Shown here piece after piece: positions 1 through 64,000 of a stretch of 64,000 bases of DNA (the stretch's first letter is position 1; each line of letters opens with the position of its first letter). Source of the DNA: Salminus brasiliensis (lineage: Eukaryota > Chordata > Actinopteri > Characiformes > Bryconidae); NCBI RefSeq assembly GCF_030463535.1, contig NC_132878.1, positions 97,451,570-97,515,569 on the forward strand. Reading direction: 5' to 3'. Made by a program: the position numbers and the translations under genes. The notes under the pieces are model-generated. The model saw only the letters and a list, made by a program, of their open reading frames with translations. It did not search any database and was not told where the DNA came from.

Positions 1-1381
1 TTTCTTTTAGCAATTTAGAGGGAATCGGGTCGAGTGTACATGTTGTACAATTAGCTGAGGATATAATTTTTTCTAGTTCTGGCTGTGGAAGTGGGTAGAA
101 GGCTTCCAGCCTTTGTTCTACAACTAAGTTTTGTTCTAAAGCAACTACATCGGGTGACGGCCATGTTTGATTTAATAAGCAGGGTTGGATTTGTTGTCTA
201 ATATTTTCTATTTTATTATTAAAATAGTCCATAAAAACATGACTAGTTAAAGATGTTGGGATCTGGGGTTGAGTATCTGCCTGGCTTTTAGTAAGTTTAG
301 AGATCTCATTAAAAAGAACTCTGGGATTGTTTTTGTTTTTCTCGATCAGCGAGGCCAGATACGCTGAGCGAGCTTTAGTGAGTGCCTTTCTATATTGACT
401 AAGGCCGTCCTTCCACGCAGAGTGGAACACCTCTAGTTTGGTCGTCCGCCATTTACGCTCTAGTTTCCGCACTGTTTGTTTTAAGGTACGAGTTTGATCA
501 CTGTACCACGGTGCAAGCCTTTTTTGCCTCATCATTTTATTTTTGAACGGTGCTACTTTGTCTAAGGTTGATCGGAGGGTATTCTCTAGATCGTTTGTTA
601 ATTTGACGAGCTCCGTTTGGTCTGACGGAGTGTAAGCTAAGGTCGATAGGGGTGGGAGATTTTTAGTAAACTGTACAGTTGTCATTGGTGTTATTGTGCG
701 TTTTAGGCAGTGTTGGGGAGAAGAATTTACATTTTGCCTTAGATGTAGCTCAAAGGAGATTAGATAATGATCTGATATCACTGAGCTTTGAGGTAGAATA
801 TTTAGCTGATCAATGCTAACACCCAGGGTCAGGACTAAATCTAGGGTATGATTACAGTAATGTGTGGGTCCAGTTATGTTTTGTATAATGCCGACAGAAT
901 CTAAAATTGATACAAACGCCTTTGTTAATGGATCGTCTGCTTTTTCAAAGTGAATATTAAAATCTCCTACTATTATAACTTTGTTGCTGCACACTGCCAA
1001 GTCTGCAGCAAAATCACTAAATTCTTTTAAAAATTCAGAGTAGGGCCCTGGAGGCCTATAAATATTAATCAGTGAGAAAACATTTTTATTTGTGGCTGGA
1101 TTTGATATATTAATGTAGATAAGCTCAAAAGAAGTGAAGGTGTTACAGTGTTTTTGAATAATCTCTAGTGTTTTCTGATAGATTATACATACTCCACCTC
1201 CTCTGCCTGATAATCTAGGGCTATGTACATATTTATAGCCTGCGGGGGTGGCTTCATTTAGAGCTATATATTGATCAGGTCTAATCCAGGTTTCGGTTAG
1301 GCAGAAAACATCTAGTTTCTGATCACATATCATTTCATTCACGATCACTGCTTTTGAGGTTAGTGATCTAACTGTCCACAT
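1..1381 (-). mobile_element. L2-like non-LTR retrotransposon (LINE), endonuclease and start of reverse transcriptase
   Basis: Read on the minus strand, an uninterrupted frame runs from an ATG at 1381 to the window edge (about 460 codons); a stop lies just upstream of that ATG in the same frame. It carries an apurinic-type endonuclease: FCLTETW near the N-terminus, SGRGGGVCIIY, VGDFNIHFEKADDPL and SDHYLISF hold the expected catalytic Glu, Asp/Asn and Asp-His. A Lys/Arg-rich spacer follows and the frame reaches CTLDPIPSKLLKE, the start of a reverse transcriptase domain. This layout is typical of teleost L2/CR1-type LINEs. The frame has no stops, so the copy may be young, but its N-terminus looks short and the reverse transcriptase is off-window. 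Family choice within L2/CR1/Rex is inference. Confidence 0.85.
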
Positions 1382-2680
1382 GCTGCTCTACCTTCAGATC
1401 AAGCTTCTGGAGCTCTTAGCTTGTCCAGAAATGCATGTGTACAGCTGCCAATGAACGTGATTTGTATTTACGGCAGTGGAGTAACAGCGAATTACACTCT
1501 CCACCAGTAGGGGGAGCCCACAAGCACAAAAGAGCAGTTCTTACATAACTCTGCTCAATTCATACCATTAATCATTAACCCTTTCACGCAGTGATGCTTA
1601 GCACACACTGGATTACTCAGTAACTACAAGGACTTCACAGATGTGTGTGAAGCTCCGCCTCCAGTAGAAATCAGCTCACAAGTGGGCAGCGTTTGGCCAG
1701 GTTAAAGCCAGGTGTGAACAGGGCCTCAGTGCAGAGAACCTTTCTGTGGTTCATGGCCCTTCACGCCCACGTGTCCTGCTTGGTTCCTTGCTCAGAGAAC
1801 CCATTTGTAGCACCTTTGCGTGAGAACAGTCCAGATGTGCAGACAGCTGTGTGAAGAGGCTAAAAAACACAGGTGAGTTTTCCGTAAGGGATCCGACCAC
1901 TGGGAGACCTATTTGTATAAATGTAAAAAATAAAGATGCCTCAAAAGGTTCTTTGGAGTGAAGCCACCTGCTCCCTCTACATGTTTACTGTATCCCTGAG
2001 TGTTGCTGGAGTTGGGCCACAGAACCACTGCTGTAGGGAACAGGTCAAGCCAGGTCAGGTCAACTGAAGCGTCAAGGTAACTGATTACACAGCGTTTTGT
2101 CTAATGGTCTTGTAAAGTCTTGGGTTCACTCAGGACTTTTAAAGTCGTAGTAGATAATGAAGACTGGCTCTCCCAAACTTCCTGACTGAGATTTGCAAAA
2201 AACAAATGTCCATCCACTGCACGACTTCAACCTGCTGATGAACCGAACCCAGCACCCCCCGACACATGCTTGCCTGGGGTGAGGTCAAGGGTGGAAAGTA
2301 TCAGTATCAGAGCCAGCATAGCCAGTACAGACTGCAGGGGGAGCTGTGGAGGTGGGGCACAGCACAAATTAGAGGCTACCCCACGTACGAGGCAGGCGTT
2401 GGCTTCCTATACGGATTTTTCTGCTCCACCTTAAACGGCGCAGCAGTTTGGTGGTCAAATTAATCTAAGAAACAGGGCGGGTCTGAAAAAACCCAGCATG
2501 CTTGATATAGCTAGGTCCCTCAGAACTCACTGGAGTTCTCCACCTCTCAGGAGAACCTGCATTGTGAGTTAGGAGAACATCAGACTCAGCTAGGTGGCGC
2601 TAACTCAACAAAAACGCTGTGCAACCGGAAACAAATAGGAGTTGTGTACTAATTAAAGGCTAATGCCCGAGCCCATAACC
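1382..2680. other. Intergenic stretch, no gene seen
   Basis: No convincing coding exon. The first few hundred bases may be the 5' untranslated part of the LINE. Around 2424-2446 is a diverged piece (CCACCTTAAACGGCGCAGCA) of the same repeat that forms the perfect palindrome at 37821-37929. The open frame at 2266-2463 runs through it and looks fortuitous. Confidence 0.5.
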
Positions 2681-2691
2681 AGTTAGGCACC

Positions 2692-2697
2692 TTTATT
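2692..2697 (-). promoter_or_regulatory. pycard: Probable poly(A) signal of pycard
   Basis: AATAAA on the minus strand, about 55 bases past the pycard stop codon. This would give a very short 3' UTR. It is the first such hexamer downstream of the stop. Confidence 0.5.
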
Positions 2698-2751
2698 TTT
2701 TTTACCAGTGGAATTTTTACCAGCTCCAGTAGTGCCATGAGCTCAGTGGTC

Positions 2752-5700
2752 TCAGCGAGCCCCCAGGTCCTGCATCATGTAGGGCTGCTGGTCCATCAGG
2801 ACTTGGTACAGAGCGGCCTTCCCCAAGTTGCCACTTGCTCTTAAGGCTTCACTAATCAAACAGCGCATCATCTTCTGGGCTGTTTTCTCGGCGCTGATTT
2901 CGCTGTATTGCTCGTTGTTGATGACCTTCCTGCACAGGAGCACGTCCAAGATTGACTCCACCCCAGTGGCTCTCTGCACCAGGTCCGCTGACTTCTCATC
3001 GATGAAGGCGGCTTTTGAGGCATCTAGAAGTGATGGTCAGAACACAGGGAGGGTGACTGTGAGGACGTTGATCTAGATTAGACTATTTCAGGTTCTTTTA
3101 GGTTCTCTGAACACACACATTACACCTACAGACACACCACACATCTATTTACCATTAGCTGGAGTTGCTGCACTGCCGGCTCCACCTGCAGAACAGCAAG
3201 ATGTTCGAGTCACTAGTTTGGTTAGTGAGACATGACCCATGTGAACATGCTATCACGAACATTCATGAGTGAATGTCTTCGGGACGCCTTTTGAGAACCT
3301 TGAAGAAACAACTACAGGCCAGTCAGCCAGACTTGAGTAAGTTCTGTGGAGAGCAGACTGGTATCCTGCTAACTAAGCTAATGCTAACCAGCTTCTCTCC
3401 TGACTCAGAGCAGTTTCACATTAGCAGCTGGCTTGGCTGGTTGAGCAGCACGGGGTGTGTTTTGATGGTTTGAATTAGCTGCTCTACAAACACGATCAAC
3501 CTGACCAGACTAGACAACCAGTATGACCCGGCTTGACCACACTGGTTGGCCAGCATGATCGGCATCGACAAGCTGGTGCACCAGAATGACCAGCTTGGCT
3601 AATGCTAAATGCAACGTACACTACACTGGTCAAGAGGTGGTTCACCAGCTAGCTTCCTAGTGTATGGTATGTTCAACATGTTCAACCACCTTGACCATCA
3701 AAGGCCAGATTAAAGGCCAGATGGCCTTTAGATGTTTTTTTGTTTTTTTTAGCAGGGACAATGTGGAAGCCATGTAAATGTAGGAGCACCCATTAATAGG
3801 TACACCCTGCCCATGGTAACATCATATACCATGCTAATATTAATATTTGGAGACAGTATGACTTTACGTAAACAGCTAGTCGCTATCGTCTTAAATACAA
3901 ACGCTGCTAGCTAGATTTTCAGATTAACAGGAAATACATTAGCCTTCATCCAGCTGCAAGAATAAGTAATAATAATAATAATTATAATAATAACTGAACT
4001 ATTTGCAACTGTAAAACTATAGACACACCACACCACATCTACCTACCTGGAGTCGCTGCGCTGGCTGATCCACCTGCAGAACATCAACACACGCTTTAGT
4101 TTGGGAAGTCAGACATGACCTCTGCACAATTAAATGCTAATAAAGACAATTAAAACAGCTGAAAAGGTCAGAGTCTAGATTCCAGAGAAAAACGACTGAA
4201 TATGTCTACTGAGAACCTAGAAAAGAGGATCCCGAGGATCATTTGATTGTTTATGGGCCAGTTTGTGTATCTTATATATATATATATATATATGCATACA
4301 TATATATATGCATGAATATACATACAGTGTATATATATATATATATATATACTGTATGTATATTCCATATATATAAGATACACCAACTGGCCCATAAACA
4401 ATCTATATTTGTTCTATGTTCTCATTTAAAGCTAAATGTTAAGATATATTTTTATATATATGTATAGATATTAATAAATTATCATAGTATGCTAACTGAG
4501 TTTCGAAGCTCAAACTTTTGTGTGGCTGAACATATATGTAAACATAGCTGCAATGGAAATGATTCAATCCTCATTGCCTCAATTATTTTGAGGATTTATT
4601 TGCTATCTTTACAAACTTTCAGCTGTTTGCAATCAACCAATTAAACAAGACTAATTTAAATATCTCAACACAACTAATAGAACAAGTGTTTTCTCCAGAT
4701 TCAGCACACAATACCACTTTTAACCTAACAAGTATAAAAACTAAACTTAGTCTTTGTACAGGAAGCCGTTTTTGCAAAAAAACAAACAAACAACAACAAC
4801 AACAATGTCCTCATATGAGGCAAAAGTGTCAAAGTTTAAAAGAAATGAAGTATGATGGTGCAGAGAAGCAGAAATGTAATGTCCTAATATGAGGACGCAG
4901 GGTCTCAAGAGGTTAATGACGACTGCAGTCTCAGAATTACTCTCCCCTTTCATCACAAGGGTCTTTAGTACTAAGTAGAGCCCAGAATCTCAGCCCATTC
5001 CTCATGGGCAGTGGCACTCTCTGATGTTTGCTGCTGCAAAATTAAAACTGAATCAAAGATTCTCTATGGGCTTCAAGTCAGGCGACTGTGACGCCCACTC
5101 CAGAATCTTCCAGGACTTCTTTTGAAACCAAGCCTTGGTGGACTTTGAGGTATGCTTGGGATCATTGTCCTGTTGCAAGGTCCAATGACGCCCAAGCTTC
5201 AGCTTCTTCTTAGAAGGAATTAGGTTTTCCTCTCCCAGGATTTCCTGATACTTGATTGATTCCATCTTTTCGACGACTCTCTTGCCATATTTCTAACACG
5301 CAGTCAAACGACAAGCAGTCGAACGACATGCAGCAAACCCCTCCAGAACTAGTCCAGGAATTTGATGTTTTAGCTCAATCTACCTGATGCAGCTGATAAA
5401 GCTCCTGATTTTCCACCTGATTTTGTGAAGTTGAGTTGAGGGTTGAATAATTCGGAGACTGCAGTTATTATTCTCTTAGTTGAGATTAGAGTTGAGATAT
5501 TTAAAGGGTTCTTGTGCTCACAGGGTAAATATTTGGCTAGATGTGTTGATCATAATGAGGTTGCTAACGTCTTAAATATAAATACTGCTAGCTAGATTTA
5601 CAGAAAATACATTAGCCTACATCCAGCAGCAAGAACAATAAATATAAGTGAGATATTGCTTTTTATTTCTTATTTAGAAAATTTTATATGGGTCTTGTTT

Positions 5701-7228
5701 GATTGGTGTATTACAAACAGCTAAATGTTTGGATTTACATAATAAACCAAAAAAAACAATAAATAAAGATATAAAGATATATATATAATATTATATAAAC
5801 ATATTATATTATATAATATAAATATTTGTTGTTTCACTCACCTGCTCCAGCAGACTGTGAGTATCCGTTTGCTAGAAAAAAAGAAAACATAATTAGTTCT
5901 GTCAGATCCCAATGGCATCATCAGCACATAAATTACAAATGTACAAAATAATTACTAAAATAAGCTACTACATTTTAGAGAACAAACGCTAAGGTAGCAC
6001 AAGCATTTATTCAGTACTATAAGTTTTATTTCAGTCCTCAGTGCTGATTACATTGGATAAATATTAACTCAGTACTTTCTGTATTAATTCAGTATTTTTG
6101 TCTAGTATTCTTAGTGCTTAACTACTAATCAAATAAGTACTAATTCAGCACTTAGTGTTTTTTGTACACATTACTTCAGTACGTTAGGTTTCATTTCAGT
6201 ACTCTCAATGCTGATTAAGTAACACATTACTTCAGTACTTTAGGTTTCATTTCAGTACTCTCAGCACAGATGCAGTAGTATAATTCAGTACTCTCAGTAA
6301 TAGTTAATGCATTCAGTACTTTAGGTTTCATTTCAGTACTCTCAGCACAAATTCAGTAGTTTAAGCATTAGTTTAGTATTCTCTGTGCTGATTAGGTTGG
6401 ATAAATGTTAATTCAGTACTTTAGGTTTCATTACAGTACTCTCAGCACAAATTCAGCAGTAAAGGTATCAACTCAGTACTCTCAGTGCTGATTAAGTAAC
6501 ACATTATTTCAGTACTTTAGGTTTCATTTCAGTACTCTCAGCACAGATGCAGTAGTATAGTTCAGTACTCTCAGTGATAGTTAATGCATTCAGTACTTTA
6601 GGTTTCATTTCAGTACTCTCAGCACAAATTCAGTAGTTTAAGCATTAGTTTAGTATTCTCTGTGCTGATTAGGTTGGATAAATGTTAATTCAGTACTTTA
6701 GGTTTCATTGCAGTACTCTCAGCACAGATTCAGTACTACAGGTATCAGTTCAGTACTGACTAAGCTGAATAAGTAGTCTACCCTGCCAATTCAGCAGTTG
6801 GTGTTTAACAGTCCCTCGCGCTCGTGCTTTGTATGTGTCGCTGTGGTTCTGCAGCAGAAGCAGGGGTGGACACGTCTCCACCTGAAAGTGAAACTAAAAC
6901 CCGTCTGCTCGGTTTCCTCGCTCGCGCTGCCCCGTCTCTCAGGTGAATAACCAGGCTCCTCACCTGCAGCCTCCTGTTCTAGATCCTCCGCTATCTGATT
7001 GGCACCGATGGTCCTCAGCAGCTGCACGGTGATCTCCAGCGCGCGCTTCTCCGTGTACGTTTCTATGAGAAGGCGCGCGACGTCTCCGCGGTCCTTCCCC
7101 TCCACGGCGCCCCTCCGCACGCGCGGCTGCAGCCCGGAGTCGGTCAGCTTAGCGGTGAACTTCTTAAACTGCTCCGAGTCCAGATCCTCCAGAGCCTCGA
7201 GCAGGATGTCCCACACGGACTTGGACAT
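2752..7228 (-). CDS. pycard: ASC inflammasome adaptor (PYD-CARD), five coding exons
   Basis: Adaptor that polymerises through its PYD and recruits caspases by PYD or CARD contacts (known of the family; cytosolic specks). Exons, in coding order: 6964-7228 (PYD, starts [16 protein letters not shown]), 5842-5871, 4047-4073, 3153-3185 and 2752-3023 (CARD, ends QDLGAR then TGA). All internal junctions are phase 1 with AG acceptors and GT donors. The total is 627 nt, 208 aa, close to the usual ASC length. PYD occupies residues 1-88, a Gly/Ala/Ser-rich linker from three mini-exons 89-118, and CARD about 119-208 ([33 protein letters not shown]). The start is the only ATG before the PYD and sits in a GC-rich first exon. 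Oddities: the PYD exon is almost identical to that of the next caspase gene, and two mini-exons are copies of each other. The mini-exons were predicted from splice sites only. Confidence 0.9.
3128..4125 (-). repeat. Duplicated mini-exon plus flanks in pycard
   Basis: Segments 3128-3240 and 4020-4125 match each other across a linker exon and its flanks. Both have AGACACACCACA-type sequence before the donor, a GCTG-rich exon encoding GGSASAATP or [11 protein letters not shown], the acceptor CTGCAG, and then a shared AGACATGACC. The ASC linker seems to have grown by tandem duplication of an exon. Confidence 0.75.
3480..3670. repeat. ACCAG/CTGGT-rich repeat in pycard intron 3
   Basis: Irregular runs of ACCAG, CTGGT, GACCAGCTTGG and similar words. 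The same vocabulary returns at 31430-31640 and in the larger arrays at 34450-36550, so this is a small member of a local repeat family. Confidence 0.6.
4247..4402. mobile_element. Short palindromic MITE-like element
   Basis: The ends are inverted repeats of about 32 bp (ATTGTTTATGGGCCAGTT outward end on both sides, one mismatch seen nearby). They enclose an almost pure TA/TATATG core that is itself nearly self-complementary. It lies in pycard intron 2. The superfamily is not recognised. Confidence 0.65.
5000..5280 (-). mobile_element. Tc1-like transposase relic
   Basis: Minus-strand translation gives [20 protein letters not shown], then [12 protein letters not shown]. These are the second catalytic Asp region and the final Glu region of a Tc1/mariner DDE transposase. 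Only about 70 codons are open and no terminal repeats were found nearby, so this is a truncated dead copy in pycard intron 2. Confidence 0.85.
5990..6780. repeat. TTCAGTACT-type degenerate minisatellite in pycard intron 1
   Basis: Many spaced copies of TTCAGTACTTTAGGTTTCAT and TTCAGTACTCTCAG, in a longer repeat in which about 120-290 bp blocks recur. The core TCAGTACT is shared with the larger array upstream of exon 1 (7690-10160), so the pycard PYD exon sits inside one repeat field. Confidence 0.8.
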
Positions 7229-7298
7229 GGTTCAGGGCAGCTCGCGCGCGTCCGCACTGGAGTCAGAAGACGAGAAGAAAGTTGAGCAGCTTTCCGGG

Positions 7299-7311
7299 GG
7301 CGGGGCTTCTT
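7299..7311. promoter_or_regulatory. pycard: GC box in pycard upstream region
   Basis: GGGGGCGGGGCTT lies about 75 bp upstream of the pycard ATG, matching an Sp1/KLF-type GC box. No clear TATA box was seen between it and the start. Function is inferred from position. Confidence 0.4.
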
Positions 7312-7376
7312 CTCTTCCAGGAAGTTAAAAACATCAGCCCACAGCTTCTGCCCCTCCTCCCTGAAGCATACGTCTA

Positions 7377-7690
7377 CATACACTGTCTGTCCAAAAGTTT
7401 GTGGACACCCCTTTTAAGGGATGCATTCAGCTGCTTTAGGATGCACCAGTTGCTGACACAGATGTGCAAATGCACACACAGCTTGTCTCTGTAGAGAAGA
7501 AGAACTGCCAATAGAATAGGACCCTCTGCAGGAGCAGATAAACACCATGCTGCCTAATAATGCCAGGCGTGGGCTAGAGGGGTATATATAAAGCCCCCCA
7601 GCATTGAGGAGCTGTGGAGCAGTGGAAGAGCTGTGTTCTCTGGAATGATGATGGTGGAGGAGCTCCATCCAGTACTTTTGGGATGAGTTA
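7377..7690 (+). mobile_element. MITE copy, TGTCCAAA-end family
   Basis: The left end reads TGTCCAAAAGTTTGTGGACA and the body has GCCAATAGAATAGGACCCTC and TGCCTAATAATGCCAGGCGT. The same body occurs at 40893-41390 and, reversed, at 38605-38935. This copy seems to lack a right terminal repeat because it merges into the minisatellite at about 7690. It lies in the pycard 5' flank. Confidence 0.75.
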
Positions 7691-9850
7691 GGTATTTTTG
7701 GTACTGTCAGTACTGCTAGTGCTACGTTCAGTATTATCAGTGCTAATTCAGTAGTATAGGTATTTAGTACTGTCAGTACTGTCAGTGCTAATTCAGTAGT
7801 ATAGGTATTTAGTACTGTCAGTACTGTCAGTACTAATTCAGTAGTATAGGTATTTAGTACTGTCAGTACTGTCAGTGCTAATTCAGTAGTATAGGTATTT
7901 AGTACTGTCAGTACTGTCAGTACTAATTCAGTAGTATAGGTATTTAGTACTGTCAGTACTGTCAGTGCTAATTCAGTAGTATAGGAATTTTTCAGTACTG
8001 TCAGTGCTAATTCAGTAGTATAGGTATTTTAGTACTGTTAGTGCTGCTAGTGCTAATTCAGTAGTATAGGAATTTAGTACTGTTAGTGCTAATTTAGTAG
8101 TATAGGAATTTGTTCAGTACTGCTAGTGCTACTTCAAGTAGTATAGGTATTTTGGTACTGTCAGTACTGCTAGTGCTACTTCAAGTAGTATAGGTATTTT
8201 GGTACTGTCAGTACTGCTAGTGCTAATTCAGTAGTATAGGCATTTGTTCAGTATTATCAGTGCTAATTCAGTAGTATAGGTATTTAGTACTGTCAGTGCT
8301 AATTTAGTAGTATAGGAATTTGTTCAGTACTCTTAGTGCTACTTCAGTAGTATAGGTATTTTTGGTACTGTCAGTACTGTTAGTGCTACTTCAGTAGTAT
8401 ATGTACTTTAGTACTTTTAGTGCTTATTCAGGAGTATAGGTATTTGTTCAGTACTGTCAGTGCTAATTTAGTAGTATAGGAATTTGTTCAGTACTGTTAG
8501 TGCTACTTCAGTAGTATAGGTATTTTGGTACTGCCAGTACTGCTAGTGCTAATTCAGTAGTATAGGCATTTGTTCAGTATTATCAGTGCTACTTCAGTAG
8601 TATACATATGTTGGTACTGTCAGTACTGCTAGTGCTACTTCAAGTAGTATAGGTATTTTGGTACTGTCAGTACTGCTAGTGCTAATTCAGTAGTATAGGT
8701 ATTTGTTCAGTATTATCAGTGCTAATTCAGTAGTATAGGTATTTAGTACTGTCATTGCTAATTTAGTAGTATAGGAATTTGTTCAGTACTGTCAGTGCTA
8801 CTTCAGTATTATAGGTATTTTTGGTACTGTTAGTGCTGTTAGTGCTAATTCAGTAGTATATGTATTTTTTTCAGTACTGTAAGTGCTACTTCTGTAGTAT
8901 AGGTATTTTAGTACTGTTAGTGCTGTTAGTGCTAATTCAGTAGTATAGGTATTTTAGTACTGTTAGTGCTGTTAGTGCTAATACAGTAGTATAGGTATTT
9001 TTCAGTACTGTCAGTACTAATTCAGTAGTATAGGTATTTTAGTACTGTTAGTGCTGTTAGTGCTAATACAGTAGTATAGGTATTTTTCAGTACTGTCAGT
9101 ACTAATTCAGTAGTATAGGTATTTTAGTACTGTTAGTGCTAATTCAGTAGTATAGGTATTTTTCAGTACTGTCAGTACTAATTCAGTAGTATAGGTATTT
9201 TAGTACTGTTAGTACTGTTAGTGCTAATTTAGTAGTATAGGTATTTTCAGTACTGTTCGTGCTAATTCAGTAGTATAGGTATTTTAGTACTGTTAGTGCT
9301 GTTAGTGCTAATACAGTAGTATAGGTATTTTTCAGTACTGTCAGTACTAATTCAGTAGTATAGGTATTTTAGTACTGTTAGTGCTAATTCAGTAGTATAG
9401 GTATTTTTCAGTACTGTCAGTACTAATTCAGTAGTATAGGTATTTTAGTACTGTTAGTGCTGTTAGTGCTAATTCAGTAGTATAGGTATTTTTCAGTACT
9501 GTCAGTACTAATTCAGTAGTATAGGTATTTTAGTACTGTTAGTGCTAATTCAGTAGTATAGGTATTTTTCAGTACTGTCAGTACTAATTCAGTAGTATAG
9601 GTATTTTAGTACTGTTAGTGCTGTTAGTGCTAATTCAGTAGTATAGGTATTTTTCAGTACTGTCAGTACTAATTCAGTAGTATAGGTATTTTAGTAAAGT
9701 TAGTGCTGTTAGTGCTAATTCAGTAGTATAGGTATTTTTCAGTACTGTCAGTACTAATTCAGTAGTATAGGTATTTTCTTAGAACTGTTTGTGTTTTTCA
9801 GTACTGTTTGTGCTAATTTAGTAGTATAGGTATTTTTTCGGGACTGTTGG
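7690..9850. repeat. TTCAGTAGTATAGGTATTT minisatellite upstream of pycard
   Basis: About 2.2 kb of repeats built on TTCAGTAGTATAGGTATTT plus one or two copies of AGTACTGTCAGTACT or AGTACTGTTAGTGCT. Periods vary by the number of short modules (about 36-54 bp). Diverged units go on to about 10160. It fills most of the space between pycard and the next caspase gene. Confidence 0.9.
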
Positions 9851-10277
9851 TGTTTATTACATCAGTACAATCTGTATTAATAGGTATTCATTCAGTAATT
9901 TAGGAGTTATTGAGATTTCAGTAAAGTTGGTTCATAATCAGTAGTATATGGAGCTAACTTGCTTTCAGCCCTGCCATTGCTATTTCAGTAATCTAGGCAT
10001 TGATTCAGTACCAGATGTTATTTCAGCACTGTCAGTGCTAAATCCATAGTATAGGTATTCATTCACTATTGTTACTGCTAATTCAGTAGTATAGGTATTT
10101 ATTAAGCACTGCAGGTGCTACATTAATGGTTAAATTACAGTAGGCTCTTTCTTCAGTACGTTTGGTAGTAATTAATACTCCAGGTGTTTTCAGAAGTGAA
10201 ATAATTTCAGTAATGAAGGTCAATCAGAAAATTGAGAAATAATTCACTGTGGATACTGTGCATCATTATTAAAATTC

Positions 10278-10283
10278 TTTATT
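10278..10283 (-). promoter_or_regulatory. Probable poly(A) signal of the first caspase gene
   Basis: AATAAA on the minus strand, 133 bases past the caspase stop codon at 10416. It would end a short 3' UTR before the minisatellite begins. Confidence 0.5.
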
Positions 10284-10415
10284 AATCACATTTATGTCAC
10301 ACCAGGGAGGCATGAGGCATCATATCAGCTGTAGTGTACTTCCCTTACATGGTATTATATGTCAGTTGAGCAGAATGTAATGTAAAAGTAGGCTGATGTT
10401 GATGTCGCTCTCCTC

Positions 10416-13400
10416 TCAGAGCCCTGGGAACAGGTAGAACAACTTTGTGAGAGAAATTCGATCCTTAGACACCATCTGTCTAAAGCGCCGGAAGTTCTCA
10501 AAACGTCTCATAACCTGTAACAGTAAAGGAGGAACACATTACACTCTGAGCTGAGCTTAGAGACTGAAACACTGTAGACCTGATTTATAGGGCAGTGTTG
10601 TCTCATATACATAAACAGAATCCTAATGTATAGTGCACATCTCAGTATTATAAGAGCAGCATTCCATATACAGTATATATCTTATATATATGAGCAGCAT
10701 TCCATATACAGTATATATCTTATATATTTAATATATATGAGCAGCATCCCATATACAGTATATATCTCATATATATGAGCAGCATCCCATATACAGTATA
10801 TATCTCATATATATGAGCAGCATCCCATATACAGTATATATCTTATATATTTAATATATATGAGCAGCATCCCATATACAGTATATATCTCATATATATG
10901 AGCAGCATCCCATATACAGTATATATCTTATATATTTAATATATATGAGCAGCATCCCATATACAGTATATATCTTATATACAATATATGAGCAGCATCC
11001 CATATACATCATATATCTCATATATATGAGCAGCATCCCATATACAGTATATATCTCATATATATTTAATATATATGAGCAGCATCCCATATACAGTATA
11101 TATCTTATATATTTAATATATATGAGCAGCATCCCATATACAGTATATATCTCATATATATGAGCAGCATCCCATATACAGTATATATCTTATATACAAT
11201 ATATGAGCAGCATCCCATATACAGTATATATCTCAGATATATGTAATATATACAATATATGAGCAGCATCCCATATACAGTACATATCTCATATATATTT
11301 AATATATATGAACAGCATCCCATATACAGTATACTGTATATATCTCATATATATATATATATATATATACATTTGAAGTGGCCTAGTAAATGGTCTAAAT
11401 ACTTGTCCATGTCCAAGTTTAGCTTTTCCTTTTCAATAAATTTGCAGCATTTCTAAAATTTCAGTTTTAATTTTTTTATTTGAGCACAAAGCAGCCGCAA
11501 CATGACAAAATGTGAAAAACGTGAAAGGGTCTGAAGACTGCCCGAATGCAATGTGTGTGAACTGTCTCCCCTATACAGAATGTGTCTCATAGACATGTAT
11601 GATTAGAATCGCATGAGTATGAAGTGCTGCTGGACTTGCCTGTCGGAACAGCTCCTCGATGTGGTCCTTATGCGCATTAGCGTTGAACACCTCCACCAGG
11701 AATCCAATGAAGTATGCTCCGTTTTCTACGTTCCTGAAAGATACGGTGTCTGTGGAAAACAACAGTCTTATTCAATTTTAATAAAAATTTGAACAAACAA
11801 AAAGTTTCTTCACCGACCTGAAGAACAACCTTCTCGGCATCAGTTTTAAAATTCTAGGCATAAAAAAAAATAAAAAAATAAAAATATAGAGTCTGGAGAC
11901 CAGACTTGCTTAGGCAGCTGCGTCACTCAGGAACCCGGGATCCCCTAGCCTAGCGGATCTGGAAGTTAAAAATGGTCTCACATATCGGTGAAAGTCTCTA
12001 AGCTTAAGCATAGGAAGGCTTATTACACACTAAAGTGTATTACTCAGTAGCTACGGGGGCTTTTGTACAAGCGGCGGGGGGGGGGGGGGGGGGGCTGTTC
12101 TTTAGTAACAGAAGTATGTAATAACACTGACGGCCGGTTGGCGGCCCACAGGCTGTAGTATCCTAATAACGGACAGTCAGGTGGTCAGGGTGCAGTGGGA
12201 TGAGGGTAAACCAATGGTCACCACGAGGTCCTACTCACCGGGGGTGCAGGAGAACAGGGAGACGAAATCCTTCTCTTTATGTTCCCACACACCATCAATC
12301 TCCATGTCGTCTGATTCGCTGTCAGAGACCCACACACGCCCATGCCTGTCTACACATATAGAATGGAGAACGTGACTGACTCCCACTCTCTGTCACCAGA
12401 GCTGAAAACACCCACCCCCTTCTCCCAGACCGAGCCTGTCCCACACCTCCTTTATTAAGCTTACAGATATACACTGAGGAGGCGGAGCTACAGTCTCTGG
12501 TTAGGGTGAATATTAATAATGCTCTAAATGTAGGTATTGTGATATACACTGAGGAGGAGGAGCTACAGTCTCTCATTAGGGTGAATATTAATAACGCTCT
12601 AAATGTAGGTATTGTGATATACACTGAGGAGGCGGAGCTACAGTCTCTCATTAGGGTGAATATTAATAACGCTCTAAATGTAGGTATTGTGATATACACT
12701 GAGGAGGAGGAGCTACAGTCTCTCATTAGGGATGAATATTAATAATGCTCTAAATGTAGGTACTGTGATATACACTGAGGAGGCGGAGCTACAGTCTCTC
12801 ATTAGGGTGAATAATAATTAATAACACTCTAAATGTAGGTATTGTGATATACACTGAGGAGGAGGAGCTACAGTCTCTCATTAGGGTGAATATTAATAAC
12901 GCTCTAAATGTAGGTATTGTGATATACACTGAGGAGACGGAGCTACAGTCTCTCATTAGGGTGAATATTAATAACGCTCTAAATGTAGGTATTGTGATAT
13001 ACACTGAGGAGGCGGAGCTACAGTCTCTCATTAGGGTGAATATTAATAACGCTCTAAATGTAGGTATTGTGATATACACTGAGGAGGAGGAGCTACAGTC
13101 TCTCATTAGGGATGAATATTAATAATGCTCTAAATGTAGGTATTGTGATATACACTGAGGAGGCGGAGCTACAGTCTCTCATTAGGGTGAATAATAATTA
13201 ATAACACTCTAAATGTAGGTATTGTGATATACGCTGAGGAGGCGGAGCTACAGTCTCTCATTAGGGTGAATATTAATAACGCTCTAAATGTAGGTATTGT
13301 GATATACGCTGAGGAGGCGGAGCTACAGTCTCTCATTAGGGTGAATATTAATAACGCTCTAAATGTAGGTATTGTGATATACGCTGAGGAGGCGGAGCTA

Positions 13401-16400
13401 CAGTTTCTCATTAGGGTGAATATTAATAACGCTCTAAATGTAGGTATTGTGATATACACTGAGGAGGCGGAGCTACAGTCTCTCATTAGGGTGAATATTA
13501 ATAACGCTCTAAATGTAGGTATTGTGATATACACTGAGGAGGAGGAGCTACAGTCTCTCATTAGGGATGAATATTAATAATGCTCTAAATGTAGGTATTG
13601 TGATATACACTGAGGAGGCGGAGCTACAGTCTCTCATTAGGGTGAATATTAATAACGCTCTAAATGTAGGTATTGTGATATACACTGAGGAGGCGGAGCT
13701 ACAGTCTCTCATTAGGGTGAATATTAATAACGCTCTAAATGTAGGTATTGTGATATACACTGAGGAGGCGGAGCTACAGTCTCTCATTAGGGTGAATATT
13801 AATAACGCTCTAAATGTAGGTATTGTGATATACACTGAGGAGGCGGAGCTACAGTCTCTCATTAGGGTGAATATTAATAACGCTCTAAATGTAGGTATTG
13901 TGATATACACTGAGGAGGCGGAGCTACAGTCTCTCATTAGGGTGAATATTAATAACGCTCTAAATGTAGGTATTGTGATATACACTGAGGAGGAGGAGCT
14001 ACAGTCTCTCATTAGGGATGAATATTAATAATGCTCTAAATGTAGGTATTGTGATATACACTGAGGAGGCGGAGCTACAGTCTCTCATTAGGGTGAATAA
14101 TAATTAATAACACTCTAAATGTAGGTATTGTGATATACACTGAGGAGGCGGAGCTACAGTCTCTCATTAGGGTGAATATTAATAACGCTCTAAATGTAGG
14201 TATTGTGATATACACTGAGGAGGAGGAGCTACAGTCTCTCATTAGGGTGAATATTAATAACGCTCTAAATGTAGGTATTGTGATATACACTGAGGAGACG
14301 GAGCTACAGTCTCTCATTAGGGTGAATATTAATAACGCTCTAAATGTAGGTATTGTGATATACACTGAGGAGGCGGAGCTACAGTCTCTCATTAGGGTGA
14401 ATATTAATAACGCTCTAAATGTAGGTATTGTGATATACACTGAGGAGGAGGAGCTACAGTCTCTCATTAGGGATGAATATTAATAATGCTCTAAATGTAG
14501 GTATTGTGATATACACTGAGGAGGCGGAGCTACAGTCTCTCATTAGGGTGAATAATAATTAATAACACTCTAAATGTAGGTATTGTGATATACGCTGAGG
14601 AGGCGGAGCTACAGTCTCTCATTAGGGTGAATATTAATAACGCTCTAAATGTAGGTATTGTGATATACGCTGAGGAGGCGGAGCTACAGTCTCTCATTAG
14701 GGTGAATATTAATAACGCTCTAAATGTAGGTATTGTGATATACGCTGAGGAGGCGGAGCTACAGTCTCTCATTAGGGTGAATATTAATAACGCTCTAAAT
14801 GTAGGTATTGTGATATACACTGAGGAGGCGGAGCTACAGTCTCTCATTAGGGTGAATATTAATAACGCTCTAAATGTAGGTATTGTGATATACACTGAGG
14901 AGGAGGAGCTACAGTCTCTCATTAGGGATGAATATTAATAATGCTCTAAATGTAGGTATTGTGATATACACTGAGGAGGCGGAGCTACAGTCTCTCATTA
15001 GGGTGAATAATAATTAATAACACTCTAAATGTAGGTATTGTGATATACGCTGAGGAGGCGGAGCTACAGTCTCTCATTAGGGTGAATATTAATAACGCTC
15101 TAAATGTAGGTATTGTGATATACGCTGAGGAGGCGGAGCTACAGTCTCTCATTAGGGTGAATATTAATAACGCTCTAAATGTAGGTATTGTGATATACGC
15201 TGAGGAGGCGGAGCTACAGTCTCTCATTAGGGTGAATATTAATAACGCTCTAAATGTAGGTATTGTGATATACACTGAGGAGGCGGAGCTACAGTCTCTC
15301 ATTAGGGTGAATATTAATAATGCTCTAAATGTAGGTATTGTGGTATACACTGAGGAGGCGGAGCTACAGTCTCTGGTTAGGGTGAATATTAATAATGCTC
15401 TAAATGTAGGTAATGTAATATACACTGAGGAGGCGGAGCTACAGTCTCTGGTTAGGGTGAATATTAATAATGCTCTAAATGTAGGTATTGTGATATACAC
15501 TGAGGAGGAGGAGCTACAGTCTCTCATTAGGGTGAATAATAATTAATAACGCTCTAAATGTAGGTATTGTGATATACACTGAGGAGGAGGAGCTACAGTC
15601 TCTCATTAGGGTGAATATTAATAACGCTCTAAATGTAGGTATTGTAATATACACTGAGGAGGCGGAGCTACAGTCTCTGGTTAGGGTGAATATTAATAAT
15701 GCTCTAAATGTAGGTATTGTAATATACACTGAGGAGGCGGAGCTACAGTCTCTCATTAGGGTGAATATTAATAACGCTCTAAATGTAGGTATTGTAATAT
15801 ACACTGAGGAGGCGGAGCTACAGTCTCTGGTTAGGGTGAATATTAATAATGCTCTAAATGTAGGTATTGTGATATACACTGAGGAGGCGGAGCTACAGTC
15901 TCTCATTAGGGTGAATATTAATAACGCTCTAAATGTAGGTATTGTGATATACACTGAGGAGGCGGAGCTACAGTCTCTCATTAGGGTGAATAATAATTAA
16001 TAACGCTCTAAATGTAGGTATTGTGGTATACACTGAGGAGGAGGAGCTACAGTCTCTCATTAGGGTGAATATTAATAACGCTCTAAATGTAGGTATTGTG
16101 ATATACACTGAGGAGGAGGAGCTACAGTCTCTCATTAGGGATGAATATTAATAATGCTCTAAATGTAGGTATTGTGATATACACTGAGGAGGCGGAGCTA
16201 CAGTCTCTCATTAGGGTGAATAATAATTAATAACACTCTAAATGTAGGTATTGTGATATACGCTGAGGAGGCGGAGCTACAGTCTCTCATTAGGGTGAAT
16301 ATTAATAACGCTCTAAATGTAGGTATTGTGATATACACTGAGGAGGCGGAGCTACAGTCTCTCATTAGGGTGAATATTAATAACGCTCTAAATGTAGGTA

Positions 16401-19400
16401 TTGTGATATACGCTGAGGAGGCGGAGCTACAGTCTCTCATTAGGGTGAATATTAATAACGCTCTAAATGTAGGTATTGTGATATACACTGAGGAGGAGGA
16501 GCTACAGTCTCTCATTAGGGATGAATATTAATAATGCTCTAAATGTAGGTATTGTGATATACACTGAGGAGGCGGAGCTACAGTCTCTCATTAGGGTGAA
16601 TAATAATTAATAACACTCTAAATGTAGGTATTGTGATATACGCTGAGGAGGCGGAGCTACAGTCTCTCATTAGGGTGAATATTAATAACGCTCTAAATGT
16701 AGGTATTGTGATATACGCTGAGGAGGCGGAGCTACAGTCTCTCATTAGGGTGAATATTAATAACGCTCTAAATGTAGGTATTGTGATATACGCTGAGGAG
16801 GCGGAGCTACAGTCTCTCATTAGGGTGAATATTAATAACGCTCTAAATGTAGGTATTGTGATATACACTGAGGAGGCGGAGCTACAGTCTCTCATTAGGG
16901 TGAATATTAATAATGCTCTAAATGTAGGTATTGTGGTATACACTGAGGAGGCGGAGCTACAGTCTCTGGTTAGGGTGAATATTAATAATGCTCTAAATGT
17001 AGGTAATGTAATATACACTGAGGAGGCGGAGCTACAGTCTCTGGTTAGGGTGAATATTAATAATGCTCTAAATGTAGGTATTGTGATATACACTGAGGAG
17101 GAGGAGCTACAGTCTCTCATTAGGGTGAATAATAATTAATAACGCTCTAAATGTAGGTATTGTGATATACACTGAGGAGGAGGAGCTACAGTCTCTCATT
17201 AGGGTGAATATTAATAACGCTCTAAATGTAGGTATTGTAATATACACTGAGGAGGCGGAGCTACAGTCTCTGGTTAGGGTGAATATTAATAATGCTCTAA
17301 ATGTAGGTATTGTAATATACACTGAGGAGGCGGAGCTACAGTCTCTCATTAGGGTGAATATTAATAACGCTCTAAATGTAGGTATTGTAATATACACTGA
17401 GGAGGCGGAGCTACAGTCTCTGGTTAGGGTGAATATTAATAATGCTCTAAATGTAGGTATTGTGATATACACTGAGGAGGCGGAGCTACAGTCTCTCATT
17501 AGGGTGAATATTAATAACGCTCTAAATGTAGGTATTGTGATATACACTGAGGAGGCGGAGCTACAGTCTCTCATTAGGGTGAATAATAATTAATAACGCT
17601 CTAAATGTAGGTATTGTGGTATACACTGAGGAGGAGGAGCTACAGTCTCTCATTAGGGTGAATATTAATAACGCTCTAAATGTAGGTATTGTGATATACA
17701 CTGAGGAGGCGGAGCTACAGTCTCTCATTAGGGTGAATATTAATAATGCTCTAAATGTAGGTATTGTGATATACGCTGAGATGTGATCAGTTTAACAGAT
17801 AGTTGTTTAAAATAACTGTAGAAAATGAACAGAAATAAATATGAAATATTAGTATTACCTCCTCTGCAGGCCTGAATCAGAATAACCTTGGGTTTGTCGC
17901 GCAGAGCCGGGCAGTTCGCTGTGTTCAGGTGTGTGTAGATATTGTCCACAGGAAGGAAATCCTTGTCATTGTCTGGTCCATGATGGACCCCCAAAATTTT
18001 GTCTTTCTTTCCGTGAGACATAATGACCACGAAGGTGCTGTCTGATTCTGCATGCTCGCTACGTCCAGCAAAGCTCCTAATCGCCTCGTCCATTTCCTGA
18101 AAAAACAACCAGTCTCAGTTTATTACTGGTGGAGTTGTGGGCGGTAGGCGTGTTCTGTGCTAATTATGCTAACTCTTGTGAAGACAACTGAATGTAATGG
18201 ACACTATTTTTAATGTCAATAAAAATCTTTATCTGCAGTTAGCTAATTAGCTAATTAGCTTCTTTACAAATGAACGGTCAGTGATATATAAAGAAGGGGT
18301 TCTAGCAGTTATTGGATTGCAGGCTTGGTGGACCTATACTTCCTTAGGACACTTGGAGGTTCTGCATAGGGCACATTTCATCCACCCTTCCCTTCCCAAC
18401 TCTTCCTGAGTTTCCAGCTGGTCCTCAATTTTTTGGAGGTCTCAGAATCCACAGCGTCAGCTTTCAACATTGGTGGGCTTCCTCCCCTTTTCATTTTATT
18501 GGTTAAGATCCTCTTTCTTCCAGTTTTGCTTCCTCTTCTCTGTTCTTCCTCCATCAGTGCTTCCTTCTCTAGAGTAACAGTGAGGGTTTCTGACTGCCCG
18601 ACCTTCCTGATCCTGCCAGTGGTTTACCATGGCCCTGCTTTTGTAAATAGCCACATAGGTAAAGGACAGAACACCAGACCTACAGATAACCCTGAAGTAC
18701 CTGGTCCATCTGGAGCAATGGACAATGCAGTAGGTAGGCTGGAGGAGAGGAGGTAGTCCCCAAAGGGGAAAGAGGAGGCAGTTGCCAGGTGAGCAGAGAA
18801 AGCCGTCGCCAGGTGAGGAGGGAAACCATCCCCAGGTGAGTTGGGGGAGAGTAAGGCTGGAAAGCGGGAAAGCTTCAGGCAGTGGTGGATCATCGGTTAG
18901 AGCTCCGGGCTGTTGATGACAGGGCTGTGGGTTTGAGACCTAGGCTCGGCAAGATGTCACTGTTGGGCCCTTGAGCAAGATTCTTTACCCTCTCTCTGCT
19001 CCCCGGGCTACCGTCTTCACAATGTCATATAGGGTCGTCATCTTGAGACTCCCAGACTCCCATCACTACCAGTGTTCGCCATATTCCTACATGGGCTGTA
19101 GAGACTACAATGCAGCAGCTGAGGTTTATGGCTATAGTGGGTCAATAGCTGAGCCACTTTGACAAGGGCCAAATTGTCGGACGACAGATACCATTACAAG
19201 AACTTTGCGTATCGGACGATAACAGATACCGATTCGATTCCACTGTTTAATTAATAACCTTAGATTTACTACATTTAGTAAACTCACTTAATCAATACTT
19301 TACTAACTTAAACTATAACAAATGAATTCAGATATTAATGAACATAATTTCTGTTTATTGGTCACTAAAATCAATAACTGTGCTGGACCTCGACACAGTG

Positions 19401-22400
19401 CTGTCCGGACTCAAATCTCAAAATCTGTGAGACTAAAGAGGAGCGAGCAGCCCCTCCCTTCTCGGTTCTCCGTATATGGAAGACAAGCAACAGGTGGAGA
19501 TAGGCGGAGTCCTGCTGTTTGTCATGATCTGTGTATGATGTCTGTAGGTTACTCTGATCCTGGGTTATGAAGCCTAGAAAACCGAGAATCTGGTACCGTG
19601 AATGGATCAAACGTTTGGATCAGACTAATTATCCAATATTCAACCAGCAAATTTTGTTAGTATCGGGCCGATATTCGATCCTAGTATCGGATTGGTGCAT
19701 CCCTAGTGGGTACATACAGATAGAGGTCTGAGCAAGGACAGACTACCAGCTGGCAACAGGGTGTTGGGTGATAACTGGTCAGACATGAAGACCTGAGCCG
19801 TTCTGACAAGGGACACACTGATATGTCCAGACGTCTTGATCTTGCTGCTTGTAGGCAGATTCAAGCAAGTTGTGGTGGGTAACTACCAACAGTGGGTCGA
19901 GAAGGGACAAATCACAGGGTGCTGGGCTACTGCAGAAGAACTCTTAACAAAAAGATGATGGTTACTGGTGGAAAAACCTCACATCACACAGTGCAGCACC
20001 CTCCTGCTACATAGCTGCAGATCTGTTAGAGTGCCCATGCTAACCCCTGTCTACCGTCAAAAGTGCCTACAGTAGCACACCCAAGTGTTCGGACTGGACC
20101 TTAAGGCAAAGAAAGAAGGTGGCCTGGTCTGATGAGGACTCTTTTCTTTTAGGTCACTTGGTTGGGCAGGTAAGCATTCACCATTTACCTGCGGGACAGG
20201 TCGTCTCGCAACTGACAGGAGTTCAAAGATCTGCTGGAAAGGCTTTAGAGGTTTTGTAGAATGAGCTGTTTTGGTGGCACTCCTCTTGCACCCAGTGGTG
20301 GACCAGTGGGTAAAGCACTGGTTTGATGTTTGTAGATGTTACATATTTCCATCAAACTTTCGGACCTTTTCCAATTTGTCTGCCCCCTACGCTGGTGGGT
20401 CGGTGGACTTCACAGACGTTCACCAGTGATCAAGATATATATCTAATAGCCGATGTGTTGGATGTGGGAGAAATGGTCAGGCATGAAGACCTGATGCCAA
20501 CTTGAGATGTCCAGGTGTCCGGGTCAGAATATCTTCAAAACGTCGAGGCTTGTGGGGGGCTTCTTGTCAGACGTGGTGGGTAACTACCCACAGTGGACCG
20601 AGGAGGGACAAATCAAAAAACGGTGACGGGGTGTTGGGTGCCCGAGGCTCATCAATGTATGAGGAAAACAAAGGCTATCCCATCTGGGCTGAACTGATAG
20701 ACAGCGTCCCAAGTCAGGAAAAACGACAAGAGCCAAACATTGTTGATGTTCTAGATAAACGACTGGGTCAGAACATCTCCAAAACATCAGGCAGGTCTTG
20801 TGGGGTATTCCCAATGTGCAGTGGCCAGTATCTACCTACCGGCGACAGGGTCATGGACGCCCAAGGCTCACTGATGCTCATGGAGGCCCCGCCCACCTCA
20901 CAACATACAGAATTTAAATGATCGCTGCTCACGTTAGCCTTGGTGCCAGATACTACAGGACTACAGGACACCTTGTGGAGTCCATGACTCGAATGGTCAG
21001 AGCTGTTGTTTATGTCACGGCTGAGTGGTGTAAGTCACTGGTGTCCAGTTTCCAGCCCTGACAACCACCAGGTGGCATCAGAGTAAACGCTGTTATGGTC
21101 ATGTGACTCCTATCTTATGCCTGATTGGTGGAAGTTGTTAAACATCTTAGCATTAGTCTCCATGTTGTTGACTCACCCGGCCAGAGAGGTTGGTGTGCTT
21201 TACTACATCATAGCCCAGACCTCTCAGCAGTGTCTCCATGTTCTCCTCGTCTATCTGAGCTCCATTCCTTCTCAAATTAGCGTTGTCAAACTCCACGTTG
21301 TTGATGAGCAGAGCCAAGCGCTTCCTTGTACCCTTATCTAGAACATGGTAAATCTGAGGAAATATATACATACATATACATATATATATTAGTTCATTGT
21401 CCTGTTTCTGACACCCCATGTTGTCCTTCAGTGGGTGGACTTTAATACATGCTTCAAAATAAGGGGGCTTTGGAGTGGTTCCACCAAGGAACCTTTTTTA
21501 TTTTTTGGAGTTTAAAGAACCTCCGCATAAGAAAGAACTTTACACCCCAAATAAAAACTAATTAACCCCTTAAAACAGCTTATTTTAGCAATTTTTTAAC
21601 CCCCTTTGCACAAATAACTGAATGAGATGGTGAGTTTGCTGTGAAGCGCTCGGTTCTAGATAAGCTCCCCCAGTCAGAGCTGGAGTTCTACAGTGGAGGT
21701 TCTAGATAAGCTCCCCCAGTCAGAGCTGGAGTTCTACAGTGGAGGTGAAGGGAAGCAGACGTCTGAAGCTCTAATAATAAAAGCTCCTCACAGAAAGTTC
21801 TTCACCTAATGGTGATGAAGACGCTGCCTGATGCCTGAGACACGGTTCTACCAGAGTTCTGAGAAGAGTTCGGCTCTAGAACCTGCTTTTAAAATCAGAT
21901 CATTAAAATGGTGGAGGGATACATGCTGCAGGGTGTAGTGCAGCTACAGAAAGTAGTCCCTAAAGAGAACTGGATTAGTTCAGATTCTCTATTCACTATT
22001 TTACCTTCATCATCATCATCATCGTCATTCCATATAACCCACTGGTGGGTTTGGATAGGAGATAAATTATGGGCTGTATCTGTGTTGTTGTAGTCATGGC
22101 GACCGACGCCTGCTTCCATTCACCTCCACTGTAAAGTCAGATTCCTACCTCCTTTCCTTTTTCTCTGAGGACGTTCTCCTTGAACTGGGGGGTGCAGTGA
22201 ATGAGAGCAGAGTTGGGGTTGGGTGGAAGGGTTGGAGAATCCCCTGCAGAAGGAATTTCAGGGTCTGTGGTAACGTCAGATTGAAGTGGAGGTTCAGGTT
22301 GAGGCGCTTGGCGAACGAAATCTGAGAACAACGACATTAGGACAGAGATTAGCTTGGTAACCAGACTGCTAAATTTCTTGATGAATGGACCAATAGAAAT

Positions 22401-24645
22401 GATCCCAAATAACTTGGAATCCATTTTTTACACTGATGTTTTTCCTCATTATGTAAAGCTGGAATTTTGTTGATACCAGGATGTTTGACATCACAGCAAC
22501 ACTCGGTTTGTATACAGTCTACAGAAACCTGCATTACAACTGCATTAACCGTGCCTTAATAGGGTGTAAATATGTATTAGGGTGTAATAGGGTGTATTAA
22601 GAATGCCATATAGGGTGTTAGGGTGTCTAAACATGGTGTAAATAGAGCGTTAGGGTGTATTTATGGTGCCTAAATATGGTGTAGTTAGGGTGTATTTAGG
22701 ATGCCAAAATAGAGTGTTAGGGTGTTTAAACAGAGTGTAAGGGTATGTTTGGGGAGCCTAAATAGGGTGTATTTAGGATGTTAGGGTCTATTTTGGGTGC
22801 TTAAATAGGGTGTTAGGGTGTATTAAGGGCGTGCCTGAATAGGGTCTATTTAGGGTGCCTAAATAGGGTGTCTTTCAGCCAGCACACAGCTAATCCATAT
22901 ACAGATATATTTCTTTAAGGCCAGAATAATTCAGAATAATTGATGTTTATATATAGTATATAACGTTAATAAGGTTAGTGATGTTTATATATAGTATATA
23001 ATGTTAATAAGGTTAATGATGTTTATATATAGTATATAACGTTAATGAGGGTAATGATGTTTATATATAGTATATAACGTTAATTAGGGTAATGATGTTT
23101 ATTTATAGTATATAACGTTAATTAGGGTAATGATGTTTATATATAGTATATAAAGTTAATTAGGGTAATGATGTTTATTTATAGAATATAACATTAATAA
23201 GGTTAATTATGTTTATATATAGTATGTAACGTTAATAAGGTTAGTGATGTTTATATATAGTATATAATGTTAATAAGGTTAGTGATGTTTATATATAGTA
23301 TATAACGTTAATTAGGGTAATGATGTTTATATATAGTATATAACGTTAATAAGGTTAGTGATGTTTATATATAGTAAATAACGTTAATTAGGGTAGTGAT
23401 GTTTATATATAGTATATAATGTTAATAAGGTTAGTGATGTTTATATATAGTATATAACGTTAATAAGGTTAGTGATGTTTATATATAGTATATAACGTTA
23501 ATAAGTTTAGTGATGTTTATATATAGTATATAACGTTAATAAGGTTAATGATGTTTATATATAGTATATAAAGTTAATTAGGGTAATGATGTTTATATAT
23601 AGTATATAACGTTAATAAGTTTAGTGATGTTTATATATAGTATATAATGTTAATAAGGTTAGTGATGTTTATATATAGTATATAACGTTAATAAGTTTAG
23701 TGATGTTTATATATAGTATATAACGTTAATAAGTTTAGTGATGTTTATATATAGTATATAACGTTAATAAGGTTAATGATGTTTATATATAGTATATAAA
23801 GTTAATTAGGGTAATGATGTTTATTTATAGAATATAACGTTAATTAGGGTAATGATGTTTATATATAGTATATAACGTTAATAAGGTTCATTATGTTTAT
23901 ATATAGTATATAACGTTAATAAGGTTCATTATGTTTATATATAGTTAATGATGTATATTAATCAGGTATATTGTTTATATATTATATATAGTTAATGATG
24001 TTTATATATAGTATATAAAGTTAATTAGGGTAATGATGTTTATATATAGTATATAAAGTTAATTAGGGTGATGATGTTTATTTATAGAATATAACGTTAA
24101 TTAGGGTAATGATGTTTATATATAGTATATAACGTTAATAAGGTTAATGATGTTTATATATAGTATATACAGTTAACTAGGGTAATGATGTTTTTATATA
24201 TAGTATATAAAGTTAATTAGGGTAATGATGTTTATTTATAGAATATAACGTTAATTAGGGTAATGATGTTTATATATAGTATATAAAGTTAATAAGGTTC
24301 ATTATGTTTATATATAGTATATAACGTTAATAAAGGTGATCAATAAAGACCCCCCCCCCTCTCCTCCCCCTCCTCCTCACCTGCAGCCTCCTGTTCTAGA
24401 TCCTCCGCTATCTGATTGGCACCGATGGTCCTCAGCAGCTGCGCGGTGATCTCCAGCGCGCGCTTCTCCGTGTACGTTTCAATGAGAAGGCGCGCGACGT
24501 CTCCGCGGTCCTTCCCCTCCACGGCGCCCCTCCGCACGCGCGGCTGCAGCCCGGAGTCGGTCAGCTTAGCGGTGAACTTCTTAAACTGCTCCGAGTCCAG
24601 ATCCTCCAGAGCCTCGAGCAGGATGTCCCACACGGACTTGGACAT
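10416..24645 (-). CDS. casp1: PYD-containing caspase-1-like inflammatory caspase, copy 1
   Basis: Cysteine protease that cuts after Asp; the family acts in ASC inflammasomes, pyroptosis and interleukin-1-type cytokine processing. Exons in coding order: 24381-24645 (PYD), 22149-22321 (linker), 21177-21353, 17859-18096 (p20), 12239-12349, 11640-11749 and 10416-10514 (p10). The total is 1173 nt, 390 aa. PYD is residues 1-88. The catalytic region begins near CTPQFKENVL and IYHVLDKG. Catalytic His233 is in VVIMSHG and Cys282 in QACRG. Exon 5 holds the Asp-rich p20/p10 linker (SDSESDDMEID), then EKDFVSLFSCTP; the protein ends FYLFPGL-like (LFYLFPGL). Intron 6 uses a GC donor (CAG then GCAAGT). Intron 4 is almost wholly a 75-bp minisatellite. 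Whether this is the orthologue of zebrafish caspa or caspb is not settled, so the symbol is a family label. Confidence 0.93.
10640..11370. repeat. GAGCAGCATCCCATATACAG minisatellite in caspase-1 copy 1 intron 6
   Basis: About 17 units of GAGCAGCATCCCATATACAG plus a variable TATATCTCATATATAT spacer, 37-57 bp each. The reading frames it opens on both strands are repeat artefacts. The equivalent intron of the second caspase is only 92 bp. Confidence 0.9.
11376..11565 (+). mobile_element. Tc1-like transposon end, relic
   Basis: The sequence CAATAAATTTGCAGCATTTC, followed later by GACAAAATGTGAAAAACGTG and GTCTGAAGACTGCCCGAATG, resembles the terminal part of a common fish Tc1-like element (recognised from memory). 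No transposase remains. It is in intron 6. Confidence 0.55.
12076..12094 (+). repeat. Run of 19 G
   Basis: An uninterrupted G tract in caspase copy 1 intron 5, C-rich in the transcript. It may be length-variable or a sequencing weak point. Confidence 0.9.
12466..17780. repeat. 75-bp minisatellite filling caspase copy 1 intron 4
   Basis: About 70 units with the core GTGAATATTAATAACGCTCT, AAATGTAGGTATTGTGATAT and ACTGAGGAGGCGGAGCTACA. The unit is exactly 25 codons with no stop on either strand, which explains the long mirrored frames. Variant junctions (GGGATGAATATT, then AATAATAATTAATAAC about 90 bp on) recur at 380- or 455-bp spacing and shift the frame, showing higher-order units. The block starting near 14940 is repeated 1593 bp later. 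The array stops about 80 bp from the catalytic exon 4. Confidence 0.97.
18110..18870. other. Intron 3 sequence of caspase copy 1, no gene seen
   Basis: A small AGCTAATT repeat lies at 18240-18262. The frame at 18433-18756 has no recognisable domain and no splice support. The region 18740-18850 has three imperfect copies of a GCCAGGTGAG-type word. Confidence 0.4.
18872..19010 (+). mobile_element. tRNA-derived SINE-like fragment
   Basis: It has an A-box-like word (TCGGTTAGAGCTCCGG) and a B-box-like word (GGGTTTGAGACC) at tRNA-like spacing. TTGAGCAAGATTCTTTACCC follows, which is usual in fish SINE tails. A related copy lies in reverse at 33690-33862. No intact tRNA fold is claimed. Confidence 0.6.
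19700..20990 (+). mobile_element. Decayed Tc1-like transposon with internal rearrangement
   Basis: Around 20030-20170 the plus strand resembles a fish Tc1-type transposase region. It has GCCCATGCTAACCCCTGTCT, AAGAAGGTGGCCTGGTCTGA and then CTTTTCTTTTAGGTCAC, corresponding to protein words like PMLTPV and a WSDESRF-like site, now broken by stops. Words such as ACAAATCA with GGGTGTTGGGTG, and GTGGGTAACTACC, occur two or three times, so copies are nested or duplicated. It lies in caspase copy 1 intron 3. Confidence 0.6.
21651..22105 (+). repeat. Left arm of a large inverted repeat
   Basis: This segment, from GGTTCTAGATAAGCTCCCCC to TTGTTGTAGTCATGGCGAC, is matched in reverse complement by 24862-25325, with small differences and a variable CATCAT tract. 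The left arm also has an internal 53-bp direct duplication at its start. It lies in caspase copy 1 intron 2. Confidence 0.85.
22560..22880 (+). repeat. Degenerate TTAGGGTGT-type repeat
   Basis: Some twenty copies of TAGGGTGT joined by short spacers such as ATTTAGGGTGCCTAAA. It resembles telomeric TTAGGG but never forms clean TTAGGG runs. It lies in caspase copy 1 intron 1. Confidence 0.75.
22930..24335 (+). repeat. 38-bp minisatellite in caspase copy 1 intron 1
   Basis: About 36 units carrying GATGTTTATATATAGTATAT then AACGTTAATAAGGTTAGT. Variants with AATTAGGGTAAT alternate. It ends about 45 bp from the PYD exon. Confidence 0.95.
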
Positions 24646-24712
24646 GGTTCAGGGCAGCGCGAGCGCGAGATCGAGAACTACGGGAAATGAGGAAACACAC
24701 CCGCTTACAGCC

Positions 24713-24720
24713 TGACGTCA
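24713..24720. promoter_or_regulatory. CRE-type palindrome upstream of caspase copy 1
   Basis: TGACGTCA, a perfect CREB/ATF consensus, lies 68 bp upstream of the caspase ATG. The role is inferred from match and position. Confidence 0.45.
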
Positions 24721-24861
24721 CTGCTGCTGCTGGGTAGGTGTACAGGCACTGCAGTGCGCATGCGCACAACACACCTGTGTAGGAAGTGTGTAAGCCTGCA
24801 TTACCACGTGCTTCTGCAACTGTCTGAGGGAGCAGGGATCTGAAAAAGGGAAACTCTGTCG

Positions 24862-25345
24862 CCATGACTACAACACAGATACAGCCCATAATTTATCTCC
24901 TATCCAAACCCACCAGTGCAGCTACACGAGTTTTATATGGAATGATGATGATGATGATGATGATGAAGGTGGTGGTAAAATAGTGAATAGAGAATCTGAA
25001 CTAATGCAGTTCTCTTTAGGGACTACTTTCTGTAGCCGCACTACACCCTGCAGCATGTATCCCTCCACCATTTTAATGATCTGATTTTAAAAGCAGGTTC
25101 TAGAGCCGAGCTCTTCTTAGAACTCTGGTAGAACCGTGTCTCAGGCATCAGGCAGCGTCTTCATCACCATTAGGTGAAGAACTTTCTGTGAGGAGCTTTT
25201 ATTAGAGCTTCAGACGTCTGCTGCCCTTCACCTCCACTGTAGAACCACAGCTCTGACTGGGGGAGCTTATCTAGAACCTCCACTGTAGAACTCCAGCTCT
25301 GACAGTGGGGAGGTTATCTAGAACCGAGCATTTCACAGCAAACCT
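24862..25345 (-). repeat. Right arm of the large inverted repeat
   Basis: Reverse complement of 21651-22105, running from GTCGCCATGACTACAACACA to TTATCTAGAACCGAGC. The two arms enclose the PYD and linker exons of caspase copy 1 and its 38-bp array. The arm starts about 215 bp upstream of the ATG, so it may overlap the promoter. Confidence 0.85.
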
Positions 25346-25379
25346 CCACTCTGATCGAGTCTGTTTTAACTTTTAATTA

Positions 25380-26450
25380 TGACGCTGAATTCACTGTTTG
25401 GAAATGGTGTCTGGATACTTTTGGACATGCTGCTGTTCCTCCAGGTGTGCTACCGAGTGACTCAGAATTCTCGCTGTTGGAACCAAGAGTTGCCCCCTTT
25501 TCAACCAGCAATCCTTAAGTCTCCAAGTTCCACAGATCTCAGTACGATCCAGCATCTGGGAAAAGCCTGATCCTTCCAGATAATGTTGGGGACTCAGACT
25601 CAGTCTCAGTCTTTAAATCTAGGCTGAAACTCATCTGTTTAGTTCAGCTTTTGGTAATTAATGTTTCTTAGATAAGGGCTGCAGGTCCAGGGGTTCGAGG
25701 ACACAGGGAATTGTAGTACACTGAGATGCTGGAGCTGTCGTCTCGCTGCTTACACGCCATCACTAGCAGATGGACGCTAGTGTTTCAGGGAGCTCCCGTG
25801 TCTGTGTTACCTTCTGGCTCTCTCCTTTTAATTAGACTGTTATAGTCAGACCTGCTGGAGTCGTCAGACACACTCTGATACTGCTCAACATTCTCTGATC
25901 TCCTTACCTTCTCCACATAAAAGACCACCCACTCATCCGGCCTGACCTGATAAAGACTGCCACCCGTGTCAAACCAGCTGCCCACCCTCCTGCCACTGCT
26001 ACCTGCCTAATAACTATGTTAGTAACTATGTTAACTATATTAGTTATACTAAATTATTGTGATTATTGTGATATTATGATTATGTTGCCCACCTGAGCAG
26101 TTCTTTATCAATGTGATTTCATCAATAATAATAATTAATAATAATTAATTAATAGTCTATTAGTCTATTCTAACTAGCTATTAGTCTATTCTAACTAGCT
26201 AAGGCTTTTTCTTGGGTAAATAGCAAAGCACTTTGTAAGTCGCTCTGGATAAGAGCGTCTGCTAAATGCCGTAAATGTAAATGTAAATGTAATAAATAGT
26301 TCTGATCAGAGGAGGATGGGTCCCTCCTGTAAGTCGTGGTTCCTTCCAGGGTTGTGGGGGAGTTTCTCAGTGCCACTGTGGCCCTCAGCTAGTTTGTATC
26401 GGCTAGGATCCAGAAGACCCCTCTACGCTTAGGTACTACAGAGTACAGAA
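25380..26450 (+). mobile_element. 5'-truncated L2-like LINE, C-terminal codons and 3' UTR
   Basis: About 25570-25650 encodes PDNVGDSDSVSVFKSRLK, the usual end of an L2-type reverse transcriptase protein. A fish LINE-like 3' region follows (GGAGGATGGGTCCCTCCTGT and TCTCAGTGCCACTGTGGCC). At 26222-26290 is the common fish repeat word TAAGTCGCTCTGGATAAGAG with CGTCTGCTAAATGCC. It may be the same family as the LINE at 1-1381. It is intergenic, between the two caspases. Confidence 0.75.
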
Positions 26451-26489
26451 GTCAGTCTGGAGACCACAATACTCAACTTCTTGTGGAAT

Positions 26490-26557
26490 CCATGTCATGA
26501 AGAATGGAGGCTGAATGTAAGCCCAAACCAGTGGTGTAGTGTTCCTAATAGTTACTA

Positions 26558-26595
<38 letters not shown>

Positions 26596-26830
26596 ATTTG
26601 ATATATATCTATAAAAAAATAAAAGCTGTTAATTTTTTTTGGAGAATATAAAATATTTTTTATAAATATCTTCAGAATAAAACATAAAAAATGAACATAA
26701 AAAAGATTATAAATATAAATAAAAACTAATCGAATGGAGGCTGAATGGAGGCCCAAACCAGTGGTATAGTGTTCCTAATAGTTACTCCTAATAATAATAA
26801 TAATAATTATTATTATTATTAGATTTGATA
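26490..26830 (+). repeat. Duplicated segment with ATT microsatellites
   Basis: The word ATGGAGGCTGAATG leads both copies (about 26504 and 26735). Each continues to CCCAAACCAGTGGT, then GTGTTCCTAATAGTTACT and an ATT/AAT tract (26560-26595; 26789-26820). Confidence 0.75.
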
Positions 26831-27340
26831 CATATCTATTAAAAAGTCACGCTCCTTTTACATAAAATAAAAGCTGTACATTTTTTATAGAGAATATAAA
26901 ATATTTTTATAAATATCTTTTGAATAAAAAATATTACAAATTTGATTTGTTTATTACTTACAAATATAAATAAAAACTAATCTAAAAAAATAAGAAACTC
27001 TGATAATTAAAATAAATGTCAACAAATATTTAACATGTTTAATTATATATATTTTTAAATGTATATGTTAATTTATATTAAAAAACGAATCACAAAGGAT
27101 TAGACGCAAATTAGCATCAGACACCCATCACCAGCCCAGATTCAATCAGTCAACCAAAACATGTCATGATTTCTGATTTGTGCTTCTTTAGTTTACAACG
27201 GAAGATGCTAGGCTAACTTAGCTAACAAACACTGGCCGTAGACTGTCACCAATTCCATCTCAGTAAACACTTCCCCAAAATATTCATTTATTGGTTTTAA
27301 AATCCTGTTGAAAAGCTACATAAAAAATGAAGAGCTTATT
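26830..27340. other. AT-rich intergenic DNA, no gene seen
   Basis: Runs of AAATATTTTTATAAATATC-type sequence, partly copied from 26640-26700. No exon-like sequence was found between the two caspase genes here. Confidence 0.5.
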
Positions 27341-27344
27341 AACA

Positions 27345-27610
27345 TAAGGACCATATGGACAAAAGTATTGGGACACCCACAGATCCCACCTACTGAAGCT
27401 TTTAGGACATCCTATTCTAACCCCATAGGATGCATACAGAACCACGCTGGAGTTCAGTGAGCTCTTTAGAACCTCCCGTTCTTTCACTAATGTGTGGAAG
27501 AAAGGTAGACTGCAGGGCTAGAGGCTTGATTTTATACACCTGTGGTGATGGGACTGAATCAGACACATGATTAAGTGATTAAGAGGTGTCCAAATACTTT
27601 TACGTTTAAT
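27345..27610. mobile_element. MITE copy with TGTCCAAA ends
   Basis: The left end is TGGACAAAAGTATTGGGACA and the right end is GAGGTGTCCAAATACTTTTA, forming an inverted pair of about 20 bp. The interior (CAGGGCTAGAGGCTTGATTT) resembles other members of the fish family but not the body at 7377-7690. Confidence 0.7.
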
Positions 27611-27801
27611 TCTAAGGGATAAAAAAAGGGGATAAAAAAGTTATTAATCAAACACTTTATGATACAGAAGTGAGGGAATCTGGAGAAATGTCTGTCTGAT
27701 TGGTGGGGAAATTGGTATTGAACAGCTTTGCTATGGGAATACGAAAAGATGACCAAACGTACATTCAACTGGAAACCAGTTTAACTATATAAAATATCCA
27801 T

Positions 27802-27807
27802 TTTATT
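27802..27807 (-). promoter_or_regulatory. Probable poly(A) signal of the second caspase gene
   Basis: AATAAA on the minus strand, 192 bases past the stop codon at 27999. No earlier hexamer of this kind was noticed. Confidence 0.45.
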
Positions 27808-27998
27808 TTCTCTCCAGCAATTCAACTGGATTTCGACAGACAAAAGAATTCATTTATGACACCTGAGATAAAATCTACAATCAATAGATAGATGCTGGCC
27901 GATTCTAGATTCTGGACAAACACCTTAGAAGTTAGAGGAGCTTTAAGGGTGGAGGAGTAAGCGCAGTTTACAGAGCATTGAGTCCCACTCGAGGAGCT

Positions 27999-30900
27999 TC
28001 AGAGTCCAGGGAAGAGGTAGAAGTTCTTCAGCAGAGTGGTGCGGTCCTTACACACCATCTGCTTCAGCATGCCAAAGTCCTCGAAACACCTCATAACCTG
28101 CAGCAGGAATAAGGGACACATCAGACTGCTACAGGAAACGGCTTTAGAACCGTATTCTCTATAATAGCTTTGCTCTGGGATGAACTTGCCTGTCGGAACA
28201 GTTCCTCAACGTGGTCCTGATGTGCTCTAGCGTTGAAGACCTGCACCAGGAATCCAATGAACAGTGACCCTTTCAATTTGTGTCTGTAAGATTTGGTATC
28301 TGCGGAAAAGGGGAATAAGATTTATGGCACGTCATAAAAAACAGAACCCAGACAAGAACCGTGAGCTCACGGCCACGGCTGGTTAAAGATCAACCACTGT
28401 ACAAACCAGCGTCGTACTCTATGAGGTGAGGTTAACCCTATCACACCCAACATCTCACTCTGGAACGTAGGTTCCTAAACTGTACATACACAACAATAGA
28501 GTTCTAGGAAAAATAAGGAACGGGATAGAACCTTTAAGCAAAGGGAAGGGTTCTATATGGCTTGGACATGCAGTTCTAAGAAAACTCTTTAATTGGGTAT
28601 AGAACCTTGACCTTATGCTAATGTTCTATAATATGTAACCCTATCATCCCAACATCTCACACTTAAACATAGGTTCTAGGAAAAATAAAGATTTGAATAG
28701 AGTTCTAGGAAAAATAGGGAGGGGGATAGAACCTTTAGGCATAAGGTCAGAGAGTTGTCCTAGAACTGCATGTCCAAGACAAGAACCCTTTAGAAACCCT
28801 CATTCCTAAAACTGTGAGACATTAGATCTGATAGGGTTTGAAAAGGTAGGGTTCTATGTGGTTCTAGATGGCTTGGACATGCAGTTCTAAGAAAATTCTT
28901 TAATTGGGTATAGAACCTTGACCTTATGCTAAGGTTCTTTAATATTAAACCCTATCATCCCAACATCTCACACTCAAACATAGGTTCTAGGAAAATAGGG
29001 AGGGTGATAGAACCTTTGGGCATAAGGTCAAGGTTTGATAACCATTAAAGAGTTGTCCTAGAACTGCATGTCCAAGCCAAGAACCATTTAGGAACCTTCA
29101 TTCTTAAGACTGTGAGACATTAGATCTGATGAGGTTTGAAAAGGAAGGGTTCCACATGGTTCTTGGCTTGGAAGTGCAGCTCTAGAAAACCCTTATTATG
29201 GGTATGGAACCTTTACCTCTTTAATATTAAACCCTTTGATACTTAACATCTCAGAGTCCTACAAAGCAAGGGTTCTATATGGTTCTTGGTTGGGATGTAC
29301 AGTGCAGCAGAGTTGAATATCACAGTTCTAGACTATTTTTAGGTGGTTTCAGGACCACGTTAGGTCCACGATAGGCTGTCTTAATAAACAGGTGCAAAAA
29401 AGGTCCTTAGAACCATGTCTGGTTCCCTTAAAAACTCTTCAACTGCCGTGAGCATGTGAAGAACCATTTGAAACTTTAACGTACCTCCACATCATACACA
29501 GTTCCTTCCAAAGAAGAAACCTCTCATTACTATAACATGGTTCTTTTGGGCAGTGGCACACTAAGCTGGTCCCCGGAGACCCTTGGGTGGGTCAGTACCA
29601 ACAAACGCATGAACCTAAGGTCAGGTGGGGAGGTTTACTGACCAGGTGTGCAGGACAGCAGGGAGATGAAATCCTTCTCCTTGTGCTCAAACGTGTCGCT
29701 CTCCATGTTCCACTGCTCGTCTGGGCCACTGTCTGCTACCCACGTGCTGCCGTCCTCACCTGAACACATTCAGAGTGGATGGCAATGGACAAGCTTCTCA
29801 GTACAGCAGCAAAAATCCCATTCAAGCTAATGAGAGACTGAAGGTCAGGGTGGCGCTACTGTCTAAGTGTTGGCTCTGTTTTTGGGAGGTTGCAGGTCAG
29901 GGCAGGTTGATTACAGTCAGGCAGCATCATTACGATTATTTTAGTCAATATTAAGATTATGATTGTTTAACAGGATTATCTGCCAAAGGAATAAGAACGC
30001 TTTTAGTAGATTAAAATCCTAAAACAAATAAAAATTTGTTAAAAATTAGTTAATTAATTTTAGAATATTTCTATAAAAACCTCAAAATGAGTAGATGTCT
30101 GATTACACAGGACAGTTTATCATAACAATTAATAGGATTTAAAGCTTCTCCAACACAGCATGGGTCAGCGGATTAAAGTCAGTACACGATTTGAAAGACA
30201 ATCAGACCACAGGTGGCAAATTTAGGTCCAGAAAGTAGAAATTTACCCCAGGACTTTCCTCAAACCGCCTGTATGGCTCTGCTGCATGTCCAGAAAGTAC
30301 AAATCCACTTTGGAATTTTGCTCCAACTGCCTGGGTGACAAATCCAGATCCAGACAGGAAACATCCACCCCAGGATTTGTACTTTCTGGACCGGCAGCAG
30401 AGCCATACAGGCAATGGGAACAAAATCCTGGGGTGGATTTCTACTTTCGGGACCAGAGCCATAGAGGCAGTTGGACCCAAACCCTGGGGTGGATTTTCAC
30501 TTTCTAGACCTGCAGCAGAGCCATAGAGGCAGTTGGACCCAAACCCTGGGGTGGATTTTCACTTTCTAGACCTGCAGCAGAGCCATAGAGGCAGTTGGAC
30601 CCAAACCCTGTGGTGGATTTTCACTTTCTAGACCTGCAGCAGAGCCATAGAGGCGGTTGGACCCAAACCCTGGGGTGGATTTTCACTTTCTAGACCTGCA
30701 GCAGAGCCATAGAGGCAGTTGGGACAAAATCCTGGGGTGGACTTTCACTTTCTGGGCCTGCAGCAGAGCCATAGAGGCAGTTGGACCAAAATCCTGGGGT
30801 GGATTTTCACTTTCTAGACCTGCAGCAGAGCCATAGAGGCGGTTGGACCAAAATCCTGGGGTGGATTTTCACTTTCTAGACCTGCAGCAGAGCCATAGAG

Positions 30901-33900
30901 GCAGTTGGGACAAAATCCTGGGGTGGATTTTTACTTTCTAGACCTGCAGCAGAGCCATAGAGGCGGTTGGACCAAAACCCTGGGGTGGATTTTCACTTTC
31001 TGGACCTGGACTTGCTACTTTTGACAGAGATGCGGTACAATTACCTCCTCTGCAGGCCTGAATCAGAATAACCTTGGGTTTGTCGCGCAGAGCCGGGCAG
31101 TTCGCTGTGTTCAGGTGTGTGTAGATATTGTCCACAGGAAGGAAATCCTTGTCATTGTCTGGTCCATAATGGACCCCCAAAATGGCGTCTCTTTTCCCAT
31201 GAGACATAATGACCACGAAGGTGCTGTCTGATTCTGCATGCTCGCTACGTCCAGCAAAGCTTCTAATCGCCTCGTCCATTTCCTGAAAAAACAACCAGTC
31301 TGAGTTTATTACTGGTAGCAATGATCTTGAAACACACCACAGTCCAAACTGGTAACTCAGGTGGTCAAAGCTGGGGTCAAAAAGCTGGTCATCCACGGCG
31401 AAACATACTTTATACTTTATACTCTTGACCAGGATGGCCATGCCGGTCAACCAGCTTAGTGATGCTGGTCAACCCGTGTGGTCATGCTAGTCAAGGTGGT
31501 CAATCAGCATGGTTATGATGGTCAAGCACTTGACTTATGATGCTTATGATGGTTGCCCAGCTTGGTGATGCTGGTCAGCAGGCTCAGTTATACTGATTGC
31601 CTAAACTGGAAGAGCTGGTAGACCAGCTAAACCATTAAACCTAAACCAAATTGTAGACTATGCTGGAATCCATCAGAACTCACAGATCATGATCAAATTT
31701 CTACAGTTGAACAGACCCTTATCCCGGTCACTCTGTGTCTCCTACAGATGAACACAGCTTTGCGCTGTTGACTCACCTGGCCGGAGAGGTTGGTGTGTGC
31801 CACTACGTCGTACCCCAGGCCTCTCAGCAGCTTCTCCATGTACTCCTTGTCTTTCTGGGCTCCGTTCCTTTTCATATTCTTACATTTGAAGTCTACGTTG
31901 TTGATCAGCAGAGCCAGACGCTTTCTCACACCCTTTTCTAGCACTTGATAAATCTGAGGAAATGTGACACAACACAATTTACAAACATCAGTAAATATTT
32001 GATACTGAGTGGATACTGAATAATTCATAATAGATACTAAATCATTCATAATAGATTGTAAATAATTAATAATAGATACAGAACAATTCATAATAGATAC
32101 TAAATAATTCATAATAGATATAGAACAATTCATAATAGATACTAAATAATTCATAATAGATACAGAATAATTCATAACAGATACTAAATAATTCATAATA
32201 GATACTAAATAATTCATAATAGATACAGAATAATTCATAATAGATACTAAATAAGTCATACTAGATCATTCAAAGTGAATACTGAACAATTCATAGTTGA
32301 TACTGAATAATTCATAATTAATACTGGATAATTCAAAGTGTATACTGAATAATTCATAATAGATACTAAATTATTCATAATAGATACTAAATAATTCATA
32401 CTGGATAATTTATAGTGGATACTGAATAATTCATACTGCATAGTTCAAATTAGATATTGAATAATTCATACTGGATATTAAATTACATTTACATTTACGG
32501 CATTTAGTTGACGCTCTTATCCAGAGCGACTTACAAGGTGACTAGAATTACAGAGGTGGGCCAATGTAGTGTTAGGAGTCTTGCCCAGGAACTCTTATTG
32601 GTGTAGCACAGCATAGCCACCCAGACTGGGAATCGAACCCTGGTCTCCCACATGGTGTGGTAGCTCACTGGCAGGTAGTGGTTTTATCTGTTGCACCACA
32701 CCAACTCTAAATCATTCAGAGTAGTTTCGAAACAATTCATAGTGGATACTGAATAATTAATAACAGTAATTACTGAATAATTAATACTGAATATTTCATA
32801 GTAAATACTGAATAGTTCATGATGTTTACTGAATAATTCATACTGTTTAGTTAATAATTCTAATTTACTGAACAATTTCATAAGAGTTACTAAATATTTG
32901 TGGATACTAAATAATATAGTTTTATATTTAAAAATTTATAAATATCTCGTCCCCATATCTCATCACTTTTCTCCATAATGTGAATCTGCAGTTATTGTTT
33001 ATATTATATTATGTATTATTATATATTATATTGTATCAGAATTTTAGGACGAATGGACCAAAATTAGCTGAATCTTTTACACTTCCCTTGAAAGTTAACA
33101 GTGATTATATATATATATATATATACAGCAGATCAGATAAACTCTAAAGCTTTATTTGATAGTGTTGACCGAGCCCTGAGCTGACACGGGAGGGTGGACT
33201 CCCAATATTTTTGGCTTGGAGTCTGTGTGGGCTTCCTGTGGTCTGCGCATGAACCCGGACCCCCCGTTGGTGTGGTGAATGTTAGAAGAATGGAAGAAGA
33301 CCGGGGGGAAGGTGGGGGACTGAGAAGTGGAGGATTATTTGAGGGGCTTGAGGGTCCAGGAGGAGGCGTTTAAGTTTGTTAATAATAAAATGATGTGTTC
33401 AGTACAGAGATGCAGGTTTTGCTGCAAATTAAAATTTGCATATTAATCCTGTCACGCAAAAATGTTGTGCTTTTAAACGTAACTTTCAACATTATTGTTA
33501 AAGTATTTGATTCAGGTCATTTTGGAGCATTTCTATTGGTCCGTTCATCATAAAATTTTGAACAACTGCAGATTCACATTACGGAGAATAATTGACTGAA
33601 TTTGTCCAAAAAACCTTTAAAAACACCTTTAACCCATCAGTGTAGTGAACACACACACACACACACACACACACTAATGATCAAACACACACAGTGAACA
33701 CACACGCCCGGAGCGGTGAGCAGCCATCACTGCAGTGCCCAGGAAGCAGGGAGGGTGAAGGGCCTTGCTCAAGGTCCTAGCAGATTCAGCTTACTGAGCC
33801 CGGGTATCGATCCCACAACCCTGTCATCAATAGCTCAGTGCTCTAAATGCTGAGGCAGCACTGCCACAGAGAAAAGAGAGAGCTACGAGTAATCTTTACA

Positions 33901-36900
33901 CACTTACAGGGACTAGAACAACTGCCAGCTTTAAATAATGTCAGAAAGTCAGAAAGCTGGTAAGTCATGTGATCACTGTTAAAACAGGCATCCTGTGTAA
34001 AATCTTCACCTCGCTTCAGAAAAGTATTTGGACACTGGCTGTGTTTCACTCTGTCACACTACGACACTCACTGACCTCCCGTCCCTTTTCACTGATAATG
34101 GCCTGTTTGAACTGCGGGGTGCTGGGAATTAGCACAGAAGAAGTGTCGGGTTGGTCGTAACCACGTGCCGGAGGCCCCGGGGTCCCTCCTGACCCCTGTG
34201 GAGTGGGTACGGTGTTGTCCCCCATCTGAGGCTGGGGTGCAGGGCAGCCTAAAAGTAGACAGGACAGACCAGTTAGGACAGAAGCTAACCATATCCATCG
34301 TTGGTGTCTACTGTAGCACCCCCCCCCCCCACCCCCCACTGCAGTTTACATCACAACAGGTTTAACCCTTTAGACCCCACGACTACTCTCACAGGGGGAA
34401 GTGAAGAATAGGCCTGTAGGTAAAGAGGTTGTTGTTGGGTCTGTTGAGGCACATCTTAAGTTGACCAGCTTCAAAAACACAGCATATACTGGTCTATGCT
34501 GGTCTGGTTTGGGTATGGTACACTGGTATGCCGGTCAACCAGTACCCTTCCCGAATCAGACCAGCGGAAACCAGTATATGCTGTGTTTTAAACACTGGTC
34601 AACTGGTCATACTGGTCAACCGAGACCACACCAACATTGGACCAGTACAAATCAGCATATGATGGTTGCCCAGTATACCAGTGCTCAGTACTGGTTCATG
34701 CTGGTCTGGTACTGGTGTTGTACTGGTTAACCAGTATACCAGTGTTCAAAATGCAGAATATACTGGTTTATGCTGGTCTGGTGCTGGTGTGGTACTGGTT
34801 GACCAGTATACCAGCGTTTAAAACACAGCATATACTGGTTCATGCTGATGTGGAGTTGGCTGACCAGCATACCGGTGTTCAAAACGCAGTATATACTGGT
34901 TTCTGCTGGTCTGGTTCTGGTATTGTACAGGCTGACCAGCATACCAGTGTTCAAAACGCAGTATATACTGGTTTCTGCTGGTCTGGTTCTGGTATTGTAC
35001 AGGCTGACCAGCATACCAGTGTTCAAAACGCAGTATATACTGGTTTCTGCTGGTCTGGTTCTGGTATTGTACTGGCTGACCAGCATACCAGTGTTCAAAA
35101 CGCAGTATATACTGGTTTCTGCTGGTCTGGTTCTGGTATTGTACTGGTTGACCAGTATACCAGCGTTTAAAACACAGCATATACTGGTTCATGCTGATGT
35201 GGAGTTGGCTGACCAGCATACCGGTGTTCAAAACGCAGTATATACTGGTTTCTGCTGGTCTGGTTCTGGTATTGTACAGGCTGACCAGCATACCAGTGTT
35301 CAAAACGCAGTATATACTGGTTTCTGCTGGTCTGGTTCTGGTATTGTACAGGCTGACCAGCATACCAGTGTTCAAAACGCAGTATATACTGGTTTCTGCT
35401 GGTCTGGTTCTGGTATTGTACAGGCTGACCAGCATACCAGTGTTCAAAACGCAGTATATACTGGTTTCTGCTGGTCTGGTTCTGGTATTGTACTGGCTGA
35501 CCAGCATACCAGTGTTCAAAACGCAGTATATACTGGTTTCTGCTGGTCTGGTTCTGGTATTGTACTGGTTGACCAGTATACCGGTGTTCAAAAAACAGTG
35601 TATTTTGGTTTCTGCTGGTCTGGTTCTGGTATTGTACTGGCTGACCAGCATACCAGTGTTCAAAAAACAGTGTATTCTGGTTTCTGCTGGTCTGGTTTGT
35701 GGTGTGGTACCAGTTGACCAGGATACCAGTGTTCAGTTCTCAGTAGTTCTAATTTCATACCCAAAACCTGACTTTCACACCTCAACCTATTTTATTTTTC
35801 TGTGTCATTATTTAACTGAGCGTGTGACGGGGGGAGTGGAGGGGAGGGGGGTGGTCTGCAGCTGGGTGGAGGACTTTCTGCAAAGCACGCTGCTACGCTT
35901 CCTGTTCTCAAGGCCGTTGGGTTTCCTCAGTAAATGACGTTTACTCTGAGAATGTTAGTCGTCACTGCGTGACGGGGTGGACATGGCCTGCTTCCAAATC
36001 CAGTCTCTGAAACCAGTAAATGATATAAACCAGTTTAGACCAGTATAAAGCAGCATATGTTATGTTTTGAACACTGGTATGCTGGTCAACCAGCTCCACA
36101 CCAACACCAGACCAGTATAAACCAGTTTATACCAGTATAAACCAGCATATGTTATGTTTTGAACACTGGTATGCTGGTCAACCAGCTCCACACCAACACC
36201 AGACCAGTATAAATCAGTTTATACCAGTATAAACCAGCATATGTTATGTTTTGAACACTGGTATGCTGGTCAACCAGCTGTACACCAGTGCCAGACCAGT
36301 ATAAACCAGTTTAGACCAGTATAAACCAACATATGTTGTGTTTTGAACACTGGTATGCTGGTTAACCAGCTTCACACCAGTGCCAGACCAGTATAAACCA
36401 GTATAAACCAGCATATGTTATGTTTTGAACACTGGTATGCTGGTCAACCAGCTCCACACCAGCACTGGACCAGCATAAACCAGCAATATATGTGTTTTGA
36501 ACACTGGTGATCTGGTCAACCAGTATCACATTAGCACCAGACCAGGATTTCAGCAGGGTTGTTACTCAAGTACCTCAAAAATACCAATTACTGATAATCA
36601 GTATCAGCTCTGTAAGACCATATGAGTGATCCCCTACTAAAGTTCCACACGTCAACATAGCAAAAGTGCTAACTGACTGCGGTTCTGTTTATCCAGCTAG
36701 CAGTAAGCTATCCCCAGCCATTTACCCTGAGCCTTGTAATCTGTGCTTATCAGACCCGGCCCAATGAAGAGTGTGAGGGCCCTGATCTCTTTATCAGTTC
36801 TGTTCACTAGACTATCTGGAACCAGAGTTTTAGAGACTCCTATTGGTTCAGAGTGACGCGCTGACCTGGCTGAACCCGAGGCTGCGGCCCAAACGCACAC

Positions 36901-38349
36901 TACGCACTAATACTACAATATAGGGTACATACTAATCCAAACAGCACAGGCTTGGCAGGTTAGTACACTGAACATCAACATACTAACCCCTATTGTACTA
37001 ACAGGAAGTGACGAAGCGTTGCTATGCCAACACTGGTCACTGCTAGAGATCCTGCTGCCCTCGCCACTGTACTTCGTTACATCGTTATCCACCATTTCTG
37101 TCACTAGCTCCTCCCTTTCCTTTCCGCACTGCACTGTGGGACAATAGTGGGCGCTAATGCTAATGCTAATTAACTTATACTAACTAGTATTTGACTACGT
37201 AGTATGTAATATAGCTAAAAAAATATCCATGATGTGTACTTGGAACCAAGTGCCGCTAAGATTATTACTATATAGTCCATACTTTATAGTATAGAAGTAG
37301 TGTGTAGTGTGCAATTGGGACACAGCCAGGGCCTATCAACACCACACTCAACTCAACAGACCGCATTGTGGATTCTTCGTAGACCCAACGTTGACACGTT
37401 TATCTATTCTACATAGTACACACTCTAAATTCTACGCAATTGGGACGTGCCACTGGCAAGGTGGTGTGGTTATCCACTACGCGACCCCAGCTGCCCAAGC
37501 TAATGTTGTGCACTCTTATTAATAAAGGTGCTACATAGGGTTCTTTGAGCAATGCCATTGAAGAACCATGGTTGGGTCCTTAAAGAACCACTATGTTGAC
37601 TTCTTTAAACCTATGTAGGAAACCTGTATAAGGAAGCCAAAATGCACTTTCACTTTTACATTAAGGAAGTCTGTTTCTGGCCTGGAAAACCAGTTCCAGG
37701 TTGAGTAGAAACGTCTTGGATTGAAATGATGTTAGTAGAGGCTCATGTGAACGTTTATGGAACGTTTGGATCGATGTCTGGAGAGAAAAGGTTCAAAAGA
37801 CGAGGTTCAAGGTGGCTTGGTTTTGGAATTGTCCGTTCCACCTTAAATGGTGCAGCAGTTACATTCTGGCGCCTGAGGCGCCAGAATGTAACTGCTGCAC
37901 CATTTAAGGTGGAACGGACAATTCCAAAAGCAAGCTGAAAAAATGGCACCAAATCGAGTTTCTTCGTAAATAAAACGTCCAGACAACGTCTAGCAAACGT
38001 CCCAAGCCACGTCCACCTCCCTAAAACGCTGTAGTGAAACTGGAACCATGTGGACCCACTGGAGCTCCCACTCACTGCATTCAGTCGCCTGGTCCAGGTC
38101 CTCAGCGACCTGGTGGCAACCGATAGCCCTCAGCACCTCGACTGCGACCGGCACCGCCTTCTTCACGGTGAAGGTGCTGGTGAGAAGGTCCGCCAGGTCC
38201 ACGGTGTACTGCACCTTCTCCACGGCGCTGCGGCGCAATCGAGGCTCCTCTTTCCGATCGCACAGCTTGCTCTTGAACTTCTTCAGGTTCTCGCTGCCCA
38301 GGTCGTCCAGAGCGTCCACCAGGTGGTCCTTGGTGGTCTTCTTCTCCAT
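27999..38349 (-). CDS. casp1: PYD-containing caspase-1-like inflammatory caspase, copy 2
   Basis: Same family and likely role as the neighbouring caspase. Exons in coding order: 38076-38349 (PYD), 34076-34248 (linker), 31777-31953, 31045-31282 (p20), 29643-29759, 28190-28299 and 27999-28097. The total is 1188 nt, 395 aa; exon sizes and phases match copy 1 except exons 1 (274 against 265 nt) and 5 (117 against 111 nt). The PYD (MEKKTTKDHLVDALDDLG, FKSKLCDRKEEPRLRR) is clearly different from that of copy 1 and ASC. Catalytic His236 (SHG) and Cys285 (QACRG) are present, with an Asp/Glu-rich interdomain linker (ADSGPDEQWNMESD), EKDFISLLSCTP, and the end NFYLFPGL. Intron 6 has the same GC donor. 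Exon 4 is about 96% identical to copy 1 (9 of 238 bases differ), unlike exon 3. Orthology to zebrafish caspa or caspb is not decided. Confidence 0.93.
28440..29330. repeat. GGTTCTAGG/AGAACC repeat block in caspase copy 2 intron 5
   Basis: Two or three imperfect copies (about 300 bp spacing) of a segment with AACATCTCACACT, ATAGGTTCTAGGAAAA, GGGATAGAACCTTTA and GGCTTGGACATGCAGTTCTA. It belongs to the AGAACC-rich family seen across the window. Confidence 0.75.
29760..30220. other. Intron 4 of caspase copy 2, outer part, no gene seen
   Basis: AT-rich sequence without exon-like features. The acceptor for exon 5 is at its low-coordinate edge (GTTCAG then GTGAGGACGG on the minus strand). Confidence 0.5.
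30220..31012. repeat. 62-bp minisatellite with an internal inversion, caspase copy 2 intron 4
   Basis: About 13 units with CCTGGGGTGGATTTTCACTT, TCTAGACCTGCAGCAGAG and CCATAGAGGCGGTTGGA. The first two units (30222-30345) are in the opposite orientation (GCCTGTATGGCTCTGCTGCA), so the array has a head-to-head junction near 30350. It ends about 30 bp from the catalytic exon 4, as the unrelated 75-bp array does in copy 1. Confidence 0.92.
31430..31640. repeat. CTGGTCAACCAG-type repeat in caspase copy 2 intron 3
   Basis: Irregular words such as GATGCTGGTCAACC and GTGGTCAATCAGCATGGTTA. It is of the same kind as 3480-3670 and 34450-36550. Confidence 0.65.
31985..32890 (-). repeat. 21-bp minisatellite in caspase copy 2 intron 2, split by a SINE-like insert
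   Basis: Tandem units of AATAATTCATAATAGATACT plus one base run from 31985 to 32480 and, more diverged, from 32705 to 32890. The frames it opens (for example 31693-32259) run into exon 3 by chance. Confidence 0.85.
32483..32704. mobile_element. Common fish SINE/MITE-like repeat
   Basis: It opens with ACATTTACGGCATTTAGTTG and CTCTTATCCAGAGCGACTTA. The middle has GTCTTGCCCAGGAACTCTTA and GGGAATCGAACCCTGG. This dispersed fish repeat is recognised from memory; its exact family name is not certain. It is inserted in the 21-bp array. Confidence 0.65.
32960..33090 (+). repeat. Copy of a ~130-bp dispersed repeat (CTCCATAATGTGAATCTG)
   Basis: CTTTTCTCCATAATGTGAAT, then a short AT part, then ACGAATGGACCAAAATTAGC and CCTTGAAAGT. 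Other copies lie at 45390-45510, 54265-54400, 54680-54800 and, reversed, 33525-33585. A tail piece lies at 22378-22430. Confidence 0.75.
33127..33520. other. Intron 2 of caspase copy 2, low-repeat part, no gene seen
   Basis: Preceded by a TA run (33106-33125). The part at 33160-33370 is GC-rich and not repeated elsewhere in the window. No exon-like reading frame with splice sites was found. Confidence 0.4.
33690..33862 (-). mobile_element. tRNA-derived SINE-like fragment
   Basis: Its reverse complement reads TTTAGAGCACTGAGCTATTG then GTTGTGGGATCGATACCCGG. This is close to the fragment at 18872-19010 and is followed by the same CCTTGAGCAAGG word. It follows an AC microsatellite (33652-33674). 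Confidence 0.6.
34450..35735. repeat. 72-bp minisatellite in caspase copy 2 intron 1
   Basis: Units with TGACCAGCATACCAGTGTTC, AAAACGCAGTATATACTGGT and CTGCTGGTCTGGTTCTGGTA. The period is 72 bp (24 codons), so frames of up to 291 codons stay open on both strands. A longer unit of about 350 bp (starting at 34842 and again at 35191) is visible. Confidence 0.95.
35740..35980. other. Intron 1 of caspase copy 2, non-repeated part
   Basis: Sequence between the two ACCAG arrays, with a G-rich part (35828-35860). No coding signal with splice sites was seen. Confidence 0.4.
35985..36550. repeat. ACCAG-type minisatellite, second array
   Basis: Five to six units of about 75-120 bp with CCAGCATATGTTATGTTTTG, AACACTGGTATGCTGGTCAA and CCAGCTCCACACCA. 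It shares words with the 72-bp array but in the opposite sense (GAACACTGGTATGCTGGTCA is the complement of the other unit). Confidence 0.85.
36555..37800. other. Intron 1 of caspase copy 2, remaining part, no gene seen
   Basis: Mixed sequence with CTAATGCTAATGCTAATTAA at 37153 and AGAACC words at 37535-37620. No convincing exon was found. Confidence 0.4.
37821..37929. repeat. Perfect 109-bp palindrome
   Basis: Two 54-base arms match exactly around a single central G at 37875. The outer end is TTTTGGAATTGTCCGTTCCA and the inner end is CATTCTGGCGCCT. A diverged fragment of the same sequence is at 2424-2446, so it is likely a MITE. It lies about 150 bp past the donor of the PYD exon. Confidence 0.97.
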
Positions 38350-38439
38350 GTTCGGCCACGGGGTTCTCGCGCAAGACCCACTTCTCTACCTCCCTGCCCT
38401 TCTTCTTCCTTCTTTCTTTCCCTCGTTGCCTGTGCCTGA

Positions 38440-38443
<4 letters not shown>

Positions 38444-38506
<63 letters not shown>
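38444..38506 (+). repeat. GT microsatellite and GA tract, caspase copy 2 5' flank
   Basis: About 25 GT repeats then GA repeats, 95 bp upstream of the ATG. In the transcript or promoter it reads as TC/AC. Confidence 0.9.
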
Positions 38507-38604
38507 CGAGTGGGTGGTGCAGATGGAGGCAACAGAGGCTCAACCACCCTTGTATGATCCACTACTGGGTGAGGGTTCGACAGCAGCCACGGGACACAGG
38601 ACAC

Positions 38605-38935
38605 GCTGATTTGGACAAAAGTATTGGGACACCTTTCTCTGTCTCTGGGAAGAAGGCTTGCTGGATTTGATTGCATTCAGCCACATGAGCTCACCTCCCA
38701 AAAGTACTGGATGGAGCTCCACCCCCCAATGCTGGGGGTCTTTACACCCCCACTCTAGCCGACGCTTGGCATTAGGCAGCATGGTACATGCTCCTGCAGA
38801 TGGTCCTATTCTATTGGCAGTATGCTTTCTTCTCTACAGGGACTAGATAAGTTGTGTGTGTGCAACTTGGATGCCAAGTACCTGAATGCATTCATTAGAA
38901 GGGGTGTCCACAAACATTTGGACATGTAGAAGGTT
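38605..38935 (-). mobile_element. MITE copy, TGTCCAAA-end family
   Basis: The ends are TTGGACAAAAGTATTGGGAC and, in reverse, TGTCCAAATGTTTGTGGACA. The body is the reverse complement of 7377-7690. It lies upstream of the caspase copy 2 PYD exon. Confidence 0.8.
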
Positions 38936-38939
38936 TTAA

Positions 38940-40890
38940 GGTGCAGTACAGTAGAACCAGAAATGGTTCTTATGGCAGTAGAGGAGGAACCTTTAATGGT
39001 ATCGTTAATATTAGGACGGTAAAGGAAACATTAGTAGGTCAGAACCACTTCCTCCTTCTGTTGACCTCAAAATAAAGGCCACGCCTCTAGTGGTTGAAGA
39101 ACCTTCTAGAAAAAGGAGTTCTAGGTACAGTAGTGCTGAAAAAATGGCGAAACCCTTTTTGGTGACCTTTATTTTGAATGGTTCTGTACAGAACCATGAG
39201 AACTGAGTGGACCACTTGAGTGGTATGACGGTTCTTTGCCTGGTTAAAGGGTTCTTTAGATTGCTGGGAAATCTTCTGTAAACTTAACTGAATCTTTGGT
39301 TCTACGTTTTAGGCCAAATGGGAATCAATTTAGAACTTATTACTTATTATTTTTTGACTCAATTGGAGAACCCTTTAGGTTCTGTGTTTGTTTAAAAAAG
39401 GAGAACCATTTGACCCCTTTTGGTGCTAAAATAGAACCCCCAATAAACACGTTCTATGCATAACTGTCTACAAGTATTAAAATCCTAAAAAGTCTATATA
39501 GAACCACTGCCTTTACTAAAGAACACTTGAAGAACCCATTTTAAAGAGTGTATATAGCACCACAAAGGTTACAAGCTGCCTTAGAAGATGAACCCTTGAA
39601 GAACCCCTTAAAAAAGTTCTGTATAGAACCATGGCAACTCAATGGGCTATTTGAATGCTCAGATGGTTCTGTGCCTGGTTAAATGGTTCTAAGGATTGAT
39701 GGGAAAATTTTGGAACACAGTGTTTGTAATAGAACCTTCTACGCTCTAAGCAAAATGGGTTCTATGTAGTACTGAAAAAGGTTTTTTGAGTCATGACAGT
39801 TATGGAACCCCTTTAGGTGCTATATAGAACTTTTTTAGAAGGTTCTATGTAGAGCTATAACAACTCTATGGACCATATGATTGTTTAGACGGTTCTTTGC
39901 CTGGTTAAGGGTTCTTCAGATTGGTGGCAAGCCTTCTAAAGACAGTACGTTATTGTACCTATGGTTCTATATTCTAAACAAAGGGGTTATGTATAGTACT
40001 TAAAATGGGTTCTTCAACTCTAGTGACAATAGTGGAACCCTTTTTGGTGCTATATTGAACCCATTCTTCAAAAAAATAAGTTCTATATACAACCTAAAGT
40101 ACCATGTAAATATCCCAATGGTTCTTTGAGTCTGTACAAAACTGTAGCCTTTACTAAGGAACCCTTCAGGAACCCATTTTAAAGAGTGCATGCTCAGATG
40201 GTTCTTTGCCTGATTAAAGGGTTCTTAGGATTGGTGGGAAACCTTCTGTAGACAGTACTTTACTGAATGTTTGGTTCGTTTGTTTGGTACAAACAAAAGA
40301 GCTTATATATAGTACTGAAAAGGGGTTCCTTGATTTGATAACAATGGAACCCTTTTTTGTGCAACAATAGAACCCTTTTTTTTTTAATTCAGAGAACCCT
40401 TTAGCCAGTCGGAGAACCCATTTATTTAGAAAATAGAAACATAGGTACAATAACAATCTGAAGAACCCTTAATCAGGCAGAAACCGTCTGAGCAATCGCA
40501 TGGTCCATTGAATTGTTATAGCTCTATATAGAACCTTCTAAAAAAGTTCTGTCTAGCACCTACAGTGGTTCCATAATTGTCATAAGTTAAAAAACCCTTT
40601 TTCAGTACTACATAGAACCCATTTTGCTTAGAGCATAGAATCATCTGAGCATTTGAATAAATCATTGAGTTGTCATGGTTCTATATAGAACTTTTTAAGG
40701 GGTTCTTCAAGGGTTTTTAGTAAAGGCAACAGTTCTGTATAGACCCATGACAACCCAATTCTAGATTCTAAAAAAGGGGGTTATGATCCGTGTTGAAAAT
40801 GGTAGAAATAGTGAAGCCTGTTTGGGTACTATCTAGAACCATCTACACATTTTTCCCCCCAATCCTAAGTAAGCCTTACTGGTTCTGATT
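38940..40890. repeat. AGAACC/GGTTCT-rich dispersed repeat field
   Basis: Dozens of GGTTCT and AGAACC words in segments such as TGGTGCTATATAGAACC, GGTTCTTTGCCTGGTTAAAG and TAAAGGGTTCTT, in both orientations. This is the largest block of a family found throughout the window. No gene was found. Confidence 0.8.
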
Positions 40891-40892
40891 TT

Positions 40893-41390
40893 ACATACAC
40901 TGCAATGTCCAAATGTTTGTGGACACCCACAGCCTGTCTAGCCCCTGTAGAGAAGAGGTACTGCCAATAGAATAGGACCCTCTGGAGCACATCAACAACA
41001 TGACCCTATTGGCTCCATGCTGCCTAATAATGCCAGGCGTGGGCTAGAGGGGTATAAAGCCCCCCGGCATTGAGGAGCTGTGGAGCAGTGGAAGAGCTTT
41101 GTTCTCTGGAATGATGGTGGTGGAGGAGCTACATCCAGCACTTTTGGATGGGATGAGTTGGGGATGATGAGGTGGGGTGGTGATCATCATCCAACATCCT
41201 GACCTCACTAACGCTCATATTGCTGAGCAAATGCAATCAAATCCTCACAGCAATGCTCCTCCTCCAAAATCTAGTAGCAAGTCTTCTTCTCTGCACAGTA
41301 GAGACAGTTACTCCACCCTTACTCTTGATTTAGGAAGAAACAATGAATGAGCAGGTGTCCCACTACTTTTGTCAATACTGTGTAGATCAT
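40893..41390 (+). mobile_element. Complete MITE copy, TGTCCAAA-end family
   Basis: The left end is TACACTGCAATGTCCAAATG and the right end, in reverse, is TACACAGTATTGACAAAAGT. Both continue into GGACACC or GGGACACC, giving inverted ends of about 31 bp. It is about 490 bp long and has no coding capacity. It lies just downstream of the etv2 3' end. Confidence 0.75.
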
Positions 41391-41564
41391 TGCTTTTACT
41401 AAAGAACCCTCAAAGAAGGGTGTAAGAGAGGCTATAGCTCTAAAATAGGGTTCCACTTTTGCTGTGAGTCTAAGAAGCCCTATTTCAGCTCTATACAGAC
41501 CCCTTTTTGCGGAGAGTGTATGTGTGTGAATGACGGACGGAACACCAGGCTGTACACAAACTGA

Positions 41565-41570
41565 TTTATT
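41565..41570 (-). promoter_or_regulatory. etv2: Probable poly(A) signal of etv2
   Basis: AATAAA on the minus strand, 535 bases past the etv2 stop. This predicts a 3' UTR spanning about 41550-42104. Confidence 0.5.
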
Positions 41571-41697
41571 TACAATAATACACATTAGCTCAGTTCACGT
41601 CATCGTAGTGGTTTAATCAAAATAGGAGGTAGCTGACGACATTTACACAATGGGCTGAAAACGGTGGAACTGCATTGCTTATTTAGAGCACAGAGTC

Positions 41698-41995
41698 CAA
41701 GGACAGGCCATTCCTACGTCCATACAGGCGAGTGGAGGCACTTTCTACCTCCTTACAGTGAGCTACCAGAGACCGCCAGTCCATCATGAGCAGGACCGAG
41801 GAGTGCTTGAATGCATGGTGGAGATGGACCTCCTCAAAATACATAAAAGACCCATCTACACTGTTAAAGGTAGAAGTTCCTCAAGGATCTTATACTTTTA
41901 ACAGTGTACAGCAGGTCCAGAGTCAAAGGACAGGGCATTCCTACGTCCATACAGGCGAGTGGAGGTACGAGAGACCGCCCGCCAGCCCACCATGA
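41698..41995 (-). repeat. Tandem duplication in the etv2 3' UTR
   Basis: CATTCCTACGTCCATACAGG at 41710 and again at 41936, each followed by CGAGTGGAGG, a GAGACCGCC part and CATGAGCAGGACCGAGGAG. The two copies start about 226 bp apart. Confidence 0.85.
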
Positions 41996-42104
41996 GCAGG
42001 ACCGAGGAGCCTCCTCAGAACAATCCACCCAGAAGCCCAATGTCCACAGATCGGCCTCAGCCTCGGCCTGGGCGCACGACTCAATCCTTCGGAGACTGAC
42101 GTCG

Positions 42105-45100
42105 CTAATGCGGCCACACGTCCACTGTGTCCTCTGACTTCGTGGTACCTGCTGACCTCGGTGACCCTGCATTCGACGGCGAGATGTTCATGCTAGTCAG
42201 GACCTCCTGTGCGCTCTTTCCCAGCATGCCCTGCACATCGCACACGAAGCGGTAGACGTAGCGCTTGCCGGCCGTTTTGTGGATGATGTTCTTGTGGTAA
42301 TAGTAGCGCAGGCCTCGGCTCAGCTTCTCGTAGTTCATTTTGGGCTTGTTCTTGCACTGACCCCATCGCTTGGCCACCTTTAATACGACAGGGAAAAGAG
42401 TGGACTTTAATATTACTGTGAAAAGCGACTGACCGAAGGAAGTGTCGTTGAATTAAAGCTTGATTTGTGCAGTGGTTAACGTCTTTTTACCTTTTAGAAT
42501 CAAACAGGCTGCTGTGTTACTGTGCCTTTAAGACATTAAGATATATGTAAATGAGCTCTGTTCTGATTGGCTGCCTGCATAGTGCCTCATTCGAAAAGTA
42601 TGTATGCAAATGTTGCTGTGCATCTCCAAAGGTCTTTGCATGACAGCAACAGTAGTTGTTAGTTTATTACACAACTTACGGATGGCTGTGGCATCAGTGC
42701 ACTCTATTCAAAAAGGGGTTCTATGATTTGTACTGATAGTGAAAACCTATGTGGTTCTAAATAGAACCATTTTCTAAACCTGCCATAGCCATGCAAAGCA
42801 CCATTAAAACATTTCATTTAATGTTGGTTCTACCATTATTTTAGAACCCTAAGAGTTGACTATGTTGTACTGAAAAGGGTTGCTGGATATATTGGTCTTC
42901 ATAGAACCATCTACACTGTTAAAAGTACAAGATCAATGCAGAACTTTTGGAGGTTCTTTAAAGTGAAACATCTTAAGGTGCTTTGAGGAACCTTCAAGAA
43001 AAGGTTTTTAGTAAAAGAATTCCTTGAAGGTCCTTGAAATCCTCCACAGTTTCAAACTGGAGAACCTTCTCAAGGATCTTATATTTTTTAAAGTGTACAG
43101 CAGTTTTTCTGTCTTATGGGTTCTTATGGGTTCTTTACAAAGTAAAACTGATATTTTATTAAACTTCTAGCAATAACAATAATTAAGCCTCAAATTATTG
43201 TGCTATTGATTGGAGGTACAGTAGACTCAACATTTTTACATTAGTGAACTTCTTCAGTTCTACACTGGAGCTCAGAGGCTAATGTAGCTAACAAGCGATG
43301 GCAGGCCGAAAGTGTGTCCCACCCAAAACCTTGAGCCTCGGAGCTCCACCACAAAACCATAGAAGCACCAACTTTAGACGCCAAACATGTCTCAGCTGAA
43401 GGACCACATTTGGCCTAAATCTGGGTGTCTAAAGCTGTGTATCTTTACCTCTGCAGGGTCGGACATCTTGAACTCCCAGCCATCTCCTGTCCAGCTGATG
43501 AAGGTGTGGCAGGCAGAGTCCAGCAGAAGCTCCAGCAGGAACTGCCACAGCTGGATTGGTCCTGATCCTGCAACAGTAAACGAATGATGTCTTGTTATGC
43601 AAATGAGAATAACATGGTGTGTAAATCTAGAACAAAAAAGTAATTGAATGTAGGTACACTAGAGACCCTTAAAATGGGTTCTTTAGCCATGACTGCTCAA
43701 AGAACCATTTGGAAACCATGGTTCTATGCTTCTATGCCTGGTTAAAGGGCCTGTTGTATGTGGTCTTTTGAAGAGCTTGAACAAATGGTGTAAAGGGTTC
43801 CACTATTGGTTTGGGTTCCTTATAGTAGACACTCAGGGTCATCTTGTCCTGCCTTTCCTTTGAGAAGCTCACCTGGGTAGGCGGACATGCCGGCCACCTC
43901 GCCCTCTCGCTCCAGTCTCTGGGAAGGCGCAGTGCGTCGCTTGGCCACACGGGGGCAGAAGGGTTCTGAGGGCTGAGGGATGGGTGATGAGGCAGATGGA
44001 GGCTGGCCCAGCAGTGGACTGCAGTAGCTGGAGGAGGAGTAATCTGACCAGTATGGTGACGGTCTGCTTTGCGCTTCTGTCTCGTACAGACCGTAACTCC
44101 TGTCTGCGTCGCCTGCAGCACAAACGTGAAGACGGTTGGTGGTTATGATGAGTTAGGAACCGTCATATGACGATCATACACTGCTTTGATGTCGTCATAT
44201 TGGACTGATTCACATTAAATTACTAGTAAATGGCCCAAGAGTGGCTTTAGCTTTGGGTATTGAACCCACAACCTTGTGACTAAGAATTCCCAGTGACATC
44301 TACCCCTTCTGTACGCTGCATATACTGCAATAAATGGTTCTACACAGTACCATCTTTAAAAAGAGGGTTCTTTAAGGCTCCAGGTTCTTTAACAACTCGC
44401 AGAACCATTTGAAGGTTAAATATTTCACACATCTTACTTAAAATACAGACCTTTTATAGTACTTTACAGAACCCTAAGGTTGACTGGAGCTACATAAGGT
44501 CTCCAATTAATCTCATACAGTGCTAAAAGTATAAGAACCTTGAGGAACTGATGGATGTTCTTTAATTTAAAACCCTTTTAAGGAACCTTCAAAGTTTTTA
44601 GAAGAGAAAGGTTCTACCATGGTTTCAAATTGAAGAACCTTCAAACAATCCTCAAGGATCTTCGTGTGTACAGCAGGTTTTCTGGATTCTAAATGGTTCT
44701 TTAACTTGTCATGGTTCTCTATAGACTAAAGAACCCTTCTTTATGGGTGTGGACAGTACCAAGGAGGGAATCCATGACTTGAACCATCTGAAATAGCAGT
44801 ATAAGCTTTCAAATGGTTCTTCCGATGGTTTACAGATGTATAACCACTGCCTTCAGTAAGGAACCCTGGTAGAACCTGGTTCTATCTGACCACTCCACCC
44901 CACTGTCAAAAGCTGCCTCTTATGGTACTCACCTGCAGATGTCCCTCTGCAGCTGAGCTCTTTGGTGGGCTGGTAGAGGCTGCTGGGGTCCACAGCGGCG
45001 CTGAAGGGGCTGCTCTGGGCCGGTTGGCATGGGGGCAGCAGGTTCTGGTAGGTCTGAGAGGCAGAGTCCTGAAAGCCTCCCTGAGGTCTGTCTGTCAGCA

Positions 45101-47634
45101 TACCATCAGGAACTGAGAACAGAGAGACATGAAGCATTCAGATTCAGGGTTCTCCAAGATTCAAGAACCGTCAACTGTCAGAAATGAGTTTGCCAACCCA
45201 ATCAGAACCATTTTAGAACCATTTTAATCAGGTTTCTTTAAAGAACAATTTTTAAAAAAGGGCTTCCATCATTGGGAAGGACTAATTTACCAGACGTAGA
45301 ACCATTAAGCACTCAGAAGAAGTTAGTTACTAAGTTACTAATCACTGTCTCACAAAAACCTTGGATCTCAATTTTTGTCGTTTAACACTTTTCTCCATAA
45401 TGTGAATCTGGTTGTTCTTTACATTATAACAGAATTTCATGATGAAAGGACCAATAGAAATGTTCCAAAATTATCTGGATTAACATATTTTCCCATTGAC
45501 TTCCACTGAAAGTGAAGAAGGCTTCTCCATTTTTGAGATACAAGGAGTGTGAGAGCAACAATTTACCTATAAGTAAATGCTTAAATGACTCTTTTATTGA
45601 ACTGTTATTGAACTGATCCATTTTTGATTGAAAGGAAGGTTCTCAGAGTGGCCCGGTTTAGGTAGAACCCCACATCAGACGTTCCAGAGCATTTTAAATG
45701 TAGAAGAAGTGCTTCTTACCTGTGGTGTACGATGTCCAGCAGTTAAACTCTGGGTAGGAGTCCAAGCTAAACAAGCCAGGATCACTGGAGTGAACTAGAC
45801 GGACAGAAGAGTGGACAGAGGTAATGATCAGACTGTAATTCTGAGAAGAACCAAAACACTTTTTTTTGCTATTTAGAACCATACAAAGGGTTCTCTACCA
45901 TACACTAAGCAAAAATAGTTTTATATAGTACTGAAACATGGTCTATCTCCTAAAGGTCTCCAATCAATGCAAAGAACTATTTAAACATCAAATGGGTTCT
46001 AGCTAATCTAATTGCCTTTAGTAAGGAGGAATCATTGAAGAACCTTGAAGTCCTATTCAGAAATCCAGCTAAAAAGGTTCTTCAGTGGTTCTTTACTAAG
46101 GCCAATGCTTCAATATAGAACCATAATGGGAGGAAGTCCTAGTCAGAGAAATCCAGCAACATCCTTATCAAAGGGGTTCTTTAAAGGTTCCTTACTAAAG
46201 GCAGTGCTTCTATATAAAACCATAATTCAAATACATCTTCAAAGGTTCTTTAAAGGTTCTTTGTCAACTATGTCAACCAAATGTAGTGCTCTTTTTTTGG
46301 ACAGAGGAAGTGAAGGTTCTCTGAGGGGTCCTTACCTTTGGAGCTGTTGGCGTGGTCCTTCTGCAGATCCCCGTACGTGTCGGTGTACTGCGGTTGGATG
46401 GGTCCTTTGCTGTCTAACAAAAAGGACAGGTCTTCACCATTGTAGTCTGCGGGTACATTATCAGAGATATCAACATGAATGAACTGAGCAGGAGCCCGAG
46501 AAAAGACACTGCAGAAGACCCTCCACCAGGGTGGACACCCTTCCACCATCATAAACCATAACAACCAGTATCCGCCCAACTCTGCAACTGGTTCTTCATT
46601 CAGCTTAATGGTAAAGAACCAGTATCTGCCCAAATCTCAACAACAACAACATACAGCTACTTGATTCCAGAGCCCCACCCAGTCCAGCAGCACCACCCCC
46701 CCACCCCCCACCCCCCACCCTCGACTCCAGTCCAAACCGGGCCGGAGCAAGGGAGGAAGCAGGCCGAGGCGCTGGGACGGAGGGATGATGAAAGGGGGGA
46801 GGAGAGGGGGCGCTAAATCTGTTTGAGGAGGAAGTCTGGAGGAAAGGATTAGGAAAAGAGGGAGGGATCCGGCCGAGGGGAAAAAAGCAGCTGTATCTTT
46901 AACCTGAGCACCTCCACACCGCCGCAGCCCTGCTCCACGCATTCCTCACTGTCTGCACACATGTGTCCCCACAGCCCTGCTTTCCTGACCGCCGAGGAAT
47001 CAGCGCAAGCAAACAAGATGTCAAGGTCCAGGTTTGGGCTGTCTGACAGGCCCTGCTGCGACTGTGGCTCGATGGTTGAAGGACAGAGGAAATGTTTTGC
47101 ACGCAGACTCAGGAAACGTGACAGGAACACTCAGGTCTCCTAAAATCGGCCCAGACCTTCTCCCAGTCACCTTCTCCCTCAACGGCAGAACCAAATGGGA
47201 GGCTTACAGCTTCAGAAACACTCTAAATACAAGAGGAACCAACTTTTGGTCCATAATTCATCTTCCAATGGAAGAACCACCGTTGGAAGTGGGATTGGTG
47301 TGGGAACCTCCCAGATTACAGAACTTCCAGGCTTCCACATAAGGTGGATATTCTGAACCGAGCAGGACCTCAGTCTTTTTGAATAGTCACTTTCCAGAAT
47401 AGAGGAAGAGCCACTTTTTGGTACTTAGTGAGGAAATGGGACGTCCAGGTTTAAAGAACCTCCACATAAGGTGGACGTTCTCACCCAAGCTAAACTGTGC
47501 TAGAACCATTTATAGGTATATGAGAGTATTGAAATAAATGTACTTTATTTACCATATGAACTGAAGTCAAAGCCTCCAGGAACCTCCTGAGTTCTGAAGT
47601 CCTCAGTGTAATATCCGGCCTGATACATCTCCAT
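42105..47634 (-). CDS. etv2: ETS transcription factor Etv2/Etsrp, seven coding exons
   Basis: Known as a master regulator of endothelial and early blood fate that binds GGAA sites. Exons in coding order: 47553-47634, 46336-46446, 45720-45794, 44933-45112, 43873-44112, 43449-43567 and 42105-42377. The total is 1080 nt, 359 aa. Junctions are phase 1, except the phase-0 split inside the ETS domain. The N-terminal half is a low-complexity activation region ([28 protein letters not shown]) with no Pointed domain. The ETS domain starts at [11 protein letters not shown] (residue 234) and holds [14 protein letters not shown] with DNA-contacting Arg290 and Arg293, then [17 protein letters not shown]. 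The word [15 protein letters not shown] and the lack of a Pointed domain favour Etv2 over Ets1. The ATG follows the acceptor of exon 2 at once; exon 1 is non-coding. Next to a fli1-type gene, as in zebrafish. Confidence 0.93.
42700..43180. repeat. AGAACC/GGTTCT repeat in the last etv2 intron
   Basis: It includes TCTACACTGTTAAAAGTACA and CTCAAGGATCTTATATTTTT, words also found at 41858-41905 in the 3' UTR and at 44515-44690. Confidence 0.7.
44330..44900. repeat. AGAACC/GGTTCT repeat in etv2 intron
   Basis: Same word set as 42700-43180, in the intron between the exons at 44933-45112 and 43873-44112. A further short block is at 45890-46270. Confidence 0.65.
45390..45510 (+). repeat. Copy of the ~130-bp dispersed repeat
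   Basis: CTTTTCTCCATAATGTGAAT to CATTGACTTCCACTGAAAGT; see 32960-33090. It lies in an etv2 intron. Confidence 0.75.
46640..47550. other. First etv2 coding intron, GC-rich part
   Basis: The segment 46680-47110 is GC-rich with C-rich runs (46693-46723). It is not repeated elsewhere in the window. A role as enhancer is possible but not shown. No other exon was found. Confidence 0.35.
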
Positions 47635-47840
47635 CTGCAGAAAACAGAAATGATCAGAAATCAGCAAACCAAAGATCACCAAAGCTACAAAATATTTGTT
47701 CGGTCTCAGAACCCATTTTAAAAGGTTCTAGCTATAAATCAGACAGAACCAACACCTTCAGCAGAACAGTGGTTCTGCTCAGGCGTTAAGACCCAGCGGA
47801 CTGAATGGAGAGAGTAGCCTGCAGAGCAGTGTGGACCTAC

Positions 47841-47872
47841 CTTCAGCTATCTTCTGCGCTTGGAGAGCGTTT
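47841..47872 (-). other. etv2: Predicted non-coding first exon of etv2
   Basis: The minus strand has a good donor, GAAG then GTAGGTCC, at 47841. A TATA box lies about 30 bp upstream of the likely start. No ATG lies in the short exon. The upstream limit is a guess from TATA spacing. Confidence 0.5.
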
Positions 47873-47898
47873 GTTGGAGTAGCGGTCCCTCCTATCCG

Positions 47899-47906
47899 TT
47901 ATAAAG
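47899..47906 (-). promoter_or_regulatory. etv2: TATA box of etv2
   Basis: CTTTATAA on the minus strand, preceded by a GC-rich segment with a CGCCCCC word. Spacing to the predicted first exon fits a core promoter. Confidence 0.5.
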
Positions 47907-48012
47907 AGGAGGGGGCGTGGCCCACGGAGCGCGCGCTGGAATGCGCTCGCACTGCTTCGTGACTGGTGACCCCCCACTTCTTCCCATCCCCAACCCATTC
48001 ATTTACACTTCG

Positions 48013-48020
48013 TGACGTCA
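48013..48020. promoter_or_regulatory. etv2: CRE-type palindrome upstream of etv2
   Basis: TGACGTCA, about 110 bp upstream of the TATA box. It is a perfect CREB/ATF consensus; function is inferred. Confidence 0.4.
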
Positions 48021-48244
48021 GACAGGAGTCACGAGCGCAGATTTGTTACCCTTTTCCCATTCAGAGATAAAAAAAAAAAACAATAACAAAAAGAAAAAAG
48101 CTGTGAATGAAGCTACATCAATGATTTCTTAGTTTATAAATGGCAGTGGAATGTGGTCTCACCACAGCTCATCTTCTTCTGGCAACATTTTCACTTCCAA
48201 ATGTAGCTCAGGTTCCTCAAATCCCGCCAATCAGAGATTTCAAT

Positions 48245-48340
48245 CAGATCAGATCAGATCAGATCAGATCAGATTTATGTGAATGGCACTTTTTAGAACT
48301 GGCGTTCTCACAAAGCAGCTTTACAGAAACCAGTAATATT
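48245..48340 (+). repeat. AGATC pentanucleotide run plus fish interspersed repeat
   Basis: Seven or so AGATC units, then TTTATGTGAATGGCACTTTT and TCACAAAGCAGCTTTACAGA. The latter is a common teleost dispersed repeat recognised from memory. Confidence 0.6.
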
Positions 48341-48429
48341 AATATTAAAAGTTTTATTAATAACCACAGCGTCCATTCAACCTTTAAAACTTCTTAATTT
48401 GGTAAACAGGCAATTTAGCTGAGCATACT

Positions 48430-49720
48430 TATTCTAGGGACAATAAAGAGAATAAAGAGAATACAAATAATATCTACTTTAGTAAATATAGGGTCAGTTT
48501 AGTACAAATAATATCTACTTTAGTAAATATAGGGTCAGTTTAGTACAAATAATATATAGTTTAGTAAATATAGGGTCAGTTTAGTACAAATAATATAATA
48601 TATATAGATAAATATATTATATAAATATAGGGTCACTTTAGTACAAATAATATATAGTTTAGTAAATATAGGGTCAGTTTAGTACAAATAATATATAGTT
48701 TAGTAAATATAGGGTCAGTTTAGTACAAATAATATATAGTTTAGTAAATATAGGGTCAGTTTAGTACAAATAATATAATATATATAGATAAATATATTAT
48801 GTAAATATAGGGTCACTTTAGTACAAATAATATATAGTTTAGTAAATATAGGGTCAGTTTAGTACAAATAATATATAGTTTAGTAAATATAGGATCGGTT
48901 TAGTACAAACAATATATAGTTTAGTAAATATAGGGTCAGTTTAGTACAAATAATATATAGTTTAGTAAATATAGGGTCAGTTTAGTACAAATAATATATA
49001 GTTTAGTAAATATAGGATCGGTTTAGTACAAATAATATATAGTTTAGTAAATATAGGGTCGGTTTAGTACAAATAATATATAGTTTAGTAAATATAGGGT
49101 CGGTTTAGTACAAATAATATATAGTTTAGTAAATATAGGGTCAGTTTAGTACAAATAATATAATATAAATAGATAAATATATTATATAAATATAGGGTCA
49201 CTTTAGTACAAATAATATATAGTTTAGTAAATATAGGGTCACTTTAGTACAAATAATATCTACTTTAGTAAATATAGGGTCACTTTAGTACAAATAATAT
49301 ATAGTTTAGTAAATATAGGGTCAGTTTAGTACAAATAATATCTACTTTAGTAAATATAGGGTCAGTTTAGTACAAATAATATCTACTTTAGTAAATATAG
49401 GATCAGTTTAGTACAAATAATATATAGTTTAGTAAATATAGGGTCAGTTTAGTACAAATAATATATAGTTTAGTAAATATAGGATCGGTTTAGTACAAAT
49501 AATATATAGTTTAGTAAATATAGGGTCGGTTTAGTACAAATAATATATAGTTTAGTAAATATAGGGTCACATTAGTACAAATAATATATAGTTTAGTAAA
49601 TATAGGGTCAGTTTAGTACAAATAATATATAGTTTAGTAAATATAGGGTCAGTTTAGTACTACTAATAAATAGTTTAGTAAATATAGGATCAGTTTAGTA
49701 TGAAAAATAAAGTTTATTAC
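48430..49720 (+). repeat. 41-bp minisatellite A, etv2-fli1b intergenic
   Basis: About 30 units with TTTAGTACAAATAATATATA then GTTTAGTAAATATAGGGTCA. Longer variants with an ATATTATATAAATATAGGG part occur three times. Confidence 0.95.
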
Positions 49721-49739
49721 ATACAGAGTCAGTTAAGTA

Positions 49740-50160
49740 CAGCATTTTATGGCCTCCATCCTACAAGAACAACCTGGCCATGCAGATATTAGGCATTAGA
49801 ACGCATTCGAATGTTTCTTTGAGTGCTTTACTAATAAAAACTGATAAAAAAAAATTTAATCAGTTATAATAAGCTTAAGTCCAGACTAAACGTTTTTAAG
49901 GATATATCATCCTTGGTTTAGTCCAATACTAAAACTCTATATGAACAACATCCACGAAATGTATGGGACAAAAAATAAATAAATAAATACATAAATACAA
50001 TATTGTGTGAGAGCATTGGTAAGAATCAACATCACCAACAATCCACCAACAAAATAATCACTGTGGTCAAGAATGATGTAATTGTACATTATGCATTAAA
50101 TTAGATCAAAAGACTTTTATACAGATAATGAGTGGTTAATATAATTAGTCATGTTAAAGA
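49740..50160. other. Intergenic, no gene seen
   Basis: AT-rich unique sequence after the 41-bp array. No motif is claimed. Confidence 0.4.
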
Positions 50161-50164
50161 GGCC

Positions 50165-50900
50165 TGTGGAGAGAACTCGTTCAGAACTGATTTCTATAAG
50201 CAAAAGGAGGTTCTATAAAGTGCTGAACATGATTATTTGACTCATAAAGAACCATGTTTAACATCTATCTACCTTTCTGAAGAACCCTTTATCTGGGGGA
50301 AGAACCATTGAAGTATCCAAATACATGCCTGTTTCAAGGGTTCCCTACATTGGTGAAAATTTTGTTTTATGTTTTGAGATAAAAATGATTCTATATAGCC
50401 CCAAAAGGGGTTCTAAGATCATTATAAGTCAAAGAACCCCTTCATACTTTAAAGAACTTGTTTTTCTTGGAAATTAGAACAATATTTAAAATTATATCCA
50501 CTTTATCCTCTATATATAATGAATCACAGAACCCTTTTGTAGTGCTAAACAGAACCCTAATTGCTTAGAGAAGCATTTAGGTTCTATAAAGGTTCTACAG
50601 ATGCTTTTCCACAAATCTGAGGAACCTTTTACCTGCCTAAAACATTTAAGCACCCAAATGCAATCTATTTCTGTAGATGGTTCTATATTTAATTGTAAAG
50701 GGTTCCACTTAAAGAGGTCTTAATGAGTTAAAGAACCCCTATTCAGTATTTTATAGAACTGTTTAAAATAATGGTTCTATGTTTTAAGCAACAGAGAGTT
50801 ATTTGACGTATAATGATAAGTGCTAAGAACCCTTTAACCAGGTGAAGAACCATTGAGAACCACCATTTGTCATTGAGTTGTACAGAACCCTTGAAAAAAA
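50165..50900. repeat. AGAACC/GGTTCT repeat field, intergenic
   Basis: Many AGAACC and GGTTCT words with AAAGAACCCTTT-type context. It is the same family as 38940-40890. Confidence 0.75.
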
Positions 50901-50949
50901 TAAAGAGCAGAATATTTTTCGAGATTCACTCCCACTGTAGAAATAAATA

Positions 50950-51700
50950 GAACAAAGTATCGATGAATATGATCAGTATTAAAATGTGATTTGCTGGGAG
51001 AGCGCGTGCACTAAACCCTGTATAGCAGTGCTGCTGAATGGAGGTTGAAATCCCCTCATTCCAGCGCTGATTCAGCTCCCAGTGCTGACTGGGAGAGGAG
51101 ATATGGATATGACTGGCTTAATGGGTGTGTTAGTTATGACGGGCTGTGTGGTGGCTCTGAGTGAAGGAATGAGAGGGTTAGTGCTGTAATCAGGACCACT
51201 GGTGGTCTATCTTTAAACGCCACTCAGGAGAACAATGGGCAGTAAAATGACGAGCCCAGCAGTCCTGAAATCACGGCGCGAGTGCTGCGGCCAGATAAGG
51301 CCAAACCCAAACAGCGACCCTCAAAAAAAAGAAAAACATCTGGAAAGTCAGTTAGCAGGACTGACCGCGGGGCGCGCGACTGGAGTCGTGATGGAGAAGC
51401 TACACAGAGGGTCGAGTTACAGAAGCCCCCCCCCCACAGCTCGGACTAATGAGCCGTGCACTCTGTCGCTTTAATGACCCCGTTTTACACAACTTGACCA
51501 GATTTGATGACCTGCTCTCAAATCAGGCCGGACTGAGGTTCCTTAAGGTTCCCCTCCAGCTCTGAGTACTGGATTAATGAATGTGGGGACTGAGTGTATC
51601 AGAACCAGGACCAGTGCATCTGGACCTTGATGGAACTGCTGTGATATAAATAAATACGACGAGACCACCACAGGGGGCGCAGCAGCTGAATGCATTGAGT
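50950..51700. other. Unique GC-richer intergenic segment
   Basis: One of the few low-repeat parts between etv2 and fli1b. The 79-codon frame at 51235 has no recognisable domain. It could hold regulatory DNA, but nothing specific is seen. Confidence 0.35.
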
Positions 51701-51709
51701 GTATTCTGA

Positions 51710-53925
51710 ATAGAGTGTGTTTATACACTCTACAGGTTATATACTGTTAAATAGAGTGGGTTTATACACTCTACAGTTTATATACTGTTGAATAGAGTGG
51801 GTTTATACACTCTACAGTTTATATACTGTTAAATAGAGTGAGTTTATACACTCTACAGGTTATACACTGTTAAATAGAGTGAGTTTATACACTCTACAGG
51901 TTATATACTGTTAAATAGAGTGAGTTTATACACTCTACAGGTTATACACTGTTAAATAGAGTGGGTTTATACACTCTACAGTTTATATACTGTTAAATAG
52001 AGTGGGTTTATACACTCTACAGGTTACACACTGTTAAATAGAGTGGGTTTATACACTCTACAGGTTATATACTGTTAAATAGAGTGAGTTTATACACTCT
52101 ACAGGTTATACACTGTTAAATAGAGTGAGTTTATACACTCTACAGGTTATATACTGTTAAATAGAGTGAGTTTATACACTCTACAGGTTACACACTGTTA
52201 AATAGAGTGGGTTTATACACTCTACAGTTTATACACTGTTAAATAGAGTGGGTTTATACACTCTACAGTTTATATACTGTTAAATAGAGTGGGTTTATAC
52301 ACTCTACAGGTTACACACTGTTAAATAGAGTGGGTTTATACACTCTACAGGTTATATACTGTTAAATAGAGTGAGTTTATACACTCTACAGGTTATACAC
52401 TGTTAAATAGAGTGGGTTTATACACTCTACAGTTTATATACTGTTAAATAGAGTGGGTCTATAAACTCTACAGTTTATACACTGTTGAATAGAGTGGGTT
52501 TATACAGTCTACAGTTTATACACTGTTGAATAGAGTGGGTTTATACACTCTACAGTTTATACACTGTTAAATAGAGTGGGTTTATACACTCTACAGTTTA
52601 TATACTGTTAAATAGAGTGGGTTTATACACTCTACAGTTTATATACTGTTGAGTAGAGTGGGTTTATACACTCTACAGTTTATACACTGTTAAATAGAGT
52701 GGGTTTATACACTCTACAGTTTATATACTGTTAAATAGAGTGGGTTTATACACTCTACAGTTTATATACTGTTAAATAGAGTGGGTTTATACACTCTACA
52801 GTTTATATACTGTTGAGTAGAGTGGGTTTATACACTCTACAGTTTATACACTGTTAAATAGCGTGAGTTTATAAACTCTACAGTTTATATACTGTTAAAT
52901 AAAGTGGGTCTATACACTCTACAGTTTACATACTGTTAAATACAGTGGGTCCATACACTCTACAGTTTATACACTCTTAAATAGAGTGGGTTTATACACT
53001 CCACAGTTTATACACTGTTGAATAGAGTGGGTTTATACACTCTACAGTTTATACACTGTTGAATAGAGTGGGTTTATACACTCTACAGTTTATATACTGT
53101 TAAATAGAGTGGGTTTATACACTCTACAGTTTATATACTGTTAAATAGAGTGGGTTTATACACTCTACAGGTTATACACTGTTAAATAGAGTGGGTTTAT
53201 ACACTACAGTTTATATACTGTTAAATAGAGTGGGTTTATACACTCTACAGGTTATACACTGTTAAATAGAGTGGGTTTATACACTACAGTTTATATACTG
53301 TTAAATAGAGTGGGTTTATACACTCCACAGTTTATACACTGTTGAATAGAGTGGGTTTATACACTCTACAGTTTATATACTGTTAAATAGAGTGGGTTTA
53401 TACACTCTACAGTTTATATACTGTTAAATAGAGTGGGTTTATACACTCTACAGGTTATACACTGTTAAATAGAGTGGGTTTATACACTACAGTTTATATA
53501 CTGTTAAATAGAGTGGGTTTATACACTCCACAGTTTATACACTGTTGAATAGAGTGGGTTTATACACTCTACAGTTTATACACTGTTGAATAGAGTGGGT
53601 TTATACACTCTACAGTTTATATACTGTTAAATAGAGTGGGTTTTTACACTCTACAGTTTATATACTGTTAAATAGAGTGGGTTTATACACTCTACAGTTT
53701 ATATACTGTTAAATAGTGTGGGTCTATACACTCTACAGTTTATACACTGTTAAATAGAGTGGGTTTATACACTCTACAGTTTATACACTGTTAAATAGAG
53801 TGGGTCTATACACTCTACAGTTTATACACTGTTAAATAGTGTGGGTATATATACTCTACAGTTTATATACTGTTAAATAGAGTGGGTTTATACAGTCTAC
53901 AGTTTATACACTGTTAAATAAATAT
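51710..53925 (+). repeat. 41-bp minisatellite B, etv2-fli1b intergenic
   Basis: About 54 units with TTAAATAGAGTGGGTTTATA, CACTCTACAG and TTTATATACTG. Each unit holds an inverted pair (AGAGTGGGTTTATACACTCT), so single strands can fold. Unrelated in sequence to minisatellite A, yet with the same period. Confidence 0.97.
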
Positions 53926-53989
53926 ATATATATATACATATAGCTCTAATGCCCGTATGTATACACCATTAAAACAGTGATCCGGTCTG

Positions 53990-54260
53990 AACGGAACAAT
54001 GTGAACACACGTGTAAACGTGTCGAAATGCATCCAGATCTCACCTTTATTAAATCACCAGAGTTAAACCACAACATGCTGTTCGCTTGTTTACAGAGAAC
54101 AGATTAAAAATCAGAGAATCAACAGATACAAATTCAGTTAATGTCAGATGTAAACTAAGTGTACATCACGCTCATTATAGCAGGATACAGTCGGGGGGCG
54201 TGTCCCGTGTCCGTGCTGAGTTTTAATTGGACAAAGAGCTACAGAACCCCCCTCCCTGAT
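53990..54260. other. Intergenic, no gene seen
   Basis: Mixed sequence without exon-like features. Confidence 0.35.
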
Positions 54261-54264
54261 TTCA

Positions 54265-54800
54265 CTTTTCTCCATAATGTGAATCTGGCCGTTGATCTTA
54301 TACTGTATCAGGGTGTATTTTATGACGAATAGACCAATAAGAAAGCTCCACACTGAGCTGAATGAATCTTTCTACACGGACTTCCACTGAAAGATAAGAA
54401 GGCTTTACCGGCCCTTCTCCTGTTAAGCTGCTGTTTAGAAGATACAAGGTTTTAGCGCGACAGCGAGGGGTTTCCACATGGAAGTTAACTGTCTGAATTA
54501 GAAACTGGTTTGAGTAGACTTACATTTAAGAGAAGCAGTTGTACAGTAGGTTGTACAGTAATTTATATAAACTGTTCTAGAAAGAACCATTTCACGACCC
54601 AAAGCACCATTATTAAAGCACCCAAATGGTTCTTTAAGAACCAGCACAACTCTTAAGAAGGGTATGTTTTCACTTTTATCTACTTAATGTGAATCCGGCA
54701 GTTGTTCTTCATACCGCATCCGCGGTTCATGATGATGGACCAATAGAAACGCTGCAAAATGACCTGGAATAAAATCTTTGCATCGGCTTCCATTGAAAGT
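54265..54800 (+). repeat. Two copies of the ~130-bp dispersed repeat
   Basis: Copies at 54265-54400 (TTTTCTCCATAATGTGAATC) and 54680-54800 (TTAATGTGAATCCGGCAGTT), both followed by GACCAATA and a CTTCCA(C/T)TGAAAG end. See 32960-33090. Confidence 0.75.
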
Positions 54801-55061
54801 TCAGAAGGGGTTTCCTCCTCCTGTTGAGCTGCTGTTCTGGACATATGTATGAGCTAGAACTGTGGTGGAAGCCTTTTTGTTGCATTTTAGAACCTTTTCC
54901 ATTACTATGAAGAACCTATTAACCATCCCCCTTGCCGTTTTGGAGATGCTAGGTTTTTGAATGGCATTGAGGATTACGCGTATTGTATTTGATAGATTTG
55001 GGGAAAACATATATACATGTGTGTGTGTGAGTTTAACAATGTAGTGCACATGTAAATTCCC

Positions 55062-55096
55062 TCCATCTAATCTAATCTAATCTAATCTAATCTAGT
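55062..55096 (+). repeat. TCTAA pentanucleotide repeat
   Basis: About six uninterrupted units of TCTAA. Confidence 0.9.
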
Positions 55097-55099
55097 AAA

Positions 55100-56570
55100 T
55101 ACAATCAAATGCCCAATGCCATATTATCTCATATTTGTAATTGATTAATAAAATAAAACACAACAATAAATAAATAATTAAAGAACACTGTTACAAGAGC
55201 ATTTCAGCTGTACAGGATCAACACAAGTGTAAAGGAATATTAAATATTAATATATATCTGTAGGTAAATCAAATATAAATGCTGTTAAATTCATAAAGAA
55301 TCAGTTCAGGGTTCTACAGCGGTGCGGTAGTTTTGAATCTGTTTTTATATTATTATTATAATTACCATCGCATCTGATCTCACACAAAACAAGCTCCTAA
55401 ATACAAGAAAACGTGCTTGACTTGTGGTTCTAAGTCAACTGGAGATTTTAAATGGGTTTTATTTAGTACTAAAAGTGGTTATTTAATGTAATTTATTTTT
55501 CGTAAGGCTGTTTAACTATTTAAAATAAGTCTTAGCTGTGTTGCAGGGTGTTATTGGTAGTGTGATGTAATTTTGGTGTGATAGATTACTGCTATTATTA
55601 ATCGAGGTAATCTAAATCGGAACAGAGTATAACCGAGATTTTAGCGCGATTCATTTTTGATCGTTATCGGTATTTACTAAAATGTATTTTCTTAAAGATA
55701 AATAAATAAAAAAAAAACATTACTCAGATATTGAGTGGAATCAGGGTTGTGAGGTTCCTGCTTTCTGAGCGAATCTGGCAAAATCAATAGACCAACACAT
55801 ACTAATTTAAAAAAATAGCGATATTAATTTTAAAAGTCACATTAAAATGTAAAAATGCGTTTATTTAATATTGTTTTTGAAAGACAGTGGTGAACCCAGT
55901 AGAGAGTTAGGGACAGGACCCCTGATTAAGACTATTGAAGCAATTAATACATTTTACATATGATTTAACTGCGCAACAGCTTGGGCGGGTTATGCAATTT
56001 AAATTGAAACTCTTTTAACTCGTTTAAAGTCATTGATCTTGAGGCCAAGCCCAAACTGTTGGTCTGTCAGCCCCAAGAAATAAAGACTGGTCGTTTTAAT
56101 TAAGCTGTGCAGGCTAGGACCTTCATTCATTATCAGTCAGTGCGCTTTGCTGCACAGCTCCCAGCATCACTAACGTACATATCTGTAATCAGGTAAACCC
56201 GTAACGCGATGGTCAGCCAGCCAATGATCATTCAGCTGGCTGCTTTCATTATAGCGCTTCATACAGGCATCATAAGTGCGTTATAACCCCTCTAAACTAA
56301 CTAGTGTTAGTGTTACCATTAGCAGCAGTGTTTTACCAAACCAGTGAAGCTGAGAGGAATTCGTGAGAGGAAGGTGAGTTCAGTGATGATGATGATGATG
56401 ATGATGCTCAGTCTGAAAAGCACAGATGTTCATTAGCTTCCTTTGTGCTGTTTTAGATCTTTGACCTTAACCTGTAACTTCCTGAGTTCGTTTTAACACC
56501 CAGTTCAGCTGAGATACTTATAACCCAGCGATTCTACCAGTAAAGCTTTCACTCAGTTTAATTCAGTGTT
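55100..56570. other. AT-rich intergenic DNA, no gene seen
   Basis: Little recognisable repeat; a GAT run lies at 56383-56407. No exon-like reading frame was seen. It could hold shared etv2/fli1b control elements, which cannot be shown here. Confidence 0.4.
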
Positions 56571-56574
56571 TACA

Positions 56575-57515
56575 TTTCAAATATATGTATATATACACTC
56601 TTTTTAACAGTATATAAACTAGAGTGTATACATTGAAATATATTGAAAAAATGATTTTGAATATGTATATATATATAGATGTAAACACTTCTTGACTTAA
56701 GTTATATATATATATGTATATACTGTATTTGTATTTTATTTATATTATATATTATATGTATGTATATTCATTTATGTATAAGATATATAACATTCAATGA
56801 TACATTAATATATGTATATATACACTCTTTTTAACAGTATATAAACTAGAGTGTATACATTGAAATATATTGAAAAAATGATTTTGAATATGTATATATA
56901 TATAGATGTAAACACTTCTTGACTTAAGTTATATATATATATGTATATACTGTATTTGTATTTTATTTATATTATATATTATATGTATGTATATTCATTT
57001 ATGTATAAGATATATAACATTCAATGATACATTAATATATGTATATATACACTCTTTTTAACAGTGTATAAACTAGAGTGTATACATTGAAATATATTGA
57101 AAAAATGATTTTGTATATGTATATATATAGTGCTTTTAAAGATGTAAACACTTCTTGACTTAAGTTATATATATATATATATATGTATATACTGTATTTG
57201 TATTTTATTTATATAATATAGTATATGTATGTAAATTCATTTATGTATAAGATATATAACATTCAATGATACATTAATATATGTATATATACACTCTTTT
57301 TAACAGTGTATAAACTAGAGTGTATACATTGAAATATATTGAAAAAATGATTTTGAATATGTATATATATAGATGTAAACACTTCTTGACTTAAGTTATA
57401 TTTATATATATGTATATACTGTATTTGTATTTTATTTATATTATATATTATATGTATGTAAATTAATTTATGTATAAGATATATAACATTCAATGATACA
57501 TTAATATATGTGTAT
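56575..57515 (+). repeat. 227-bp tandem repeat, four copies
   Basis: Copies start near 56594, 56821, 57048 and 57290 (spacing 227, 227, 242) at TACACTCTTTTTAACAG. They share GATGTAAACACTTCTTGACT and ATATAACATTCAATGATACA. Differences between copies are few and lie mostly in TA runs. Confidence 0.95.
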
Positions 57516-57862
57516 ATATATAAATGTATCATAATGCAACTTTAGTAACACAAGTAAAATCAGAAAATGCCACTGAAAATAACGTAATTAGAAAAAACGC
57601 AAAAAGCAAAACATAAATTAAATCAAAAGAAACATTTCGAATATTTTGAAACATTTACATTGATAAAGCTCTCAGTGAAGAACCTCCTATTGGAGCTGAT
57701 CTACAGCATCAGTTTATTAAAAAACGGGGGGAAAAAACGAAAAACGAAAACAACGTAAAAAAACGCTTCGTTCTGAATCCGCGTGAGCTCCTGCTGCAAC
57801 ACTTCACCAATAAGACACTGAGCTCGAGAGTGACTTCACTTCCCAATTTTAGAAAGCAGAGC

Positions 57863-57918
57863 TCACACACACACACACACACACACAAAAGAAAGCAACC
57901 CTTGCCATCCGGTTCTGA

Positions 57919-57974
<56 letters not shown>

Positions 57975-58132
57975 AGCAGTAGATATAGATGGTGTGAAGG
58001 CTGTTGAGTCTGCGCGCGCGCTTCACCTTCACCCCCCCCCCCCCCCTTCTCCACCAGGGCTCCACACGCACACGCGCGCGCACACACATACACACACACA
58101 CTCACACACAAACACACACACCTAAAAACACA
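57863..58132 (+). repeat. Cluster of simple repeats in the fli1b 5' region
   Basis: CA repeats (57863-57887), GA repeats (57930-57972), a C run (58032-58046) and CA repeats (about 58070-58120), ending about 40 bp before the fli1b ATG. This is probably the 5' UTR or core promoter. Confidence 0.9.
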
Positions 58133-58170
58133 CCAGCAAAGCGTCTCGATGAGCTCCACACACTCCTGCC

Positions 58171-58188
58171 ATGGACTGTACGATTAAG
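58171..58188 (+). CDS. fli1b: First coding exon of a Fli1-type ETS gene (gene continues off-window)
   Basis: ATG in a good context (GCC before, G after) opens six codons, MDCTIK, and then meets a GTAGGC donor. Fli1 proteins start MDGTIK with an exon end at that Lys, and the related Erg reads STIK at the same place. Fli1 is an ETS activator of endothelial and blood genes. No second exon (expected to start EALSVVSEDQ) lies in the remaining 5.8 kb, so intron 1 is at least that long. The position, divergent from etv2, is the main support, since six codons alone are weak. Upstream GA, CA and C tracts and CpG-rich sequence fit a 5' UTR or promoter. Confidence 0.78.
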
Positions 58189-58251
58189 GTAGGCGTCCGT
58201 TCTCTCTGCTCGCGCTCTGAGAGTGACTATGGCTCGCCCACTGTGTGCGTG

Positions 58252-58252
<1 letters not shown>

Positions 58253-58288
<36 letters not shown>
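58253..58288 (+). repeat. CT microsatellite in fli1b intron 1
   Basis: CT repeats, complementary to the GA tract at 57930-57972 on the other side of exon 1. Confidence 0.95.
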
Positions 58289-58289
58289 G

Positions 58290-58900
58290 GGTGAGAGAGG
58301 CTAGGCGGTGATGCAGCTCCCCACTTCTTTCCTTCTCGTACAAAATTTCCTCTTCCTTCCCGTTCGTGGTTGAATGTCGCCTCTTTAATAACACAAGAAA
58401 CCGCCACGCGACTTTTACGCGCAGATAAAACACACGCGCGCGCTCTGTCACTCTCTCACACACACACTGAAATGGAGGCCGGTGAGTGTGTTTTCTTTTT
58501 TTCCACTTCTTTACCATCTCTCTTTTGCATCCTCGCGAGGCTGTTGGGTCGTTACTGGGGTCGTTTTCGTAGCCATGCGCAAATACGCGCGCTTCAGTTA
58601 CGCGCCTTGCAAAAACTACGCAGTTTTTAATGCATGCACGCACGCATTTACTCGTTATATGCACACGCACACCTAGACACCCGCGCTTGCTCTTTCATGG
58701 CGGGCAGCTAGAGCGCGCGCGCAGGTGCCGTCAGCCTGTCTGAGCGCGGGAACGTCGTGAAGCAAAACTTCTCCGGTGTTGCTAATTATTTGTCTTTGAT
58801 TTGCTTTGAATCGCTCGCGGAACCTTAACCAAGCCTGCGGATACTGAACAAGAGCCTTCTTTCGTGCGCGCGCTTTATACACTTCTATTAGTGCTGCAAA
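58290..58900 (+). other. CpG-rich start of fli1b intron 1
   Basis: Many CG dinucleotides, including GCGCGC words, in otherwise AT-rich surroundings, suggesting a CpG-island-like promoter region. No exon was found. Confidence 0.45.
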
Positions 58901-58939
58901 ATGGCTGCAGGCGTTTGCATGTGTGTGTGTGTGAGAGAC

Positions 58940-58941
<2 letters not shown>

Positions 58942-58987
<46 letters not shown>
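58942..58987 (+). repeat. GT microsatellite
   Basis: About 23 GT units in fli1b intron 1. Confidence 0.95.
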
Positions 58988-58988
<1 letters not shown>

Positions 58989-58999
58989 TGAGTGAAGAG

Positions 59000-59800
59000 T
59001 GCGATTATTTCGTTTGAATTTTTGCGCATAATCGAAAGAAGGTGTACTGGATGATATGAGCTATGCACGTGCAGATAAAAGATAGTGAACAGCTGGGTGA
59101 AATGTTTTGCAAGTGCTGAAAGGCTTTGAAGTTTAGAAAATTAAAGCAAAATTAATTAATGGTCTGTATTATAGCTGTCGAATCAAGGAATCAAGAAATC
59201 CGATTAATGTTCCGATTAATCGTCTGGCGTTTGATCAGCTGCGCATAATCGAAAGAAATGTGCTGGGGTAAATGCACGAGCCTGCGCATATGCAGCAACA
59301 AAAACAAAACAGCTGTTTATAATATTTTGAAAGTATTCAAGCGTTGAAAGTATTCAAGTGAAAATTAAAACAAAGCAATCAAAATCATTATTTTGAATGT
59401 CGAATTAACAAAACAATGTTTCGATTATTTGTTTATTGTGCATAATGGAAAATGTGCTGGATTAAATGCACGATGATAACACAGCCACGACAACACAGAA
59501 CAGCTGGTTTAAATATTCAGGGAGTGTTTGAGCTGTCATCTTAATAAAAACGAAACAAAAAAGTATATTTGTAAGGTATTTTTTAACGTCGAATAAACGC
59601 ATGTTCAATTATTCGTTTATGGTTTGCATTTCAATGCATAATCGAAATTGTCCTGGAATAAATGCACAATGCAGATGCAGATAAAAATATATGAATATAA
59701 AGTGTTTTATTCTGTTTAATAAAAAAATGTAAAACGAAATTATGTGTTCCTCTATTTGAATGTCGAATATATGCATGTTCGATTATTCTTATATAATTAG
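59000..59800 (+). repeat. Old degenerate tandem repeat in fli1b intron 1
   Basis: Five diverged units near 59001, 59212, 59421, 59606 and 59780. They share a CGATTATTCGTTT-like core, then GCATAATCGAAA, TGTGCTGG and AAATGCAC. Spacing is about 175-210 bp. Confidence 0.65.
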
Positions 59801-60598
59801 ACTGAGTAAAGAAAACGAGCGAAATCAGCAGATTAACGAAACCCTGTACTATTTAATCGTTTGAAAGGTATTAAGAACAATTTTAACATTTGTAATAAAG
59901 TTACAACGAAACAACTTCGAACATTTTAATATATTAAGATTACCGCCATTACTAATCTAAGTAATCGAAAGCGGAAGGAATAGGCCACTAGGCCTTATTT
60001 TAATGTTAGTCATTTTAACACAAACAAACAGCTCATTTTATTATTATTATTAACATTTTTCAAAGTGTTATTTTTAGGGTGAACATGTAAATAAATTCGG
60101 AACTAAAAATAGAAATAATCGAATAGAAAAGTTTCAAGCATTTTGATATTATACTATTATACTGCAATCATCAGCTGATATTATAAAATCATATATATAT
60201 ACAGTCTATATTTATATTACATATATAACTATTTATTTTATACATATAAATATAATGCGATTCCAATGACTCGTGAATCGATTTTTCGATTCGTGAATCG
60301 AAAAACATAAAAGCAAAACTGCGTTCTGTTGAGTATTGATTAATCAATTTCCCCTGTTTCCAGTCTCCACCAATCCCAAACATAAGTGTGTATAAATTGG
60401 GCGAAATATTGGAAACACTTAACCCAACAAACCTCCAATTTATATCCCATGTATTTGTATTAATCTGTCACTTATTTGGAGTTTAGGAGGTGTGTTCATC
60501 TGAGCAGGCAGGTGTCAGTAGGCAGCAGGCATGTATCGATACTGCATCGATTATTGATTGGCTGGATTGAATTGAACTCCTTTGGGCTTCGTTCCTGA

Positions 60599-60602
<4 letters not shown>

Positions 60603-60646
<44 letters not shown>
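60603..60646 (+). repeat. GT microsatellite
   Basis: About 22 GT units in fli1b intron 1; a further AC run is at 60938-60966. Confidence 0.95.
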
Positions 60647-60649
<3 letters not shown>

Positions 60650-60716
60650 ACAGCGCGGCAGAGTGTGTGTACGCTGCGTATGTGAGTGTGTGTGTGTGTG
60701 TGTACGTTTGGCCTGC

Positions 60717-60789
60717 CAGGTGCCCTTATCTCCACTCAACACACTTCCTGTGTCTCAAACCTCAGACTTTCCGCACACACACTTCCGCT
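60717..60789 (+). promoter_or_regulatory. fli1b: E-box, GATA and ETS site cluster in fli1b intron 1
   Basis: Within 73 bp: an E-box CAGGTG (60717), a GATA site as CTTATCT (60725), an ETS site as ACTTCCTGTG (60743) and a second ETS site ACTTCCGC (60781). This combination is typical of blood and endothelial enhancers. Its place in the first intron, about 2.5 kb past exon 1, fits. Binding is inference. Confidence 0.4.
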
Positions 60790-60927
60790 GCCTCCATACG
60801 AAAAAGGCAACAAAGGAGTGAGCGCTCGAGCTGAGGTCCAAACGCATTGTTCAGCTTTTCAATGCGCAGCCAGAAGAACCGAAGCACAGTGCCTCGTGCC
60901 CCTCTGCTCCCTCCACACACACTCTCT

Positions 60928-60971
<44 letters not shown>

Positions 60972-61229
60972 CAGTGCGCCGAGCTCTCGCGCACCCTCCT
61001 CCTTCTCTCTTGCACGCCGATGTTGCTGATTAAAAAACTTGTGAAAAACCGCAAAGTGTTTTTGCAGCTCGAGGCGCAGCTGCGCGTCTATTTGCAAAAT
61101 CAGCATGGCCTAACTTCTGCTTTCCCCTCCTTCTGCACGAGGCACGAGGCCTACTGGAAAAGTCGCTAAATTAATGCGCAAATATTGAGCATTATCTCGT
61201 GCATTGTTTGCATGCATGTCTGTACTTTA

Positions 61230-63950
61230 CGCAAAATTAGAGCGCGAGGGTTCTCCATCAGAGAACCCAGAACTTTAAAAGCTTCAAAAGCGCGTAATTT
61301 TCATTATTAGACCCTTAGATACACATGATTTCAACACGACGATGCCCAGTGGTAAAAAAACAAAAACATTCTCTAGCTCAGTTCTCCAGAATTACTGTAG
61401 GTTCCCTAAAGAACCTTTTAATGAAAAGTTCAAGTGTGCAAGTGTGAAGAACCTTTTCACATAAAACAAAGGCTCCATACCAGCTAAAGCTTTCATCTAG
61501 AACCATATCTTCAAGCCCATAAATGTTTAGGAAGCTTAACTTTACTGATCAATGATCTTATCTAGAACATCCAACCACAGAACATCACACACACACACTC
61601 CTCAGCTGCGGTTTGTTGTTGTTCCTATAAAATATACAAACTAGTCAGGGGGTGAAGATCAGAACATCAGCTCCAGAAGCTCCAGATCAGATTCAATCAT
61701 CTTAAAATCTAATTAAAATCTAATTCCAGTGTTGGTTAAAGCATTCTCTGGCTGCAGAACAACTGCCACAAAGAACCTTTTAGAGAACAGGGACCATGTT
61801 CATAAGTGTGGAGAACCTTTCCACATCAAATTTTAGTTTCCAGAACCTTGCATCCAATCCGAGAGTTGTTTAGATACCTTGCGATGAATGGATCGTCAAG
61901 GAATCACTTGTTAACACACTGTGTTAAGGTTCTACACAAACTCAAACCTTTACCTAGCACCAATTCATTCCAGCCAGGAAATATTTAGGAACATGTACAC
62001 TGTTACCTGGAGAACCTTTCAATTAATATTCCATTCATTGAAGAATTTAGGGACTTTTCTGTACATTAGACAAAGCAAAGAGTGAAGAACCGTTCCACAG
62101 TGCTTTGTTCTCGTCCTTTTCTCCTCTAAGCCAAGAACCTTTTAGCAGCATTTTTGGTTCTCTAAATAGTTTGTTAATGCACAAATATTGAGCCTCATCT
62201 CATGCTTTCATTTAATTTCATGCAATTTTGCCTTCACTCAGGTTTGGAGAGTGAGGGTTCTCCAGAGCACCCAAAACAACCTGCCTAAAAGCTCATTTGA
62301 GCTTATTTTTAGTGATGTAGTTACCTCTATCTCGTATTCTATTACCTAAAAGATCCACCCACAGAGCATCACACTCACTTCTCTATTTCTTCATGATAAA
62401 ACTGTGGTTTGTTGTTGTTCCGATAAAATATACCGACTAATCCATCGGTAACGACCAGGTGAGAAACATCAACTCCCGAAGCTTTGAATCAGATAAAATC
62501 AGATAAAATTAAATTCAAGTGTTGATACATTGCTTTAATTCCCATAAAATTGTCAATGATAACCAGTAAGCATCGCCTGGCTCAGTGGTACTTTTAGTTC
62601 CTCATAGAACCTTTCAATGTACATGTTTATAACCGTGTAGAACGTTTTTACATAATGTGATCGGTTCTAGCCCACTTACAGCTTTCTTTCACAGCGGTTT
62701 ACAACTGTATATCCAAGTCAAGAATTTGTATATTTTGTTCTCTGAGGAGCCTTTCAGCTGGTAGCATTAAGGTTCTATACCAATTAAAACTTTTACCCAG
62801 AACCATATACTTATACATTCTAGCCAAGACATGTTAGGAACATTTACACTGTTACCAAGAGAACCTTTCAATGAATGAGTCTTTAAAGGGATAAATTAGT
62901 CATGCAAGTGTGAAGAACCTTTTAAAGAACCTCACACATTGTTAAGATTCGATACTTTTATCTAGAACCATACATTCAAGCCAAGAAATGTTTAGGAACC
63001 CTAGAGTACCTTTCAATGGACAGACACCATGTTTGTAAGTGTGAAGATCCTTTTGAAGAACCTTACATATTGTTAAGATTCTATACCAATTAAAGCTTTT
63101 ATGCAGAACCATACTTTCAAGCCAAGAACTGTTTAGGAACCTTTACTTTCGAAAGGATCTTTAAGGAACCACTTTAATAAATTAGACTTGCAAGAGTGTC
63201 AGGCGTTTTCATGTAGTATTACGGTTCTAAAAACCACTTGGCAGCATTTGTTTTGTTCTTCAAGAACATTTAACAGACAGTGCTTTAAAGAACCCTTTGC
63301 GTTCATGAAACATTTGCGTAAAGTCGCGTGAAGAACCTGTATTTGTTCCCTAAAGTGCAACAGTTATTTTAAGCACTGGTTCTCAAATGAACCCCAGGCA
63401 CAACACATGGAATGGGACTGGAATGAAACCAAAACCTAGAGCATCAGGCGGTTCCTGAATTTTGTTTATTCTAGAAGCACTGCTTTAAGGAAACATCCTT
63501 TGAAAGGTTCTTTAGAAAGAACCTTACACATGCTCTACCCAAATGGTTCATTTTGCACAAATACATATTTTACTCATCAGACACGTATGTTAGCTCACAC
63601 GTCTTCACCGGCATTACTACAGTACTGTCACAATGACCATCAGTTTCATAGGCCCCAAAATAGAACCCTGTGGGACTCCACAAGGTTACCAGCTAATTCA
63701 CAATAGTTTCTACATTAGGATTAATACCTGAACACTGAACCTGGGGTTCAAGAGGGCTCAAGACCATCCCTGAATGTTTAGGAAGTCTAACCCTAGATAA
63801 CTTTTCAATGTGTGGATCTTTTTTAGAACCATGTTTGTAAACATCATGTTGAGGTTCTATAATAATCTCGACCTTGTGTGCAAACCAAGTGTGAAGAGCA
63901 GCATTCAGTTTCTATTGTTTCTGGTTTCTTTCCAAACAGAAACTGCAGGC
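61230..63950. repeat. AGAACC/GGTTCT repeat field in fli1b intron 1
   Basis: Dozens of AGAACC words, often as AAGAACCTTT or TCTAGAACCATA with CAAGCCAAGAA nearby, in about 120-300 bp loosely repeated segments. No coding exon was found to the window end. Confidence 0.75.
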
Positions 63951-64000
63951 TAGATTTCTTGGTCTTGGTTAAAGTGGGTGGCAGTAAACCATCCCCACCG

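Follow-up and report, generated by a model that had tools for sequence, protein, structure and literature searches.

Near-identical PYD exons in ASC and caspase genes of a Salminus brasiliensis cluster point to recurrent exon-limited gene conversion

The PYD exons of the ASC (pycard) gene and of a neighbouring caspase gene, caspA, differ at only 2 of 265 bases in a tandem cluster of Salminus brasiliensis. Judging from the sequences of all copies in the cluster, recurrent non-allelic gene conversion confined to the exon very probably keeps the two almost identical, and the distribution of variants among the copies suggests that the PYD exon is still being exchanged between ASC and caspA. The first-pass annotation of this DNA had proposed recent gene conversion or exon copying. 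That proposal is supported, with two amendments: a single event would not suffice, and exon 4 of caspA and of a further caspase gene, caspB, appears to have been converted as well.

Gene models and shared exon tracts

The stretch of DNA analysed (the window, 64,000 nucleotides) is C1:97451570-97515569 of the S. brasiliensis assembly GCF_030463535.1, which comprises 1.066 Gb in 103 contigs; C1 (NC_132878.1) is chromosome-scale, at 99.4 Mb. Coordinates are those of the window unless C1 is given, and the features are listed in Table 1.

Table 1. Genes, exon tracts and dispersed element copies in the window, with exons in transcript order.
Feature	Position	Strand	Details
ASC/pycard gene	2752..7228	-	7228-6964 (PYD), 5871-5842, 4073-4047, 3185-3153, 3023-2752 (CARD)
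caspA gene	10416..24645	-	24645-24381 (PYD), 22321-22149, 21353-21177, 18096-17859, 12349-12239, 11749-11640, 10514-10416
caspB gene	27999..38349	-	38349-38076 (other-type PYD), 34248-34076, 31953-31777, 31282-31045, 29759-29643, 28299-28190, 28097-27999
Shared PYD tract, ASC side	6956..7241	-	13 nt 5'UTR, exon 1 and 8 nt intron
Shared PYD tract, caspA side	24373..24658	-	13 nt 5'UTR, exon 1 and 8 nt intron
Putative second converted tract, caspA side	17854..18130	-	exon 4 with 34 nt of upstream and 5 nt of downstream intron
Putative second converted tract, caspB side	31040..31316	-	exon 4; 10 mismatches in 277 nt to 17854-18130
Dispersed ~490-bp element	24855..25343	+	by right edge of duplicated unit; unit homology stops at 24829, upstream of caspA exon 1
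Inverted copy of ~490-bp element	21634..22106	-	43 bp past caspA exon 2; 91% identical to 24855-25343

The five exons of ASC encode 208 aa with Pfam PYRIN (residues 8-81, 3.8e-18) and CARD (residues 125-206, 2.3e-13) domains. Both caspase genes have seven exons (390 aa for caspA, 395 aa for caspB) and Pfam PYRIN and Peptidase_C14 domains, with the catalytic His (SHG) and Cys (QACRG) encoded by exon 4; among PDB structures, caspA is closest to a caspase-1 chain. By their PYD prodomain, caspase domain and the SHG and QACRG motifs, caspA and caspB qualify as predicted PYD-type inflammatory caspases. The frames of the three genes are open and all splice sites are canonical except for the exon 6 donor of each caspase, a GC donor (gcaagt) at 11639 in caspA and 28189 in caspB that also occurs in the second caspA described below. 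The cluster is adjoined by an ETS-type transcription factor gene, seen as two minus-strand segments within 42108-43658 that carry halves of the ETS domain (Pfam Ets). The PYD-type set of the genome amounts to two ASC genes, two caspA genes and one caspB gene, to which one C9 caspase is added; in the 30 kb surrounding the latter no PYD was found, and a CARD match was at chance level (E 0.95).

The two differences between the PYD exons of ASC and caspA are a silent one at exon position 165 (ATA/ATT, Ile55) and a replacement at position 203 (GTG/GCG, Val68/Ala68), as the first-pass annotation had described. It had placed the ends of the match about 12 bases before the ATG and about 8 bases into the intron; exact identity extends over 13 nt of the 5'UTR and precisely 8 nt of the intron. 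Over the resulting 286 nt there are 2 mismatches, and the flanks are unrelated. BLAST lengthened the alignment to 295 nt with 4 mismatches and aligned no flanking sequence past that. The PYD of the second caspase, said by the annotation to be clearly different, is indeed so: caspB shares 41 of 83 residues and 62% of nucleotides with the ASC PYD, and the near identity of ASC and caspA is thus far beyond that seen for the cluster's third PYD exon. Synonymous changes number 1 in 66 between the ASC and caspA exons versus 28 in 64 between those of ASC and caspB (Fisher p = 1e-9). Chance was rejected, with a probability of about 1e-55 for 284 matches in 286 positions against the 62% background.

A second tract, which the first-pass annotation had missed, joins caspA and caspB. 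Their fourth exons are 95-96% identical (dS 0.12), as compared with 54-77% for exons 2, 3, 5, 6 and 7 and 62% for the PYD exon. The intron just upstream of exon 4 has 33 of 34 bases in common, whereas each of the remaining six exons has 12-16 in common over this length, and synonymous changes amount to 5.5/51.5 in exon 4 versus 58/105 in exons 3, 5, 6 and 7 (p = 6e-8). On these comparisons, the exon 4 tract reads as a second exon-limited exchange, between another pair of genes. A genome search with exon 4 listed four matches, the fourth being the C9 caspase, at 59%; this caspase gave no help on the direction of the exchange. Taken together, the PYD and exon 4 tracts indicate that exon-limited exchange happened at least two times in the cluster, between different gene pairs. 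A spliced RNA was considered as the template and rejected, since intron bases lie inside both tracts (8 nt at the PYD exon, 34 and 5 nt at exon 4).

An older relic of a PYD or CARD exon was sought among the 2759 open segments of the window. Only three strong PYD matches (130-131 bits) and one strong CARD match were obtained, the remaining matches having E >= 1.5; as the profiles drew on few sequences, a worn relic might have gone unnoticed. Very long tandem arrays lie in and between the genes (12466-17780, 7727-9777, 22941-24333 and 51709-53920), among them a 75-bp unit repeated 70 times in caspA intron 4 and a 38-bp unit repeated 37 times in intron 1.

The duplicated unit and the five PYD exons

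To the left of the window, C1:97411570-97451569 contains a second ASC and a second caspA with frames open over all exons, together with a fragment that carries exons 1-2 of ASC and one additional caspA exon 7. This left unit is known from one assembly. A genome search with the PYD gave at least 21 matches, of which five were near-identical (97-100%) and all in the cluster, three of them left of the window; the remaining 16 of the at least 21 were caspB, at 49%, and 15 others at 31-38%. To look for a further ASC outside the cluster, the whole genome was searched with a CARD query; two of the nine matches listed were in the cluster (100 and 96%) and the next stood at 40%. Comparison of the units shows 3 differences in the 908 bases of caspA exons 2-7, 5 in the 272 of the ASC CARD exon and 79 in 10815 aligned non-coding sites (0.73%). 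With the rate taken to be 2-7e-9 per site per year, a rough age of 0.5-1.9 My follows, which was not taken as evidence.

The second ASC (PYD exon C1:97424330-97424594) has Leu13Gln in the first PYD helix and, compared with the ASC of the window, five further changes outside the PYD exon; Trp6Arg is common to the second ASC and the second caspA. An insertion of ~3.7 kb is present in the window unit only, and a minus-strand frame within it (2-1387) encodes Pfam endonuclease domains of a reverse-transcriptase element.

The dispersed ~490-bp element occurs at 8 places in 124 kb, including both edges of the units and the junction between them. This placement suggests, but does not prove, that the duplication was made by element-mediated unequal crossing over. 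The inverted pair within the window encloses caspA exons 1-2 and hence the entire prodomain, and recombination between its members would flip that segment.

Flanking sequence sorts the five PYD exons into three ASC copies (1-3 mismatches per 345-360 nt) and two caspA copies, the flanks of which have 0 differences in 180 nt upstream and 9 in 180 nt downstream, where a tandem array begins. The exons themselves are related otherwise. ASC exons differ from each other at 4, 4 and 4 sites, from caspA exons at 2, 2, 4, 2, 2 and 4 sites, and the two caspA exons differ at 2, so that every ASC exon is closer to some caspA exon (2) than to the other ASC exons (4). The first-pass annotation had named trees with the PYDs grouped by gene as the outcome that would speak against exchange; within this genome, they do not group in that way. 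No site of the 265 has a fixed difference between ASC and caspA, the variation at sites 16 and 165 involves the same bases in ASC as in caspA, and all four combinations occur at the site pairs 16/135 and 135/165. In two blocks around caspA exons 1-2, with arrays excluded, all 1022 aligned non-coding sites agree between the two copies of the gene, yet their PYD exons differ at two sites, at each of which both bases are present in ASC copies.

The variable sites number six in all, and contrasts taken singly are weak (p = 0.04 and 0.055). Two of the sites, 16 and 203, are CpG, where recurrent mutation is possible; 135 and 165 are not CpG. With caspB as an outgroup, no polarity was obtained at sites 16 and 165. 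The numbers being small and the single contrasts weak, the argument rests on the combined pattern. From the lack of any fixed difference, the variants common to both genes and the four-combination pairs, exchange of the exon between ASC and caspA most likely went on after the duplication. Two features that mark ectopic gene conversion are present: the relationships of the tract disagree with those of the flanks across the five copies, and the near identity is sharp-edged between unrelated flanks and includes silent and non-coding sites. As to mechanism, DNA-templated repair between tandem copies would halt where homology ends, that is, at the exon edges, and the recent tandem duplication would have added further templates.

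Among the alternatives, a one-off capture or conversion of the exon, by caspA or by ASC, before the tandem duplication, with no exchange afterwards, is considered unlikely. It would account for tract edges that are the same in both units, and the divergence of the ASC and caspA exons (2/265) is near that of the units (79/10815). It also predicts that the ASC exons group together and that some differences are fixed, whereas none is fixed, two variants cross between the genes and four-combination pairs occur; parallel mutation would be needed at both shared sites, of which 165 is not CpG. Selection on the PYD, purifying or convergent and with no exchange of sequence, is scarcely credible. In its favour, the PYD is a protein-interaction module; against it, silent sites are alike too (1 in ~66, versus 28 in 64 for ASC and caspB), which rules out selection alone, and the match takes in 13 UTR and 8 intron nucleotides, as well as 33 of 34 intron bases at exon 4.

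Two fish haplotypes can differ by 0.73%, and a single assembly underlies both units; the left unit might accordingly be a retained second haplotype, or polishing might have made the exons alike. We regard such an artefact as very improbable. The contig is chromosome-scale and the units differ in structure, the ASC fragment and extra caspA exon 7 being confined to the left one and the ~3.7-kb insertion to that of the window. Moreover, the ASC and caspA exons are 2/265 apart within each unit, which haplotype error could not produce, and polishing is blind to exon edges. Assembly collapse of the PYD exons is likewise unlikely, given their distinct flanks, the copy-specific variants, the recurrence in the second unit and the ends at exon edges.

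Older exchanges and expected function

The zebrafish ASC PYD (PDB 5gpp) had six listed matches in the genome, all in the cluster. The best was the caspB exon 38349-38076 (58%, 92.5 bits), followed by ASC (43%, 53.5 bits); with the zebrafish ASC CARD, the two ASC CARDs of the cluster came first among 11 listed matches, at 43%. PYD grouping was examined with FastTree and a distance bootstrap. When human and mouse ASC served as outgroups, 1938 and 1939 of 2000 quartet replicates paired the caspB PYD with zebrafish ASC, and 1708 of 2000 did so with human pyrin as the outgroup; FastTree gave this grouping a support of 0.79. These results suggest that ASC and caspA carry a PYD that is not orthologous to that of zebrafish ASC, and that there were earlier PYD transfers between these genes. 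The recipient of the foreign PYD may have been ASC and not the caspase. Against earlier movement speaks the finding that, relative to zebrafish, the PYD of ASC has diverged no further than its CARD (43% each), and the long ASC/caspA branch may have been attracted to the outgroup. Viral contigs gave 8 pattern matches, with no relative among them.

The AlphaFold model of the ASC PYD, made from a three-sequence alignment, has six helices and a mean pLDDT of 88; the five models scored 88, 87, 85, 55 and 50. Foldseek with the predicted structure gave four matches at E <= 0.001, to the PYDs of NLRP3, pyrin and human ASC. The Val68/Ala68 site falls in the predicted fifth helix.

According to PMC6721725, the PYD of zebrafish Asc is required for self-assembly and for PYD-PYD recruitment of an inflammatory caspase, and the PYD of Caspa binds Asc, whereas that of Caspb does not. 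A review states that zebrafish Caspb also co-localises with ASC (PMC8122782), and PYD identity may for this reason not be required for recruitment. Opto-CARD is reported to have killed no cells that lacked endogenous ASC (PMC10328535). By analogy with the zebrafish work, ASC would recruit this type of caspase through PYD-PYD and not CARD-CARD contacts, a PYD in common would make caspA an equal subunit in assemblies of the ASC PYD, and through conversion a change in either PYD would pass into that of the partner. The suggestion of the first-pass annotation that both proteins would have the same filament-forming domain is plausible from the zebrafish work. Since those of the window are one residue apart, co-assembly would be the natural expectation, and a likely effect of conversion is that matching PYD surfaces are kept in adaptor and protease.

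Whether conversion acts as a functional lock between the adaptor and its client protease we rate as evenly balanced. The full case remains tentative: an alteration of either PYD would be copied to the partner or erased, so that the pair evolves as a single module, with possible traffic towards ASC that would have left a caspase-derived PYD in ASC and the older ASC-type PYD surviving in caspB. Both ratings are judgements and were not computed. Homotypic death-fold domains must match between partners, yet adaptor and protease genes, being separate, should diverge; conversion confined to an exon would explain both the kept match and a joint change of the recruitment domain across a set of partners. 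If this is true, the swaps of CARD and PYD prodomains in fish caspases would have a genetic mechanism, and the matter is relevant to a question still open in fish immunity, the exchange of CARD for PYD in caspase-1-like proteases.

Comparison with known systems

Among the literature matches listed, titles and the opening parts of abstracts describe no PYD exchange between ASC and a caspase. Changes of the caspase recruitment domain between fish lineages are on record: gene conversion has been proposed for card-casp8 (PMC2779465) and PYD re-acquisition for goby caspase-1 (PMC6988351), the round goby paper reports both types, the PYD type included, outside cyprinids (PMC6988351), and a CARD/PYD prodomain swap is drawn in Figure 2 of PMC6721725. 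As far as the accessible text of these three papers goes, those swaps were inferred from trees, whereas here the partner exons, tract edges and mosaic copies are visible. The zebrafish pycard/caspa/caspb locus resembles the present one in having caspases with a PYD prodomain beside pycard, PYD-PYD recruitment and a prodomain-less caspase elsewhere; it differs in that the available portions of PMC6721725, PMC10328535 and PMC8122782 mention no near-identical PYD exon in asc and caspa.

In primate SIGLEC11/SIGLEC16, repeated conversion homogenises the domain-coding part of neighbouring immune genes and binding is kept alike (PMC5701461). The parties there are two receptors of the same family with homologous extracellular parts, as that source presents them; here they are an adaptor and a protease with a single common exon, through the product of which they would be expected to bind each other. 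Conversion also acts separately on the NACHT and B30.2 parts of the zebrafish NLR-B30.2 genes, again fish genes of inflammasome type, although the portion of PMC4852459 at hand concerns a large family of like genes and no exchange between different kinds of gene. Domain-limited conversion between immune genes is thus already known; what differs here is that the proteins are unlike, that one exon is involved and that binding is expected through it.
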